In this document: positions 1-54,425 of the stretch, in pieces
How positions within the stretch are numbered: position 1 is the first letter of the stretch
Layout of the letters: each line of letters begins with the position of its first letter
From: Nitrospirota bacterium
Lineage (GTDB): Bacteria > Nitrospirota > UBA9217
Assembly: GCA_020052615.1 (NCBI GenBank)
Contig: JAGVOT010000060.1
Span: 1-54,425 of the forward strand
DNA length: 54,425 nucleotides
Direction: 5' to 3'
The notes under the pieces: generated by a model
The model's database searches: none
What the model was told of the DNA's origin: nothing
The model's input: the letters and a program-made list of their open reading frames with translations, nothing else
Position numbers and translations under genes: made by a program

Positions 1-165
1 CAAGAAAAGCAGCGAAGCTTTGCTTAACATAATGCTAATGCTTTGGACATTCTTTGCGACCTTTGCGCGCTTTGCGAGAAATATTCTTGCCATTTTTAGT
101 AGATTTTGATCTACCTCCGTGTCCTCCGTGGCACCGCGTGAGACGCCTCTGGTTGTAAGTAGCAT

Positions 166-1251
166 ATGGTTTCCATGAACTACTCTCCTCTTCGACATAT
201 CGGCTCGATCGTCTGGAAGCACGACCCCATCCAGCTCACGTTCTTCCTCACGAGGAAATGCAATGCCCGCTGTCCTTTCTGCTTCTACCTCTCCCGCAGG
301 GAAGCGCCTCAGGCTCCCGAACTCACCCTCGACGAGATCCGCAGGGTGTCCTCCTCCCTCGGCAGGCTGCTCTGGCTCGCCTTCTCCGGGGGAGAGATAT
401 TCCTGCGCGAGGACCTGGTCGAGATCGCGAAGGCCTTCTACAAGAACAACGGGCCTGCCATCATCCTGCTGCCCACGAACGGCCTGCTGCCCGACAGGAT
501 CCGCAAGCAGACCGAAGCGATCGTGAAACAGTGTTCCAGGAGCACGGTTGCGGTGAAGGTCTCCCTGGACGGGCCGGAAGATATTCACGATACCCTGCGG
601 CGCGTGCCGGGGGCATATCGGAAGGCACTGGAAACCGTGGACAAGCTGAGGCCGCTGCTCAAGAAGTACCCTAATTTCGAGCTCGGCATCAATACGGTCT
701 TTTGTTCCGCGAACCAGGGATACATGGACGGCCTTAGGGAATTCGTGCATAGACTCGAGGGGGTCGGAACGCATACGGTTTCGCTCGTGAGGGGGGAGGT
801 CGCAGAGGAAGGGCTGAAGGAGGTCGATCTGGACGCGTACCGGCGGACCATTGAAAAGCTCGAGGCCAATCTGAAAAGAACGCCCGGCAGCGGCTACCGG
901 TTCCGCGGCAGCCGGCTCAAGACCGCCCAGGACATCCTCCAGCGGCGGCTGATCCATGAGACGGCAAGGAAGAACGAACGGCTGATCCCCTGCTACGCAG
1001 GCAGGCTGACGCTGGTCCTGACGGAAACGGGAGAGTGCTATCCCTGCGAATCATTTGCCGACAGGATGGGGAATGTCCGTGAATGGGGATATGACGTGAA
1101 GAAGCTCCTGGCCGGCAGCGACGCGCAGGCGGCGCTCCGCGCGGTGCGGGAGAGCGGCTGCCACTGCACCCATGAATGCTACATGATGATGAACATCCTG
1201 TTCAATCCCGCGCTGTATCCGACGCTGATCAGGGAATACCTGTCGCTCTGA
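166..1251 (+). CDS. Radical SAM protein with SPASM-like C-terminus
   Basis: Probable radical SAM enzyme of 361 residues. The CxxxCxxC cluster motif is at C32, C36 and C39 (KCNARCPFCF), followed by a glycine-rich SAM-binding segment (FSGGEIFLRED). The last 70 residues carry further cysteines (PCYAG, GECYPCES, GCHCTHEC), as in SPASM/twitch auxiliary-cluster domains of peptide- or cofactor-modifying enzymes. No precursor peptide gene is visible beside it, so the substrate is unknown. An in-frame ATG at 175 is an equally plausible start; neither has a clear Shine-Dalgarno sequence. The 165 bases before it hold no gene, only a degenerate repeat-like tract. The GNAT gene follows on the same strand after 113 bp. 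Confidence 0.85.
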   Translation: MVSMNYSPLRHIGSIVWKHDPIQLTFFLTRKCNARCPFCFYLSRREAPQAPELTLDEIRRVSSSLGRLLWLAFSGGEIFLREDLVEIAKAFYKNNGPAIILLPTNGLLPDRIRKQTEAIVKQCSRSTVAVKVSLDGPEDIHDTLRRVPGAYRKALETVDKLRPLLKKYPNFELGINTVFCSANQGYMDGLREFVHRLEGVGTHTVSLVRGEVAEEGLKEVDLDAYRRTIEKLEANLKRTPGSGYRFRGSRLKTAQDILQRRLIHETARKNERLIPCYAGRLTLVLTETGECYPCESFADRMGNVREWGYDVKKLLAGSDAQAALRAVRESGCHCTHECYMMMNILFNPALYPTLIREYLSL

Positions 1252-1364
1252 CGGTCTTCTTCGATCAAGAGCAGTTCTCTTCCACCTCAACAGGGAAAGC
1301 AGCTTGACAACCCGGGATGTTTCCGGCAAGCGCGCCAACCGGCAACAAGGAGAAGAAGAAACCC

Positions 1365-1877
1365 ATGAACCGGAAGATCGTGATCAGGAACGAAACCGAT
1401 GCCGATGTGAGCGCAATAACCGAGGTGACTGCAGCCGCATTTAAGACCCTGGAGCTCAGCAATCACACTGAGCAGTTCATCATCGCGGCGCTTCGCGCCG
1501 CCAGGGCCCTCACGATATCGCTCGTCGCGGAAAAGGATGGCCGGGTGATCGGGCATATTGCCTTCTCTCCCCTGACCATTTCGGACGGCACACGAAACTG
1601 GTACGGCTTAGGACCGCTTTCGGTGCTGCCGGAGTACCAGCGGCAGGGCATCGGCAAAACCCTGATACAGGAAGGGCTGTCACGGCTGAAAGCAATGCAT
1701 GCCGGGGGATGTTGTCTTGTCGGACATCCGGATTACTACAGGAAATTCGGGTTCAAAAATATGCCGGGACTTGTGCTTGAAGGAGTTCCGCAAGAGGTCT
1801 TCTTCGCTCTCTCGTTCGACGGACATGCTCCGCAGGGCACCGTCACGTTCCACGATGGATTCAAGGCGAATTGCTGA
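1365..1877 (+). CDS. GNAT-family N-acetyltransferase
   Basis: GCN5-related acetyltransferase of 170 residues, transferring an acetyl group from acetyl-CoA to an unknown amine. The acetyl-CoA-binding loop is visible as a Q/RxxGxG/A-type motif (YQRQGIGKTLIQEG), preceded by a GPLSVLPEYQ beta strand; the C-terminal VGHPDYYRKFGF segment is typical of the YhbS-like branch. The reading frame is open from 1317, but ATG 1365 is preceded by AAGGAG at good spacing, so I use it. It is followed by an attC-like hairpin at about 2026-2085, which raises the possibility that the gene once moved as an integron cassette; that is inference. Confidence 0.85.
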   Translation: MNRKIVIRNETDADVSAITEVTAAAFKTLELSNHTEQFIIAALRAARALTISLVAEKDGRVIGHIAFSPLTISDGTRNWYGLGPLSVLPEYQRQGIGKTLIQEGLSRLKAMHAGGCCLVGHPDYYRKFGFKNMPGLVLEGVPQEVFFALSFDGHAPQGTVTFHDGFKANC

Positions 1878-2025
1878 CAACGGCATCAGCCCGACGATCG
1901 TTCTGCGCGCACCCGGGGGTAAGCCCGAATCATTTAACAACCACTCAAAATACTTTTTCAACAGCCTGTTAACTCTCAGTCGGAGGTCTGTGCCCCGCAG
2001 GAAAAAATGGCTCAGCAATAGGGCT

Positions 2026-2085
2026 AGCCAACAAGTCGTTCGAGTCCCGCGCTCTGCGGCGCGGGGCTCAACTCGTCGTTCTCAC
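2026..2085 (+). other. Degenerate attC-like recombination hairpin
   Basis: Imperfect inverted repeat of about 60 bp lying 150 bp after the GNAT gene. The left arm begins AGCCAAC (near the RYYYAAC core) and runs into AAGTCGTTCGAGTCCCGCGC; the right arm is GCGCGGGGCTCAAC then TCGTCGTT. Folding the arms gives a long GC stem, one extra-helical G, a three-base mismatched stretch and an AAC/GTT outer pair, the order of parts known for integron attC sites. The right core (GTTCTCA) departs from GTTRRRY, so the site may be inactive. No integrase is in the window. The rest of 1878-2107 shows nothing else. Confidence 0.4.
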
Positions 2086-2107
2086 TTCGCCCCCCCCTTT
2101 TCCCCTC

Positions 2108-3544
2108 TTATCCCTCTACCCTCCGGAACACATCCTGCTTGATCCACAGCCAGAACAGGCTTTTGAGCCCCGTGAACGCCGCCCGCATGTCGGGAAGGCT
2201 CCTGATGCCCAGGACCCGCCGGACGAGGAACCGCGGCCGGGAATAGAACTTCTTGAAGGCGATCCGGCGGAGTTTGGCGATCTGGTCGCGTGTCATGGTG
2301 TAGGGCACGAAGGCCGCGCCCTGGTAGGTGTAGTCGGTGAGGTCGTTCGAGAGCGTTCCGTAGCGTTCGGCATGGTCATAGAGCTCGGCCCCGGGAAAGG
2401 GCGTGATGCAGTGGAAATTCGCCACGTCCGGATCGAGCTCGCAGGCGAACTCGATGGTCTGGAGCGCCTCTTCGTAGGTCTCGCCGGGTATGCCGACAAG
2501 GAACGGCGTGAGCACGCGGAGGCCCGCCTTCTTCGCCAGCCGCACTGCCGTACGGATCTGCTCAACCGTTGTCCCCTTCCTGATGGCGTTCAGGTTCTTC
2601 TGCACGCCGCTCTCCGCCCCCAGGAGGATCGCCCAGCACCCTGCGTCCTTGAACGCCCGCAGGAGCTCCCCGTCCACCTGGTTCACGCAGGCGGAGGCGA
2701 ACCAGGTGAAGTCGAGCTTCCTGCGCCTGATCTCCCTTGTCAGCGCCATGGCCCGGTCGCGGTCGGCTGCGAGCGTATCGTCGATGAACTTGATCTCGCG
2801 GTATCCCTGGGCCAGGCATTGCTCGATCTCCGCCATCACGTTATCGATGCTCCGGTACCTTATGCCGCTCGCCCGCTCCTTGTCCATCTGGAAGCAGTAG
2901 ATGCAGTGCCGGTTGCAGCCGCGCGAGGTCATGATCACGGCAACGGGTTTTCTCCGGTACGTGGCAGGCGGCGGAATGTACCTGTCCGCGTTGTCGAGCA
3001 GGTCCCGCGCGGGAAAGGGCAGCCTGTCCAGGTCCGTGATCAGGGGACGGGGAGGGTTCTTCGTGATACCCGCGCCCGTCCGAAAGACGACCCCCGGGAC
3101 ATCGGCAAGCCCGGCTTTCCGGCTAATCCGGTCGAGCATCTCCACCACGGTCAGCTCGCCCTCGCCCGTGACAACAGCATCGATCTCCGGCGCCTCCACA
3201 AGACACTTCTCCTGGACCGCGATCGGATAGGGCCCGCCCACGGCAATGAACGCACGTGGCAGGACGCGCCTGATCTCTCTTGCCGCCGCCTGTGCCTTGT
3301 TCCAGCCGAAAGCGGTGGAGTAGAGGCCTGCGAAGTCCGGGCAATGCGCTTTCACCCTGTCCAGGACCCCGGCGGCGGAGAGGAAAGCGCCGTTCAGGAA
3401 GATGACCTCGTGACCGGCCTGCCTGAGCGCGGCCGCAACGGAGAGCGTGCCGACCGGCTGCCAGTAGTTGATCTGGGCGGCAGCGGTCTTTGAGGGAAAG
3501 ATGTCTTCCGGCGTCCAGGAGGGAATGATGAGAGCGCATTTCAT
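2108..3544 (-). CDS. B12-binding-domain radical SAM protein
   Basis: Protein of 478 residues with an N-terminal cobalamin-binding-like Rossmann domain (about 1-140; PVGTLSVAAALRQAGHEV) and a central radical SAM domain whose cluster motif is SRGCNRHCIYCFQMD (CxxxCxxC). An E/GESG-type segment (LLGAESGVQ) and a helical C-terminal tail complete the class B methyltransferase/BchE-like layout. The family acts on tetrapyrroles, lipids, hopanoids and polyketides, and the substrate cannot be read from sequence. Its ATG overlaps the stop codon of the FAD oxidoreductase upstream (ATGA, 3541-3544), so the two are almost certainly translated together and probably act in one pathway. Confidence 0.88.
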   Translation of the reverse strand: MKCALIIPSWTPEDIFPSKTAAAQINYWQPVGTLSVAAALRQAGHEVIFLNGAFLSAAGVLDRVKAHCPDFAGLYSTAFGWNKAQAAAREIRRVLPRAFIAVGGPYPIAVQEKCLVEAPEIDAVVTGEGELTVVEMLDRISRKAGLADVPGVVFRTGAGITKNPPRPLITDLDRLPFPARDLLDNADRYIPPPATYRRKPVAVIMTSRGCNRHCIYCFQMDKERASGIRYRSIDNVMAEIEQCLAQGYREIKFIDDTLAADRDRAMALTREIRRRKLDFTWFASACVNQVDGELLRAFKDAGCWAILLGAESGVQKNLNAIRKGTTVEQIRTAVRLAKKAGLRVLTPFLVGIPGETYEEALQTIEFACELDPDVANFHCITPFPGAELYDHAERYGTLSNDLTDYTYQGAAFVPYTMTRDQIAKLRRIAFKKFYSRPRFLVRRVLGIRSLPDMRAAFTGLKSLFWLWIKQDVFRRVEG

Positions 3545-4980
3545 GACGAGGCCGCCCCTGCGAGCAGCTGCTCCCGCGCCGGCGCGGGCGCGGCGCGCAG
3601 TATCTCGTTCGCCGCGGCAATGCCCGATCCCATGGCATGGTCCATGTTGTGATACCGGAACATGCCTCCCCTGCCGATGACCTTGAGGTTCCGGAAGCGC
3701 CCCAGATAGTCAAGCACCGCGTCCGCATGCTCCCGGTAGTCGATTGTAAAGAGCGGATAGGCGCGCGGCACGCGCACCACGCAGGAGCCGATGACCTCGG
3801 CCCCGGTGATGAATCCCATGCGGCAGAGGTGCTTCACCGTCATGGCGGTGAGATCCTCGTCGCCGGCGCTCCAGATGCTGTCTCCCCGGAAGCAGAAATA
3901 TTCGGCCACAATGTGCGTCTTGCCCACGGGAGCCAAGGCGGGGCTCCAGTTCTTCGGCTCATGGATCCTGCCGAAGGGGATGGCCTGCTCGGGCAGGTAC
4001 ATCCAGGTGAGATCGGTCACCTGGTCGCGGTCGATCATGATCGTCGAGACGACCAGGTCGCGGTAGGCGAGCTTCGCCGCGGCCCGCCGGACCTCCTCGG
4101 GAGGCGCGGGACTAAGGCTGGCGAGCAGCGCCGTCAGCGGGATGCTCGATATATAGTCCCTGCCCGAGGCGTTGTACAGCTCCCGGCCCTGCCGGAGCAT
4201 CACGTTCGTGATGAAGGACCCGTCATGGTCGACCCGGCATACCCGCGTATCGGTCCGCACGCTGCTGCCGCTCTCGATCTCGCCCTGCAGCCGGTCGGCG
4301 ATCATACCGATCCCTTCCCGCGGGTAGAGGAACGTATCGGCCAGCGTGTGGATGTCGTTCCCGCGACCCTTCGTGAAGGCGTTCCTGATCGCTTCCCAGA
4401 GGGAGAGCCCCTCGATGCGGCGGGCGACCCACTCCGCGCCGATCTCCCGGCACCCGATGCCCCAGACCTTCTCGCTGTATTCCCGGAAGTACAGGTCGAA
4501 CATGGCGCGGCCGAAGCGGTTCACGACCCAGTCCTCCAGCGAGACGATGGGGGGACGGAAGAGCGCGCTCCGGATGTTCTGCGCGGCATAATCGGCCAGG
4601 ATGCGAGCGGTCGTGGGGAGGCCCATGCCGAAGACCGCGTTCACCGGCGTCAGGGGGTAATCGAAATACCTGCCCCGCATGTGGATCTGGCTCGTCCGCG
4701 GCACCTCAAGGCAGTCGTCCCCGAGGAGGACCCGGACAAAATCCTCGATGGCCCGGTCATGGGTGATGAACCGGTGGCCGCCGAGGTCAAAGCGGAACCC
4801 CTCATGCTCGATCGTCCGCGACAGGCCCCCGACAGCGGGGCCGGCCTCGACGACGGTAACGTTTTTGCCTGCTCTCGTGAGCACGCATCCTGCGGCAAGG
4901 CCCGCGAGCCCTGCGCCGAGTATCATGGTCTGGTCTGATGGGGTATGCATGACGATGTGGACCTTCGGAGCAGCACTCAC
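3541..4980 (-). CDS. NAD(P)/FAD-dependent oxidoreductase (protoporphyrinogen oxidase / amine-oxidase-like)
   Basis: Flavoprotein of up to 479 residues. A GxGxxG dinucleotide fold is near the N-terminus (MILGAGLAGLAAG), followed by VVEAGPAVGGLSRT and a second FAD contact RFDLGGHRFITHD, typical of the UDP-galactopyranose mutase/protoporphyrinogen oxidase/amine oxidase superfamily. Similar enzymes often sit in surface-polysaccharide or lipid-modification loci. An in-frame ATG at 4950 is an alternative start. The gene overlaps the following B12-radical SAM gene by four bases. A MITE-like repeat starts about 24 bp upstream of its start. Confidence 0.82.
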   Translation of the reverse strand: MSAAPKVHIVMHTPSDQTMILGAGLAGLAAGCVLTRAGKNVTVVEAGPAVGGLSRTIEHEGFRFDLGGHRFITHDRAIEDFVRVLLGDDCLEVPRTSQIHMRGRYFDYPLTPVNAVFGMGLPTTARILADYAAQNIRSALFRPPIVSLEDWVVNRFGRAMFDLYFREYSEKVWGIGCREIGAEWVARRIEGLSLWEAIRNAFTKGRGNDIHTLADTFLYPREGIGMIADRLQGEIESGSSVRTDTRVCRVDHDGSFITNVMLRQGRELYNASGRDYISSIPLTALLASLSPAPPEEVRRAAAKLAYRDLVVSTIMIDRDQVTDLTWMYLPEQAIPFGRIHEPKNWSPALAPVGKTHIVAEYFCFRGDSIWSAGDEDLTAMTVKHLCRMGFITGAEVIGSCVVRVPRAYPLFTIDYREHADAVLDYLGRFRNLKVIGRGGMFRYHNMDHAMGSGIAAANEILRAAPAPAREQLLAGAASS

Positions 4981-5003
4981 GACGCAAACGCAAGTCGTTT
5001 CGT

Positions 5004-5120
5004 TGTGTCGTCATTGCGAGCGACCGGAGGGAGCACGGCGATCTCGCCGTAAACCAGGGTGTGCTTCCCCCGCTTTTATCGTGCGGGGGCAGGCTTGCCT
5101 GCGCACGTCGCAATGACACA
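5004..5120. repeat. MITE/REP-like element with imperfect terminal inverted repeats
   Basis: Intergenic element of about 117 bp. Its left end is TGTGTCGTCATTGCGA (5004-5019) and its right end TCGCAATGACACA (5108-5120), reverse complements apart from a three-base gap. Inside is a second hairpin (CCCCCGC...GCGGGGG, about 5067-5088). The TCATTGCGAGCGA-type end is a word I associate with dispersed non-coding repeats in several GC-rich bacterial groups. No transposase is present. Confidence 0.6.
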
Positions 5121-5221
5121 GCGACAAGTGAGTTCCCATCGGCACTTTACCACGGAAGAGCAGGCGGGACGGCGACTCCGGCCGTGGCCGGGACCGTCGG
5201 GGAGACAGGCGGTCCGCTGGA

Positions 5222-5683
5222 CTACCGCGCGATCAGCACCGGGACCTCCGCCTGATTGGCGATCTCCCTGCTCACGCTGCCCATCATGAGCGTATGGAGC
5301 CTCCTGCCCCTCGATCCGACGATGATCATTTCCGCGCCTTCTTCCTTTGCCGCTGCGAGGACCTCATCGGCGGGATGCCCCTGCTTCACCACGGTCTTGA
5401 TGCCGGTGACGCCTTTTCGGACCAGTTCCTGCTGGTAATGCTCCAGAACGGCCCGGGCCTTCTTGTCGAGGGCGTCCTGGTATGCGGTTCCCTGCAGCTG
5501 TTCCTTCAGCGTGGACAGCTCGGCCATGCCCAGCATCTCGTCCATCAGGGATTTGCCCTCGATCTTCTCGACGTACAGCAGCACGACCGTTTCGGGCCGC
5601 GTGCAGGAAAAGAGTCCGGCGAAGGTATCGATGGTCGTCTGTGAGCCCTTGCTGTCATCGACGGCGATCAGAACTTTTTTCAT
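5222..5683 (-). CDS. Universal stress protein (UspA family)
   Basis: Single-domain USP of 153 residues. The N-terminus MKKVLIAVDDSKGS is the conserved beta1/ATP-site strand. The C-terminal VGSRGRRLHTLMMGSVS is close to the G-2x-G-9x-G(S/T) nucleotide loop but one residue short between the second and third glycines; ATP-binding status is therefore uncertain. It is the last gene of the tight run TusA, 61-residue membrane protein, 70-residue membrane protein, USP (gaps of 14-33 bp), so it is probably co-expressed with sulfur-carrier functions. No intrinsic terminator with a T-run follows it. Confidence 0.9.
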   Translation of the reverse strand: MKKVLIAVDDSKGSQTTIDTFAGLFSCTRPETVVLLYVEKIEGKSLMDEMLGMAELSTLKEQLQGTAYQDALDKKARAVLEHYQQELVRKGVTGIKTVVKQGHPADEVLAAAKEEGAEMIIVGSRGRRLHTLMMGSVSREIANQAEVPVLIAR

Positions 5684-5710
5684 CTCAGCTCCTTGGGATG
5701 ATCTTTCAGA

Positions 5711-5923
5711 CTACTCCGTGTCTTCCTTGTACAGGCTCTTGTAGTAATCCTGCGTCTTCGCATCGATGCCTTCAACGGAATCGCCGGTGCTGCCGTACCC
5801 GCCCGCTTCGGCGGATTCGAAATAGCCGACCTGCACCCCGCTTTTCGATGAAAGCGCATAGCCCGCCGTCGCCCCGACGATGCCGACAACTGCCGCAAGA
5901 AGGATCCAGAACCCTGTTTTCAT
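5711..5923 (-). CDS. Small single-pass membrane protein, paralogue of the 61-residue neighbour
   Basis: Protein of 70 residues with one N-terminal transmembrane helix (about 5-25, FWILLAAVVGIVGATAGYAL) and a short hydrophilic tail ending IDAKTQDYYKSLYKEDTE. The tail motif D-x-KTQ-x-YYK-x-L-x-KE is shared with the protein encoded at 5957-6142, and both start MK(T/S)xFWI, so the two genes are tandem paralogues. Nothing in the sequence identifies a known family. The position between TusA and USP suggests a membrane role linked to the sulfur transporter, perhaps as an accessory subunit; that is inference. Confidence 0.75.
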   Translation of the reverse strand: MKTGFWILLAAVVGIVGATAGYALSSKSGVQVGYFESAEAGGYGSTGDSVEGIDAKTQDYYKSLYKEDTE

Positions 5924-5956
5924 GCCCCTGCCTCCCCGAGATGAATGCCCGCCGCC

Positions 5957-6142
5957 CTACTCTTCCTTCAGCAGGTCCTTGTAATATTCCTGCGTCTTCG
6001 TATCGAGCTGCGCACCGGCCTTGACCTTGTTAGGCCCGCCGCCGATGATGCCGGCCTCGACGAACGGCGGCAGACTGTAGCCGATGAGGAATCCCGTGAA
6101 TCCCATCACGATGACCACCACGATCCAGAATGTGCTCTTCAT
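5957..6142 (-). CDS. Small single-pass membrane protein
   Basis: Protein of 61 residues: transmembrane helix at about 5-24 (FWIVVVIVMGFTGFLIGYSL), a proline/glycine linker (PPFVEAG, GGGPNK), then LDTKTQEYYKDLLKEE. The C-terminal motif repeats that of the neighbouring 70-residue protein. The gene starts 14 bp after the TusA gene and is preceded by a good ribosome-binding site (GGAGGCG). Function unknown; membrane topology with the charged tail on one face and co-transcription with TusA are the only clues. Confidence 0.75.
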   Translation of the reverse strand: MKSTFWIVVVIVMGFTGFLIGYSLPPFVEAGIIGGGPNKVKAGAQLDTKTQEYYKDLLKEE

Positions 6143-6157
6143 GGGACGTACGCCTCC

Positions 6158-6433
6158 TTACCGGGCCAGGGCGGCGACATCGGCCGTTTTCTTGATCTTC
6201 CACACGTACTTTCCGTTCGCCATGTTCTTTTCCACGATCTCATTTCCCTGGGCCTCGCACATCGCGGCGATCGACTCCGACGAGGAGGGGTTGTCAAAGA
6301 CCAGCTCGACAATGTCCCCGGTCTTCATCTTTTCGAGCGCCTTCTTCGTGTAGATCTGCGGGTGGGGGCATACGTATCCCGTTACGTCCAGCATAAAGAG
6401 CCCTTCCGTTTTTTTCTCGAATTTCATTGCCAT
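6158..6433 (-). CDS. TusA-family sulfurtransferase/sulfur carrier
   Basis: Protein of 91 residues with the TusA signature LDVTGYVCPHPQ: Cys22 is the persulfide-carrying residue, in the CPxP context of the family. TusA proteins relay sulfane sulfur between sulfurtransferases and acceptors in the cytoplasm. It follows the YeeE/YedE transporter gene (174 bp apart) as in known TsuA-TusA pairs, in which imported thiosulfate or other sulfur compounds are passed to TusA. The ATG is preceded by AAGGAGG at 9 bp. Unlike the TusA-like protein at 10909-11142, this copy keeps its cysteine. Confidence 0.92.
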   Translation of the reverse strand: MAMKFEKKTEGLFMLDVTGYVCPHPQIYTKKALEKMKTGDIVELVFDNPSSSESIAAMCEAQGNEIVEKNMANGKYVWKIKKTADVAALAR

Positions 6434-6561
6434 GGCTGTACCCTCCTTGTGAAGTTGATCAAAAACAAAGGCTTCAACGCTGAATTACGCTGATATACCT
6501 ATGATCTTTTATGAAGCAAGGCGTCAACAGCGTTCATCATAATTCGATCATATTTTTTCTG

Positions 6562-6590
6562 CGTTGAATGAACTGTTTGCTTGTTCAACG
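6562..6590. repeat. Perfect 7-bp inverted repeat between the transporter and TusA genes
   Basis: CGTTGAA (6562-6568) and TTCAACG (6584-6590) flank a 15-base loop in the 174-bp gap between the transporter gene end and the TusA start. Further copies of the word TTCAACGC/GCGTTCA occur at about 6475 and 6525, so the gap may carry a degraded short repeat or a processing hairpin. No T-run follows, so it is not a standard terminator. Confidence 0.4.
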
Positions 6591-6607
6591 TCCAGAATGA
6601 AAGTCCA

Positions 6608-8050
6608 TTACAGATCGAACGCCGCCATTTCCTTTGCCATCTGCCGCTCTGTCCACCAGTTGAAGAACTTGACGCCGATGTAGGCGCCGCCGATCATGCC
6701 GATGCCGAACAGCCAGCCCGACGCGTCTCCCAGGGCGACACGGGCGAAGAAGGCCCCGACGTTGCACCCGAGGCCCAGACGGGACCCGATCCCCATGAGC
6801 GCGCCCCCGACGATCGCCCAGACCGCGAGCTCTTTCGTGGGTTTTTTGAACTTGAACTCGTTGCTGAGCAGCGCCATCACTGCCGCTCCGCCGATCAGGG
6901 CGAGGGACATCCAGTCCGCCGGGTTGATGGCGGGATTGGGAATGCCGTTGTTCAGGCCGAAATAGATGTTGTCCATGTTGTCCCAGCCGAGCTTGTTGAA
7001 CACCCATCCTACCCACTGCGCTTCCTGGGTCGTCACGTACCAGTACCCGGGATCGAAGACCGTGCCCGAGACCGACAGGCCGAAATCGTGCCCCAACCTC
7101 GAGAGGAGCGTGCCGGCGTTCCTGACGCCGAATTTGATCCGCAGACCTTCGATCACGAGCATCTGGAGCCCGCAGGCAATGCCGAGGAACAATCCGGCGA
7201 GGGCCGTCCGTTTCGACGATGCGATCATGCCCCACCAGCCGAGAAGCTCTTCCGCAAAGGTCGCGCTTTTCCCTGCCTTGGCAAGCTTGTTCAAATGGTT
7301 CTTTCTGACCCAGAACAGATACACGACCACCAGCAGCACCGCCGCGGGGAGCACGACGCCGACCAGGAAGTCGCCGAGGAACGCCCCCGCGAACGAAGCG
7401 TCCTTGAGCCCGAGCATTTCGGAGAACTTCACGATCGGCTGGTTCCATATGTAGCCGGCGAGATACTGGTCCACCCACCCGTCACCGGCGTTGATGGCCG
7501 CGGGCAGCTTCTTTGCCAGGGCCGACTCGTGCCAAGACTGGGGCACGAGCCTGTTGAACCATCCGCCGATGTCCACGAACGTCGCCTGGGTGATGCTGAT
7601 CGACAGCACCACGAGCAGGGACACGCCGTTGCCCTCGCCGGTCTTGTACAGGGAGCCCGAAGCGCAGCCGCCGGCGAAGACCATCCCGACGCCGAAGACG
7701 AGCCCCGCGATGGTCGCGGCGATGCTGGTCGGAGCGGCATGGAACGTGCTCATGCCCGTTGCGGTCACGAAGGCGGAGACGAAACTGAACAGGATCGTGG
7801 CGATCATGATGCCGACCACCATGCGGGGCACTCCCACCGCGAAGAGGTCCCTGAACGCCGAGGCGAAACAGAACCGGCCGTACTGCAGGCACATGCCGTA
7901 GATAAAACCGAACCACAAGTAGGCCGAGATGTAGATGTAGTACTCATGGACGGCAAAGCTCAGAATGCTGACCAGGATAAGGAACCCGACGATGCCCAGT
8001 GCCCAGCGCTGGTTCTTTGCTTCCCTCATTGTCGCCTCGTTCATTTCCAC
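6608..8050 (-). CDS. YeeE/YedE-family (TsuA-like) sulfur-compound transporter
   Basis: Polytopic inner-membrane protein of 480 residues related to the thiosulfate transporter TsuA. Diagnostic segments are QYGRFCFASAFRD near residue 60, GGCASGSLYKTGEG in the centre and GLGCNVGAFFARVALGD near the C-terminus. These conserved Cys-containing loops form the substrate relay in the structurally known family member. At least nine hydrophobic helices are visible. The start is a GTG at 8050 with AGGAGG seven bases before it; ATG 8044 is an alternative. A sigma-54 promoter (8124-8139) and an activator palindrome (8183-8206) lie upstream. TusA and the small membrane proteins follow. Confidence 0.92.
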   Translation of the reverse strand: MEMNEATMREAKNQRWALGIVGFLILVSILSFAVHEYYIYISAYLWFGFIYGMCLQYGRFCFASAFRDLFAVGVPRMVVGIMIATILFSFVSAFVTATGMSTFHAAPTSIAATIAGLVFGVGMVFAGGCASGSLYKTGEGNGVSLLVVLSISITQATFVDIGGWFNRLVPQSWHESALAKKLPAAINAGDGWVDQYLAGYIWNQPIVKFSEMLGLKDASFAGAFLGDFLVGVVLPAAVLLVVVYLFWVRKNHLNKLAKAGKSATFAEELLGWWGMIASSKRTALAGLFLGIACGLQMLVIEGLRIKFGVRNAGTLLSRLGHDFGLSVSGTVFDPGYWYVTTQEAQWVGWVFNKLGWDNMDNIYFGLNNGIPNPAINPADWMSLALIGGAAVMALLSNEFKFKKPTKELAVWAIVGGALMGIGSRLGLGCNVGAFFARVALGDASGWLFGIGMIGGAYIGVKFFNWWTERQMAKEMAAFDL

Positions 8051-8123
8051 CTCATGACCTCCTGGCTGCTGTTTTCTTTTGTTCCCGTCCCGGTACGCTT
8101 CTTACGTGAGTCGCTGATCTATC

Positions 8124-8139
8124 TGCAAGGATGTTGCCA
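8124..8139 (-). promoter_or_regulatory. Sigma-54 (-24/-12) promoter of the transporter unit
   Basis: Reading the minus strand, TGGCAA-CATCC-TTGCA fits the TGGCAC-N5-TTGCW consensus with one change. It lies 74 bp before the transporter start and 47 bp downstream of the palindrome at 8183-8206. The sequence GGTTAG just before it is shared with the second sigma-54 promoter in the window. Confidence 0.75.
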
Positions 8140-8182
8140 TGTCTAACCGTCGAATATTTCGATGATTCTCCGGTCCGCCCGG

Positions 8183-8206
8183 GGAACCCTGTCCCGAACA
8201 GGACAG
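8183..8206 (-). promoter_or_regulatory. Putative sigma-54 activator binding site (UAS) for the transporter unit
   Basis: On the minus strand the core reads TGTCCTGTTCGGGACAGGG, an inverted repeat CCTGT-N5-ACAGG with a conserved GTTCC extension. The same element occurs at 11272-11296 at nearly the same distance from another -24/-12 promoter (47 versus 49 bp), which supports its being an enhancer site. The obvious candidate activator is the NtrC-type regulator at 14617-15975; binding is inferred. Confidence 0.65.
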
Positions 8207-8217
8207 CAAGGGGAAGG

Positions 8218-9924
8218 CTATTGTGCTGTTTCGGACATGCAGGTCCTCCGGAAGAGGGTGACAAATATTTTATACTTGAACACCCCCGTCGATGACTCGA
8301 ACCGCCGCACCGGATTTGGATCGACCCGGTCACGATCGATGCCGGGCGGAAGGATACCAAGAGGTTCGCCGGAAAGGACCGCGACCGGCGGGCAATCGTC
8401 GGGCACGCCTTCATTGTAGAATGCCGGCAGCCTGACCTCCCAGGTGAACCGGAGCGACGACTGCGCGATGGACCCCTGCTCCGGCAGGGCCGCGGGCGGC
8501 GTTCGATAGCGTACTCTTTTTTTCGTGAAGAGGTCGAGGAGCGGGACCGCCATTTCCGTATTGCCCGCTGACCGCGGCTGCGGCAGGGCGTAGACCTCCA
8601 CGTCGCCGCCGTCCAGGGTGTCAAGATAGCTGCCGGCATCGCGGAGATTGACGAGGCTCATCCTCTCCAGGAACGGCCCATAGGCGCCCAGGGCGATCAC
8701 CAGCGACGTGGTCACGCCGCACCAGACGATGAATTGCCGCACCCCGCGGTCCCTTGCTTCCTGGATCCCGTAGGAAGCCATAAGGGCGAAGAGCGGGGCC
8801 AGGGGGAGAAGATACCGTATCCGTTCATGGTGGAGGAAGACCGCGAAGACCGCGGACCACGCGGGAACCAGAAAGCGCGCATCTCTCCTCCTGACCGCGG
8901 CCGCGATGCCGACGACGGCGGCAGCGGTCAGGAACGGATGGGTTTGAAAGAGAACGGTCGACAAAAAGCCCTCCTGCCATCGCTTGAGACCTTCCGACTG
9001 ATAGGTGAAAAGCAGACGCACCTGCTCCCTGATGACGTCATACTGTGAAAAAAGGACGGCGAGGGACAGCACCCCTGCCCCCGCAAGGACCGCTGCCGCG
9101 CGCGCGATGACCACGCGCCGGTCGTTCCTTGACGGAACGATGATGAGGATGATCAGAAGGGGAAACAGCAGGATCGCTGCGGAATATTTGGAGAAGAGGC
9201 TTAAGAACAGCGCAAGGCAGGCGCCGGATATCCGGGGCAGCCCCCCCCGTTCGATGGCGCCCTGATAGGTGTAGATGGCGAGCGTAATGAAGAACATGGC
9301 CGGGACATCGGCCAGCATGAGGGGTACCTGCGTAAGAAGGTACGGCATTCCCAGAAGCAGGAGGCCCGCGGCCGTCCCGGTCTCGCGGTTCCAGAGCGTC
9401 CTGCCGATATGATAGGTCAAGAGGACGGTGAGGGAAAAAAGGAGGGTCGTAAATGCCTGGATGAACAGGCGCGATTCGCCGAGATACCGGAACAGGAGGC
9501 CGTACAGGAAGGGCACGACGGGAAGGTCCGTCCATGCCCCGATCGCCCCGCCCCATTCCCGGAAAAAGGAGGATATCCCGTAAAGCTCCAGGTGCTTTGC
9601 CTGAAGGAAGTACCGCGAGGCGTCGATGATCACCTCCGGCCCCCCCCAGAGCGGAAGGACCGCGAGGAACGCGAGGAGCGGCAGAAGCACAGCGGGAGCG
9701 CGGTCAAGGAGGGTGCTGCGGGAGAGAATAAATGAGGCGATGATGCCGAGCGCGATGAACGAATAGACCCGCCCGGCGGCCGCGCCGGGGAGGATCCAGT
9801 TCCAGTTCGTGAGCGCGTTATCGTCGAGAGAGCGTCCGATCACGAGCAGGGGCACGGCGAGGAGCGCCGCGAACGCGGTGAGCAGCAAGGCATCTGTTCT
9901 CTCCGGTCTTGTCACCGGTCGCAT
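8218..9924 (-). CDS. GT39-like membrane glycosyltransferase (ArnT/PMT superfamily)
   Basis: Integral membrane protein of 568 residues with about 11-13 hydrophobic helices in the first 400 residues and a soluble C-terminal domain (about 400-560). The first extracytoplasmic loop contains acidic residues (IIDASRYFLQAKHLELYG...GGAIGAWTDLPVVPFLYG), the arrangement of polyprenyl-phosphate-sugar-using GT-C enzymes, and the helix with LMLADVPAMFF is typical of the PMT_2 family. It would transfer a sugar from a lipid carrier on the periplasmic side. Its place inside the sulfur island, 60 bp after the DsrE-like gene, is unexpected; co-transcription is likely but a functional link is not evident. Confidence 0.85.
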   Translation of the reverse strand: MRPVTRPERTDALLLTAFAALLAVPLLVIGRSLDDNALTNWNWILPGAAAGRVYSFIALGIIASFILSRSTLLDRAPAVLLPLLAFLAVLPLWGGPEVIIDASRYFLQAKHLELYGISSFFREWGGAIGAWTDLPVVPFLYGLLFRYLGESRLFIQAFTTLLFSLTVLLTYHIGRTLWNRETGTAAGLLLLGMPYLLTQVPLMLADVPAMFFITLAIYTYQGAIERGGLPRISGACLALFLSLFSKYSAAILLFPLLIILIIVPSRNDRRVVIARAAAVLAGAGVLSLAVLFSQYDVIREQVRLLFTYQSEGLKRWQEGFLSTVLFQTHPFLTAAAVVGIAAAVRRRDARFLVPAWSAVFAVFLHHERIRYLLPLAPLFALMASYGIQEARDRGVRQFIVWCGVTTSLVIALGAYGPFLERMSLVNLRDAGSYLDTLDGGDVEVYALPQPRSAGNTEMAVPLLDLFTKKRVRYRTPPAALPEQGSIAQSSLRFTWEVRLPAFYNEGVPDDCPPVAVLSGEPLGILPPGIDRDRVDPNPVRRFESSTGVFKYKIFVTLFRRTCMSETAQ

Positions 9925-9984
9925 CCCTTCGCCAAAGTCCGTCGCCGCCCGCGCGAGAGGGGGGTTCGGAGCGCGGTCCCGCCG

Positions 9985-10287
9985 TCACAGGACAATGACC
10001 TTGTCCGCCTCGTGCAGCATCGTCGCGTTGTCATACTGGCTGCCGCGCACCACTGCTCCCGGTATGGCGTCAAGGGGAACGCCGAGCCCCTGTGCGCTGT
10101 GCTCGCAGAAGCTCATGACGATCGTTTGTCGCTCCGACAGCTCCCGCACCTCCGGCCGGGTCAACAGGAGCGTTCCCGCGTCCATGACGAAAATGCCGAC
10201 CTCATACCCCCGGGCTGTCGCCGCGGCGGTGATCCCGGCCATGGCATCAGGGTGGTGGTCCGTCGTAACGAGTATTCCCAGTTTCAT
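9985..10287 (-). CDS. DsrE-family protein
   Basis: Protein of 100 residues with the DsrE/F-like fold pattern: MKLGILVTTDHHPDA start, a central VGIFVMDAGTLLL strand, and Cys61 in MSFCEHSAQGLGVP, the position of the sulfur-carrying cysteine in TusD/DsrE proteins. Ends ATMLHEADKVIVL as many DsrE proteins do. Probably a cytoplasmic persulfide carrier acting with the TusA proteins of the island. Third small protein after the 90- and 55-residue ones, in one apparent operon from the sigma-54 promoter at 11212-11227. Confidence 0.85.
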   Translation of the reverse strand: MKLGILVTTDHHPDAMAGITAAATARGYEVGIFVMDAGTLLLTRPEVRELSERQTIVMSFCEHSAQGLGVPLDAIPGAVVRGSQYDNATMLHEADKVIVL

Positions 10288-10327
10288 GTCAGCCTGCCCC
10301 CCTGTCTGAAGCGTCCCCTGGTCCCTG

Positions 10328-10495
10328 CTACCAGGAAATGACGCTGTCGCTCGAGAAGATCAGCTCGACGATCTTGTCGTAGTCCTTGTCGGTGCGAAGA
10401 TCCACCACCGTGACCGCATGGTCCTGCTTCTGGGCATCCAGGACCCCGCTGATGGTCGCGTCAGGGTCCTTCCTCATGAGACAGAGAATGTTCAT
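10328..10495 (-). CDS. Mini DsrH/TusB-like protein (55 residues)
   Basis: Short gene of 55 codons: start ATG at 10495 with AAGGAG eight bases upstream, stop TAG at 10328. It begins MNILCLMRKDPDATISG, has a predicted alternating strand/helix pattern, and ends YDKIVELIFSSDSVISW. The ending resembles TusB/DsrH proteins, which finish with an aromatic-rich V(I/Q)SW; the usual family length is about 95, so this would be a shortened form. The single Cys is Cys5. It lies 24 bp after the 90-residue gene and 40 bp before the DsrE-like gene, which supports a DsrEFH-like trio. The assignment rests on this weak similarity and on context. Confidence 0.6.
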   Translation of the reverse strand: MNILCLMRKDPDATISGVLDAQKQDHAVTVVDLRTDKDYDKIVELIFSSDSVISW

Positions 10496-10519
10496 ACTGT
10501 CGTCTCCTTCGCGACCTGG

Positions 10520-10792
10520 TCAATAGGCCAGGATATGGTCATAGCCGGGAAGCCGCCTCACGAGCTCTTCGGTCGAGCAGAATTCCAGGTCCGCGTTCTC
10601 CGGAACATTCGTCCAGATGCGCATATCGAGGTCCCGCAGGGTCTCGATGTTCAGGGTGTTCCCTTCGGTCTCCTCGACCTTCCGGCCCAGCACATACACG
10701 TCGATCACGTCGTCCCGGAGCGTGGCCCCCACGGCCATCCGGAGCGCCTCCTCCTGCCGTTCCCGAACCAGCACCGCGATCTTTTTAGCCAT
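10520..10792 (-). CDS. DsrE/F-like small protein
   Basis: Protein of 90 residues: MAKKIAVLVRERQEEALRMA start, a DVYVLGR strand, and Cys72 in ADLEFCSTEELVRR, ending YDHILAY. The layout (N-terminal VLV strand, helix, DVYVL strand, C-terminal hydrophobic strand) matches the DsrE/DsrF superfamily, but no signature is strong. Its position between the TusA-like and the DsrH-like genes supports a role in sulfur relay. Preceded by a 116-bp gap that contains a strong hairpin (10853-10874). Confidence 0.65.
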   Translation of the reverse strand: MAKKIAVLVRERQEEALRMAVGATLRDDVIDVYVLGRKVEETEGNTLNIETLRDLDMRIWTNVPENADLEFCSTEELVRRLPGYDHILAY

Positions 10793-10852
10793 GGCATCCT
10801 CGCTGACTTCTTCCCGCCGTGGTCCTCGTCCGGGGTGTCAGATGATAATGGT

Positions 10853-10874
10853 CCGGCATCCCGGAGGATGCCGG
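10853..10874. other. Hairpin between TusA-like and DsrE/F-like genes
   Basis: CCGGCATCC (10853-10861), loop CGGA, GGATGCCGG (10866-10874): a perfect nine-base-pair stem with a four-base loop inside the operon. There is no T-run on either side, so an RNA-processing or stability role is more likely than termination. Confidence 0.5.
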
Positions 10875-10908
10875 AGAATCCCGGAAGGGGATCGGGGGAG
10901 AGTCGATC

Positions 10909-11142
10909 TCAAGAGCATTTTTGGATCGTGAAATAGATCGTTCGGCCCTGCACGGTCGTTTCAAGCAGGGCGTAGCCATGCCGCGCGCAAAGCGCGGGGA
11001 CGCTTTCCCTGGCGCCGGCGTCGTTCGTGATAACCGAGAGGACCTGTCCCGGGCCGAGCTGGTTCATGGTCATCTCGATCACGATCGCCGGCCGGGGCTG
11101 CACCAAGCCTTTGATATCAAGGGTCTTGTCCGCCTGTGCCAT
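10909..11142 (-). CDS. TusA-like protein lacking the catalytic cysteine
   Basis: Protein of 77 residues with TusA layout: LDIKGLVQPRPAI, then PGQVLSVITNDAG, VPALCARHGYAL and a final YFTIQKCS. In TusA the motif reads GLxCPxP; here Gln15 takes the place of the persulfide cysteine. Cys52 (where TusA has its second conserved cysteine) and a near-terminal Cys76 remain. It may act as a non-catalytic scaffold or use another cysteine. The frame is open to 11256 (TTG) but the sigma-54 promoter at 11212-11227 lies inside that extension, so ATG 11142, or GTG 11163, is the likely start. First gene of the DsrE-like operon. Confidence 0.75.
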   Translation of the reverse strand: MAQADKTLDIKGLVQPRPAIVIEMTMNQLGPGQVLSVITNDAGARESVPALCARHGYALLETTVQGRTIYFTIQKCS

Positions 11143-11211
11143 GAGCAACCCCGTTTTGTTCACTGCTCGTCCGTCCCGCCCATCCACCCGGTGGCCTTTC
11201 ACCCTCTGCGT

Positions 11212-11227
11212 AGCAAGGGCGGTGCCA
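11212..11227 (-). promoter_or_regulatory. Sigma-54 (-24/-12) promoter of the TusA-like/DsrE-like operon
   Basis: The minus strand reads TGGCAC-CGCCC-TTGCT, a perfect match to the TGGCAC-N5-TTGCW consensus with the invariant GG and GC. Transcription would begin near 11200, some 60 bases before ATG 11142. The activator palindrome lies 49 bp upstream, and GGTTAG occurs just before the -24 box as in the other unit. Confidence 0.82.
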
Positions 11228-11271
11228 AAGCCTAACCAGCCGATAAATTTGAACAAGGCAGTTTTTCTTTT

Positions 11272-11296
11272 GGAAACCCTGTTCCAAACAGGACAT
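11272..11296 (-). promoter_or_regulatory. Putative sigma-54 activator binding site (UAS)
   Basis: Minus-strand core TGTCCTGTTTGGAACAGGG, an inverted repeat CCTGT-N5-ACAGG followed by GTTTCC. It matches the site at 8183-8206 at all but two core positions, and both changes (T/C and A/G) keep the palindrome. It sits in the 235-bp divergent region between the sulfur operon and the PhnD-kinase-activator operon. The stretch between it and the -24 box is AT-rich (AAAAGAAAAA, CAAATTTAT), as expected for a bent or IHF-bound spacer. Confidence 0.68.
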
Positions 11297-11342
11297 CGGC
11301 GAAGCAGCCATTGTCCCGATCGCTCCAGGGAGCCCTAATCTG

Positions 11343-11372
11343 TTGCATTCTTCGCACGGTCCCGCGTATAAT
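11343..11372 (+). promoter_or_regulatory. Sigma-70-type promoter of the PhnD-like gene, possibly leaderless
   Basis: TTGCAT (11343-11348), 18 bp, then a perfect TATAAT (11367-11372). Transcription would start six to seven bases later, at or next to the ATG at 11378, and no Shine-Dalgarno sequence precedes that ATG, so the mRNA may be leaderless. Confidence 0.55.
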
Positions 11373-11377
11373 AGCAT

Positions 11378-13027
11378 ATGAAGCGCCCGTTCCTCCTCGT
11401 TTTGGCCGCGGCATCCTTGTTCTGCTCCCCGGCAGCGGCCGCTTCCCCGGGGAATCCGCCCTCCGGACCGGCGGCGTCGAATGCCCCTCCCCCGCTTGTC
11501 TTCGTCATATTGCCCGTCGAAAATCCGAGCGTCGTTTATGAGAAGTTCCTGCCGCTCAAGGAATATCTTGAAAAGGCGATCTCCCGGACGATCGTCCTGC
11601 GGATTGCCCGGGATTACCAGGAGGCGATCCACGCGATCGGCACCGGCAGTGCGCATCTTGCCTATCTCGATCCTTCGGCCTACTGCGAAGCGCGCTTTCT
11701 GCACCGCGTCGTCCCGCTGGTCAAAACGATACGGAACGGGTCTCCGACCTATCGCAGCGTACTCGTTGCGCGGAGCGATTCGGGGATCCACAAGATCATT
11801 GAGGCCAAGAACAAGCGCATCGCCTTCGGCAATAACAGCTCGTCCTCGTCCTATCTCATCCCCGCCGTCATGTTCAAGGAAGTGGGGATCGGCCTCTCGT
11901 CGTTCGCGACCGTCGATTTTCTCGAACAGGAAGACCGGATCGCGCTTTCGGTCCTGGCAAAACGCCACGATATCGGCGGCATGAGCGAACGCGTCGCGAA
12001 AAAATACCTCGGCGACGGCCTCTCGATCATCAATGTATCCGAACCCATCCCCCAGTACGCGCTCAGCGCCTCCGCGGGGCTGCCGGCCGCCCTTCGGAAG
12101 AGCATCCGCAGGGCATTGTTGTCGATCGGAAAGGGCCGCGATCCGGCCCTGATCGCGGCCATGAAGGACATCGACGGCTTCGCGCCGGTGGAAGACCGGG
12201 AGTTCGATGTCGTGCGGGTGATGATCAAGAACCTCACGGGGAAGAACTACCTCTCCTATCCGAAGAACGTGATCAAGGTCGCCATTCTCCCGCTCTACTC
12301 GGCGATCACGCTCTTTGAACGCTTCGATCCGCTCATGCGGTATCTCTCGGAACGGACCGGCCGCGAGTTCAAGCTCGTGATCCCGAAGGACTTCGAGGAC
12401 TTCTTCGCCATCATCGAGCGCGGAGACGCCGATTTCTCCTACTCGAACCCCTATATCTACATCCAGCTTGCCAACCGGGGCCTCCTGACGGCCTTTGCCA
12501 ACACGGTCCTGGAGGAAACGGGCGACATCTTTCGCGGGATCATCATCACCCATCGGGACAGCCCGATCCAGACCGTCGAGGACCTCAAGGGGAGGGATGT
12601 GATGGTCGTTTCCTACCGGTCGGCCGGAGGCTTCCTGGCCCAGAGGCTCTTTCTGTCGGAAAGCGGCATCGACGTCTTCAGGGACCTGAAGCTTCGGGAA
12701 GGGAAACGGCAGGAAACGGTCATCCTGAACGTCTACCGCGGGACGGCGGACGCGGGATTCGTGCGGGAATCAGCGCTCGATGTGCTCCGCGAAGAGATCG
12801 ACCTGAGCAGGGTCCGCGTGCTCGCCCGGACGCCCTACATCCCGAACTGGCCCTTCGCCGCCACGAAACGGGCGGACGGGGATCTCACGGCGCAGGTGCA
12901 GCAGGCCCTCACGGAGCTCGCGGACCGCAGGGTGCTGACCGCCGCCCGCGTGCGCGGCTTCAAGATAGCGGACAACAGGGACTTTGACGATCTGCGGGAA
13001 TGGATCGACCGGAAAACGCATGAATAA
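11378..13027 (+). CDS. Tandem PhnD-domain periplasmic binding protein
   Basis: Protein of 549 residues with a signal peptide (LLVLAAASLFCSPAAAA, cleavage near residue 22) and two consecutive phosphonate/phosphite-type (PhnD) solute-binding domains, about 38-285 and 300-540. Each begins with a beta strand (VFVILPVENPSVVYEKFLPL; VAILPLYSAITLFERFDPLM) and has the Y(L/S)xPxxY pocket strand (AYLDPSAYCEA; FSYSNPYIYIQ). There is no ABC transporter nearby; instead a histidine kinase and a sigma-54 activator follow, as for the arsenite sensor AioX-AioS-AioR, so a sensory rather than transport role is likely. The ligand is unknown but could be a sulfur oxyanion. Its stop overlaps the kinase start by 8 bases. 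Confidence 0.88.
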   Translation: MKRPFLLVLAAASLFCSPAAAASPGNPPSGPAASNAPPPLVFVILPVENPSVVYEKFLPLKEYLEKAISRTIVLRIARDYQEAIHAIGTGSAHLAYLDPSAYCEARFLHRVVPLVKTIRNGSPTYRSVLVARSDSGIHKIIEAKNKRIAFGNNSSSSSYLIPAVMFKEVGIGLSSFATVDFLEQEDRIALSVLAKRHDIGGMSERVAKKYLGDGLSIINVSEPIPQYALSASAGLPAALRKSIRRALLSIGKGRDPALIAAMKDIDGFAPVEDREFDVVRVMIKNLTGKNYLSYPKNVIKVAILPLYSAITLFERFDPLMRYLSERTGREFKLVIPKDFEDFFAIIERGDADFSYSNPYIYIQLANRGLLTAFANTVLEETGDIFRGIIITHRDSPIQTVEDLKGRDVMVVSYRSAGGFLAQRLFLSESGIDVFRDLKLREGKRQETVILNVYRGTADAGFVRESALDVLREEIDLSRVRVLARTPYIPNWPFAATKRADGDLTAQVQQALTELADRRVLTAARVRGFKIADNRDFDDLREWIDRKTHE

Positions 13028-14636
13028 ACTTGGCCTGGGGCTGAAATTCTCGCTTGCCGTCACCATGCTGATCGTGCTGACCATGACCGTGGTCGCCACC
13101 CTGGTCATCAGCAACCAGCGGGAGGCGCTGCGGGAGAACACCGCGCAAAGCAACCTGTCGATGACCCGGAACCTCGCGCACGACGCCGAGGGGCCGATGC
13201 TCGTATTCGACCCGCTGCGGCTCGACGAGCTGGTCACCACCGTCCTGGACGCCACGGCCTGCTCCTATGCGATGGTCACGGACCGGGACGGGCGCATCGT
13301 CGCTCACACGAAGCGCCGCATGATCGGCAGCCTGGCGCGGCAGGCGGAGGGTGACGGCCCCGCGGGCCGCACCCTTCCCGTCGGGGAGATCATTCGGGAG
13401 CGCCTCATCGACGGCGTGCAGGTCAAGGAGTTCACGGTCCCGATCACCATCGGCTCGGAGACTCTGGGCGCGGCGACGATTGCTTACTCGGCACGGGGGA
13501 CCGATACGGCGATCGAACGGGACCTCGCGAAGCTGCGGCGGTCCATCGTGTTCATCACCGGCGTCGTCCTCCTTTTCGGCGTTGTCGGCGCCTTTGCGGT
13601 TTCCTCCGTCATGACGCGGCCGATCACGCGGCTCAAGCAGAAGATGCAGGATGTCCAGGCAGGCAACCTGAACGCCGAGGTGGAGAACCCCCGCATCGTC
13701 ACCTGCCGGGAGCGGCTGAACTGCCGCAAGACGGACTGTCCCGCGTACGGCAAGCCCCGGTGCTGGGCCGTTGCCGGCACCTTCTGCCACGATACGGTGC
13801 AGGGCCAGTTCGCCCAGAAGATCGGCGACTGCCGAAAGTGCGTCGTATACCGGGAATCGTGCGGCGATGAGATCGGGGAGCTCGTGGAGGTCTTCAACCA
13901 GATGGTGAAGGACCTCCGGTACAACCTTTCGGAGCTGGAGAAGGTGAACACCGAGAAGTCCCGGATGGAGCGGCTTTCCGCCCTCGGCGAGATGGCATCC
14001 ACCGTGGCGCACGAGACGAAGAACCCTCTCAACTCCATCCGCCTCGCGACATCCTACCTCAAGAAGAACTTCCAGGGCGAGATCCTGACCGAGTTCCTGG
14101 AGATCATCGAACAGGAGGTGGCCCGGCTCAACGAACTGACCTCCGGCTTCCTCGGGTATTCGAAGCCCGCGCCGCTCAAGCTCAAGCCCTGCGACATAAA
14201 CGCCGTCATCCGGTCGACCGTGGATCTCGTCCGTCAGGATGCCACGGACCGGAACATCGAGCTGGTCGTGCTGACCGATGATCACGCGCCCCCGGTGGGA
14301 TGCGACATCTCCCAGATCAAGCAGGCGCTCCTGAACCTGCTGATAAACGCCATGGACGCGTCGGCCGCGGGCAGCGCCATCACGGTCACGACCGAATCGG
14401 CGGACCGCCGCATCCGGATCTCGGTGCAGGACACGGGGGCGGGCATACCGCAGGACGAGATTGAAAATATCTTCAAACCGTTCTATACTACAAAGACCCG
14501 CGGCGCGGGTCTCGGGCTCGCGATCGTCGAGCGGATCGTGAAGGAGCACGGCGGAGAGATCCGCGTAGTGAGCAGCCGGGGAAAGGGGACGACGTTTACC
14601 ATCGACCTGTCGGCACATGCCTATGCAAAACCATAA
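13020..14636 (+). CDS. Membrane sensor histidine kinase with eight-cysteine module
   Basis: Kinase of 538 residues. TM1 is at about 7-31, a periplasmic sensor region at 32-170, TM2 at about 175-199, then HAMP. Directly after HAMP comes a cysteine-rich insert with Cys229, 235, 240, 248, 256, 271, 274 and 281 (DCPAYG, RCWAVAGTFC, GDCRKCVVYRESC), probably a metal or redox site. The phospho-acceptor is His331 in STVAHETKNPLNS, followed by HATPase_c with N (NLLINAMDAS), G1 (DTGAGIP) and G2 (GAGLGLAIV) boxes. The frame opens at 12984 but ATG 13020, overlapping the PhnD gene end, gives the normal N-terminus. Overlaps the response-regulator gene by 20 bases. Confidence 0.92.
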   Translation: MNKLGLGLKFSLAVTMLIVLTMTVVATLVISNQREALRENTAQSNLSMTRNLAHDAEGPMLVFDPLRLDELVTTVLDATACSYAMVTDRDGRIVAHTKRRMIGSLARQAEGDGPAGRTLPVGEIIRERLIDGVQVKEFTVPITIGSETLGAATIAYSARGTDTAIERDLAKLRRSIVFITGVVLLFGVVGAFAVSSVMTRPITRLKQKMQDVQAGNLNAEVENPRIVTCRERLNCRKTDCPAYGKPRCWAVAGTFCHDTVQGQFAQKIGDCRKCVVYRESCGDEIGELVEVFNQMVKDLRYNLSELEKVNTEKSRMERLSALGEMASTVAHETKNPLNSIRLATSYLKKNFQGEILTEFLEIIEQEVARLNELTSGFLGYSKPAPLKLKPCDINAVIRSTVDLVRQDATDRNIELVVLTDDHAPPVGCDISQIKQALLNLLINAMDASAAGSAITVTTESADRRIRISVQDTGAGIPQDEIENIFKPFYTTKTRGAGLGLAIVERIVKEHGGEIRVVSSRGKGTTFTIDLSAHAYAKP

Positions 14637-15975
14637 GATACTGATCGTCGATGATGAGAAGAACATTCTGCGCGTCGTCTCCACGACGCTCAAGGGCGAG
14701 CATTACGACGTCACCACGGCCCAGTCGGCCGAAGAGGCCATCGAGAAGTTCGGCCGCGGCGGCTTCGACCTGGTGATCACGGACCTCAAGCTTCCGGGCC
14801 AGAGCGGCCTGGACCTCCTCTCCTACGTGAAGGCGCGGGAGCCGGACATGCCGGTCATCATGATCACCGCCTTCGGCACGATCGAGAACGCCGTCGGCGC
14901 GATGAAGCGGGGCGCCTTCAATTACCTGACCAAGCCGGTGAATCCCGACGAGCTGCTGACCGTGGTGCGCGAGGCCGTGGAAAAATTCGAGCTCAAGCGG
15001 GAGAACCGTTCACTGAAATCCGAGCTCAGGCAAAAATACGCCTTCGGAAGCATCATCGGGAAGAGCGTGGTCATGCAGGAGGTCTTCGATACGATCCGCA
15101 TGGTGTCGAAGACCCAATCCAGCATCCTGGTCCTCGGCGAAAGCGGGACCGGCAAGGAGCTTGTCGCCCGGGCCATCCATTACGAGTCCGACCGCGCGGA
15201 GCGCCCCTTTGTCACCATTGACTGCGCCACGATCCCCTCGGAGATCATGGAAAGCGAGCTCTTCGGCCACGAAAAAGGGTCCTTCACGGGGGCGCATGAG
15301 CGCAAGGTCGGCCTGCTGGAGCAGGCGGACAGCGGAACGGTGTTCCTCGACGAGATCGGCGAGATCGACCTGCAGCTCCAGAAGAAGCTCCTGCGCTTCC
15401 TCCAGGAGCGGGAGATCCTTCGCGTCGGCGGTTCGGCGCGGATCAAGCTCAACATACGCATCGTTGCGGCGACGAACAAGGACCTGGAGCACGAGGTCCG
15501 GGAAAGGCGCTTCCGCGAGGACCTGTTCTACCGTTTGAACGTCGTCGCCATCAAGATGCCGCCGCTCCGGGAGCGCAAGGACGACATCCCGCTCCTGGTC
15601 CAGCATTTCCTCGAAAAACTGAATCAGATCGAGGGACGGATGATCGGCGGGTTCGAGGACACGGCAATGGAGGCAATGCTCGCCTACGACTGGCCGGGAA
15701 ACGTGCGGGAGCTGGAGAACGCGATCGAGCGGGCCTACATCCTCTGCCCTTCCATCACCATCGGCCTCAAGCACCTGCCCACCAAGATCGTGGCCCTGGC
15801 CCGGAGCGAGCGGGACCCCATCGACGAGATGAACCTCCTGGAGACCGAAAAGCGGCTGATCGTCCGCGCCCTGACCAATGTCTCGTGGAACCAGAGCAAG
15901 GCCGCCGAGGTCCTGGGGATCACCCGGAAACAGCTCAGGACGAAGATGAAGAACCTCGATCTGCTGCCGGAATAA
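14617..15975 (+). CDS. NtrC-family sigma-54-dependent response regulator
   Basis: Activator of 452 residues: receiver domain (1-120) with phospho-acceptor Asp56 (VITDLKLP), AAA+ domain (about 143-380) with Walker A GESGTGKE (174-181), Walker B region VFLDEIGE, arginine-finger region [11 protein letters not shown], and a Fis-type HTH at about 425-447 ([18 protein letters not shown]). The sigma-54 contact loop reads GSFTGA (221-226) rather than GAFTGA, an Ala-to-Ser change. The upstream kinase is its cognate partner by overlap. The two sigma-54 promoters with shared palindromes in the neighbouring sulfur island are its likely targets. ATG 14623 is an alternative start. Confidence 0.93.
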
Positions 15976-16055
15976 GCGCATGACCCCGCACCCGCCGCAG
16001 GGGACTTCCCCGGTCACCGCAACCGCGCATATCCCTTGCCCTTCTACCGCATGAC

Positions 16056-16083
16056 TTGACATGTTCTCCGGGCGCGCTATCAT
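16056..16083 (+). promoter_or_regulatory. Sigma-70 promoter of the cytochrome gene
   Basis: TTGACA (16056-16061), a 16-bp spacer and TATCAT (16078-16083), about 40 bp before the cytochrome ATG. No sigma-54 or palindrome motif is seen here, so the gene seems outside the neighbouring activator's regulon. Confidence 0.65.
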
Positions 16084-16122
16084 TTTACCAGTGTCGCAAT
16101 CCATCATGAGCGAGGTAATTCC

Positions 16123-16812
16123 ATGAAAAAGACCGTGATCGCACTGTTCATCATTGTGTTCGTCGTCGGCTGCGCCGGAACATGGATGACCCGGCCCATC
16201 GAGTCGTTCAAACCCGCGGAGGCGGTCCCGCCCGCGTCGGTCTGCAAGCCCTGCCACGAGGCCCAGTTCGACTCGTGGAAGAAGACGCGCCACAGCGACG
16301 GGCAGCGCATGGCAAAGATCCCCGTGGCGGAGCTGCACGAGTGCGGGGCATGCCACGCGAACCTTGCGGCCCACGCCGCCGATCCGGGCAGCAAGCCGTC
16401 CGGGATCGCGGCAATGACCAAGACCGAGAAGAACACGCTCTGCGGGAAGTGCCATTACAGCCAGGCGCTCTTCGGCGGAAAAGCGATCAATCCTCACGGC
16501 AGGCATTCGCTTTTCGCGAACGTCGCGCTCGAGGGCCAGCCGAAGCAGATCGCCTGCCTCGACTGCCGTTCCGGCCATAAAGGCGGATCGGACATGCTGG
16601 TCAGGATCAAGGCCCACATCTGCTACGAATGCCACACGTCGGCCATGATCACCATGGGCATCCTGTTCCAGGTCCCCAACTGGATCTCCAACGGATACAT
16701 GTGCCAGGCCTGCCACACGGTCCACGGCGGTTCGGCCAGCGAGCGCTGGGGCCGCATGGGTGTCGGGTTCTGCGTGATCTGCCACTTCGTCGGCGTGGCG
16801 CTCGTCGGCTGA
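16123..16812 (+). CDS. Multihaem c-type cytochrome lipoprotein
   Basis: Protein of 229 residues with a lipoprotein signal (IVFVVGC, Cys17 lipidated) and six CxxCH haem motifs starting at Cys41, 74, 107, 167, 194 and 217. A seventh site, CLDCRSGH at 145-152, has Arg where the haem-ligating His would be and a His three residues on, so it is either a lost or a CxxCxxxH-type haem site. The first motif with its following FDSWKKTRH resembles DmsE/MtrA-like decahaem cytochromes. It probably carries electrons at an outer or inner membrane surface. No partner oxidoreductase is adjacent; terminator at 16820-16848. Confidence 0.9.
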   Translation: MKKTVIALFIIVFVVGCAGTWMTRPIESFKPAEAVPPASVCKPCHEAQFDSWKKTRHSDGQRMAKIPVAELHECGACHANLAAHAADPGSKPSGIAAMTKTEKNTLCGKCHYSQALFGGKAINPHGRHSLFANVALEGQPKQIACLDCRSGHKGGSDMLVRIKAHICYECHTSAMITMGILFQVPNWISNGYMCQACHTVHGGSASERWGRMGVGFCVICHFVGVALVG

Positions 16813-16819
16813 TCCCCTC

Positions 16820-16848
16820 GGGGTGCCGCACGGGGGCACCCCCTTTTT
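16820..16848 (+). terminator. Rho-independent terminator after the cytochrome gene
   Basis: GGGGTGCC (16820-16827) pairs with GGCACCCC (16835-16842), followed by C and five T. It begins 8 bp after the cytochrome stop codon. Confidence 0.85.
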
Positions 16849-16995
16849 ACCTCGCCTGCTCAGCGCGCCGGCAACATTCCTCCTTGTCATGATGCATGTT
16901 CTGTTATACAATGAACGTCATCGCAGCGAACGACCACTCCCCGCGTCGATGGATGCCGGGGTCTATCGCCAATTTTAGAAGCAAAAGGAGTTTCC

Positions 16996-18501
16996 ATGGC
17001 ATCAGAGATCATCGTGAACGCCGGCAGGGAGGAGACGCGGGTCGCCCTGCTCGAGAACGGTCTCGTGACGGAGATCTATATCGACCGGCGCAAGGACAGG
17101 GGCGTCGCGGGGAACATCTACAAGGGCCGCGTCATGAAGGTCCTTCCCGGCATGCAGGCCGCGTTCGTGGACGTCGGCCTGGACAAGTCGGCCTTCCTCT
17201 ACGTGGGGGACGTGTTCGACAGCGCCTCGGAGTACGCGCCCATGATGGAGGACGAAGGGCTTGAACTTGAGGTGGAAACCAAGCGGAAGCGCTCCCATGC
17301 CACGCAGATCGAGGACCTCCTGCAGGAGGGCCAGGACGTCGTGGTCCAGGTCTCCAAGGAGCCCATCAGCACAAAAGGGGCCCGCTGCACCACCTATGTC
17401 AGCATCCCGGGCCGGTACCTCGTCGTCATGCCCGGCGTGAACCACATCGGCGTCTCCCGCCGCATCGAGCACGGCGAGGAGCGAAAGCGGCTCCGCGAGA
17501 TCGTCCAGTCCCTGCGGAAGCCGAACATGGGCTATATCATCCGGACGGCGAGCGAAGGACGGAGCGAGGACGAGCTCCGGTCGGACATCGAGTTCCTGGG
17601 CAAGTTGTGGGAGAATATCCAGCGGAAGCGCGAGCGGGTCGCGGCCCCGGCGCTCCTCCACAACGAGCTGGACCTGGTGTTCCGCGTCTTCCGCGACGCG
17701 TTCACGTCCGATGTGGACCGCATGGTGATCGATTCCGCCGACGAGTACCAGCGCACCCGGGAGTACGTGGAGTCGTACACGACGTCCCTTGCCCGGCGCG
17801 TCAAGCATTACGACGGCGACGATCCCATCTTCGAGCACTACGGCGTCGAGATCGAGATCTCCCGCGCGCTCGGACGGAAGGTATGGCTCAAGTCGGGCGG
17901 GTACATCATCATCGACCAGACCGAGGCCCTCACCACCATCGACGTGAACACCGGACGGTACGTGGGCAAGCGGTCCCTCGAGGACACCATCCTGAAGACG
18001 AACCTGGAGGCCGTCCGCGAGATCGGCTACCAGCTCCGGCTCCGGAACATCGGCGGCATCGTCATCCTGGACTTCATCGATATGGAGCGGGAGGACAACC
18101 GCCGGAAGGTCTACAACGCCCTGCAGGAGACCCTGGCGCACGACCGGGCAAAGACCACCATCTCCCACATCTCCCCTCTGGGCCTCATCGAGATGACGCG
18201 CAAGCGCATCCGCGAGAGCCTGGGCCGCACGCTCTGCGACACCTGTCCCTACTGCGACGGCCGGGGCTACATCAAGTCGTGCCGCACGGTCTGCTACGAG
18301 GTGTTCCGGGAGCTCCAGAAGTCCTTCGCCGGCTCCGAGGAGAAAAAGGCGCTGGTCAGCGTGCACCCGGCGGTGGCGGACATGCTCTATGATGAGGAGC
18401 GGTCAGGCGTGGAAGAGATCGAAAAGGAGTTCGGCAAGAAGATCGTGATCAAGGCGGACCCGAACCTGCATCAGGAGCAGTTCGAGGTCGTCATGGTGTA
18501 G
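16996..18501 (+). CDS. rng: Ribonuclease G/E family endoribonuclease
   Basis: Protein of 501 residues of the RNase E/G family, which cleaves single-stranded AU-rich RNA and matures the 5' end of 16S rRNA. An S1 domain is at about 35-125 (GNIYKGRVMKVLPGMQAAFVDVG). The catalytic acidic residues lie in TTIDVNTGRYVG and ILDFIDMERE, and the zinc-link cysteines in CDTCPYCDGRGY. The length and absence of a long C-terminal scaffold make it RNase G-like. AAGGAG precedes the ATG. Its 3' end overlaps the convergent GGDEF gene by 11 bases. Confidence 0.95.
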   Translation: MASEIIVNAGREETRVALLENGLVTEIYIDRRKDRGVAGNIYKGRVMKVLPGMQAAFVDVGLDKSAFLYVGDVFDSASEYAPMMEDEGLELEVETKRKRSHATQIEDLLQEGQDVVVQVSKEPISTKGARCTTYVSIPGRYLVVMPGVNHIGVSRRIEHGEERKRLREIVQSLRKPNMGYIIRTASEGRSEDELRSDIEFLGKLWENIQRKRERVAAPALLHNELDLVFRVFRDAFTSDVDRMVIDSADEYQRTREYVESYTTSLARRVKHYDGDDPIFEHYGVEIEISRALGRKVWLKSGGYIIIDQTEALTTIDVNTGRYVGKRSLEDTILKTNLEAVREIGYQLRLRNIGGIVILDFIDMEREDNRRKVYNALQETLAHDRAKTTISHISPLGLIEMTRKRIRESLGRTLCDTCPYCDGRGYIKSCRTVCYEVFRELQKSFAGSEEKKALVSVHPAVADMLYDEERSGVEEIEKEFGKKIVIKADPNLHQEQFEVVMV

Positions 18502-19534
18502 CGACCACAGGCGGGCGGCGCGAGCAGCCGATCATGTGGATGTGTTTGTGCTTCTTCGCGTCCAGCAGCGCCCGGTCCGCGGCAAGGACCAGGTCATGGG
18601 CGCCCTTCCCGTCCTGGGGATAGGACGCGATCCCAATGGTGACCGTGAGGCAGTACCGGTCCCCGGACAGCTGCCGGAACCTCGTCTCGATCTCCCGTTT
18701 GATCCTCGTAACGAACAGATCATAGGCCTTTTCCAGCCTCGTTTCGGGCAGGATGATGACGATCTCGTCGCCGCCGTACCGTGCGGCAAGGTCCGTGGCC
18801 CGGATGGCCTTCCGCATCGACTCGCCCAGCATCGACAGCGCTTCATCCCCCGCCTGATGACCGTACCGGTCGTTGAACGACTTGAAATCATCGACATCGA
18901 CGAGCGCCAGCGAGAACTCCCGGCCGTGGCGCTCGGCCCGCTGGAACTCCCTGTTCAGCAGGTCCTCGAAGCACCGGCGGTTGAACAACCCGGTGAGGCT
19001 GTCGGTGATCGCCTGCTGCTTGACGCAGGTGTGCGTCCGCGCGTGCTGGATGGCGATCGAGGCAAAGGAGGCGAGGATCTCGAGTTCCTGGAGGTCCGTC
19101 TTGGAGAATTTGCGGGGCGTGAAATCATCCACGTAGAGGATCCCCACGGTCTCCCGCTGGTGGATGAGCGGGACGCAGACTAGCGACTTGATCCCCTCTT
19201 CCCGGGCAAGGGGATTGGAGAAGAAGGCCTTGTTCGTCGTATTGGAGATGACCGTGATGCCTTTGTGCCTGATGATCCGGTCGGTCAACCCCCCGCGGCG
19301 GAGGGGCCATTCATGATTGGCGATGAAATTCCGGGAGAACCCCCGGTGGGCGTGGATGCGGAGCCTGTTGGTTTCGGGATCGTAGAGGGCGATGCTGCCT
19401 GCCTTGGTCTTGGTGACCTCCATGGACTTCTTCAGGACCATGGCAAGGGCCTTGTCGAGATCAAGCTGGGACACGACGGTCCTCGCAGTGTCAAGGATGT
19501 CACCCAGGCGGGTGTTCGTCTTCAAGATCCCCAT
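18491..19534 (-). CDS. GAF-GGDEF diguanylate cyclase
   Basis: Protein of 347 residues: an N-terminal GAF domain (about 15-165; GSIALYDPETNRLRI, VCVPLIHQRETVGILYVDD), then a GGDEF domain (about 185-340) with the active loop RYGGDEIVI. The inhibitory I-site RxxD (RATD) lies five residues before the loop, so product inhibition by c-di-GMP is likely. Makes c-di-GMP from two GTP. The frame is open to 19582, but ATG 19534 has AAGGAG at seven bases. A PilZ protein at 46553-46957 is a possible effector of the same messenger. The final 11 bases overlap rng. Confidence 0.93.
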   Translation of the reverse strand: MGILKTNTRLGDILDTARTVVSQLDLDKALAMVLKKSMEVTKTKAGSIALYDPETNRLRIHAHRGFSRNFIANHEWPLRRGGLTDRIIRHKGITVISNTTNKAFFSNPLAREEGIKSLVCVPLIHQRETVGILYVDDFTPRKFSKTDLQELEILASFASIAIQHARTHTCVKQQAITDSLTGLFNRRCFEDLLNREFQRAERHGREFSLALVDVDDFKSFNDRYGHQAGDEALSMLGESMRKAIRATDLAARYGGDEIVIILPETRLEKAYDLFVTRIKREIETRFRQLSGDRYCLTVTIGIASYPQDGKGAHDLVLAADRALLDAKKHKHIHMIGCSRRPPVVATP

Positions 19535-19592
19535 AATGGCTCCTTCCGGCATCCAGCTCCAGGCGATGCGGACCGCAGACAATTATGTAAAG

Positions 19593-20438
19593 TTAGCACA
19601 GGATCAGCAGGTTGTCAATTAACCGGGTGCTTCCAATTCGTACTGCAACAAGCAGTACCATTCTGCCTCCCAGCGTTTCAGGCGGCGTGAGACGGTCCGC
19701 GTCGGCAATTTCTGCATAGTCGATCTCGACGCCCTTCTCCCGGCCCAGGACCGCGCGCATTTTTTGCCGTATCTTGTCCGGCTCCCGCACGCCGCTCTTG
19801 ATGAGCTCCTCGCCTGCCGAGAGCGCCCGAAAGAGGCACGTCGCTTTTTGACGCTGTGACCGATCGAGGTAGGAGTTCCGCGAGCTCATGGCAAGGCCGT
19901 CGGCCTCCCGCACCGTCGGCAGGACGACGACCTCGACGTCGAGGTTCAACCCGGCGACCATCAGCCTGATGACCGCGCACTGCTGAAAGTCCTTCTGGCC
20001 GAAGTATGCCGTGCGGGGCCTGACGATGTTGAAGAGCTTGGCCACCACCGTGGCGACGCCGCGGAAATGGCCGGGCCGGATGGCGCCTTCGAGGATGTCC
20101 GAGATCCCCTCGACGGCCACGAAGACCACGGGCTTCTCCGGGTACATTTCCGCGGCGGCCGGGGTAAAGAGGACGTCGACGCCTGCTGATTCGCACTTCT
20201 GCCGGTCCCCTTCGGCATCGCGGGGATAGCGGTCCAGGTCCTCCTTCGGCCCGAACTGCGTGGGGTTCACGAAGATGCTCGCCACGACAACATCGTTCTC
20301 CTGACGCGCCCTGCCCATGAGCGACAGGTGCCCCGCGTGCAGGAAACCCATGGTCGGCACGAAACCGATTCGCTTCCCCGCGCGGCGGAGGGCATCGGCA
20401 TGGGCCTGCATGTCGGAGACGGAGGTGATGATCTGCAT
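19593..20438 (-). CDS. panC: Pantothenate synthetase
   Basis: PanC of 281 residues condenses pantoate and beta-alanine with ATP hydrolysis in coenzyme A biosynthesis. Seen are FVPTMGFLHAGH (the HxGH nucleotidyl site), FVNPTQFGPKEDLDRYPR, GQKDFQQ and the KMSKS-like MSSRN. Length is standard. No panB or panD is in the window. An intrinsic terminator (20456-20487) separates it from the upstream lipoprotein gene with only 17 bp to its ATG, so panC must rely on read-through or a promoter embedded upstream. Confidence 0.96.
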   Translation of the reverse strand: MQIITSVSDMQAHADALRRAGKRIGFVPTMGFLHAGHLSLMGRARQENDVVVASIFVNPTQFGPKEDLDRYPRDAEGDRQKCESAGVDVLFTPAAAEMYPEKPVVFVAVEGISDILEGAIRPGHFRGVATVVAKLFNIVRPRTAYFGQKDFQQCAVIRLMVAGLNLDVEVVVLPTVREADGLAMSSRNSYLDRSQRQKATCLFRALSAGEELIKSGVREPDKIRQKMRAVLGREKGVEIDYAEIADADRLTPPETLGGRMVLLVAVRIGSTRLIDNLLILC

Positions 20439-20455
20439 GGCTGTTACGGGGAAAG

Positions 20456-20487
20456 AAAAAAGGCAGCCCTGTTGCTACAGGGCCGCC
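20456..20487 (-). terminator. Rho-independent terminator of the propeller lipoprotein gene
   Basis: On the minus strand GGCGGCCCTGT, loop AGCA, ACAGGGCTGCC (one mismatch) is followed by six T. It lies 14 bp after the lipoprotein stop. Confidence 0.85.
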
Positions 20488-20501
20488 AGAAAGTCAGCCA
20501 G

Positions 20502-21923
20502 CTATTTGACAATCTTCTCGATGCGCCATTGTCTTGTGCCGGGCACACTATCATATCCGACAACGTATAAATAAACTGCATCAATTGCCATTGCCCATAT
20601 ATCATCATCCTTAGGACACGGGATTCCACTACACAGTAATGCACCGCTCGGGTGCGTCTGATAAACGCCAGCCGTAGCAAACGAGGAGACCAAGGCGCCG
20701 TCGGATTTATTGCGTTTCTCGATACGCCACTCTCTCATACCGTCAAGCGCGGCTGTGTCATAGCCAGCGGCATAGATATAGTTGGTATCTATTGCGATGG
20801 CCTTCAAAACATCGAGTCCTGCAGGATTCGGGTCAGATATCACGACACCAGGAACACTGCCCGAAGTGAAAGAGCTTACCAGCTGTGCGGTCGTTTTGTC
20901 CCTTTTTTCAATACGCCAGACGCGATTGTCCGGACCGACTGTATCATAGCCTCCAACGTAAAGATACTGATCATCTGCCGCTATTGAGGATACGACGGCC
21001 TGTCCGCCTGTGCTCGTGGAGGGAACGGACACCACTCCATCGTTCGACGTCCCAAATACTGTGACCGTTTCTCCCGTTGCCAGCAATCTCTTTTCGATGC
21101 GCCATGCCGTAATATTGTACTGGTATCCGCCGACATACATGAAAGTGTCGTCTATTGCGATTGTGTTGGCCTTGGCGTTTGATGTGGTGGTTAACGCCGA
21201 TACGATCACCCCGTCGTTCGCCGGCCCAAACGCTGTGACAGATGCCCCTGAGGAAAGATATCTTTTCTCTATACGCCACTCCTGGTATCCACCTGGTAAA
21301 GCGCTGTCAAAACCGGCTACGTACATATAGTCATTTCCAGCATCTATCGCGATAGCATTAGCCTGGTCACTGAACGAGCTGGTATTGTTCGTAACCAGGT
21401 AGGACAGGGCGCCGGTAGAAAGATTTCTTTTCTCAATGCGCCACTGCTCATCATTAACCGCTGCCGTTGGTCCTGGATTCGGCTCAGGAGAGCTGTCATA
21501 GCCAACCACATACATGTATTGAGAATCGATCGCTATTGCGTTAGCATCGTCATAAGAAAATATGTTGGTTGACGATGGATTGGTTATAACGACCCCGGAG
21601 GTTCCAAACAAGCTGTCGGTTATGCCATTGGTCAGGTTCCGCTTCTCGATTCTCCACTGATCGTCAATTTCAACCGTGTTTGAATCATATCCGACTGCAT
21701 ATACCGCCGCGCCGTCAACCGCAACACCATAGATTTCATCGACCTCAGAAGGCGTCGGATCGACCGTCTGCGTCCACACCACGTCCCCGCTCTTGGGTGG
21801 CGGAGGGGGATTAACTGTGCCCCCGCCCCCTCCGCCGCCGCAGCCTGCGAGCAAGCCGAGGCCGGCAACGAGCAGGGTCATGACGGTCAGGTGAAAGAAC
21901 GTCTTCTGGTTTATCCTGTTCAT
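20502..21923 (-). CDS. Lipoprotein with seven WRIEKR repeats, probable beta-propeller
   Basis: Secreted lipoprotein of 473 residues. The signal peptide ends LLAGC, followed by seven glycines and a PPPPP linker. The rest is seven imperfect repeats of about 60 residues, each with a strand IAIDxxYMYVxGYDS and a closing WRIEKRxLxTG; the WRIEK word is counted seven times, which suggests a closed seven-bladed propeller. I do not recognise a named family. The DNA is visibly more AT-rich than its neighbours (for example the stretch 20560-20640), pointing to different ancestry. It follows the 95-residue gene by 41 bp with AAGGAG before the ATG. Confidence 0.8.
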   Translation of the reverse strand: MNRINQKTFFHLTVMTLLVAGLGLLAGCGGGGGGGTVNPPPPPKSGDVVWTQTVDPTPSEVDEIYGVAVDGAAVYAVGYDSNTVEIDDQWRIEKRNLTNGITDSLFGTSGVVITNPSSTNIFSYDDANAIAIDSQYMYVVGYDSSPEPNPGPTAAVNDEQWRIEKRNLSTGALSYLVTNNTSSFSDQANAIAIDAGNDYMYVAGFDSALPGGYQEWRIEKRYLSSGASVTAFGPANDGVIVSALTTTSNAKANTIAIDDTFMYVGGYQYNITAWRIEKRLLATGETVTVFGTSNDGVVSVPSTSTGGQAVVSSIAADDQYLYVGGYDTVGPDNRVWRIEKRDKTTAQLVSSFTSGSVPGVVISDPNPAGLDVLKAIAIDTNYIYAAGYDTAALDGMREWRIEKRNKSDGALVSSFATAGVYQTHPSGALLCSGIPCPKDDDIWAMAIDAVYLYVVGYDSVPGTRQWRIEKIVK

Positions 21924-21964
21924 GCTCTGTTTCTCCTTCGGAATGATAATGAGCCCTACCGGCG

Positions 21965-22252
21965 CTAGCGCTCTTTAAGGGACAGCCCGCCGTTGATGAC
22001 GAAGCGATCCCGGATGATCCGCTTGAACCGGGGCGCGTACACGAGATCGAACACATCGCCCTTGTCAGGGAACAGCGCCAGGGCCACCTGCTTCGTGTTC
22101 TTGATGATATCGAACGCCTCGCGGAGCGTCAGGTCGGCCTGCATAAGGACCGCCTGGTTCAGATCAACGACCCACCGGAGCCGCCGCATCCGCTTCTCTT
22201 CGTCTGCGATTATTTCCCGGTTCATACTGCGGACATGATACAACTTCGCCAA
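21965..22252 (-). CDS. Conserved-looking hypothetical protein
   Basis: Up to 95 residues, soluble and rich in charged helices (MNREIIADEEKRMRRLRWVVDLNQAVL, LREAFDIIKNTKQ) with a hydrophobic core segment ALALFPDKGDVFDLVYAPRF. The upstream start at 22252 is a TTG with AAAGG before it; ATG 22225 is the alternative with no clear ribosome site. I cannot assign a family. It sits between hemolysin III and the propeller lipoprotein on the same strand. Confidence 0.6.
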   Translation of the reverse strand: MAKLYHVRSMNREIIADEEKRMRRLRWVVDLNQAVLMQADLTLREAFDIIKNTKQVALALFPDKGDVFDLVYAPRFKRIIRDRFVINGGLSLKER

Positions 22253-22302
22253 GGCCTTTTCAACCGATTCGGTGCGTTAAGAGAACGCGACGACGCGGCA
22301 TA

Positions 22303-22965
22303 TCACCGCACGGGCAGAACATAAAAATAGATGGCGAAATAGTGGAAGACGCTGCCTGCCAGGACGAAGAGGTGCCAGATGGGGTGGGCATAGGGCAACC
22401 GGTGCCATGCGTAGAAGATGACGCCGAGCGTGTAGGCGAGGCCTCCGGCCACGAGCCAGGCGAGACCCCGCATGCTCACGGCGTCCATGACGGGCTTGAC
22501 GGCGATCACCACGATCCAGCCCATGAGCAGATAGAGCATCGTGGAGACGAAACCGAAACGGCCGAAAAAGAACACCTTGAGGAGGATCCCCGCGACGGCG
22601 AGCCCCCAGATGAGACCGAACATCGTCCACCCCCAGTTGCCCCGCATGCTGACGAGGGTAAAGGGCGTGTAGGTCCCGGCGATGAGCAGATAGATCGCCG
22701 CATGGTCGAAGAACTGAAGGCGTGCCTTGGCGCGGGGAGAGCGTGCGCCGTGGTAAAAGACGGAGGCAAGATAGAGAATGACCAGTGTTGCGCCGTAAAT
22801 ACTGAAGCTCACCAGCCGCCAGGGATCGCCGTGGCGCGCCGCCCCCACCAGGAGGGCGCTGAGGCCGGCAATGCCAAGTGCCGCACCGATCGCATGGGTG
22901 GTGACGTTCACCAGTTCTTCCGAAGCGGTTTGCTTGTCGTCCTTTTTCCAGTTCTTCCAGCGCAT
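22303..22965 (-). CDS. Hemolysin III (YqfA/PAQR-type) membrane protein
   Basis: Seven-helix membrane protein of 220 residues. The family's conserved metal-site residues are seen: NVTTHAIGAALG in helix 1, SVFYHGARS, FFDHAAIYLLIAGTYTP and a C-terminal HPIWHLFVLAGSVFHY. Bacterial members are named for hemolysis on expression, but their usual role is membrane-lipid homeostasis. GGAG precedes the ATG. It begins 10 bp after moaC, so it is probably transcribed with moaA-moaC. Confidence 0.93.
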   Translation of the reverse strand: MRWKNWKKDDKQTASEELVNVTTHAIGAALGIAGLSALLVGAARHGDPWRLVSFSIYGATLVILYLASVFYHGARSPRAKARLQFFDHAAIYLLIAGTYTPFTLVSMRGNWGWTMFGLIWGLAVAGILLKVFFFGRFGFVSTMLYLLMGWIVVIAVKPVMDAVSMRGLAWLVAGGLAYTLGVIFYAWHRLPYAHPIWHLFVLAGSVFHYFAIYFYVLPVR

Positions 22966-22975
22966 CGTTCTCCGA

Positions 22976-23545
22976 TCAGGTCGTTTTCTTCTTTCCGCCT
23001 TGAGACGCCGCAGCTTTGCCGCTGTTCCGTATATAGGTCCCGCTCTTTCCGCCGCTCTTCCTGAGCAGTCGCACGCCGGTGACGGTCATGGCCCGGTCCG
23101 CCGATTTGCACATGTCGTATATCGTCAGGCCCGCGGCTGCGGCGGCCACCAGGGCCTCCATCTCGACGCCGGTCCTTCCCGTCGTCCTGACCGTGGCGGT
23201 AATGTTGACGCACGAAGCCTTCAGGTCCGGCTCAAAGGCGATCTCAACGGAGGAAAGGTTCAGGGGATGGGACAGGGGGATGAGTTCCGGCGTTCTCTTC
23301 GCGGCCATGATCCCCGCGACCCTGGCCACGCCGAGGACGTCGCCCTTGGCGACCTTGCGGCCCACGATGAGCCTGAGCGTTGCCGGCATCATCGTTACCC
23401 GGCCGGCGGCGATCGCTTCACGGGCGGTCTCGTCCTTCGCGGAAACGTCGACCATGCGGGCGGCGCCGTTCTTGTCGAAGTGCGTCAGGTTCTTCTTTTC
23501 CTGCGTCGTCTTACGCCTCACGCCTGACGCCTTGCGGGTCTTCAT
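22976..23545 (-). CDS. moaC: Cyclic pyranopterin monophosphate synthase MoaC
   Basis: Protein of 189 residues, acting after MoaA in molybdenum cofactor synthesis. Motifs: [12 protein letters not shown] near residue 31, [11 protein letters not shown] (the family usually has IPLCHPL; here Ser replaces Cys), [10 protein letters not shown] and [11 protein letters not shown] with the catalytic Lys. The N-terminal 25 residues and the C-terminal KSGGKS...KKKTT tail are lysine-rich extensions. ATG 23545 shares a base with the moaA stop (TGATG), so the pair is translationally coupled. Confidence 0.94.
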
Positions 23546-24534
23546 CAGCCTCCTATGCGCGACATGGTCCTCGCGGTGCACCCGCCGGGGGACTCCGTGA
23601 CATAATGGCGCTCGGGTTTTATCTCGAGAGCGACCCGGAGGAGGCGTTCCAGTTCGGCATCGTTGCAGCCGCCCCGCAGGGGTGATTTGATGTCGATCTC
23701 GGTGTCCGACAGCAGGCAGGGCCTGATCTTTCCGTCGGCCGTCAGCCGGAGCCTGCGGCAGGACTCGCAGAAGTGCTTGGTGATGGGAGCAATGAAGCCG
23801 ATGACACCCTGTCCACCGGGGATCCGGTAGTTCTGCGACGGTCCGGCGCCCTTGCCGTGGTCCGCCGCCTCGAGCGGGCCGAAGACCTTCTCGATGGCCT
23901 TGCGGATCTCGCCGGCCGGGACGCAGGAGTCGGTATGCCAGCGGTCGTTGGCGCCGATGGGCATGAACTCGATGAACCGGACGTGGATGCGCCGGTCAAC
24001 GGTCAGGCGGGCGAACGCGACGACCTCGTCGTCATTCACGCCCTTGACCGGCACCATGTTGATCTTGATGGGATCGAATCCGCACCGCTCGGCAGCTTCG
24101 ATCCCGCGCCACACCTTGTGCCATGCGTCGCTGCCGGTGATCCCGGCGAACCGCTTCGGATCGAGTGAATCGAGGCTGATGTTGAGCCGTGCGATCCCCG
24201 CGTCCCGCAGCCCCGAGGCCATCTCTTCGAGCAGGACGCCGTTGGTGGTCACGCTGATGTCCTCGATGCCGGCGATGTCCCGGAGCGACGCGATGAAGGG
24301 CAGGATCCCCCGCCGCACCAGCGGTTCTCCGCCGGTGATCCGCACATGGGAGATCCCGAGGGATGCGGACACGGAAACAAGGCGGTGGATCTCCTCATAC
24401 CGCAGGATTTCCCCGTGGGGCAGGACCGTTATGCGGCCCCGCGGCTTGCAGTAGGTGCAGGCAAGGTTGCAGCGGTCGGTAACGGAAACCCGGAGGTAGT
24501 CGATGAGCCGGTTGCGCGGGTCGATAAGCGCCAT
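23545..24534 (-). CDS. moaA: GTP 3',8-cyclase MoaA
   Basis: Radical SAM enzyme of about 329 residues that starts molybdenum cofactor synthesis from GTP. The N-terminal cluster is in CNLACTYC, the second cluster in [19 protein letters not shown], and the C-terminus ends in the conserved Gly-Gly (SRIGG) that enters the active site. ATG 24534 gives the normal N-terminus ([17 protein letters not shown]); an ATG at 24549 is also in frame. Gene order moaA-moaC-hlyIII on the minus strand; the divergent neighbour at 24681 shares a 146-bp regulatory gap. Confidence 0.95.
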
Positions 24535-24567
24535 AAAAAAATGTACCATAGGGCCCGGTGAACTGCA

Positions 24568-24612
24568 AGGTCAAATTATCGCCTTGACCTGCCCGTTGTT
24601 TGTGAGTATACT
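24568..24612 (+). promoter_or_regulatory. Sigma-70 promoter overlapped by a 23-bp inverted repeat
   Basis: TTGACC (24584-24589), 17 bp, TATACT (24607-24612). The -35 box is the right arm of AGGTCAA-N9-TTGACCT (24568-24590), a candidate operator controlling the HAMP-domain gene and perhaps divergent moaA. Confidence 0.65.
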
Positions 24613-24680
24613 TTTTTTACGCCGTTCGAGTGTTCGCACGCACGCGCGGAATGCTGCGGCCCCCGCGGGGGAAGACTACG

Positions 24681-25229
24681 ATGCAAACGTCCAAACGAGA
24701 ACAGTTCACACGGGGAAAGGGGATCCTCAGCGCGACGGGACCGCAGTCGCGGTTCATTCTCTTTCTTATCTTCGTCCTCGTATTCTACACGCTCCTGCTC
24801 AGGATATTTCAGAAGCTCGCCGCCATCGTTGAGCTCCCGGTCTTTCTGCCCATCGCGCTCGTAACGCTCCTGGCGTTCATCGGCCTCTCCGGAACGCTCT
24901 ACTCCCACCGCTTTGTAGGGCCCATGGTCCGCATCCGGAAGACCCTCGAACGGGTCGCCGCGGGCGACTGCGCCGTGACGCTCCGGCTGCGGGACGCCGA
25001 CGATCCCATGCTCAAGGACCTTGTCAGCACCATCAGACACCTCTGCGAGCGGACCAGACACTCCCATCGGATGGTGCAGGAATCTGCCCGGGAACTGTCC
25101 GGCGACCTGGCCGCGCTCCAGGAGAACATCCGAAAGGGCGCATCGGCCGACGTTCTGATCAAGCAGGCGGAGGCCATCCAGAAGAAGCAGACGGCGCTGG
25201 ACAAGGCGGTTCAGTCACTGGGAACCTAG
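24681..25229 (+). CDS. Membrane protein with HAMP domain and no output domain
   Basis: Protein of 182 residues with two transmembrane helices (about 23-43 and 53-72), a HAMP-like segment (FVGPMVRIRKTLERVAAGD...) and a C-terminal coiled-coil helix (about 115-180). There is no kinase, cyclase or chemotaxis signalling domain, so it may pass a membrane signal to a separate partner, such as the 96-residue protein encoded 15 bp downstream. The frame is open from 24630; ATG 24681 is preceded by GGGGGAAG. The promoter and inverted repeat at 24568-24612 lie upstream. Confidence 0.75.
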   Translation: MQTSKREQFTRGKGILSATGPQSRFILFLIFVLVFYTLLLRIFQKLAAIVELPVFLPIALVTLLAFIGLSGTLYSHRFVGPMVRIRKTLERVAAGDCAVTLRLRDADDPMLKDLVSTIRHLCERTRHSHRMVQESARELSGDLAALQENIRKGASADVLIKQAEAIQKKQTALDKAVQSLGT

Positions 25230-25244
25230 CGTAAGGGAGAGCGT

Positions 25245-25535
25245 ATGGCAGCTGGCGGAGGAAGCGGGGTCGGCGGAAAGAGCATGAAGGCCGTCGCCAA
25301 CGACGTGGCCGAGGGCTACATGACCATCAACCCGCTGGTCCTGAAGAAGTTCGACAAGGACATGATCAAAGACCTGTTCGAGCATCTGAACAAGGCCATG
25401 GCCGCTGCCCGGAACCTCGCCGTGCCGCTCAATGATGCGCTTGCCCTGCGCAACAAGAACATGAAGCTCCAGCGCCTCCACAACTCCATCATCATCCTCC
25501 GGAACACCGCCCGCGAGAAGCGCATCCCGCTCTAA
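25245..25535 (+). CDS. Small helical protein of unknown function
   Basis: Protein of 96 residues: a glycine-rich start (MAAGGGSGVGGKSMK) followed by amphipathic helices (YMTINPLVLKKFDKDMIKDLFEHLNKAMAAAR, LQRLHNSIIILRNTAREKR). No family recognised. AAGGGAG precedes the ATG, and the gene follows the HAMP-only protein by 15 bp, so the two are probably a functional pair. A hairpin terminator follows. Confidence 0.7.
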   Translation: MAAGGGSGVGGKSMKAVANDVAEGYMTINPLVLKKFDKDMIKDLFEHLNKAMAAARNLAVPLNDALALRNKNMKLQRLHNSIIILRNTAREKRIPL

Positions 25536-25540
25536 CGAAA

Positions 25541-25566
25541 AAGGGACGGCCTTTCGGCCGTCCCTT
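25541..25566. terminator. Hairpin terminator between convergent genes
   Basis: AAGGGACGGCC, loop TTTC, GGCCGTCCCTT: an 11-bp perfect stem. The A-run on its left gives a T-run on the minus strand, so it best serves the phosphofructokinase unit but can block both directions. Confidence 0.75.
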
Positions 25567-25642
25567 CCAAAATCTCTTTGCATTTTTGTAAAACCTTTTT
25601 TTATCCCCGCATCTCCCTGTCTCCGCGTCACCGCGGCCGCTC

Positions 25643-26878
25643 TTATTCCACCGCGACAGCGAAGCGTTTCCTGAATTCCTCGGGCGAAAGTTTAACCGCC
25701 GCCGCGAGTTTCTTCAGCATATCTCCCTCGAGGTCGTCTTTTTCCAGACGGATCATATACCGGCGCGCCATGTGATAATCGTCCGAGTCGATCTGCACGG
25801 TGCGGATCCTGGTCTTCTTCGTCGCCGGATCGATAAGATCGGCGAATTTTATGGGAATGCTCTTCCCGTCCTTCAGCATGATCATGGCGCCGGAGCCGCC
25901 GTTCACAACGAACTTTACGGCGCTGTATCCGAGATACCGGGTGTATTCGCGGTCGTAGGAGATGGGCGGCTGGCAGCGCAGCTCGTAGCCGATATCCTTG
26001 CCGATGATGGTCATCTTGAGCCCCAGGGAGGCAAGCTCGGCGAGCACATGCTGCTTCAGCATGTCGGCCAGCGGGATCTCGGCAAGACGGATGTTCCCGT
26101 GCTCGTCCCGCGGCACGTCCTTCAGGATGGTCATCTCCTCGGGGTCGAAGCGGATGGCCACGCCCTCGGCGATGACCGCCACGCCATGGTTCCTGCCCAG
26201 CACCAGGCGCTTGATCATCGCGCCCGTCAGGATGGCCACGACCTTCTTCCACGATATCTTGTCGCCCAGTTCCTCGGGAATGAGCGTGAGCGTCGCGCCG
26301 GCGCCCATGCCCATGCCGAGCGCGAGGTGGCCGGCCGACCGGCCCATGGCAACGACGATGTACCACCGGAACGCGGTCTGGGCGTCCTCCATGAGGTTCT
26401 CGACAAGCTGCGCGCCGAGCTGGCGGGCGGTCTCGAATCCGAAGGTCGGCACGCCATGAGGCAGCGGCAGGTCGTTGTCGATGGTCTTGGGCACGTGGCA
26501 GACGGCTATCTTGCCTCCCGCCGCCTTCTCCACCTGCGTCGCCGTGAATGCCGTGTCATCACCGCCGATGGTGATCAGGTACTTGACCCCCAGTTCCGTC
26601 AGCGCTTTGATGACATTGGCCATCTTGGCCGGGTCCTTTGTGGGATTTTCGCGCGACGTACGGATGATGGAGCCGCCGCGCATATGAATGCGCGAGATAT
26701 CGTCAGGATGGAGTTGCGTGATCTGCGACGTGTCGCCCTTGGACAGCCATTTGAAGCCGTCATAGACGCCGATCACCTCGAGTTGCTGCTTGAAGGCCTC
26801 GAAGGTCACCGCGCTGATAACGCCGTTGATGCCGGGCGCCGGTCCGCCGCCAACAACAATTGCAAGCTTCCCTGCCAT
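25643..26878 (-). CDS. pfp: Pyrophosphate-dependent 6-phosphofructokinase
   Basis: Protein of 411 residues of the PFK family. GGGPAPGINGVI forms the N-terminal phosphate loop; TIGGDDT carries the second Asp that marks PPi rather than ATP as phosphoryl donor; PKTIDNDLPL holds the catalytic Asp and MGRSAGHLAL the sugar-phosphate loop. It would catalyse the reversible fructose 6-phosphate/fructose 1,6-bisphosphate step, saving ATP, as is common in anaerobes. A sigma-70 promoter (26945-26973) with a palindrome at the start site (26924-26938) lies upstream. Confidence 0.93.
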   Translation of the reverse strand: MAGKLAIVVGGGPAPGINGVISAVTFEAFKQQLEVIGVYDGFKWLSKGDTSQITQLHPDDISRIHMRGGSIIRTSRENPTKDPAKMANVIKALTELGVKYLITIGGDDTAFTATQVEKAAGGKIAVCHVPKTIDNDLPLPHGVPTFGFETARQLGAQLVENLMEDAQTAFRWYIVVAMGRSAGHLALGMGMGAGATLTLIPEELGDKISWKKVVAILTGAMIKRLVLGRNHGVAVIAEGVAIRFDPEEMTILKDVPRDEHGNIRLAEIPLADMLKQHVLAELASLGLKMTIIGKDIGYELRCQPPISYDREYTRYLGYSAVKFVVNGGSGAMIMLKDGKSIPIKFADLIDPATKKTRIRTVQIDSDDYHMARRYMIRLEKDDLEGDMLKKLAAAVKLSPEEFRKRFAVAVE

Positions 26879-26923
26879 GCCTGCCTCCCCAAATGGAACC
26901 TGTTAATTGCTAGTGAACGAAAC

Positions 26924-26938
26924 GTTACCCGCGGTAAC
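26924..26938. promoter_or_regulatory. 15-bp palindrome at the PFK transcription start
   Basis: GTTACC-CGC-GGTAAC, perfect dyad, lying just downstream of the PFK -10 box, where +1 should fall. The position is that of a repressor operator. The cognate regulator is unknown. Confidence 0.6.
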
Positions 26939-26944
26939 GCGGCA

Positions 26945-26973
26945 AATTTAACAAAACAGCGGGAAATTGTCAA
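26945..26973 (-). promoter_or_regulatory. Sigma-70 promoter of the PFK gene
   Basis: On the minus strand TTGACA (26968-26973), a 17-bp spacer and TAAATT (26945-26950), giving a start near 26938 and a leader of about 60 bases. Confidence 0.72.
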
Positions 26974-26988
26974 TGAGAAAGGGGAAGG

Positions 26989-27016
26989 CAAAAAGCCCGG
27001 ATCCGCAGATCATCGG
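26989..27016 (-). terminator. Likely terminator after the DUF3185 gene
   Basis: On the minus strand ACCCGATGATC...GGATCCGGGC is followed by TTTTT a few bases after the DUF3185 stop. The stem is short and has a bulge. Confidence 0.6.
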
Positions 27017-27018
27017 GT

Positions 27019-27216
27019 TCACTTCTTCCTGAAGACCTGCATCACGCCGATGGCGGCGCATACTCCGCCGCCGATCAGCAGGATCAGCGCGCGGTTGGAG
27101 GGACCCCTGCCGAGCGCTCGGGAAACGCTCGAACCGAATGCGCCGAACTCCTGCATGCCCAAGACCAGCAGCACGACGCCGATGACGAGCAGCGCGATAC
27201 CCACGTTCCTGTTCAT
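27019..27216 (-). CDS. DUF3185 family small membrane protein
   Basis: Protein of 65 residues with two transmembrane helices (about 5-22 and 43-62). The GIALLVIGVVLLVLGMQ start, the FGSSVSRALGRGPSNR loop and the LIGGGVCAAIG second helix match the DUF3185 pattern as I remember it. Function unknown. It follows dnaJ by 43 bp on the same strand, so it may share heat-shock transcription. Confidence 0.82.
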   Translation of the reverse strand: MNRNVGIALLVIGVVLLVLGMQEFGAFGSSVSRALGRGPSNRALILLIGGGVCAAIGVMQVFRKK

Positions 27217-27259
27217 ATGTCCTCCTTGATCGATAGCTTCACGGCGAGGTCCAACCTCT

Positions 27260-28375
27260 TCACTTCTTTTCCTTGTCCCCGAAAATCTCCTTCACCTTGT
27301 CGAAGAACCCTTTCGCAAGGGGCGTGCATTCCTCTTTGGACAGGCAGTCGAACTCCTTGAGCAGGTCCTTCTGCTTGGAGGTGAGCTTGGTCGGGACCTC
27401 GACCATGACCCTGCAGAGCTGGTCGCCGGCCCCGGAGCCCCGAAGGTGCGGAAAGCCCTTGCCGCGGAGCCGGAAGACATGGCCGGGCTGGGTGCCCGAC
27501 GGGACCTTGAGCTTATCACTGCCGCTCAGCGTCGGGACCTCAAGCTCCGTGCCGAGGGCGGCCTGGGCAAAGCTGATGGGTATGTCGAGAATGATATTCT
27601 GCCCTTCCCGCTTGAAGAGCGGATGCTCCTCGACGGTCAGGTAGATGTACAGGTCGCCGGGAGGGCCTCCATGCTCGCCAAGCTCGCCCTCGCCGGAGAG
27701 CCGGATGGTATTCCCGGTCTCGACGCCCGCCGGAATCCTGACGGACAGCGTTCGCTCCCGCTCCACCCGTTTCCTGCCCTTGCATACCGGGCAGGGGTCC
27801 TTGATCATCTTCCCCTCGCCGCCGCACCGGGAACAGGTGCGCGTCATGGTAAAGAACCCCTGCTGTATGCGGATCTGGCCCGCCCCCCGGCAGGTGGTGC
27901 AGGTGACGATGCCGTCCTTCGATTTTGCGCCGCTCCCGTCGCAGGTCTCGCATCGCTCCCAGCGGGGCACCCGTATCTTCGTCGACGTCCCGAAGGCCGC
28001 ATCGGGAAAGCTTATAGTGAGATTATAGCGAAGGTCCTCGCCGGCCATGGCGCGCGTTCGTCCGCGGCCGCCGCCGAAGAACTCGCCGAAGATATCTCCG
28101 AAGATGTCGCCCATGCCCGCGCCGGCGCCGAAGCCGTTCGGCCCCGCGCCCTGCGTTCCGGGAGCGACGCCGTACTGGTCGTAGTACGCGCGCTTCTCAG
28201 CATCCGAAAGGACCTCGTAGGCATGGCTGATCTCCTTGAACTTTTCCTCGGAGGCCTTGTCGCCCGGATTCTTATCGGGATGATACTGATGTGCAAGCTT
28301 GCGGTATGCTTTTTTGAGCTCAGGCTCGGTGGCGTTCCGGTGCACACCCAGCAGTTCGTAAAAGTCTTTCGCCAT
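27260..28375 (-). CDS. dnaJ: Chaperone DnaJ (Hsp40)
   Basis: Type I DnaJ of 371 residues, stimulating DnaK ATPase and delivering substrates. The J domain has HPD ([10 protein letters not shown]), followed by a Gly/Phe region ([16 protein letters not shown]). Four zinc-finger repeats are seen at [24 protein letters not shown] and CPVCKGRK, the last without the usual GxG. The C-terminal substrate domain is complete. AAGGA precedes the ATG. A dnaK terminator and an inverted-repeat element separate it from dnaK, so it may have its own promoter. Confidence 0.96.
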
Positions 28376-28399
28376 AGTTTCCTTATCGGTTCAACCATG

Positions 28400-28464
28400 C
28401 CACAAAGACACGAAGGCTCAAAGAAGGACAGGATCGCAGACTTCGTGACTCGGTGTCTTCGCGG
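28400..28464. repeat. Imperfect inverted repeat of the CCACAAAGACAC family
   Basis: CCACAAAGACACGAAG (28400-28415) and CTTCGTGactcgGTGTCTTCGCGG (28441-28464) are imperfect reverse complements flanking a 25-base centre in the dnaK-dnaJ gap. A related copy lies at 38542-38612. Confidence 0.5.
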
Positions 28465-28492
28465 CTAGACGTTGTGTTTCATCTCTCGTCAT

Positions 28493-28533
28493 AAAAAAGA
28501 GGATAGCAGGCTTTGGTCTGTCCGCTATCCTCT
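28493..28533 (-). terminator. Rho-independent terminator of dnaK
   Basis: On the minus strand AGAGGATAGC pairs with GCTATCCTCT across a 16-base loop, followed by six T. It begins 19 bp after the dnaK stop. Confidence 0.88.
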
Positions 28534-28551
28534 GGTGCATTCCATGCTGTT

Positions 28552-30474
28552 CTACTTTTTGTCTTTGTCCACTTCCTCGAACTCGGCGTCGACGACCTTT
28601 TCCTCGGGCTTGCCTCCGCCCGCTGACGAGGCGCCGGGCTGCGCCCCGCCTCCGGCCTGCTGTTCCTTGTTCATCTTCGAATAGACCTCCTCGGCGATCT
28701 TGTGGGAGGCCTTCGAGAGATCGGCAACGGCCTTTTTGATGGCGTCGACGTCGTTCTTGTCCTTCACTTCCTTCACGGCCTCGATGCTCTTCTGGATATC
28801 GGCCTTTTCGGTGTCCGAGAGCTTCGTACCGTAATCGGTGATGGCCTTTTCGACGGAATAGACCAAGGTGTCCGCCTCGTTCCTGGCCTCGGCCAGTTCC
28901 TTCTTTTTCTTGTCTTCGGCGGCGTGCATTTCCGATTCCTTGAGCGCCTTGTCGATCTCTTCCTTGCTCATGCCTGACGACGCGGTGATCTTGATGGACT
29001 GCTCTCGGCCCGTGCCCAGGTCCTTGGCCGTGACGTGGACGATGCCGTTGGCATCGATGTCGAAGGTCACCTCGATCTGCGGCAGGCCGCGGGGCGCCGG
29101 GGGAATGCCCACGAGCTCGAACCTGCCCATGGTCTTGTTGTCCGCAGCCATCTCGCGCTCGCCCTGCACCACGTGGATCGACACCGCCGTCTGGTTGTCC
29201 GACGCCGTGGAAAAGACCTGGCTCTTCTTGGTAGGGATGGTGGTGTTCCGCTCGATCAGGCGGGTGGCCACGCCGCCCAGGGTCTCGATGCCCAGGGACA
29301 GCGGCGTCACGTCCAGGAGCAGAACGTCCTTCACCTGGCCGGTCAGGACGGCGCCCTGGATGGCCGCGCCTACGGCGACCACCTCATCGGGATTCACGCC
29401 GCGATGGGGCTCCTTCTTGAAGAACTCCTTCACCGCCGCGATCACCCGGGGCATGCGCGTCATACCGCCCACCATGACCGTTTCGTTGATCTGCTCGGTG
29501 GTCTTTCCGGCATCGCTCAACGCCTTCTTCACGGGATCGATGCTTTTCGCGACCAGGTCGCTGACGAGCTGCTCGAACTTGGAGCGGGGCATCTTGTAGA
29601 GCAGGTGCTTCGGCCCCGTGGCGTCGGCGGTGATGAACGGCAGGTTGATCTCGGTCTCCGCAACGGTGGACAGCTCGATCTTGGCCTTCTCCGCGGCCTC
29701 CTTGAGCCGCTGGAGGGCCATCTTGTCCTTGCGCAGATCGATGCCCGCGTCCTTCAGGAACGAATCGGCGAGCCAGTTGATGATCCGTTCGTCGAAATCA
29801 TCACCGCCCAGGAACGTATCGCCGTTCGTCGACTTCACCTCGAACACGCCCTCGCCCAGCTCCAGGATGGAGATATCGAAGGTGCCGCCTCCCAGGTCGT
29901 AGACCGCAATGGTCTCGTCCTTCCTCTTGTCCAGCCCGTAGGCAAGCGACGCCGCCGTGGGCTCGTTGATGATGCGCAGGACGTTCAGACCGGCGATCCG
30001 GCCCGCGTCCTTCGTTGCCTGCCTCTGGCTGTCGTTGAAGTAGGCGGGCACCGTCACGACGGCATCGGTGATCTTCTCGCCAAGATAATCTTCAGCCGTC
30101 TGCCGCATTTTCTGCAGGATCATGGCCGAGATCTCCGCGGGACTGTAGACCTTTCCCCGGATCTCCACATGGGCGTCGCCGTTCGCGGCCTTCACGATCT
30201 TGTAGGGCAGGTGCTTCATGGCTTCCTGCACCTCAGCCGAATCGTACTTGCGCCCGATGAGCCGCTTGATGGAAAAAATGGTGTTGTCGGGATTGGTGAT
30301 GGACTGCCGCTTTGCGATCTGGCCCACCAGCCGCTCGCCGCTGTCCGTAATGGCTACGACCGACGGTGTGGTCCTGCTCCCTTCGGAGTTCGCGATCACA
30401 ACGGGCTCGCCGCCCTCCATCACGGCAACACAAGAGTTCGTGGTGCCCAGATCGATTCCTATGACTTTACCCAT
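28552..30474 (-). CDS. dnaK: Chaperone DnaK (Hsp70)
   Basis: Hsp70 of 640 residues. The ATPase domain starts [18 protein letters not shown] and includes [28 protein letters not shown] and [10 protein letters not shown]. The substrate-binding domain includes [17 protein letters not shown], and the C-terminus ends [14 protein letters not shown]. The frame stays open upstream to 30693, but ATG 30474 with AAGGAGG seven bases before it gives the exact family N-terminus. Third gene of the hrcA-grpE-dnaK run, 109 bp after grpE. Confidence 0.98.
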
Positions 30475-30583
30475 ACTGTCCTCCTTAAGAACTGTCTTGA
30501 TAATGATGCGGGAACGATGAGAACCGTTGAACGGACCGCGGTGTTTCGTATTCCCCGGCTCGATCGCTTGCCGCCTTGCTGAT

Positions 30584-31276
30584 CTATTGCTCTTCCCCGC
30601 CGCCCTCGTCCCGGACCGTCGTTGGTTCGCTCTCAGGTTTCGACGACGGATTCTTCGAAACGCCCACCTTCGCGTGGCGAAGGATCTTTTCATGATACCG
30701 GTATCCGTCCTGGAAGACCTGAACGACCTTGTTCTCCGGCACCTCGCTGGTCTCCACCTGCATCATTGCTTCGTGCATCGCGGGATCGAATGTTTCTCCC
30801 TCCGCCTTGAAGGGCGTGATCCCGAATTTCTCCAGCACATCGCGGAACTGCTTGTACACCATCTCTACGCCCTGCTGCAGCGCATCACCGCTGCTTCCGC
30901 CCTCGTTCGCGTGCTTCAGGGCAAGGCCGAGATGGTCGATGACCGTCAGGAGCTCCATCGCCATCTGCTCATTGGCATATCTCCTGAACTCCGCCTGGTC
31001 GCGCTGCATGCGTTTCCGGTAGTTCTCGAAGTCGGCGTAGATCCGACGGTACTTGTCGTTGGCCTCTTCGGCCTCCTTGGTCTTTTGCTCAAGTTCGCCG
31101 GCGAGCTTTTCGAACTCCTGCGCGAGGCTGGCGGCAGCAGCTTCCTGGTCCGCCGCCTGAGTCATTTCCTGGAGGGTCTCTTCAGAAACGTCCTGGCCCT
31201 GGTCCGGGTTCACCTCGGGGGCAGTCTCGGGGTCCAGTTCAGGGTCCATTTCCTTGTGCTTGTTCTTCTTGGTCAT
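30584..31276 (-). CDS. grpE: Nucleotide exchange factor GrpE
   Basis: GrpE of 230 residues, releasing ADP from DnaK. An acidic, disordered N-terminal 50 residues lead into a long coiled coil ([24 protein letters not shown]) and the beta domain ([20 protein letters not shown]). The extended frame to 31441 is discarded because ATG 31276 overlaps the hrcA stop (ATGA). The final 20 residues are a low-complexity charged tail. Confidence 0.96.
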
Positions 31277-32316
31277 CGTTCTATGCCTCTCTGCAACCGC
31301 TCGTCGAGGATCCGCGAGAGCAGCCTGGATGTATAATCCACGACCTGGATCACCTGCTTGTACTGCATGCGGACCGGGCCGATGACCCCCAGGGTCCCCA
31401 CCACGTTCCCTGCCTGGTAGTTGCCGACCACCAGGCTGCATCCCTGTATTTCGAAGAAGGGGTTCTCTGACCCGATGAAGACCTTGATCCCCTCGGCCTT
31501 TGAGGTCTTATCCAAAAGCTTGAGAAGCTTGTACTTGTCATCGAAGGCGCGGAACAGGGACCGCATCTTTTCCACATCGGCGAACTCCGGCGTCTCGAAC
31601 ATCTGCGAGGCGCCTCCGATAAAGAGCTTGTCCGAATCCCGCTCCTGCACTTCCTGGCTCGCCCGGTACGTCTGCTCCAGGAGCCGCATGAAGCTTGCCT
31701 TTTCCTCCCGGAGCTTCTCCAGCAGCCGCTGACGGACCTCGGCCAGGGTATGGCGCTCGAGTTCCTCATCGAGATACCCGCTGAAGGAGGCCAGTTCGTG
31801 CTGCGTGATCTGTTCATCGAGGTCGACAAGCTTGTTCAGCACCGTCCCGGTGTTCGTCACGAAAATGATCAGGACCTGGTTGCCGCGCAGCCGGACGAAT
31901 TCAATGTGTTTGAACGTACCCTCCGGCTCCGCGGGCGCCACGACAACGCCGGTATGCCGGGAAAGCTTTGCCAGGAATTGGCTCGCTTCCTCCATGAGGT
32001 GGTGCAGGTCACCGCCCTGCAGCGGGGACGCCTGATCCAACTGCTCCGTGATCCCCTGGGCCTCCCGGTCAAAGCTGATCAGCGAATCGATGTAGTACCG
32101 GTAGCCCTTTTCCGTGGGGACCCTGCCCGCCGAAGTATGGGGGTGCATCAGAAACCCCAGTTCCTCAAGTTCGGCCATGATATTGCGCAGCGTCGCCGAG
32201 CTCAGGCTGAAATCGTAGCTTTTCGCCAGGACCGTGGACCCGATCGGGGAGCCGGTCTGGATATAGCTGTCAATGACCGCCTGCAGGACCTTTTTTGTTC
32301 TTTCGTTCAAATCCAT
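31273..32316 (-). CDS. hrcA: Heat-inducible transcription repressor HrcA
   Basis: HrcA of 347 residues. An N-terminal winged helix (LNERTKKVLQAVIDSYIQTGSPIGS; SSATLRNIMAELEELGFL) precedes a GAF-like domain. It represses heat-shock operons at CIRCE elements, and its folding depends on GroEL. One CIRCE lies in its own leader (32357-32383) and a second before hsp20 (33287-33313), so it controls both and itself. grpE overlaps its stop codon by four bases. Confidence 0.97.
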   Translation of the reverse strand: MDLNERTKKVLQAVIDSYIQTGSPIGSTVLAKSYDFSLSSATLRNIMAELEELGFLMHPHTSAGRVPTEKGYRYYIDSLISFDREAQGITEQLDQASPLQGGDLHHLMEEASQFLAKLSRHTGVVVAPAEPEGTFKHIEFVRLRGNQVLIIFVTNTGTVLNKLVDLDEQITQHELASFSGYLDEELERHTLAEVRQRLLEKLREEKASFMRLLEQTYRASQEVQERDSDKLFIGGASQMFETPEFADVEKMRSLFRAFDDKYKLLKLLDKTSKAEGIKVFIGSENPFFEIQGCSLVVGNYQAGNVVGTLGVIGPVRMQYKQVIQVVDYTSRLLSRILDERLQRGIER

Positions 32317-32356
32317 AAGGCACCATAGCGATGGGGCAATGAGTTGCCCAACCTTC

Positions 32357-32413
32357 TTAGCACTCAGTGCCCAAGAGTGCTAATACTTTAACATGGAGTC
32401 ATTTTAGTGTCAA
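32357..32413 (-). promoter_or_regulatory. hrcA operon promoter with CIRCE operator
   Basis: Minus strand: TTGACA (32408-32413), 17 bp, TAAAGT (32385-32390). Immediately downstream is a perfect CIRCE, TTAGCACTC-N9-GAGTGCTAA (32357-32383), covering the transcription start. Confidence 0.93.
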
Positions 32414-32462
32414 GAACTTAGTAATCCTGCCTTGAGTGTCCAATTGTCAAATTCGAGAACAG

Positions 32463-32504
32463 AAAAAAAGCCACCCCTCTCCTGAACTGGATCGTCGGGG
32501 TGGC
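32463..32504 (-). terminator. Rho-independent terminator of hsp20
   Basis: On the minus strand GCCACCCC (32497-32504) pairs with GGGGTGGC (32470-32477), followed by seven T. It lies 42 bp after the hsp20 stop. Confidence 0.88.
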
Positions 32505-32545
32505 ATCACTCCTTTAACGCATGGTTCAATACTGCATGGGCCGTG

Positions 32546-33061
32546 TTATGCTACCTTTTTGACCTCGGCCTCGATCTGCTTGGGTTCCTTGGTCTCGATC
32601 TCGATCTTCTTCGCCTTCTGTACTGTCGGCACGGGCACACTGACCTCGAGAATGCCATTGCTGAATTTAGCCTTCAACTCTTCTGTCTTGACACCCTCGG
32701 GAAGCAGGAACCTGCGCTCAAAGGAGCCATAGGAGATCTCCCGATAGGAATAGTGCTTCTCTTTCTCGTCCTTCTCTGCTTTCCGTTCACCCCTGATCAC
32801 CAGTTCCCTCTCGGTGATGCTCACATCGAGGTCCTTTGCATCGACCCCGGGCAGTTCGGCCTTGATGAACAGCTTTCCGTCCTTCGTATAACTCTCCATC
32901 GAAGGCATCCACAGGCCGATCTGTTCGCCTTCCCATGCCCTCTCCGTACCCAGGAACCTGTTGAACATCCTGTCCATTTCGCTCTGCATGGTCCTCAGCT
33001 CATTGAACGGGTCCCATGTCCGTATTGACCTGAAGGGGTCCAAACGAAGCAAGCTTTTCAT
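32546..33061 (-). CDS. Small heat-shock protein (Hsp20/alpha-crystallin)
   Basis: Protein of 171 residues. N-terminal region with LLRLDPFRSIRTWDPFNEL, alpha-crystallin domain at about 45-145 (PGVDAKDLDVSITERELVIRGER), the A-x-x-x-n-GVL-like motif as AKFSNGILEVSVP, and a C-terminal charged tail. An ATP-independent holdase. It carries its own CIRCE-controlled promoter about 210 bp upstream and a long leader. GGAGGG sits six bases before the ATG. Confidence 0.95.
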   Translation of the reverse strand: MKSLLRLDPFRSIRTWDPFNELRTMQSEMDRMFNRFLGTERAWEGEQIGLWMPSMESYTKDGKLFIKAELPGVDAKDLDVSITERELVIRGERKAEKDEKEKHYSYREISYGSFERRFLLPEGVKTEELKAKFSNGILEVSVPVPTVQKAKKIEIETKEPKQIEAEVKKVA

Positions 33062-33266
33062 AGTGTTCCCTCCTCTTCTTGAAATTGCCTTTTCACTCAG
33101 ATGAAAAGGCCGGAATCGTCGACCTTCTGTTCGGATGCTGTCTTGGCGAGAAGATCATCCCTTTCCACGAGAATGATACAGAAATTTCATCGAAACAGAA
33201 GAACCTGTGATGCTAAGACCTCTCTGCTTAGCCCCATCACCTCCTATCATTCTGCTATCATTGATA
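33062..33266 (-). promoter_or_regulatory. Long hsp20 5' leader with hairpin before the ribosome site
   Basis: The predicted start near 33266 leaves a leader of about 205 bases without a gene. Near its end GCCTTTTCA-N6-TGAAAAGGC (33087-33110) forms a nine-pair hairpin just before the AAGAGGAGGG ribosome site, and pyrimidine runs (TTCTTCT, ATCTTCTC) further up could pair with AGAAGAGG. The layout could hold a temperature-responsive structure, but no known thermosensor motif is recognised. Confidence 0.4.
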
Positions 33267-33272
33267 TTTCTT

Positions 33273-33313
33273 ATATACCACAAAATTAGCACTCTGTCAA
33301 TAAGAGTGCTAAT
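33273..33313 (-). promoter_or_regulatory. hsp20 promoter with CIRCE operator
   Basis: Minus strand: TTGACA (33296-33301), 17 bp, TATATA (33273-33278). A perfect CIRCE, TTAGCACTC-N9-GAGTGCTAA (33287-33313), contains the -35 box, so HrcA would block polymerase directly. A further palindrome GTTGTT-TT-AACAAC is at 33324-33337; 33338-33413 shows nothing. Confidence 0.93.
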
Positions 33314-33413
33314 TCATAACATGTTGTTTTAACAACGATTTCTTATTGCTTGCGCGTGGAGTTATCAGATTTGGTTTGAAGCTGGTGTGAGGGATGCAAA
33401 ATGAGGGTCTTGC

Positions 33414-34076
33414 CTATTTGCTCCGGGACTTCGGTACGTAGTACAGCGTACCCTGGCGCATGCCGAGGATCTGGCGAATAAGATCCTCCATGTCCTCGGG
33501 ATTGTGGACAAAATCGATCTCTGAGGTATTGATGACAAGAAGGGGGGTATCGGAATAGCGGAAGAAGTAATGGTTATAGGCGTCGTTCACTGCCTTGATG
33601 TAGTCGCGGTTCACGTCCTTCTCGAACGGCCTGCCCCGCTGCTTGATGCGGCGGAGGATGGTCTCCGTGTCCGCCTGGAGAAAGATGACGAGATCGGGCC
33701 TGACGATCTTGGACTCGAGCATCTTATAGATCTGTTCATACAGGGACAGCTCGTGGTCGCTTAAATTCAGATAGGCAAAGATGCGGTCCTTGGCGAAGAG
33801 ATAATCGCTGATGGTGACCTGATTGAACAGATCGTGCTGGGAGAACTCCTCCTGCTGGGCGAACCGGCTCATGAGGAAGAATATCTGCGTCTGGAACCTG
33901 AACCGGGCCGGGTCCTGGTAGAAATCCGTGAGGAAGGGATTCTCCTCGGCGCGCTCGAAGATGATGCGCGCGTTCAACTCGGGCGCGAGCAGCGTCGCCA
34001 GGCTGGTCTTTCCCACACCGATCGGCCCGTCGATCACGATGTACCGGGCATGGCGACCCGCAGCATTCTGATTCAT
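33414..34076 (-). CDS. Deoxynucleoside kinase (dAK/dGK type)
   Basis: Kinase of 220 residues. The P-loop is IDGPIGVGKTS, followed by FERAEENPFL and the (D/E)RS-like region KDRIFAYLNLSDHE; the LID region is RIKQRGRPFEKDVNRDYI. It phosphorylates deoxynucleosides for salvage; which base is used cannot be read. ATG 34076 overlaps the folK stop (ATGA), so the open frame up to 34157 is not used. Confidence 0.9.
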   Translation of the reverse strand: MNQNAAGRHARYIVIDGPIGVGKTSLATLLAPELNARIIFERAEENPFLTDFYQDPARFRFQTQIFFLMSRFAQQEEFSQHDLFNQVTISDYLFAKDRIFAYLNLSDHELSLYEQIYKMLESKIVRPDLVIFLQADTETILRRIKQRGRPFEKDVNRDYIKAVNDAYNHYFFRYSDTPLLVINTSEIDFVHNPEDMEDLIRQILGMRQGTLYYVPKSRSK

Positions 34077-34573
34077 GGTGTCTTTGTTTCCTGACGGCAT
34101 TTTATCACCGTATGGGGATCCTTCAATTCCCGGTACAGCTGCGAGGCCGTTCTGCACAGCAGCGGATGCATTGCGTCGGGAGCGATCTCGGCGAGAGGCG
34201 CGAGCACGAACTTCCTCAAGGCCATCTGCGGATGGGGGATCGTGAGTTCCGGTTGAGCGGACACGAGGTCCCCATACAGCAGGATATCGAGGTCAGCGGT
34301 CCGCGGCCCCCATCGGAGACCGCGTTTCCGTCCGAGACGGTCCTCAATCGCCTGGCACACATTCAGGAGCTCCCCCGGGGACCGGTCCGTTTCCAGGACG
34401 GCAACGGCATTGATGAAATCGTCCTGCTCATGACGCCCCACCGGCTCGGTGTGATACAGCGAGGAAACCCCCACGACCCTGCCGGCCTCTGAAAGAAGCT
34501 CGATCGCCTTCCGGCAGTTGGCCGCTGCATCGCCGATGTTGGATCCGATTCCGATATACGCAATGACTGGCAT
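34073..34573 (-). CDS. folK: 2-amino-4-hydroxy-6-hydroxymethyldihydropteridine pyrophosphokinase
   Basis: FolK of 166 residues transfers pyrophosphate from ATP to the pterin in folate synthesis. Motifs: YIGIGSNIGD, LYHTEPVG, FINAVAVLET, the signature KRGLRWGPRTADLDILLYGD and IPHPQMALRKFVLAPL. ATG 34573 is preferred over an upstream TTG at 34603. Overlaps the kinase gene by four bases. Confidence 0.95.
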   Translation of the reverse strand: MPVIAYIGIGSNIGDAAANCRKAIELLSEAGRVVGVSSLYHTEPVGRHEQDDFINAVAVLETDRSPGELLNVCQAIEDRLGRKRGLRWGPRTADLDILLYGDLVSAQPELTIPHPQMALRKFVLAPLAEIAPDAMHPLLCRTASQLYRELKDPHTVIKCRQETKTP

Positions 34574-34728
34574 AATAGATCCGACAGGGAGACGCGGTGC
34601 CAAAAGTAGGCGCTTCTAAGCGACACGGGGACCTGGTGAAAGATCATCCGACCAGGGTCCCTCTTCCCTTGCTCCTTTTCGCTTTCCTCTGCGTCCCACC
34701 TGCTTCCGGCTGAGGTGCATGATGTGAC

Positions 34729-35973
34729 TTAGAACTCGAACTGCAGTCCGCTCATCCTCTTTTTAAATTCCTTCAGCACCCGCTTCTCATCGGCAAGACC
34801 TTTGGACTCGAAGGTGGCGGAGAAGCGGATATAGGAGCCTGCATCGTCCCACGGTACGGTGCTGATCAGTTTCTCGGTGATGAGGAACTCTGAGAATTCG
34901 TCGGCGCTGGCGAAGCGCCGCCCGTTCTTCACGCCCTTCGGCATTTTCACGTAGAGATAGAAGGTGCCCGCCGGCATCGAGGCATCGAATCCCATTTCCC
35001 GCAGCGTCGCCACGAGCGAGGCGAGCCGGCGTTCGTACTTTGCCTTGATCCTGTCGGTGATCTCGGGATGGTCGAGCGCGTAGACGCCCGCCTGCTGGAT
35101 CGCCTTGAACTGGCCGGAATCATAGTTGTCCTTCACATTTCCGTATCCGGCAATGATCCGTGCGTTGCCGGCCACAAAGGCAAGCCGCCAGCCCGTCATG
35201 TTGTAGGCCTTGGAGAGCGAGTGGATCTCCACGCCAACATCCTTCGCCCCGGCGACGGACAGGAAGGACAGCGGCTTCGTCTTATACATCAATGCAGCAT
35301 AGGCGGCGTCGTGCACGACGACGATGTTGTTCTCTTTGGCGAACTGCACGACCTTCTCGAAAAAGGCCTTCGTAGCGCCGGCGCCGGTCGGGTTGTTCGG
35401 ATAATTCAGGTACAGGAGCTTCGCCCGGCGCCTGATGTCCGCGGGGATGGCGTCAAGGTCGGGAAGGAACCCCTTCGCCTGGGTCAGCGGCAGGATATGG
35501 ACCTCGCCGCCGTACCACCGGGTATGCGTTGCCATGACCGGATATCCGGGGGCGGTCATAAGCGTCACGTCACCGGGATCAATGAAGACCGCCGGGAACA
35601 TGGCGAGCACGGGCTTGCTGCCGATGCCGTGCAGCACCTCGGTTTCGGGATCGATGCCCTTGACCGTATACACCTTCGCCAGATAACGCGCCGCGGCTTC
35701 CTTGAACTCCGCGATGCCGTTATCGGCATACCCGCGGTTCGCCGGTTTTTCCGCTTCCTTCTGCAGTTTTTTCACGACGCCGGAAAAGGCCATCTCGTCC
35801 GGCTCGCCCACGCCGAAGTCGATGAGCTCAGCTCCCGGATTTGCGGCAAGAGCGGCGCGCTTCGCCCGTTTGATCTTCTCGAACTTGTAGATCTTTGTGT
35901 CCTTGCCGAACATGCTGCCGCCGATGCGCTTGGCGAAAAGGGACTGGATGTAGGTCTCGCTGATCTCCGACAC
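34729..35973 (-). CDS. dapL: LL-diaminopimelate aminotransferase
   Basis: PLP enzyme of 414 residues converting tetrahydrodipicolinate directly to LL-diaminopimelate with glutamate, bypassing the acylated intermediates (DapD/C/E). Signs: FGVGEPDEMAFSG, NYPNNPTGAG, the PLP lysine in HSLSKAYNMTGWRL and a C-terminal SYIRFSATF. The start is GTG 35973 with AAGGAGG six bases upstream. Together with dapA, dapB, dapF and lysA it completes the lysine route from aspartate semialdehyde, within one region but interrupted by other genes. Confidence 0.95.
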   Translation of the reverse strand: MSEISETYIQSLFAKRIGGSMFGKDTKIYKFEKIKRAKRAALAANPGAELIDFGVGEPDEMAFSGVVKKLQKEAEKPANRGYADNGIAEFKEAAARYLAKVYTVKGIDPETEVLHGIGSKPVLAMFPAVFIDPGDVTLMTAPGYPVMATHTRWYGGEVHILPLTQAKGFLPDLDAIPADIRRRAKLLYLNYPNNPTGAGATKAFFEKVVQFAKENNIVVVHDAAYAALMYKTKPLSFLSVAGAKDVGVEIHSLSKAYNMTGWRLAFVAGNARIIAGYGNVKDNYDSGQFKAIQQAGVYALDHPEITDRIKAKYERRLASLVATLREMGFDASMPAGTFYLYVKMPKGVKNGRRFASADEFSEFLITEKLISTVPWDDAGSYIRFSATFESKGLADEKRVLKEFKKRMSGLQFEF

Positions 35974-36039
35974 GGACTTCCTCCTTATGAACAGACCGCA
36001 TACCGCAGCAATCGACGTGTGGTCATCACGCGCAAGACG

Positions 36040-36834
36040 TTAGACGTCAGACGGAAAAGGCTCCTCGCCCTTCGTTTCACGTCTCACGCACGTATTCTTC
36101 AAGCTCCCGATCCCCTCGATCCGGACCTCCACCTCGTCGCCGGGCTTCATCGGCCCGATGCCGGCCGGCGTGCCCGTGATGATCAGGTCGCCCGGTTCGA
36201 GCGTCATGACGTGCGAAATGAAGCTCACGAGGCGGTCGACGCCGAAAACGAACTGCGAGGTACGCGACGACTGTCTGCGCTCCCCGTTCAGGAAGGTCTC
36301 GATCGCGAGATCGCCCGGGTCAAGGTCCGTCTCGATCCACGGCCCCACGGGGCAAAAGGTGTCGAACCCCTTTGCCCGCGTCCACTGGCCGTCCTGCTTT
36401 TGGAGGTCCCGGGCGGTCACATCATTGGCGCAGGTATATCCAAGAATATGCTTCCGTACGTCTTCAACCGCGATCCTGCTGACCCGGTCCCGGATGACGA
36501 TGCCGAGCTCTCCCTCATAGTCCACCTGGCGGCTCATCGCCGGATAGAAAATATCGTCACCAGGTCCGATGACGGCGGTCGCCGGCTTCAGGAAGAGCAC
36601 CGGGATTTCCGGCACGGCCATGCCCAGTTCCCTGGCGTGGTCCTGATAGTTCAATCCCACGGCAACGACCTTCGACGGCACACAGGGCGCGAGGAGCTTG
36701 ACCTCAGCAGCACGGTGGACCGCCCGGCGGGACAACAGCGACGCGTATCCCGCTCCGTCCAGTTCAACGACCTCGTCGTTGCCCAGGATGCCGTATGCCG
36801 GCCTGTCCTTCGCCAGGAACCGCACGAGCCGCAT
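36040..36834 (-). CDS. Fumarylacetoacetate hydrolase family protein
   Basis: Protein of 264 residues with the FAH C-terminal fold. Metal ligands are in QVDYEGELGIVI and GYTCANDVTARDLQ, and the glycine-rich ITGTPAGIGPMKPGD is typical. Members are hydrolases, isomerases or oxaloacetate decarboxylases, and the exact reaction cannot be told. GGCGGAG precedes the ATG, and the gene follows the DsbC-like gene by 12 bp inside the lysine region; a metabolic link to lysine synthesis is not obvious. Confidence 0.92.
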   Translation of the reverse strand: MRLVRFLAKDRPAYGILGNDEVVELDGAGYASLLSRRAVHRAAEVKLLAPCVPSKVVAVGLNYQDHARELGMAVPEIPVLFLKPATAVIGPGDDIFYPAMSRQVDYEGELGIVIRDRVSRIAVEDVRKHILGYTCANDVTARDLQKQDGQWTRAKGFDTFCPVGPWIETDLDPGDLAIETFLNGERRQSSRTSQFVFGVDRLVSFISHVMTLEPGDLIITGTPAGIGPMKPGDEVEVRIEGIGSLKNTCVRRETKGEEPFPSDV

Positions 36835-36846
36835 TGAACACTCCGC

Positions 36847-37602
36847 CTATTTGCCGTCGATCCAATCGATAAGCTTGTCCGCGGGCAGATAGGCGCTCAG
36901 CATGGTCCCGTCCTCACGGATAAGCGTCGGCGTGCTGTTGATGTCCAGGTCCTTCGCAAGGGTGAGGTTCTTTTCGACCGGCTCCTTCCCGCACGCCGGC
37001 TCGGGCACGGCCTTTCCGCTGAACGCGTCGTCCAGCAGGGCCACGGACTTCTCGCACAGGACCGCCTGCGATTTCTTATAGGCCTCCTTGTGCATCGGAA
37101 GCGGGTACAGGAAGAGATAAAAGGCGATGTCCTTCCGTTTTTCGATCACCTGTTTCATCTCTTCGTGGAGCTTCCTGCAGTAGGGGCAGTCCGGGTCCGT
37201 GAACACGACCACCTTCTTTTTGGCGCCTTTCGCCCCCATGACCACGGCGTCCTTGAGAGGCAGCTTCGAAAAATTGGTCTTGCGGGGTTTGCCGATCGAG
37301 TCGATCGGTATGAGCTGGCTCAGGACGATCAAATGCTTCTTGGCATAGTCCAGCAGGAGCGCGCCCCGCTTTCCTTCGCCCGCGTCAACCTCGATCTGCC
37401 ACAACCCCTTGACGGAGGGCTGCCTGACCTCCAGAACGGTCAGGCCGGGGTTCAGCTTCTTGACCAGAAGGTCCGCCTCTTTCTTGTCCAGTTTATGGCA
37501 GCTTGCGCAGTCGGCGCTGCCGCCCTGGGGCGGAGGGAACGCTGCCGCGAGTGAGGTCAGCAGGAACACGATGCCGGCTGTCGCGAGAATGGTCTTTTTC
37601 AT
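36847..37602 (-). CDS. DsbC-like thiol-disulfide protein with an N-terminal CxxCH motif
   Basis: Periplasmic protein of 251 residues: signal peptide (about 1-21), then a CASCH motif (Cys32, Cys35, His36), a DsbC-type dimerisation domain and a thioredoxin-fold domain with active site CPYC (Cys139, Cys142) and the cis-proline loop STPTLI. CxxCH is the covalent haem c motif and is unusual in DsbC; it could bind haem or be another redox pair. Two more cysteines (VLCEKS, PACGKE) may form a structural disulfide. ATG 37602 has AAGGAG at 6 bp. Possible role: isomerising or reducing disulfides during maturation of c-type cytochromes. Confidence 0.88.
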   Translation of the reverse strand: MKKTILATAGIVFLLTSLAAAFPPPQGGSADCASCHKLDKKEADLLVKKLNPGLTVLEVRQPSVKGLWQIEVDAGEGKRGALLLDYAKKHLIVLSQLIPIDSIGKPRKTNFSKLPLKDAVVMGAKGAKKKVVVFTDPDCPYCRKLHEEMKQVIEKRKDIAFYLFLYPLPMHKEAYKKSQAVLCEKSVALLDDAFSGKAVPEPACGKEPVEKNLTLAKDLDINSTPTLIREDGTMLSAYLPADKLIDWIDGK

Positions 37603-37635
37603 GGGGAACTCCTTCACAATGGGATTTTTCTGAGA

Positions 37636-37704
37636 ATAAAAAGACAGGTGCCGGGAGGCATCGACCGTTCACGTGGACGGACCCTGCACCCGATCCCTGT
37701 CTTT
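37636..37704 (-). terminator. Rho-independent terminator of dapB
   Basis: On the minus strand AAAGACAGG pairs with CCTGTCTTT across a structured interior (which holds its own CCGT...ACGG hairpin), with T5 at the end. It starts 12 bp after the dapB stop. Confidence 0.72.
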
Positions 37705-37715
37705 CGATGTACGGA

Positions 37716-38525
37716 TTACTTCAACCCCAGCACGTCCTGCATATCATAGAGCCCGGGCTTCTTGCCCGCGACCCACTTTGCGGCGCGAACAGCGCCGCGG
37801 GCGAACATATCGCGCGTGTGGGCACGATGGGTGAGCTCGATCCGCTCGCCCATGCCAATGAAGTAGACCGTGTGCTCTCCGACGATGTCTCCGCCGCGGA
37901 CCGTCTGCATGCCGATCTCTTCGTCCGTCCGCGCCCCCGTGATGCCTTCGCGGTGGTACTTGGCCGCCTTCTGGTAATCGCGGCCGAGCGCTTTCGCCAC
38001 GACTTCGCCCATGCGCACAGCCGTGCCCGAAGGCGCGTCCTTCTTCAGGCGATGATGCCACTCCACGATCTCAGCGTCGAACTCGGGACCGAGGATCTTC
38101 GCGAGGTCGGCGAGAACCTTGAAGCAGACGTTCACCCCCACGCTCATGTTCGGCGACAGCACGCAGGGAACCTTCTGTGCGTACTTGCTCACTTCGGCCA
38201 GCTGCTCCTTCGTGAATCCCGTGGACCCGATGACAATGCCCTTTCCTTGTTCCGCGCAGGCCTTGAGATTCTGCAGGCTCGCCTCGGGCAGCGTGAAGTC
38301 GATCAGGACGTCGCCGGCCTTGAGGAGGGCAGAGAGATCATCGGTGATCACGTTCAGGACGCCGCCCGGCGGGAGACCCGCCGGTCCGTTGGCATCCTGG
38401 CCCAGGAGCGCGTGCCCTTTCCGTTCGACGGCGCCGGACAGGCGGATGCCTTCCGATGTCGAGAGCACGTTGATGATGCGGGAACCCATCCTGCCGGCAG
38501 CGCCGGTTACGACCGCTTTGATCAT
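37716..38525 (-). CDS. dapB: 4-hydroxy-tetrahydrodipicolinate reductase
   Basis: DapB of 269 residues reduces the DapA product with NAD(P)H. The Rossmann loop is VTGAAGRMG, with GSTGFTKEQL, the catalytic EWHHRLKKDAPSGTA and a C-terminal hydrophobic helix. ATG 38525 is preferred over an upstream in-frame start because GAGGTG lies before it. A repeat element (38542-38612) separates it from dapA. Confidence 0.96.
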   Translation of the reverse strand: MIKAVVTGAAGRMGSRIINVLSTSEGIRLSGAVERKGHALLGQDANGPAGLPPGGVLNVITDDLSALLKAGDVLIDFTLPEASLQNLKACAEQGKGIVIGSTGFTKEQLAEVSKYAQKVPCVLSPNMSVGVNVCFKVLADLAKILGPEFDAEIVEWHHRLKKDAPSGTAVRMGEVVAKALGRDYQKAAKYHREGITGARTDEEIGMQTVRGGDIVGEHTVYFIGMGERIELTHRAHTRDMFARGAVRAAKWVAGKKPGLYDMQDVLGLK

Positions 38526-38541
38526 TGTACACCTCAATTCC

Positions 38542-38612
38542 CCCACAGAGTCATAGGGACACAGAGAAACGCATTTACTTGTCTTCCTCAGTGTCCTCAG
38601 GTCTCTGTGGTA
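38542..38612. repeat. Imperfect inverted repeat, CCACAGAG...CTCTGTGG
   Basis: CCCACAGAG...GACACAGAG on the left and CTCAGTGTC...CTCTGTGGT on the right form an imperfect dyad of about 70 bp filling the dapA-dapB gap. It is related to the element at 28400-28464. Fragments with the same words occur at about 110-140, 25605-25640 and 40600-40635. Confidence 0.5.
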
Positions 38613-38624
38613 ATCAGTTGTTGA

Positions 38625-39497
38625 CTATATCAATCTGTAGTCCTTCAGCGCCGTCTTGAGCTTGTCCTTGTTCGCGTCCGCCATAGGGCAGAGCGGCAGG
38701 CGGAACTCTTCGCCGATCTTTCCCATAAGGGCAAGCGAGGTCTTGACCGGGATCGGGTTCGTCTCGATGAACATGAGGCTGTGGAGCGGCTCCATCTTGT
38801 AGTGGTACTTGAGCGCCTCCTCCATCTTGCCGGCGAAGAAAGCGTCGAACATGGCAGCTGCATCGCCCGGAACGATGTTCGCGGTCACCGAGATGGCGCC
38901 GACGCCGCCGATGGCCAGCATCGGGAGCGTGGTGAAGTCATCGCCCGAGATGACGTCGAAGTCGCGGCCGCAAAGCCGGATCAATTCGCTGATCTGCTTC
39001 AGGTCGCCCGTGGCCTCCTTGATGCCGACGATGTTCTTGATCGTCCGGAGCCGCGCCACGGTCGCCGGCAGCATGTTCACGCTCGTCCGTCCCGGCACGT
39101 TGTACAGAATGACCGGGATGTCCACGGTATCGGTCACCTTCTTGAAGTGCTGGTACAGGCCTTCCTGGGTCGGCTTGTTATAGTAGGGCGTGATGAGCAG
39201 GACGCCGTCGGCGCCCGCCTTTTTCGCGTAGTTCGCGAGGTCGATGGTCTCGGAGGTCGAGTTGGAGCCCGCGCCGGCCACGACCGGAACGCGCCTGTTC
39301 ACGGTCTTGACGGTGAACTCCACCACACGGTGGTGCTCCTCGTGGGACAGCGTGGCCGACTCGCCCGTGGTCCCGCAGGGGACGATCACGTCCGTGCCGT
39401 TCTTGATCTGGAACTCGATCAGGTCGCCCAACGCCTTTTCGTCCACCTTGCCGCTCTTGAACGGCGTTACGATCGCAACCATCGAACCTTTGAACAT
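38625..39497 (-). CDS. dapA: 4-hydroxy-tetrahydrodipicolinate synthase
   Basis: DapA of 290 residues condenses pyruvate with aspartate semialdehyde. Signature GTTGESATLSHEEH, ITPYYNKPTQEGLYQHF, catalytic Tyr in ILYNVPGRTS and the Schiff-base Lys in VGIKEATGD. AGGGAGG lies before the ATG. Length is standard. It lies between dapF and dapB in the lysine block. Confidence 0.97.
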   Translation of the reverse strand: MFKGSMVAIVTPFKSGKVDEKALGDLIEFQIKNGTDVIVPCGTTGESATLSHEEHHRVVEFTVKTVNRRVPVVAGAGSNSTSETIDLANYAKKAGADGVLLITPYYNKPTQEGLYQHFKKVTDTVDIPVILYNVPGRTSVNMLPATVARLRTIKNIVGIKEATGDLKQISELIRLCGRDFDVISGDDFTTLPMLAIGGVGAISVTANIVPGDAAAMFDAFFAGKMEEALKYHYKMEPLHSLMFIETNPIPVKTSLALMGKIGEEFRLPLCPMADANKDKLKTALKDYRLI

Positions 39498-39690
39498 GGG
39501 AACCTCCCTTTTTCGGAACCGGAGAAAGTTACTTTTTATAACATAAAATCAGGGCACTTACAATAACGGATTAGACAGGCACATGCCCTTCACGGCCGCA
39601 ACGCGAACATCCGCGGCGATCGCGGACAGGGCAAGGGCAGTGATGACAATGCTCATGTTCAGTTTTTTGATCAGGTCCTCCATTCGGGCG

Positions 39691-39723
39691 AAAAAGCCCG
39701 GTCCGCTAAGAAAGGGACCGGGC
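39691..39723 (-). terminator. Rho-independent terminator of dapF
   Basis: On the minus strand CCCGGTCC, loop CTTTCTTAGC, GGACCGGG, then C and five T. It lies about 50 bp after the dapF stop. Confidence 0.85.
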
Positions 39724-39771
39724 ATAACATTGATCACATCAGAGAGAAACGATCTTGCGGGACACTTAGAT

Positions 39772-40584
39772 TTAGATGTAGAGCGTTCCCTCACACACGA
39801 CCTCGGCCTTGCCTTCAAGGTACAGATCCGTGAAATCTTCTCCGTTCTGAACAAACGATACAATGAGTTTGTCACCGCCCCGGGTGGTAACGGTAACCGG
39901 CGACGATGCCTTTCGCAGGGCCCCGGCGATGAGCGCCGACGCAACCGCCCCCGTGCCGCACGCGAGGGTCTCGCCTTCGACACCGCGCTCGTAGGTCCTG
40001 ATGCGGAGCTTGTGCGGCCCGTCGATCTGGACGAAGTTCACGTTCGTGCCTGCCGGCTTGAAAACCTCGTGCCATCGGCTTGCGCTGCCCACGGCCTGTA
40101 CGTCCTCCCCGCTCAGGTTCTCCGACAGGTACACGAGGTGCGGCACGCCGGTATTGACGAAATACCCCGTCCGGGCGTGGTCGGCAAGCGGGACCGCGAC
40201 GTTCATCCGCAGGCCAAACGCGCCGGTGAGCTGCACGCGCACCGTTCCCTTTTTTACCTCGGCATGGATGATGCCCGCCAAGGTCTCGAAGGTCATCTTT
40301 CTCGGCGCGATCTTCTTGAGCGCGGCGAAGCGCGCGGCGCAGCGCGATCCGTTGCCGCACATCGCCGGCTCGCTCCCGTCGGAGTTGAAGAAGCGCCACT
40401 TGAAATCGGCTTTCTTCGACGGAACGATGACGATGAGACCGTCGGCGCCCACGGAACGGTGCCGGTGGCAGACCTGCTTCGCAAGTCCGCGCAGGCTCCT
40501 GCCCTTCAGGATGCCCCGCCGGTCGTCGACCAGGATAAAATCGTTCCCGTTGCCGTGGATCTTATGAAAAGGTATCTTCTTCAT
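39772..40584 (-). CDS. dapF: Diaminopimelate epimerase
   Basis: DapF of 270 residues interconverts LL- and meso-diaminopimelate. The two catalytic cysteines are in AMCGNGSRC and LACGTGAVAS, and the N-terminus KIPFHKIHGNGNDF is canonical. The frame opens earlier (40653) inside lysA, but ATG 40584 gives the family start. No strong ribosome site precedes it, so it may depend on coupling to lysA, 53 bp upstream. Confidence 0.96.
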   Translation of the reverse strand: MKKIPFHKIHGNGNDFILVDDRRGILKGRSLRGLAKQVCHRHRSVGADGLIVIVPSKKADFKWRFFNSDGSEPAMCGNGSRCAARFAALKKIAPRKMTFETLAGIIHAEVKKGTVRVQLTGAFGLRMNVAVPLADHARTGYFVNTGVPHLVYLSENLSGEDVQAVGSASRWHEVFKPAGTNVNFVQIDGPHKLRIRTYERGVEGETLACGTGAVASALIAGALRKASSPVTVTTRGGDKLIVSFVQNGEDFTDLYLEGKAEVVCEGTLYI

Positions 40585-40637
40585 GTTCTTTTGGTGTTTC
40601 CCCGTGTCTCCCCGTCCCCGTGTCCCCGTGTCCGTCG

Positions 40638-41900
40638 TTACCCTTCCAGCCACCGGGGGACCTTCTCGCCCTTCACCAGGTCGTTGTAGGTCTCGCGCTC
40701 GCGCACGACGGAATAATCGTTACCGCGCACCAGGATCTCGGGCACCCGGGGCCGCGAGTTGTAGCTGGATGACATGGAGAACCCGTAGGCCCCCGCACCC
40801 ATGACCGCGAGCAGTTCTCCCTGCTTCACTACGGGCATCTCGCGATCCCTGGCAAGGAAATCTCCCGATTCGCAGATCGGCCCCACCACGTCCACCACGA
40901 TGTTCTCCGGCTTTTCCTGCTGAATGACGGGGCGGATATCGTGATAGGCCTCATACAGGCTCGGCCGGATCAGGTCGTTCATGCCCGCGTCCACGATCAC
41001 GAACTTCTTTTCGCCCGCGTCCTTATGATACAGCACGCTGGTGACCAGAATGCCGGCATTGCCCACGATGGCCCGGCCGGGCTCCATGACGAGGGTGCAG
41101 CCGCACTCCTTGAGCAGCGGCTGGACGGCCTGGGCCACGTCCTTCGGCAGGGGCGGGGTCTCGTCCCTGTAGGTGATGCCGAGACCGCCCCCCATGTTGA
41201 GGTACCGGATAGCGATGCCCGCCGCCCGCAGCTCTTTTACGAACCCGGTGATCTTGGCCAGGGCGTCCACGAAGGGCTGGATCTCGGTGATCTGCGACCC
41301 GATATGCTGATGGATGCCGACGACCTCTACGTTCGCGAGGGACTTTGCCACCTGGTAGTACTCGAGCGCCTGCTCGATGGGAATGCCGAACTTATTCTCC
41401 TTGAGGCCCGTGGAGATGTAGGCATGGGTCCGGGGATCGATGTCGGGATTCACGCGCAAGGCGATCCGCGCCTTGGTATGCATATCCTTCGCCGCGCGGT
41501 CGATGGCCTGCAGCTCCTCGCCGGACTCCACATTGAACATGAGGATGTCCATCTTCAGGGCATACTCGATCTCGTCCCGCCGTTTGCCGACGCCGGCATA
41601 CACGATCTTCTTGGGATCGATGCCGGCGCGAAGCGCCCGGAACAGTTCGCCGCCGGAAACGATGTCTGCGCCGCCGCCCTCCCGACCGATGATCCGGAGG
41701 ACCGCCGCGCCGGGATTCGACTTCACAGCGAAGCAGATGAGGTGCGGCACCCCGGCGAATGCCTGGTCGAAAGCGCGTACATGGTTCGCCAGCGTGCTGC
41801 TGCTGTAGCAATAAAAGGGTGTCCCCACGCGCTGGGCGATCGTTCTGATCGGAACGCCTTCGCAGTGGAGCTCTCCGTTCTTATACTGGAAATCGTGCAT
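40638..41900 (-). CDS. lysA: Diaminopimelate decarboxylase
   Basis: LysA of 420 residues, the PLP enzyme that makes lysine from meso-diaminopimelate. PLP lysine in CFAVKSNPGAAVL, HIGSQI, GGGLGI and the C-terminal CESGDFLARDRE plus AGAYGFSMSSSYNSRPRVPE. AGGT precedes the ATG. It follows the fibronectin-III lipoprotein gene by 4 bp. Confidence 0.97.
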   Translation of the reverse strand: MHDFQYKNGELHCEGVPIRTIAQRVGTPFYCYSSSTLANHVRAFDQAFAGVPHLICFAVKSNPGAAVLRIIGREGGGADIVSGGELFRALRAGIDPKKIVYAGVGKRRDEIEYALKMDILMFNVESGEELQAIDRAAKDMHTKARIALRVNPDIDPRTHAYISTGLKENKFGIPIEQALEYYQVAKSLANVEVVGIHQHIGSQITEIQPFVDALAKITGFVKELRAAGIAIRYLNMGGGLGITYRDETPPLPKDVAQAVQPLLKECGCTLVMEPGRAIVGNAGILVTSVLYHKDAGEKKFVIVDAGMNDLIRPSLYEAYHDIRPVIQQEKPENIVVDVVGPICESGDFLARDREMPVVKQGELLAVMGAGAYGFSMSSSYNSRPRVPEILVRGNDYSVVRERETYNDLVKGEKVPRWLEG

Positions 41901-41904
41901 ATCG

Positions 41905-42975
41905 TTACCTGATCTTCTCCGTATAGGTTTTCTTCTCTTTTGAGCCGGCGCTTTCGTTCCCGCTCTTGTCCACGGCGGTGATCGAGTAGTAGTACGTCGC
42001 GCCCTGTTTCACCGTCTCGTCCGAAAAGGTCGTACGGTTCAGGGGCTTCGCCGTGAGACGCAGCTTGTCCCCGCCGGCCTTCAGGGACCGGTACACATGA
42101 TATCCGGCAAGGTCCCTCTCCCGGTTCTCGTTCCACGTGAGGAACACCCGTCCGATGCCCGGCACCACCGTGATGCCTGTCGGCGCCGCCGGCGCGGTCT
42201 TGTCGCGCGGGGTGGCGGGAACTTCGGCCGAGTCGAGGCTTTCCTGCCACGGCCTCACCGGGCTGTCCACGGCACGGACCCGGTAAGAGTACTGCGTATC
42301 GTTCACCGCTGAGGCGTCGCGGTACCGGTTTTCCGTCAGCGGTTCCTTGTTCAGCGGCAGGTCGTCGTATATTCCCGGGCCTGTTCCGCGATAGACGAGG
42401 TACCCCACGAATCCCTGGTGGACGCTTCCGTCCGAACGCGTGGTCACCGGCTCCCAGGTAAGCATGACCGAACCGTCGCCGGACGCGGCCTGCGGGCTCT
42501 TCGGAGCGGCCAGAGAAAGAAGCGGTGCGGCGCGAACCTCATCGGAGTAGCCGCTCGCCCCCCCTTTGACGCTGTAGGCCCTGATGCGGTAGATATACAC
42601 CTTGCCGTACTGCAGGCCGGTATCATTCCATGATACGATGCCATTATGCACCTGGGCGGGCGCGGGATCGGCCAGGCCGATCTCGGCCACCTGCCGGTAG
42701 AGCAGCCGCTTGCGTTCGCGGCTCTGCTCTGCGCGGTATATCCGGAAGCCCTCGATGTCCGCAGGGCCCAGCGTCTTTCCTTCGACGTTCTTCGCGGGGA
42801 TCGGCCAGGAAAGGTACGCGACGATATCCCGGACGGCTATCTTGACCTCCTTTACCGCCTCGGGACGCGGGCTGTCGGGTGTAAGGGGATCGGTTTTCCT
42901 GCCGCAGGAGCCCGTTGCGGCAACTGCCAGGACAAGGGCCCCTGCTGTCACCAGCCTCCACAGACTCGTTCTCAT
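41905..42975 (-). CDS. Fibronectin type III lipoprotein with LptM-like N-terminus
   Basis: Lipoprotein of 356 residues. The signal peptide ends ATGSC, so the mature chain starts CGRKTDPLTP. Then three FN3-like domains (about 50-145, 150-250, 255-345), each with a W...Y/V...GY or GF...Y core (IEGFRIYRAE; FVGYLVYRGT; LAGYHVYRSL). The mature start resembles the CGxKGPLxxP motif of LptM, a small lipoprotein found beside lysA/dapF in enterobacteria, but here FN3 domains are added. Its ATG overlaps the argH stop (ATGA), and it leads into lysA after 4 bp. Confidence 0.85.
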   Translation of the reverse strand: MRTSLWRLVTAGALVLAVAATGSCGRKTDPLTPDSPRPEAVKEVKIAVRDIVAYLSWPIPAKNVEGKTLGPADIEGFRIYRAEQSRERKRLLYRQVAEIGLADPAPAQVHNGIVSWNDTGLQYGKVYIYRIRAYSVKGGASGYSDEVRAAPLLSLAAPKSPQAASGDGSVMLTWEPVTTRSDGSVHQGFVGYLVYRGTGPGIYDDLPLNKEPLTENRYRDASAVNDTQYSYRVRAVDSPVRPWQESLDSAEVPATPRDKTAPAAPTGITVVPGIGRVFLTWNENRERDLAGYHVYRSLKAGGDKLRLTAKPLNRTTFSDETVKQGATYYYSITAVDKSGNESAGSKEKKTYTEKIR

Positions 42976-44393
42976 TTTACATACTTCTTGAGCGCAGCCA
43001 GCCGCCTCTTGAGGTTCGCCGGCGCGGTACCGCCGTGCGAAGTCCGTCGCCCCACCGACGCGGCAACGGACAGAGACTGATACACGTCGTTCCTGACAAG
43101 AGAAGAAAGCTTCTTGTATTCCCCGAGCGACAGGTCCTTTAAGCCGCATTTCAGCGCCAGCGCACGGAGCACCGCCCTCCCCACCACCTCGTGGGCCTGC
43201 CGGAAGGGCAGCCCCTTCCGCACCAGGTAGTCGGCAAGGTCCGTGGCGGTGATGAACCCGTCCTCTGATGCATGCCGCATGGCGTCCCGGTGCACCGTAA
43301 TGCCGGACAGCATCCCGGTAACGACCGCGAGGGTCTGCGTGACCGTATCGGCAGTGTCGAACACCGGTTCCTTATCCTCCTGCATGTCCCGGTTGTAGGA
43401 AAGCGGCAGGCCTTTCATGAGGACCAGGAGCGCCGTGAGATTCCCGAATACCCTGCCGGCCTTGCCGCGGGACAGTTCGGCAACATCGGGGTTCTTCTTC
43501 TGGGGCATGATGGAGGAACCGGTCGTGAAGGCGTCGGTGATAGTGATGAAGCCGAACTCCGCCGTTGACCACAGGACAAGCTCCTCGGCCAGCCGGGATA
43601 TGTGCACCATGATCTGACTGCATGCCGAAACGAACTCGATGGCAAAATCCCGGTCAGACACCGCGTCCATGCTGTTCTCGGACACGCCGCGGAACCCGAG
43701 GAGGTTCGCGACCATCTTTCGGTCGATCGGCAGGACCGTTCCGGCGAGCGCGCCCGAACCGAGAGGCATGATATTCACCCGCCGGTAGCAGTCCTTCAGG
43801 CGCTCCCGGTCCCTCTCGAACATCTCGAAGTACGCGAGCAAATGATGACCGAACAGCACCGGCTGCGCGCGCTGCATGTGCGTGTATCCCGGCATGACGA
43901 CGTCCTGGTTCTGCTCGGCCAGACCGATGATCGTCCGCTGCAGTTCACGGAGAAGCCGAAGGACATCGAGGATCTCATCGCGCAGGTACATCCGGAGGTC
44001 CAGCGCCACCTGGTCGTTCCGGCTCCGCGCGGTATGCAGCTTCCCGCCCACGGGGCCGATCTTCCGGATCAGCCTGCTCTCGATGTTCATGTGGATGTCT
44101 TCCAGCTCAACGCTGAACTCGAGCTTGCCGTCGGCGATCTCCTGCAGGATGCTCTTGAGGCCGGCGATGATGCGGCGGGACTCTTTTTGCGTTATGATGC
44201 CGGTCTTGCCCAGCATGGCGGCATGGGCAACGCTGCCGGCGATGTCGTAGGGGAACAGGCGCCAGTCATACTGGATCGACGCGGTGTAGTCCTCCACCAG
44301 CGCGTTCGTCGCCTCGCTGAACCGGCCGCCCCAGGGTTTGCGGCTCGCCTGCTTCTTAGCGACCGAAGGCTTCTTTTTCGTTTTACGTGCCAT
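42972..44393 (-). CDS. argH: Argininosuccinate lyase
   Basis: ArgH of 473 residues, the last step of arginine synthesis. The fumarase/lyase signature GSSIMPQKKNPD is seen, with SRNDQVALDLRMY and HMQRAQPVLFGHHLLAY. The N-terminal 16 residues are lysine-rich (TKKKPSVAKKQ) before KPWGGRFSE. It overlaps the FN3 lipoprotein gene by four bases and follows argG by 95 bp of gene-free, pyrimidine-rich sequence (ACCTTCC repeats). Confidence 0.97.
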   Translation of the reverse strand: MARKTKKKPSVAKKQASRKPWGGRFSEATNALVEDYTASIQYDWRLFPYDIAGSVAHAAMLGKTGIITQKESRRIIAGLKSILQEIADGKLEFSVELEDIHMNIESRLIRKIGPVGGKLHTARSRNDQVALDLRMYLRDEILDVLRLLRELQRTIIGLAEQNQDVVMPGYTHMQRAQPVLFGHHLLAYFEMFERDRERLKDCYRRVNIMPLGSGALAGTVLPIDRKMVANLLGFRGVSENSMDAVSDRDFAIEFVSACSQIMVHISRLAEELVLWSTAEFGFITITDAFTTGSSIMPQKKNPDVAELSRGKAGRVFGNLTALLVLMKGLPLSYNRDMQEDKEPVFDTADTVTQTLAVVTGMLSGITVHRDAMRHASEDGFITATDLADYLVRKGLPFRQAHEVVGRAVLRALALKCGLKDLSLGEYKKLSSLVRNDVYQSLSVAASVGRRTSHGGTAPANLKRRLAALKKYVK

Positions 44394-44488
44394 GATCTCG
44401 TTTTCCGTGCTGAAGGTATGTAAGGAAAGAAGTTAAGAAGGTAGGACTTTAGAACCGCCTTTTCTTACCCTCTTACCTTCCCACCTTC

Positions 44489-45691
44489 CTACCTTCCGGT
44501 TTTTGTTCCCACCCGCAGCCGCAGCGCGTTCAGACGGATGAATCCTTCGGCGTCCTTCTGGTCATAGACCGTCTCTGACTCGAAGGTCGCGAGGTCTGGC
44601 CGGTAGAGGGAGACCGGGGATCTCCGTCCGACCGTATCGCAATTCCCCTTGTACAGCCTGATCCTCGCCGTACCGGTCACGTTTCTCTGTGCCTCGTCGA
44701 TGGCGGCCTGGAGCATCGACCGCTCGGGGGTGAACCAGTATCCGTAGTACACGAGCTCCGCGTACTTCGGGATCAGGCTCTCCCGGAGGTGCAGGACCTC
44801 GCGGTCCATGGTGATGGACTCCACAGCCCGATGGGCCGCATGGAGCAGCGTGCCGCCCGGCGTCTCATAGACCCCGCGGGACTTCATCCCCACGTAGCGG
44901 TTCTCCACGAGATCGATGCGGCCCACACCGTGGGCGCCGGCAAGGCGGTTCGCTTCGGCAAGCAGCGCCGCCGGTGAGAATTTTCTGCCATTGATGGCAA
45001 CGGGATTCCCTGTCTCGTACTCCACCTCGACGTACTCGGCGCGATCCGGCGCCTGTTCGACAGGCACGGCCAGGGTGTACATATCACCAGTGGACTCGTT
45101 CCAGGGGTCCTCGAGCACGCCGCCCTCGTAGCTGATATGAAGAAGGTTCCGGTCCGTGGAGAACGGTTTGGACTTCGTCGCCGTCACGGGGATCTTGTGC
45201 CTGGCTGCGTAGTCGATAAGCTCCTCCCGGCCCTTCATGGTCCACTCGCGCCAGGGCGCAATGATCTTCACGTCAGGCTTGAGCGCGAAATAGGTGAGCT
45301 CGAAGCGGACCTGGTCGTTGCCCTTGCCCGTGGCGCCGTGACAGACCGCATCGGCACCCTCCTTCCCGGCGATCTCGATCTGGCGTTTGGCGATGAGCGG
45401 CCGCGCGATGGAGGTGCCGAGAAGATACCTGCCTTCGTAGACGGCGTTCGCCCGGAGCAGGGGGAATACGAAATCCCGCACGAACTCCTCGCGCAGGTCG
45501 TCGATATAGATCTTGCTCGCGCCTGTCTTTATTGCCTTGTCCCGGAGCGGCTCCAGCTCTTCCCCCTGGCCGATGTCCGCCGTGAAGGCGATGACCTCGC
45601 AGCCGTAGGTCTCCTTGAGCCAGGTGATGATGACCGAGGTGTCCAAGCCGCCCGAGTAGGCGACGACGACCTTCTTGATGTTCTGTTTCAC
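44489..45691 (-). CDS. argG: Argininosuccinate synthase
   Basis: ArgG of 400 residues, joining citrulline and aspartate with ATP. The N-type PP-loop [25 protein letters not shown], and [13 protein letters not shown] are canonical. It heads the argG-argH-lipoprotein-lysA-dapF run on the minus strand. Confidence 0.97.
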
Positions 45692-45728
45692 TGGTTGCTC
45701 CGCACTCCGTACTCCGCGTTCCGCACTG

Positions 45729-46346
45729 TTATTTTCCCTTCGGCTCGATCACTTTGATCTTCATCTCGATCCGCTCATTGGGATTATCGTTGGGGTCCCG
45801 GGGCTGAGAGACGATCTTGTCAACGACCTCGATGCCGCTCTCCACTTCGCCGAAGACCGTATACTGCCGGTCGAGGAACGATGAATCCTTCACGCAGATA
45901 AAGAACTGGGAGCCTGCGCTGTCCGGGCTTTGCGAACGGGCCATGGAAAGCGTCCCCCGCTTGTGGGGTTTGCTGTTGAACTCGGCCTTGATGGTGTAAC
46001 CCGGGCCGCCGGTGCCGTACGCGCGCCGTTTCGCGGCGTCCTTGGAGGTCGGGTCACCGCCCTGGATCATGAACCCGGGAATGACCCGGTGGAATACCGT
46101 GTTGTCATAGGTCCCGTTCTTCGCAAGGTCAAGGAAGTTCTTCACATGCCCAGGAGCCACATCGGGAAAGAACTTCAAGGTGATATTTCCGAACTTCGTT
46201 TCGATGACCGCTTTCGTATCTGTCATTTTCTTGCTCTCCTCTTTCGTAGCCGTGATGGTCTTGAGCGGCATGCCGTACTGCGCAGAGGCAGCAACGCTCA
46301 GACAAATTCCGATGATCGCTCCAAAAAACATCTTCCCTAGCTTCAT
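45729..46346 (-). CDS. Secreted cyclophilin-type peptidyl-prolyl isomerase
   Basis: Protein of 205 residues: signal peptide (about 1-22, [15 protein letters not shown]) followed by a cyclophilin domain. Catalytic residues are in [16 protein letters not shown] and [15 protein letters not shown]; bacterial cyclophilins often have a shortened loop as here. It catalyses proline isomerisation, probably in the periplasm. 37 bp upstream of argG and likely read into it. Confidence 0.93.
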
Positions 46347-46496
46347 TTTGCTTCCTCCGGGGATGTGAGTATGATCGTATGATCAAGGGTCAAAGATATA
46401 CATTTTTACCAGAATCCCGGGGGGAAGTCAAACAAAACATGGAATTACATGGATTTACAGGGATGGAATCGCGCTGAATGCCGCGGTACCGATGGG

Positions 46497-46524
46497 TTGA
46501 CGGAGACGCGAGGTATGTTATACT
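46497..46524 (+). promoter_or_regulatory. Sigma-70 promoter of the PilZ gene
   Basis: TTGACG (46497-46502), 16 bp, TATACT (46519-46524); transcription would begin near 46531, about 22 bases before ATG 46553. Confidence 0.65.
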
Positions 46525-46552
46525 TAGGTGCAAGCGTTACGGACACAGCACT

Positions 46553-46957
46553 ATGACGAAACCGGAAAACGAAAAGCGCGAGTTCGTTCGGGTGCCGTTC
46601 ATGATAGGCACGACCGTACGGACCAGTGACCGCACGATCTGGTCCGGCACGACGCTCGATGTGAGCATGAGCGGTCTTCGCGTTGAAACGACGGATGCCG
46701 TTCCTCCCGAAGGAACGTTCTGTGAGGTCGAGATCGTCCTTGTCGAAGCACCGGAGCCCGTGATCATCGAAGCCCGCGGCTCCATCGTCCGGTCGAAGCC
46801 CGGGACCTTGTCCGTACACTTCTCGGAGGTCGATGTTGACAGCTATCAGCATCTCCGGCAGCTTATCTTGAACAATTCGGATGACCCGGAGCGCGCGGAG
46901 AAGGAGTTCAGCGCGCATTGGGGGATCAGAACATCACGGCCCCGGGACAAATCCTGA
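46553..46957 (+). CDS. PilZ-domain c-di-GMP receptor protein
   Basis: Protein of 134 residues made of one PilZ domain. The two c-di-GMP-binding motifs are present: RxxxR as REFVR and (D/N)xSxxG as DVSMSG, spaced as usual. No other domain, so it would act by binding a partner. The frame opens at 46478, but that start lies upstream of the predicted promoter, so ATG 46553 is used. It is monocistronic and convergent with the hybrid kinase; 46958-47089 holds nothing recognisable. Confidence 0.88.
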   Translation: MTKPENEKREFVRVPFMIGTTVRTSDRTIWSGTTLDVSMSGLRVETTDAVPPEGTFCEVEIVLVEAPEPVIIEARGSIVRSKPGTLSVHFSEVDVDSYQHLRQLILNNSDDPERAEKEFSAHWGIRTSRPRDKS

Positions 46958-47089
46958 TCAGACGCTGTCACCCCGGCCTCGTGCGATGCAGCACGACGGC
47001 CATTGAGGCTCCCTGCGGTACGCGACGGGACAAGCGCTCACTTCTGGATCATGGCAAGGTGGGGGAAAAGCGAAAGGCCGGGGAACAAG

Positions 47090-49264
47090 CTACTTTGTCT
47101 GCAACAGCTTACCGCCATCGAGGATCCGCCTGACCGCGGAAAGCACCTCGTGGGCATCGAAGGGCTTTTGCAGGAAGATGTCCGGCGTAAGGTCATCGCC
47201 CTGCTCGCAGTGCTGGCTGTATGCCGATATGGTCAGGAAGCGGGCCTTCGAATGTATCTCGGCAATGCGTTTCATCAACTCTCTTCCATCGATCAGCGGC
47301 ATGACAACGTCGGTAATGACAAGCGCTATCTCTCTGCTCATCTTGCTGTAGGCGTCGATCGCGCTCATCGGGTTCGTCGTCGCGATGACCTTGTACCCGT
47401 TCTTTTCAAGCTCCGCCTTGATGTAATTCAGGACGCTCTCGTCATCATCCACCAGCAGGATCGTTTCGTTGCCGTGAACCGACAGGACCGCCTGCCTCCT
47501 GGCTGCCGGTGCCTTGGCGGTCACCGGAAGGTAGACCGTGAAGGTCGTGCCCTGATTGACCTTGCTCTGGACGGTGACGAATCCCTTGTGCTCGGTGACA
47601 ACACCATAGACCATGGCAAGTCCCAGGCCTGTTCCCTTGCCCCGCTCCTTGGTCGTGTAGAAAGGCTCGAAGATCTTTCGCTGGATCTCCTCGGGGATCC
47701 CGACGCCGGTATCGGCGACCGAGAGCACCACGTACCGGTCCGCGGGAATGTAGGGAGGCACACCGGCGACTCCGGGCTGGGCATCGATGGCATTCGAAGT
47801 GATCGTGATGATGCCGCCGTACGGCATGGCGTCCCGGGCATTTACCATGAAGTTCATCAGCACCTGTTCGATCTTATTCATGTCGCCATTGACCGTCGGA
47901 AGTTGTTCCGAGAGCTGCAGCCGGACAACGATCCGCTTGTCGATGACCCGTTCGAGCATCTTGACGGTATCCTGCACGACGGCATTGATGTCGAACGGCA
48001 CCATGTCGATATCGCTCTTCCGGGAGAACCCCAGGAGCTGGGACACCATGCGGCCCGCCTTCCGCGCAGCGCTCTCGATGACGCCGAGCCTGCCGAGCAC
48101 CTTCTCGTTCGCACCCACATCCCGGCGTATCAGGTCGGCGTACCCCAGGATGGCCGTCAGGATGTTATTGAAGTCGTGTGCGATCCCGCCGGCCAGCATG
48201 CCGATGGAGTCCATCTTCTGCGCCTGGAAGAGGTGCTCCTGGATCTTCTTTTTCTCGGTAATGTCCCGCTGGAACGACTGGATGAACACCTCGTCATGAA
48301 TGGGGATCGCCCGGGAGCTCACCTCGAGAAAGATACGGCTGCCGTTCTTTTTAAAATGGACCGTTTCGTATACGAGGGACTCGCCCCGAATCAGCTTTTG
48401 CAGGCGCTCGGCAGCGCCGATCCGATTCTCGTCCACCTCCAGCAGGCTGCTGTGCGAACCGACCAGCGCTTCCTTGCTGAAACCATGCATCTCGCACGCC
48501 CGTTCGTTCGCGTTCACGATGATGCCGTCCCGGTCGAGGACCACGATGCCGTCGGTCGCGTTCTCGAAGAGCGCCTCGTGCCATTTGTTGGACTTGCTCA
48601 GCTCCTTGGTCCGGTCCTCGACCATGGATTGCAGCTGGAGGGAGTAGATCTCAAGGTGCTTCTTCTGCTCTTGGAGGTCAAATTGGAGAGAAAGATTTTT
48701 CATCAACAGCCGCTGCGTAAAATATCTCCACCCAAGACTGCCGCCGATGCTGGCCAGGAAGAAAATATTATTATTAAGAAACACACGCTTATTGGTAATG
48801 GTATCGAACAAAAGAATCGGAACGAGATAGACGCAATAGGCCAGAAAATTGACCTGGGCAGTCATCTTGAAGGAAAGCGGAAGGAAACCCAGAATGAAGA
48901 TCAGGACCACGATCAGGCCGACGTAGTAGATGGACTCGTGGCCCCCGAAATAGAGAACCATATATTCGACCATCGCTGTCGGTATCAAGGTGGCGATGAG
49001 TATGACCGCCCGCTGAAAGCTCTCGGTATGGTTCTTTTTCAGCTTCGTCACCAGAAAGAGCAGCATGACAAGCGTAGACGCTATTAATCTATCGAAAAAG
49101 AACCGCGTAAAATTCTCGGGCGTAACCAAATAGTCCAAAACGGACATGACCAGGAGAAAGAACGCCCCATAGGGAAGAAGCGCCGCAAGTGACAACTGGG
49201 TCGCCGCAAAAAGCCCGTCTTGTATATACTTTTCTTTTCTTTCGTCCAATTGCATATCAACCAT
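47090..49264 (-). CDS. Membrane hybrid histidine kinase (PAS-HisKA-HATPase-REC)
   Basis: Protein of 724 residues: about six transmembrane helices in the first 180 residues, a coiled coil (190-225), PAS domain (about 228-340), HisKA with His363 (GGIAHDFNNILTAILGY), HATPase_c (N box NFMVNARDAM, G boxes DTGVGIP and GTGLGLAMV) and a C-terminal receiver with Asp652 (VITDVVMPLIDG). The membrane region is an integral sensor without a known family. Its start overlaps the CrtI-like gene end by 8 bases, placing it as the last gene of the polyketide/fatty-acid-like locus. ATG 49255 is an alternative start. Confidence 0.93.
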   Translation of the reverse strand: MVDMQLDERKEKYIQDGLFAATQLSLAALLPYGAFFLLVMSVLDYLVTPENFTRFFFDRLIASTLVMLLFLVTKLKKNHTESFQRAVILIATLIPTAMVEYMVLYFGGHESIYYVGLIVVLIFILGFLPLSFKMTAQVNFLAYCVYLVPILLFDTITNKRVFLNNNIFFLASIGGSLGWRYFTQRLLMKNLSLQFDLQEQKKHLEIYSLQLQSMVEDRTKELSKSNKWHEALFENATDGIVVLDRDGIIVNANERACEMHGFSKEALVGSHSSLLEVDENRIGAAERLQKLIRGESLVYETVHFKKNGSRIFLEVSSRAIPIHDEVFIQSFQRDITEKKKIQEHLFQAQKMDSIGMLAGGIAHDFNNILTAILGYADLIRRDVGANEKVLGRLGVIESAARKAGRMVSQLLGFSRKSDIDMVPFDINAVVQDTVKMLERVIDKRIVVRLQLSEQLPTVNGDMNKIEQVLMNFMVNARDAMPYGGIITITSNAIDAQPGVAGVPPYIPADRYVVLSVADTGVGIPEEIQRKIFEPFYTTKERGKGTGLGLAMVYGVVTEHKGFVTVQSKVNQGTTFTVYLPVTAKAPAARRQAVLSVHGNETILLVDDDESVLNYIKAELEKNGYKVIATTNPMSAIDAYSKMSREIALVITDVVMPLIDGRELMKRIAEIHSKARFLTISAYSQHCEQGDDLTPDIFLQKPFDAHEVLSAVRRILDGGKLLQTK

Positions 49265-50693
49265 GGCTGTAAATGATCTTGCCCTTCTCTTTTCGCAGGA
49301 TTATCTGTGCAGTATCATACCCCACATAGGTGACGCCGGAAATTCCCAGCCCCTGGGTCGTCCAGTGCCCCGTCAGATAGAGGTTTTTTACGAATGACGG
49401 TTTTTTAAAGCCCGACACGGCTAATTGTGAAGGCGTCCCCGCCCAGCCAAAAGACGCTCCATGATAATTCAACGTATATCGGCGCAACGTCTGCGGTGTG
49501 GCCGCTGTCTTGTATTTTATACAATTTGTCAGTTGGGGTATAGAATTATTCTCAATTTTTTTGATTATGCATTCCAGTGCCTTTTTCTTGTTTGCCAACC
49601 AATATCTTTTGGTCTTATAGGGCGCCGGCACGAGGGCTATAAGCGTTGATCTATCCTGTGACAACCGAAGCATATATCCGCCAAATCCGTCCACATCCCC
49701 TTCACGGGCAGCACCGTATGCCTTATCCAGATCATAATGTGATAAGAACCAGATATTCGTGCCCGGTCTTGGAAAAAACCTGCTTTGACCGTCAAGGCCG
49801 AGATAGGCAATGAACATCGACGTTGATGGCTCCATAGAAGCAAGTTTACCGCGGAGTTCTTCTTGAATTTTATTCTTCCCTAACAGCGTGAGGAACGTTT
49901 GTCGAGCATCACAATTTGAAATGACATAGCGGGAAGGCAGAAGGTCGCCTTTTCCGATCATGACACCTTTTACTTCGCCCTCTTTTTCTCTGATCTTTGT
50001 GACGAGACAGGACAGTCGCAGCTCTCCGCCAAGCTCCTTGAATCTTTCCGAAAGCGCGTCGGGGAGCGCCTGCATGCCGCTGTCCGGATGATATCCGCCG
50101 TCAAGAAGAAATTCAGAGACCAGCTTTGATCCAATGAATGCCGACATGCGTGACGGCGGCAAGCCGCCGAGACCCAGCAACGGAGCGGCCAGGAGCGTCT
50201 TGATCCTGTCATTGGCAAAATACTGATCGAGAAGGTTCTGGAAGGTCCAGCTTCTCATGCGGGAGAAGGAATGAGGATCGGGGTTCAGCAAAAATTGAAA
50301 AAACTTTTTTATGCTTTCCCGTTCCTCCGGAAAGACCGCTCGAAATCCTTCAACGGTCTGCTGGATATCCGACCAGAATGAAACAGTATGGTCCGGTGTT
50401 ATTACCGTATCCGACGGATCGGACTTGGTAATGTTGACTTTCCCGTCTATCCCCAGGTCGGTAAACGCTTTTCGGGTAATTCCTTCTTTCCGGTAACCGC
50501 CAAAACAGTGGGCAGCGGCGTCGAACGTAAAGCGTCCTCTTCGGAAGGAGGTGCAGTATCCTCCCGGCTTATGGTGTTGTTCGGCTATCAGCACCTTCAA
50601 CCCGGCCTTCGCAAGATAACACCCGCATACCAGTCCGCTTATGCCCGCGCCGATGATAACAGCATCGTATGCATCTTTACTGGGCGTTGCCAT
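49257..50693 (-). CDS. CrtI/CrtISO-like FAD oxidoreductase
   Basis: Flavoprotein of 478 residues of the phytoene desaturase/carotene isomerase/retinol saturase family. The dinucleotide loop VIIGAGISGLVCGCYLAKAG is followed by GGYCTSFRRGRFTFDAAAHCFGG, and the C-terminal FAD motif reads LYLTGHWTTQGLGISGVTYVGYDTA. Next to an ACP and ketosynthases it would desaturate or isomerise a polyene chain. The frame is open to 50768, but ATG 50693, one base after the ACP stop, gives the correct N-terminus. The DNA here is more AT-rich than the flanking ketosynthase genes. Confidence 0.88.
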   Translation of the reverse strand: MATPSKDAYDAVIIGAGISGLVCGCYLAKAGLKVLIAEQHHKPGGYCTSFRRGRFTFDAAAHCFGGYRKEGITRKAFTDLGIDGKVNITKSDPSDTVITPDHTVSFWSDIQQTVEGFRAVFPEERESIKKFFQFLLNPDPHSFSRMRSWTFQNLLDQYFANDRIKTLLAAPLLGLGGLPPSRMSAFIGSKLVSEFLLDGGYHPDSGMQALPDALSERFKELGGELRLSCLVTKIREKEGEVKGVMIGKGDLLPSRYVISNCDARQTFLTLLGKNKIQEELRGKLASMEPSTSMFIAYLGLDGQSRFFPRPGTNIWFLSHYDLDKAYGAAREGDVDGFGGYMLRLSQDRSTLIALVPAPYKTKRYWLANKKKALECIIKKIENNSIPQLTNCIKYKTAATPQTLRRYTLNYHGASFGWAGTPSQLAVSGFKKPSFVKNLYLTGHWTTQGLGISGVTYVGYDTAQIILRKEKGKIIYSHG

Positions 50694-50694
50694 G

Positions 50695-50946
50695 TCAGTT
50701 CTTTTTTTGTTCCAGTAATTTACTGACCAGGTCAACGGCCTGTTTGACCGTTGCGATTTTCGGAACATCCTCGTCCCGGACCGATATTTTGAATTTTTTC
50801 TCGATCGCGACGGTGATTTCTATGGCCTTGATCGAATCGACCTCCAGGTCCTGGAAAAAATTGGTCTCCGGCTTTATTTCCGCAGGCTCGTAGCCTGAGA
50901 CATCCGAAATGATCGCGATGATGTCCTTCTCGATGTTTTCTATCAC
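50695..50946 (-). CDS. Acyl carrier protein
   Basis: ACP of 83 residues. The phosphopantetheine attachment is Ser38 in DLEVDSIKAIEI, where primary-metabolism ACPs have DSL; DSI-type carriers are frequent in secondary lipid loci. Acidic four-helix pattern. It lies 13 bp after the catalytic ketosynthase gene and 1 bp before the CrtI-like gene, so it is probably the dedicated carrier of the pathway. Confidence 0.93.
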   Translation of the reverse strand: MIENIEKDIIAIISDVSGYEPAEIKPETNFFQDLEVDSIKAIEITVAIEKKFKISVRDEDVPKIATVKQAVDLVSKLLEQKKN

Positions 50947-50959
50947 CCGCTCCCCCTTT

Positions 50960-52168
50960 TCACTGCAAAAATTTTTTTATGACCAGCGAGGCGTTGTTCC
51001 CCCCAAAGGCGTATGAATTATTGAGGGCGATGTGAACCTTGTGCGCCCGGGCTTTGTTCGGCACGCAGTCGATGTCGCATTCCGGGTCCGGCGTCTCATA
51101 GTTGATCGTCGGAGGGATCATGTCATGCCGGACGATCAGGGCACAGGCAATGGCCTCAAGCGCCGATGCCGCCCCCATGGTGTGTCCCAGCATGGATTTT
51201 ATAGAGCTTACCGGGATCCCCTTGTACAGCGGACCGAAGACCTCCCGGATCGAAGCGCACTCCATCTTATCGTTCGCAACCGTGCCGGTGCCATGGGCGC
51301 TGATGTACGATACCTCTTCCTTCGCGATGCCGGCTTCGCGCAAGGCCTTGTTCATGCACGCCGATATGCCCTCAACCGTGGCTGTCGTCATATGGTGTGC
51401 ATCGCAGCTGAGACCGTAGCCGCCGATCTCGGCATAGATCGTGGCCTTTCGCCTGACGGCAGCCTCGAGCGACTCGATGACGAGCGTCCCTGCGCCTTCT
51501 GCGGGGATCATTCCCTTCCTGTCTTTATCAAAAGGCCGGCATTTTTCCGGTGCTACCGCCTTGAATTGATTGAAGCCGGTATATTCGATCCGGGAAACCG
51601 CATCCGATGCTCCCGCAAGCACGATAGGGGCCCGGTCCATTCTGATGAGGTCATGTGCATGCGCAATGGCATAATTACCCGCGGCGCATGCGGTGGAAAA
51701 CATGAAATTCGGGCCATGACAGTCGAACTCCCTGGCGATGGCAGATGGCGCCGTGTGCGTCGGCATCTGGTAGAGCAGGCCTTTTCTGAGTCCCTGCTGC
51801 TGGATGAGCAGTGCGTCAACGTCTTCGATCGCCTGGGCCGCGCCCAGTGTCGTGCCATGCGAGACGCCGATCGCGCGCTCCGCCGCGTCCCCGGCCGTGA
51901 GGCCGGCATCGTCCCACGCAAGTTTTGCCGAGGCCACGGCCATTTGGGTCGCGCGGTTCATGAACGGCAGCCGCTCCGCCGGAATGAAATCCTCGGCCCT
52001 GAAATTTCGCACTTCGCCGCCGTTGTGCGTGAAATGGTTCGTCGTATCAAAGGACGAAACCGGACTGATCCCCGACTTCCCCTTGAGAAGGTTGTCCCAG
52101 AACTCCTGCCAGCCGATGCCGATGGAGGAGACTACCCCCAGTCCCGTTATGACGACGCGATCATTCAT
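50960..52168 (-). CDS. Beta-ketoacyl-ACP synthase (FabF-like, catalytic)
   Basis: Ketosynthase of 402 residues with the full catalytic triad: Cys161 (STACAAGN), His292 (SAHGTGT) and His329 (SMLGHTMGA). Ends YAFGGNNASLVI, as FabF enzymes do. Together with the inactive homologue at 52605-53840 it can form a KS-alpha/KS-beta pair. The gene overlaps the dehydratase gene by 8 bases. In this family the enzyme extends an ACP-bound acyl chain using malonyl-ACP. Confidence 0.95.
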   Translation of the reverse strand: MNDRVVITGLGVVSSIGIGWQEFWDNLLKGKSGISPVSSFDTTNHFTHNGGEVRNFRAEDFIPAERLPFMNRATQMAVASAKLAWDDAGLTAGDAAERAIGVSHGTTLGAAQAIEDVDALLIQQQGLRKGLLYQMPTHTAPSAIAREFDCHGPNFMFSTACAAGNYAIAHAHDLIRMDRAPIVLAGASDAVSRIEYTGFNQFKAVAPEKCRPFDKDRKGMIPAEGAGTLVIESLEAAVRRKATIYAEIGGYGLSCDAHHMTTATVEGISACMNKALREAGIAKEEVSYISAHGTGTVANDKMECASIREVFGPLYKGIPVSSIKSMLGHTMGAASALEAIACALIVRHDMIPPTINYETPDPECDIDCVPNKARAHKVHIALNNSYAFGGNNASLVIKKFLQ

Positions 52169-52601
52169 GCTTCACGCTGAACACCAGCTCCGCCTCCGCG
52201 ACCTTCGTCTCGCCGACCGAGGCCTCGCCCGACACATAGGCGCCGGTCGGCAGGGACTTGATGCTTTCCACGGTTATCCTGATCTGATCTCCCGGAGTCA
52301 CGGGATGGAGAAAGCGGGCCTTGACCGACCCGAAGAGATACTGCGGTCGGATCTCACCCGCGCCTTGCTGTTTATCGAAGGCGAAGAGAACGATGGCCGC
52401 CTGCGCCATGGCCTCGATGATGGTCGCGCCGGGCATGACGGCCTTTTCAGGGAAGTGGCCGAGGAAGAAGATATCATTCCCCGAGACGTTCTTGATCGCC
52501 ACCGCACGCCTGCCCGGCTCCAGCTCGATGATCCGGTCGAGCATGATGAAGGGGAACCGTTGGGGAATGAGCTTCTTTATCTCTTCAAAGTCGAGCTGCA
52601 T
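52161..52601 (-). CDS. FabZ-like 3-hydroxyacyl-ACP dehydratase
   Basis: Hot-dog-fold protein of 146 residues. Catalytic His49 in FFLGHFPEKAVMPGA and Glu63 in IIEAMAQAA; the N-terminus IPQRFPFIMLDRI is FabZ-typical. It would introduce the double bond after each reduction. The gene begins 3 bp after the chain-length-factor-like gene and overlaps the ketosynthase gene by 8 bases. Confidence 0.94.
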   Translation of the reverse strand: MQLDFEEIKKLIPQRFPFIMLDRIIELEPGRRAVAIKNVSGNDIFFLGHFPEKAVMPGATIIEAMAQAAIVLFAFDKQQGAGEIRPQYLFGSVKARFLHPVTPGDQIRITVESIKSLPTGAYVSGEASVGETKVAEAELVFSVKHE

Positions 52602-52604
52602 GCT

Positions 52605-53840
52605 TCACCTGTTATAGCCGCCCACTACGAGGGCTGAATTTTGTCCGTACGGGTCCGCCGCAGTAACGAGCACCGTTTTCACCGCCCGCGAACGCGCTGC
52701 ATTCGGCACGATATCGCAGGCGCAGAGGGGATCGGCCTGACGGTGGTTCACCGTGGGAGGGATGAACCCCTGCCGGATGGCCCCGACCGCCGCTGCCGCC
52801 GCAAGAGCGCCTGAAGCGGAGAATGTTTCCCCTATCATGGATTTGATCGAACTAACGGGTACGCGCCTGGCCTCTTCTCCGAAGACCTCCGTGAGAACCC
52901 GTGCCTCCATCCGGTCCAGTCCCGGGGTTCCGTTGGCGCAGGAACATACATACCCGATGTCTTTTGGCCGTACACGTGCCTCCTCAAGCGCACGCTCGAT
53001 GGCATCACGCAGCCCCCGCCCCGCCCGTTCGAACGCACTGTCCGCTTCCGGGTCAAAGGCATTTCCGCAGCCCAGGATCACGGCCAGGATGTCCGCGCCC
53101 CGGCTCCGGGCATGCGCCTCATCCTCCACGACCAGCACCGCCGATCCCTCGGACAGTACGAACCCGTCCCGATCCGCATCAAAGGGACGGCTGACCGGCC
53201 CGGCGCCGTTCATGCCGGAGAGATAACCCAGATCGTGGAACAGGCGAAAGGTCTCTTCGCACAGCTCTTCGACGCCGCCGGCGAGGACCGCGTCGGCCCT
53301 TCCGAGCCCGATGAAATCCGCCGCGTAGGACAGGGCATCGAGACCCGCGCAGAAACCCGTGGACAGCGTCGTGTTGAAGCCCTTGATGGTGAAACGGATG
53401 GAGACCTGGCTTGCCGGAGAATTGATGACCGTGTTCGGGAAGTGGGAAGGATTGACGAACCTCGGACCTTCAAGCAGTCCGGAACGATCGAACTGGGCGA
53501 TACTATGCAGGCTCCCGAAGGTCGTGCCGATGGCAACGCCAACGGCCCGCGACGAGTCCTCTGTAACGATCAATCCGCTGTCGTCGAGCGCGAGCCGGGC
53601 CGCGGAACAGACGAGCCGCGTGCTCCGGTCGAGGTCCCGGAGGCCCTTTTTCCCCAGATAGGCCAGCGCGTCGAAATCGGTGATCTCGCCGGCCGACCTT
53701 ACCCGGAAGGGAGCGGGATCAAAAAGCGTGATCGGACGGACACCGGTCGCGCCCCGCTGCAGCGCCTCCCAGTATGCGTCCTTCCCCTGCCCGATGGGCG
53801 AGAGGACGCCGATCCCTGTTATGACCGCTCTGACTTTCAT
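52605..53840 (-). CDS. Ketosynthase homologue without catalytic residues (chain-length-factor-like)
   Basis: Protein of 411 residues of the KAS superfamily. All three catalytic positions differ from the neighbouring enzyme: Phe163 with an adjacent Cys164 (STGFCAG) at the active cysteine, Asn304 (CANGT) at the first His and Glu339 (MIGETF) at the second. That pattern, beside an intact ketosynthase, is expected of a KS-beta/chain-length factor as in type II PKS and aryl polyene loci (inference). It lies 4 bp after fabG. Confidence 0.88.
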   Translation of the reverse strand: MKVRAVITGIGVLSPIGQGKDAYWEALQRGATGVRPITLFDPAPFRVRSAGEITDFDALAYLGKKGLRDLDRSTRLVCSAARLALDDSGLIVTEDSSRAVGVAIGTTFGSLHSIAQFDRSGLLEGPRFVNPSHFPNTVINSPASQVSIRFTIKGFNTTLSTGFCAGLDALSYAADFIGLGRADAVLAGGVEELCEETFRLFHDLGYLSGMNGAGPVSRPFDADRDGFVLSEGSAVLVVEDEAHARSRGADILAVILGCGNAFDPEADSAFERAGRGLRDAIERALEEARVRPKDIGYVCSCANGTPGLDRMEARVLTEVFGEEARRVPVSSIKSMIGETFSASGALAAAAAVGAIRQGFIPPTVNHRQADPLCACDIVPNAARSRAVKTVLVTAADPYGQNSALVVGGYNR

Positions 53841-53844
53841 ACCC

Positions 53845-54425
53845 CTACATCCCCAGCCCGCCGTCGATCTGGAGGACCTGTCCGGTGATATAGTGTGATG
53901 CGTCGCTCAGCAGAAAAAGCACCGACTGCGCAACCTCCTCGGCCGTGCCGAACCGCCCCAGCGGGATCTGCTGGACCGCCCTTTCGCGGGATTTCTCCCC
54001 CAGTTGCGATGTCATATCTGTTTCGATGAAACCGGGAGCGACCGCGTTCACCCGGACGCTGTACGGCGCCACCTCTTTTGCAAGCGACTTCGTGAAGCCG
54101 ATGACCCCGGCCTTGGCTGCCGCATAGTTCACCTGGCCGGCCATGGGCCGGATGCCGCTGACCGACGAAATATTCACGACATTCCCGCTTTTCTGCTTGA
54201 GGAAGGTGATGATACAGGCGCGGGTCGTATTGAAGACACCGGTAAGATCGGTGTCGATGACGTCGCCCCAATCCTCCCTGCCCATGCTCATGAGCGATCT
54301 GTCGCGGGTGATCCCGGCGTTATTGACAAGGATGTCGAGCCTGCCGAACTCTTGCTTGACCTGCTCGATCATCACCTTCGCACCTTCGAAATCCCGGACA
54401 TCGAGCCGGATCGGCAGCGCCCGGC
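53845..54425 (-). CDS. fabG: FabG-like 3-oxoacyl-ACP reductase (partial, runs off window)
   Basis: The C-terminal 192 residues or so of a short-chain dehydrogenase are inside the window; the N-terminal NADPH-binding TGxxxGxG part lies beyond 54425. Seen are DILVNNAGITRD, the catalytic Ser (ISSVSG) and NYAAAKAG with catalytic Tyr and Lys, VNAVAPGFIETDM and the C-terminal TGQVLQIDGGLGM. It reduces 3-ketoacyl-ACP with NADPH. First visible gene of the polyene-type locus on the minus strand; more genes probably lie upstream. Confidence 0.95.
   Translation of the reverse strand, partial: RALPIRLDVRDFEGAKVMIEQVKQEFGRLDILVNNAGITRDRSLMSMGREDWGDVIDTDLTGVFNTTRACIITFLKQKSGNVVNISSVSGIRPMAGQVNYAAAKAGVIGFTKSLAKEVAPYSVRVNAVAPGFIETDMTSQLGEKSRERAVQQIPLGRFGTAEEVAQSVLFLLSDASHYITGQVLQIDGGLGM

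Follow-up and report, generated by a model that had tools for sequence, protein, structure and literature searches.

A tandem operator at sigma-54 promoters links sulfur import and relay genes to a probable TspS/TspR-like sensor system in Nitrospirota

The window studied here, a stretch of 54,425 nucleotides from a Nitrospirota bacterium (contig JAGVOT010000060.1), carries two groups of sulfur-related genes beside an operon for a histidine kinase and an NtrC-type regulator. Do the two groups form one sigma-54-dependent regulon, and is the neighbouring regulator its activator? Pattern scans located two -24/-12 boxes on the minus strand, TGGCACCGCCCTTGCT (11227-11212, promoter P1) and TGGCAACATCCTTGCA (8139-8124, promoter P2), the latter being kept before YeeE genes in relatives. 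Both lie where an earlier note on this DNA had placed them, as do the two upstream palindromes CCTGTTTGGAACAGG (11278-11292) and CCTGTTCGGGACAGG (8188-8202), which are the sole zero-mismatch matches in the window. The shared palindrome and the two sigma-54 promoters are therefore confirmed as real features of the window.

The 15-mer frame in which the palindrome had been described is not what relatives keep: the conserved core is the 16-mer TGTCC-N6-GGACA, often present as two dyads 31-32 bp apart. Read in this frame (minus strand), P2 has an exact proximal dyad TGTCCTGTTCGGGACA (8190-8205), beginning 66 bp upstream of the -24 box, and, 32 bp further upstream, a distal dyad TGTCCGAAACAGCACA with one mismatch (8222-8237). 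The proximal dyad of P1, TGTCCTGTTTGGAACA (11280-11295, one mismatch), begins 68 bp upstream of the -24 box and is preceded at the same distance of 32 bp by a distal half-site, TGGAGCGATCGGGACA (11312-11327), with three mismatches and one good half only. The distal dyad of P2 overlaps the 3' end of a glycosyltransferase gene. The proposal that the two differences between the copies preserve the dyad was half right, since in the 15-mer frame each copy forms 6 of 7 pairs and a different pair is broken in each. GGTTAG does stand upstream of both -24 boxes in the window, but was not seen in those promoters of relatives that were looked at.

Taken singly and matched loosely, neither element exceeds chance: the 15-mer with up to three mismatches gave 10 matches in the window, where shuffles averaged 5.0 (6 of 100 reached 10), and allowing two mismatches in the -24/-12 pattern gave 13 against 19.35 expected. 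It is the combination of the two, and its conservation, that exceeds chance. Across loci, the dyads sit about 55-60 or 65-70 bp upstream of the -24 box and stay in helical register with it.

All genes downstream of the two promoters lie on the minus strand. P1 is followed by a TusA-like protein without the CPxP cysteine (TusA2, 10909-11142, ATG at 11142), a 90-aa protein (10520-10792), a 55-aa protein (10328-10495) and a DsrE-like protein identified by domain match and alignment (9985-10287). Between the latter and P2 stands a PMT_2-type membrane glycosyltransferase (8218-9924). Downstream of P2 are a YeeE/YedE-type sulfur transporter (PF04143 by Pfam, 6608-8050), TusA1, recognized by domain match and its retained CPHP motif (6158-6433), and a universal stress protein (5222-5683) that is kept downstream of TusA1 in several relatives. 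The small proteins were assigned by structure prediction and fold comparison. The model of the 90-aa protein (pLDDT 90.6) matched YchN (1jx7_A; Z 11.6, rmsd 2.4, 89 residues aligned) and 2hy5_B of DsrEFH (Z 9.2, rmsd 2.3, 88 aligned), indicating a DsrE/DsrF fold. The 55-aa model had its best Z (5.9) to unrelated folds and reached Z 4.5 (rmsd 1.9, 55 aligned) with 2hy5_B, making it a candidate DsrH-like subunit; Foldseek alone gave no match at E ≤ 0.001 for either model. Synteny of yeeE and tusA with three DsrEFH-like genes, the criterion for such a set, is seen here, and the targets appear to form a yeeE-tusA/dsrEFH-type-II (YTD) set. The genome also contains rpoN and dsrA.

Since the CPxP cysteine is absent in all nine aligned TusA2-type proteins, TusA2 is probably not a sulfur carrier itself. 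The likely carriers are TusA1 and the DsrE-like protein, whose Cys61 is kept in 6/6 aligned sequences.

The divergent operon on the plus strand starts with a sigma-70-like TTGCAT-N18-TATAAT (11343-11372) that ends 5 bases before the ATG of PhnD2 (11378-13027), an exported protein with two PF12974 domains and the proposed periplasmic sensor. It is followed by the kinase (13020-14636, ATG at 13020 in a frame open from 12984), which consists of sCache_3_2, HAMP, a seven-cysteine segment, HisKA and HATPase_c, and by the NtrC-type response regulator (14617-15975) with receiver, sigma-54 AAA+ and HTH_8 domains, the proposed binder of the dyads. The earlier note had inferred that this operon controls import and relay of a sulfur compound; no permease is found among the annotated genes neighbouring PhnD2, and for the PhnD-type protein a sensor role is more plausible than one in import.

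We then asked how far the operator extends. As a search key the 15-mer was rejected: slightly widened, it matched 8 of 61 genomes, mostly at unrelated places, and no match outside the window adjoined a sigma-54 box. The 16-mer core together with a sigma-54 box was found in 7/61 genomes (reversed control: 0). Nineteen exact 16-mers were present in 16 ortholog-set loci (249 kb), three of which had been found via the motif itself; 20 mononucleotide shuffles averaged 0.25. In the genome of the window, a third operator site precedes a rhodanese gene and a YeiH-type gene. When the composite pattern was loosened, it gave five matches in this genome, of which C76 and C112 have the look of chance matches, and the reversed control had one. 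The composite matches L077 of G011 (ahead of a two-CW protein; 78 bp) and L078 of G042 were judged doubtful and set aside. A search of open-licence PMC texts, which is not proof of absence, found no relevant literature on the two-CW protein.

Across the phylum, the exact tandem operator was present in 13 of 395 Nitrospirota genomes (reversed-pattern control: 0). Its 15 places, with one site counted twice on overlapping contigs, lie before YeeE (4), at rhodanese (4, representing 3 sites), before a TauE-PhsA-like operon (5), at the end of a contig, behind the regulator (1), and in the gap separating the regulator from a nuo operon (1). A relaxed version occurred at 52 places in 38 of the 395 genomes, again with a control of 0. 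At 43 of these 52 places a sulfur gene (YeeE, TusA, DsrE, rhodanese, YeiH, a TauE/Phs-type or a Sox-linked gene) lies within 1.5 kb and points away from the site; random positions drawn from these stretches gave 33.8% (binomial 5e-13). Three of the 43 (two sites in L180, one in L045) rest on a thioredoxin-like protein labelled SoxW that has sub-cutoff thioredoxin matches only; in L180, SoxY, SoxZ and SoxA come after it. Among the nine places without a sulfur gene by this rule, the contig of L127 stops right after the regulator, L128 and L129 are one site, with rhodanese at L129, L131 has Usp and PhnD-type genes first and TauE-PhsA after them, and in L132 a nuo operon adjoins the regulator. L187 and L192 have a distant YeeE-type gene outside the rule, L183 and L184 have GT2 glycosyltransferase and radical SAM genes, and L207, with a BlaI-type neighbour and a 41% regulator, is probably a chance match. 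In G089, G009, G012 and G145, sox-linked genes follow tandem sites, and in L195 the neighbour of soxAB is a related regulator (53%) that has a tandem site. No dyad with up to two mismatches was seen at P1 of L093 and L098, nor beside the TGGCATTATCCTTGCT box of L045.

Further conserved copies, on whose existence the earlier note had staked its proposal, are thus found at sulfur genes of relatives. The operator also co-occurs with the sensor: PhnD2 (E ≤ 1e-90) is encoded in 12 of the 13 exact-tandem genomes and in 43 of 395 overall (hypergeometric 7e-12, relatedness ignored). Both results support the view that the sulfur genes form a sigma-54 regulon whose likely activator is encoded alongside. 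PhnD2 is not required, being absent at this threshold from 15 of the 38 genomes with relaxed sites; conversely, 20 of the 43 PhnD2 genomes are without a relaxed tandem site, some having single dyads only (G001, G005, G013). The DNA-binding region of the regulator is near constant across operator-bearing loci. The regulator paralogues of L046 and L047 have a different DNA-binding region and no exact dyad, and L104 keeps the same region, yet has no exact dyad. At 22 of the 52 relaxed places a regulator with 50% identity or more is encoded within 10 kb, while among 933 plasmid records the best-ranked regulator showed 45.2% identity.

Many genomes have several NtrC-family regulators, so that the dyads could be true sigma-54 enhancers of a sulfur regulon bound by a regulator encoded elsewhere, the adjacent pair having other targets. 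That no more than 22 of the 52 relaxed places have such a regulator (50% identity or more) inside 10 kb of the stretch fetched is in line with this. However, the operator co-occurs with the PhnD2, kinase and regulator genes, operator and sensor genes are adjacent both in the window and in relatives, and TspR offers a precedent with the same core, which makes a distant regulator rather unlikely. That the adjacent regulator acts chiefly as a repressor or autoregulator of the divergent operon to which it belongs, with a secondary effect on P1 and P2, is more improbable still: the P1 distal half-site does precede the sensor operon's TTGCAT by 15 bases, but neither P2 nor the third site of this genome nor most sites of relatives lie beside such an operon, and the dyads stay in helical phase with the sigma-54 box. 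That two promoter-like stretches share the palindrome by chance alone, a reading compatible with the chance-level loose matches in the window, has a negligible probability given the conservation, the spacing and the controlled phylum scans.

In all likelihood, a TspS/TspR-like sigma-54 two-component system with a periplasmic PhnD-type protein switches on genes of sulfur import and relay. A reduced sulfur compound, for which thiosulfate, the published TspS candidate, may stand, would be bound by PhnD2 and/or the Cache domain of the kinase, which would phosphorylate the regulator. The latter would bind two dyads about three helical turns apart and drive sigma-54 polymerase at P1, P2 and the third promoter (rhodanese, YeiH-type membrane protein). 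If co-transcribed as proposed, YeeE and TusA1 would import and accept sulfane sulfur, and the DsrEFH-type-II-like set would pass it on, probably to the Dsr pathway; the identity of the binding protein and the direction of sulfur flow are part of this inference. More speculatively, and with considerable doubt, we envisage a three-part sulfur sensor common to Dsr- and Sox-bearing bacteria: the tandem PhnD might report an external sulfur oxyanion, the seven-cysteine cytoplasmic segment might respond to sulfane sulfur inside the cell or to redox state, and a single operator code, TGTCC-N6-GGACA in tandem with a spacing of three helical turns, might decide when a Dsr-pathway Nitrospirota cell turns to sulfur oxidation or disproportionation.

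We know of no way to deduce from sequence the compound that YTD genes serve. With a candidate regulator and a scannable operator, one can ask without culture which genes are jointly switched on in such cells. An operator known from Acidithiobacillus is now seen in a second phylum, and perhaps, via one Desulfohalobiaceae locus (L105), in a third.

Judged by operator core and kinase domains, the kind of system is already known, and the earlier statement that no description of the circuit was known fails in this respect. The activator sequence of Acidithiobacillus caldus TspR is TGTCCCAAATGGGACA (PMC6335251); 10/10 of its core bases are present at P2 and 9/10 at P1, and the 16-mer occurs verbatim in 8 other Nitrospirota genomes, though not in the window. 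TspS/TspR is likewise sigma-54 dependent, with an NtrC-type regulator and sulfur-compound genes as targets (PMC6335251, PMC12194929, PMC5093147, PMC10318464). TspS shares sCache_3_2, HAMP, HisKA and HATPase_c with the window kinase, and the regulator has receiver, AAA+ and HTH_8 domains (Pfam compared with PMC12194929); a -24/-12 promoter lies downstream of the activator core in both systems. Thiosulfate is the published candidate signal of TspS, although sulfide stress, not thiosulfate, has also been given as that signal (PMC10318464).

New are the extent across the phylum, the set of targets, the tandem operator with its phased dyads, the PhnD-type partner and the cysteine-rich kinase segment. 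The targets listed below, the tandem-PhnD partner, the seven cysteines and the dyads 31-32 bp apart are not mentioned for A. caldus in the accessible parts of its descriptions, and the dyad centres differ from those of TspR. TspS/TspR controls the sox cluster beside it; the window system adjoins YTD-type genes and no sox. Proposed targets in its genome are yeeE-tusA-dsrEFH-II, rhodanese and YeiH, and in relatives TauE-PhsA-type operons and, in four genomes, sox. The orthologous TcsS/TcsR of Acidithiobacillus ferrooxidans, a system of the same kind whose targets differ from those of the window, adjoins tetH-doxDA (PMC12194929), showing that the regulon target is not constant. In open-licence PMC texts, which do not prove absence, we found nothing joining PhnD, histidine kinase, sigma54 and TusA, or YTD with any two of disproportionation, two-component and sigma54; for TspS with Nitrospirota or Nitrospirae there was nothing among the matches listed (best 15 of 23).

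YTD genes have been argued to mark sulfur oxidation or disproportionation where Dsr is of the reductive type, and Nitrospirota are a main host group; the published description, in its accessible parts, does not treat regulation. Gene content and the active cysteine of DsrE are alike in the window, but here the set is split over two promoters, a cysteine-less TusA heads the dsr-like operon and the PMT_2 glycosyltransferase stands in between. The window also recalls another sensor. The tetrathionate kinase TtrS uses a PhnD-type domain to sense a sulfur oxyanion. PhnD2 matches the TtrS model NF040750 weakly (48 bits, cut-off 750), and, in contrast to TtrS, the PhnD domains form a separate tandem protein here and the regulator is of the NtrC type.

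The operons headed by the two sigma-54 promoters that share a palindrome, P1 and P2, lie on the minus strand. The -24/-12 box of P1 (11227-11212) is followed by genes for TusA2, proteins of 90 and 55 aa, a DsrE-like protein and a PMT_2-type glycosyltransferase, in this order, and that of P2 (8139-8124) by genes for YeeE and TusA1, then on the same strand by those for a universal stress protein and two more enzymes. We infer from gene order and strand that the genes led by each promoter are co-transcribed. Opposite P1, a divergent operon encodes an exported tandem PhnD-type protein (PhnD2), a kinase and an NtrC-type regulator; no permease gene was seen among its annotated neighbours in the window.

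The palindrome reported in the earlier note is present, but its frame was not kept as the core: orthologous loci preserve TGTCC-N6-GGACA instead, which is the constant part in the locus comparison and frequently occurs in pairs. Allowing at most two mismatches per dyad copy and a spacing of 16-80, 15 of 20 dyad pairs in the ortholog set were 31 or 32 bp apart. The exact core occurred 19 times in the 249 kb of this set versus 0.25 times in shuffles. Six copies were found in 290 kb of loci first set up as controls; this is no clean negative, since tandem dyads are present in two of these loci, L105 (a Desulfohalobiaceae bin) and L106, next to a TauE gene and a distant PhnD2-kinase-regulator operon. 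Around the L105 pair, a strict sigma-54 box was looked for and not found. The exact dyad was absent from seven loci with YeeE homologues of 56-72% identity (L080-L086), six of them from genomes without a PhnD2 orthologue; L085 holds the second YeeE of genome G001, which has PhnD2.

Scanning 395 Nitrospirota genomes, we found the exact tandem in 13 (15 places, 14 distinct) and its reversed-pattern control in none. Four places precede YeeE, four (three sites) are at rhodanese genes, five precede a TauE-PhsA-like operon, one is at a contig end past the regulator and one lies between a regulator gene and a nuo operon. In L103 and L105, the PhsA-like protein scored best with the NCBIfam PhsA model, yet below its cut-off. 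The relaxed tandem TGTNC-N6-GNACA occurred at 52 places in 38 of the 395 genomes, its reversed control at none. At 30 other spacings, this pattern was found in 28 genomes versus 8 for the reversed control. Of these 28, 15 were pairs of the 16-mer TGTTCCACGTGGAACA (one altered base in one of the 15), which we take to be parS-like, six of the remaining 13 were at 33 bp, and none of the 28 contained the exact core twice. Therefore, 31-32 bp is a preferred dyad spacing, and 33 bp less so. At 43 of the 52 relaxed places, a sulfur gene transcribed away from the site lies within 1.5 kb; random positions in these stretches gave 33.8%, a conservative control because the stretches had been fetched around the sites. 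Some of the gene labels behind this count have scores below the model cut-offs. The promoter-operator arrangement is real, conserved and functionally coherent.

Other layouts were observed as well. In L130, L131 and L132, from Thermodesulfovibrio-like genomes (the genus is a guess), operator-bearing TauE-PhsA-PsrB-like operons continue directly into nuo (complex I) subunit genes, a hint that complex I may be fed by a sulfur enzyme. A distinct 55-bp element, in which two dyads of the TGTTC-N6-GAACA type are 39 bp apart, recurs in four genomes belonging to a single genus (genome:contig:position G192:C1:34510, G176:C22:98089, G090:C56:14896 and G389:C16:50939). One family (L182, L185, L186) has mirror-image dyads, TGTCC..GCACA and TGTGC..GGACA, 32 bp apart, adjoining a TusA-like gene, with a kinase-regulator pair of this group on the other side in L185 and L186.

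The loci examined contain 68 distinct sigma-54 boxes of the strict pattern, 44 of which have a relaxed dyad within 130 bp. The nearest dyad started 55-60 bp (n=16), 65-70 bp (n=19), 78-79 bp (n=2), 100-101 bp (n=2), 112-114 bp (n=3), 121 bp (n=1) or 48 bp (n=1) from the box; the window dyads start at 66 and 68 bp. These clusters therefore suggest steps of about one helical turn. The best period was 11.0, and the value observed at 10.5 was reached by none of 20000 uniform simulations, which is indicative and no strict test, as many promoters are orthologous.

The window genes fit the yeeE-tusA-dsrEFH type II (YTD) set, which PMC13293266 places mainly in Desulfobacterota and Nitrospirota, describes as a sulfur relay towards DsrC and proposes as an indicator that a cell can oxidize sulfur. 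The DsrE cysteine is retained in 6/6 aligned proteins, and predicted structure comparison gave a DsrE/DsrF fold for the 90-aa protein. For the 55-aa protein, a candidate DsrH-like subunit, the best structural matches were to unrelated folds (Z 5.9), with 2hy5_B of DsrEFH at Z 4.5. TusA2 (10909-11142), at the head of the dsr-like operon, has lost the CPxP cysteine in 9/9 aligned proteins (two extra rows, L097 and L101, are a TusA1-type protein taken as best match); it is perhaps a structural or regulatory partner. The window's genome has dsrA and rpoN above their cut-offs and a third site (G000:C82:961-1032), an exact dyad 57 bp before TGGCACTTCTATTGCA with a weaker copy 32 bp upstream. The genes downstream encode an exported protein in which the rhodanese domain occurs twice and a YeiH-type protein (PF03601). 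In L093, L097 and L101, too, a rhodanese or YeiH gene is near the regulator or YTD genes, and one G007 site is immediately upstream of YeiH. Separately, genes for the PMT_2 glycosyltransferase, GT2, radical SAM/SPASM, B12-radical SAM and NAD(P)-binding FAD-type enzymes form a conserved glycan-/lipid-type group (166-9924), which accompanies rhodanese and yeeE-tusA genes in several members of the phylum (L122, L124, L128, L183, L184, L191).

PhnD2 (E<=1e-90) was present in 12 of the 13 exact-tandem genomes versus 43 of 395 overall, and in 23 of the 38 relaxed-tandem genomes; 20 of the 43 PhnD2 genomes lacked the relaxed tandem. In several genomes that have relaxed sites and lack PhnD2, a regulator of 50-58% identity adjoins the site, so the predicted operator seems to be constantly partnered by the regulator and not by PhnD2. 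The regulator's aligned DNA-binding region is near-identical across operator-bearing loci and differs in the L046/L047 paralogues; the L104 regulator has the same region at a locus without an exact dyad. Against 933 plasmid records, the best-ranked match of the window regulator had 45.2% identity.

PhnD2 has a signal-peptide-like start and two PF12974 stretches. TATAAT ends exactly 5 bases upstream of its ATG in the window (11343-11380) and in four more of the 12 close orthologues (L041, L043, L044, L045), and similar AT-rich boxes were seen by eye at the same place in another six (L090 is not clear-cut); a leaderless sensor operon is thus possible. A short segment of the kinase, located between HAMP and HisKA, contains seven cysteines that do not vary among 14 aligned orthologues. 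Alone, this segment scored 35.9 bits with the NCBIfam two-CW model, barely over the cut-off of 35, and a redox or sulfane-sulfur role is our guess.

The closest known system is TspS/TspR of Acidithiobacillus caldus, whose phosphorylated TspR binds the activator sequence TGTCCCAAATGGGACA before sox-II, with thiosulfate as the potential signal (review, PMC6335251); a passage of PMC10318464 names sulfide stress instead. According to PMC12194929, TspS has the same sCache_3_2-HAMP-HisKA layout as the window kinase. The TspR sequence and the window dyads have the core in common, whereas the centre differs; the 16-mer TGTCCCAAATGGGACA is not in the window verbatim, and is found so in eight relaxed-site loci, each from a different genome. 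Tandem sites are upstream of sox-linked genes in G089, G009, G012 and G145, and at the G145 locus L195, soxA and soxB adjoin the gene of a 53%-identical regulator that has a tandem site. SoxB, SoxY, SoxZ and SoxA of L180, L206 and L195 were above NCBIfam cut-offs. We provisionally file the putative circuit as TspS/TspR-like: the regulatory kind is already known, and its target set is wider and partly new.

Follow-up and report, generated by a model that had tools for sequence, protein, structure and literature searches.

The stretch of DNA analysed here (the window) is 54,425 nucleotides of a Nitrospirota contig. On its minus strand lies a sulfur-relay gene cluster headed by a TusA paralogue that lacks the persulfide cysteine and is called cysteine-less below; a putative sensor system is encoded divergently on the plus strand. 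The features are:

5222..5683, minus strand: universal stress protein (USP; PF00582)
5711..5923, minus strand: small protein with a hydrophobic N-terminus, a paralogue of the protein at 5957..6142
5957..6142, minus strand: small protein with a hydrophobic N-terminus, conserved in the cluster
6158..6433, minus strand: TusA2, cysteine intact (GYVCPHP)
6608..8050, minus strand: YeeE/YedE-family sulfur transporter (YedE; PF04143)
8218..9924, minus strand: membrane glycosyltransferase-like protein (PMT_2/GT39), conserved in the cluster
9985..10287, minus strand: DsrE-like protein (PF02635), 100 aa, with an active-site-type Cys61 (SFCEHSA)
10328..10495, minus strand: probable DsrH-like subunit, 55 aa, assigned by synteny and position only
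10520..10792, minus strand: DsrE/F-fold protein, DsrF-like (DsrEFH type II), 90 aa; its model matches YchN (Z 11.4), DsrE/F 3mc3 (Z 11.0) and DsrEFH 2hy5_B (Z 9.3)
10909..11142, minus strand: cysteine-less TusA paralogue, 77 aa; ATG at 11142, coding 11142-10912, stop 10911-10909
11212..11227, minus strand: sigma-54 (-24/-12) promoter-like site TGGCACCGCCCTTGCT, upstream of the cysteine-less TusA
11378..13027, plus strand: PhnD-type substrate-binding protein with two SBP domains (PF12974), divergent from the cysteine-less TusA
12984..14636, plus strand: sensor histidine kinase (HK; single Cache, HAMP, HisKA, HATPase)
14617..15975, plus strand: NtrC-type sigma-54-activating response regulator (RR)

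A first-pass annotation had placed a TusA-like gene at 10909-11142 with no strand indicated; it is encoded by the minus strand. Its product matches the Pfam TusA family PF01206 over residues 6-75 (E 3e-15, score above the gathering threshold). The defining residue of TusA is a persulfide cysteine, carried in the motif GLxCPxP. Here codon 15 is CAG (11100-11098) and the motif reads G-L-V-Q-P-R-P. Alignment with E. coli TusA (1dcj, 3lvj) is gapless and sets Gln15 at the position of Cys19 and Cys52 (codon 10987-10989) at that of Cys56. The AlphaFold model (pLDDT 87) has the strand and helix order of TusA, and its best structural match is E. coli TusA itself (3lvj_C, Z 15.8, rmsd 1.2 angstrom, 76 residues), with unrelated IF3-like folds well below at Z 8 to 9. 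By descent the protein belongs to the TusA family, as judged from the HMM match and the beta-alpha-beta-alpha-beta-beta fold. The second cysteine at the E. coli Cys56 position, common but not universal in TusA, is present as Cys52; the CPxP persulfide cysteine that marks a functional TusA carrier is not. E. coli TusA/YhhP (PF01206) is matched in fold, length, gapless alignment and second cysteine, but differs in having the CPxP cysteine where the window protein has Gln and its orthologues Ser, Gly, Asp or Ala, several of them with the motif prolines lost as well. These results bear out the initial description of a glutamine replacing the persulfide cysteine in an otherwise intact TusA fold. 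Two further parts of that description held: the gene leads the DsrE-like operon, with the sigma-54-type site some 70 bp ahead of it and a divergent gene beyond, and the second TusA at 6158-6433 retains its cysteine.

The surrounding genes include, in synteny, YeeE/YedE, a Cys-bearing TusA, DsrE, DsrF and DsrH (the last by position only), the parts that make up a YTD cluster, and the active-site cysteine of DsrE, Cys61, is kept in all orthologues read (in motifs like SFCDHSA). The tusA adjacent to dsrEFH lacks the persulfide cysteine, however; the copy that has it adjoins yedE. TusA2 comes after YedE in complete clusters and is probably the real sulfur carrier and YedE partner. Published YTD (yeeE-tusA-dsrEFH type II) clusters (PMC13293266, PMC12998232) share with the window YedE, a Cys-bearing TusA (here TusA2), DsrE with its conserved cysteine, a DsrF-fold protein and a small DsrH-like protein, whereas the window cluster adds a leading cysteine-less TusA, GT39, two small proteins, USP and PhnD-HK-RR. 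YeeD/TsuB, the TusA-family protein that works with the thiosulfate importer YeeE, is alike in its TusA fold (8k1r, Z 15.2) and its co-encoded YeeE/YedE transporter, but YeeD needs its CPxP cysteine (PMC11073785), which the window protein does not have. Against the NCBIfam TsuB/YeeD model the window protein reached 17.6 bits for a cut-off of 147.5, and there is no Cys15.

Several other features of the cluster were recorded. The 90-aa DsrF-like protein gave no Pfam or NCBIfam match. The PMT_2/GT39-like gene between DsrE and YedE, kept across Nitrospirota families, has no obvious link to sulfur transfer. The two small paralogues (5711-5923 and 5957-6142) share 35% identity and recur in related clusters, where they lie between TusA2 and USP; Pfam gave nothing for one of them and NCBIfam nothing for the other. 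The window genome also has dsrA, and a second, ordinary TusA-YedE-DsrE-DsrF-DsrH (YTD) cluster lies elsewhere in the same genome (G000 contig C41, L087 971-3308).

Relatives were sought with a profile search of 395 Nitrospirota genomes and of contigs from 84,980 species. The latter search required the motif DKTL[DE][IV][KRQ]G[LV], and absence from other phyla holds only for proteins that bear it. A single-sequence query against the contigs of the 84,980 species gave no match, although the profile search did find members. Fourteen members of the clade were read, and the residues at the cysteine position are Gln (window), Ser (L091, L095, L097, L104), Gly (L092, L094, L096, L100, L134), Asp (L093, L130) and Ala (L098, L102). 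The persulfide cysteine is thus present in 0/14 members, versus 119/119 other TusA sequences inspected (79 from the tree set plus another 40 with high scores), and the prolines flanking the motif are also gone in several orthologues. The first-pass annotation had held that orthologues restoring the cysteine would point to a local mutation or sequencing error; every member of the clade lacks it, and only a more distant sister clade has it. A sequencing or assembly error at the cysteine codon is conceivable only for one genome taken alone. Together with local mutation it was rejected, given 14 separate assemblies, five different residues and changes in the neighbouring prolines, and we assign it practically no probability.

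The cysteine-less proteins form one clade, with support of 97/85 when the motif columns are included and 86/81 after four motif columns are removed. Its nearest relatives bear the cysteine. One Cys-bearing sister, L145, occupies the same operon place, with an HK divergent from TusA-DsrF-DsrH-DsrE, which suggests that this arrangement is the ancestral state. Most simply, the cysteine was lost once, in an ancestor common to several Nitrospirota families; a single loss is favoured rather than proven, because support is lower in the motif-free tree. A search of the open-access literature returned no description of a TusA clade without the conserved cysteine.

The first-pass annotation had suggested that the protein might use Cys52 or Cys76 instead, and had raised the conservation of the glutamine and of the C-terminal cysteine as points to check. 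Neither is conserved. Gln occurs only in the window among the 14 members, and as a private residue it was rejected as a new functional one; Cys76 is missing from 13/13 other members and was rejected likewise. Cys52 fared differently: it is found in 14/14 members, is the sole invariant cysteine of the clade, and is among the nine invariant columns of a 12-sequence alignment. The same residue is present in 18/18 Cys-bearing sisters and, across the wider Cys-bearing TusA sets, in about half of sequences (44/81 and 21/40). Since all the Cys-bearing sisters have it, Cys52 is an inherited residue that was held while the catalytic cysteine was lost, and from the alignments its retention alone would not mark a new active site. 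The invariance of Cys52 nonetheless raises the reading that the protein still carries sulfur, with Cys52 replacing the CPxP cysteine. In E. coli YeeD both cysteines are needed in vivo, the second of them lying at another site (PMC11073785). We consider a relocated carriage site unlikely, as Cys52 is equally invariant in sisters that keep the original thiol, Cys56 is not the persulfide site in E. coli (PMC11302665), and the CPxP helix cap, thought to activate the thiol, has not been transferred to Cys52.

Only two genome pairs were close enough for an estimate of dN/dS, and in both of these unsaturated pairs the value for the cysteine-less TusA was about 0.27 (p 0.008 and 0.006). In the same operon, dN/dS was 0.34 for DsrE and 0.08 for the DsrF-like gene. 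The cysteine-less TusA is therefore under purifying selection, though moderate. It evolves faster than its sisters, as seen in long tree tips, and these long branches would also fit weak constraint. They are what could be said for a protein left useless by the loss of its cysteine and now drifting, along with the absence of the gene beside the sensor in two genomes described below. Purifying selection strongly disfavours such decay, as do a frame open in 14/14 loci, the invariant Cys52, the conserved promoter site and retention across several families; we hold it to be very improbable.

The genes that follow the cysteine-less TusA vary among loci. DsrFHE genes lie directly downstream in 9/14 loci, and in a tenth dsrF alone is seen at the contig end. 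The glycosyltransferase (GT39) is instead the next gene in G001 and G286; G001 has its DsrFHE elsewhere, in a GT39-YedE-TusA2 cluster without a cysteine-less TusA, and in G286, a 91% complete genome, no relative of the window DsrE was detected at E up to 1e-3. In G012 a thioredoxin-like protein follows, and then SoxX, SoxY, SoxZ, SoxA and SoxB, all five above NCBI equivalog cut-offs; G009 shows the same operon start as far as it is seen before the contig end. No single partner gene is common to all of these operons. The first-pass annotation had also suggested a docking subunit, which in its narrowest form would belong to the DsrEFH type II complex as a structural component. The adjacency to DsrFHE in most loci speaks for this, but pure docking to DsrE is weakened by G286 and by the operons with Sox or GT39 genes, where the gene is kept with no adjacent DsrFHE. 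We regard a purely structural role as quite improbable, more so than carriage on Cys52. At locus L097 (1024-5368), from a Nitrospirota genome in which dsrA is present too, SoxXYZAB genes form an operon that follows this sigma-54-type promoter and a cysteine-less TusA.

The upstream side is more constant. A predicted sigma-54-type site, TGGYAY-N5-TTGCW, lies 63-166 bp before the cysteine-less TusA in 14/14 loci, against 0.18 expected from shuffles. A search of the 395 genomes for the strict site combined with a start codon and the DKT-codon pattern gave five matches, all at cysteine-less TusA genes, and none in the reversed control. Most loci visibly face a divergent PhnD-HK-RR operon; the contig of L130 is too short to show that side. 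Since the downstream genes vary, the cysteine-less TusA tracks sensor and promoter, not DsrEFH. In G212 and G380, however, GT39 or YedE stands opposite this sensor system and no cysteine-less TusA lies between them, so the gene is dispensable, though widely kept.

This linkage raises a second reading in which the protein works in signalling, not in the sulfur relay, as a cytoplasmic feedback or input component of PhnD-HK-RR. It is tied more tightly to the PhnD-HK-RR promoter region than to any downstream gene (DsrFHE-GT39-YedE, GT39 alone, or thioredoxin-like protein and SoxXYZAB), and the Cys-bearing sisters L145, L146 and L147 also face a divergent HK-RR. The linkage may, on the other hand, reflect only a first-gene place behind a conserved promoter, and the sensor system of G212 and G380 stands without an adjacent cysteine-less TusA. 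That no TusA is known to us to bind either a histidine kinase or a regulator of the NtrC type also counts against this reading. That a paralogue can take on a control function has a precedent in the SoxT1A/SoxT1B modules of Hyphomicrobium denitrificans, where sulfur oxidation genes are likewise accompanied by YeeE-like proteins, one copy serving import and the other, the YeeE-family SoxT1B, acting as a signal unit (PMC11582611). The signalling paralogue there is a membrane protein working with an ArsR-type repressor, in contrast to an altered TusA-like protein and a PhnD-HK-sigma-54 RR in the window. On balance a role in signalling seems about as unlikely as relocated carriage.

With the persulfide cysteine absent, the protein cannot work in the way that TusA is known to (PMC11302665, PMC4175335). 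The reading that we tentatively prefer, with somewhat less than even confidence, is that it is a pseudo-carrier, which partners or modulates the proteins of the sulfur relay without catalysis and leaves carriage to TusA2. A TusA paralogue has lost its persulfide cysteine, and selection has kept it as the promoter-proximal gene of sigma-54-type operons beside the PhnD-HK-activator system. Under this proposal it would carry no sulfur at the TusA site but would retain the surface of TusA along with the cysteine for client contact, equivalent to E. coli Cys56. Through these it may bind relay partners, namely DsrE of DsrEFH type II where present, or else YeeE/YedE, a SoxT-like importer or TusA2. 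The bound protein would modulate or organise the relay, with the Cys-bearing TusA2 moving sulfur from YedE onwards. Binding to IscS survives in the C19S variant of E. coli TusA, and a part in client interactions is described for Cys56 (PMC11302665). In Metallosphaera cuprina, TusA Cys18 is reported to be crucial for the interaction with DsrE3A, so a TusA without this cysteine might not bind DsrE at all (PMC4175335).

Slightly more tentative is the broader proposal of a class of pseudo-carriers: a TusA paralogue without sulfur binding that would be a dedicated regulator or adaptor, encoded first in sigma-54-controlled sulfur-oxidation or import operons, and would connect the cytoplasmic relay with a sensor of sulfur compounds in the periplasm. 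The clade would be a natural separation-of-function mutant in which fold, second cysteine and operon place were kept, and which could help to establish what TusA does besides carriage. It also calls for caution where the YTD cluster is taken as a marker of sulfur oxidation or disproportionation, as a PF01206 match beside dsrEFH may not always be a sulfur donor.

The divergent system itself (11378-15975), which lies upstream of Sox and DsrEFH operons, is a candidate sulfur-compound sensor of Nitrospirota. A PhnD-type double binding protein, a Cache HK and a sigma-54 activator adjoin sulfur operons in about 16 genomes, and the window system shows weak similarity to TtrS. Just beyond it, positions 16123-16812 are predicted to encode a protein rich in CxxC and CxxCH-like motifs, which may be a multihaem cytochrome c.
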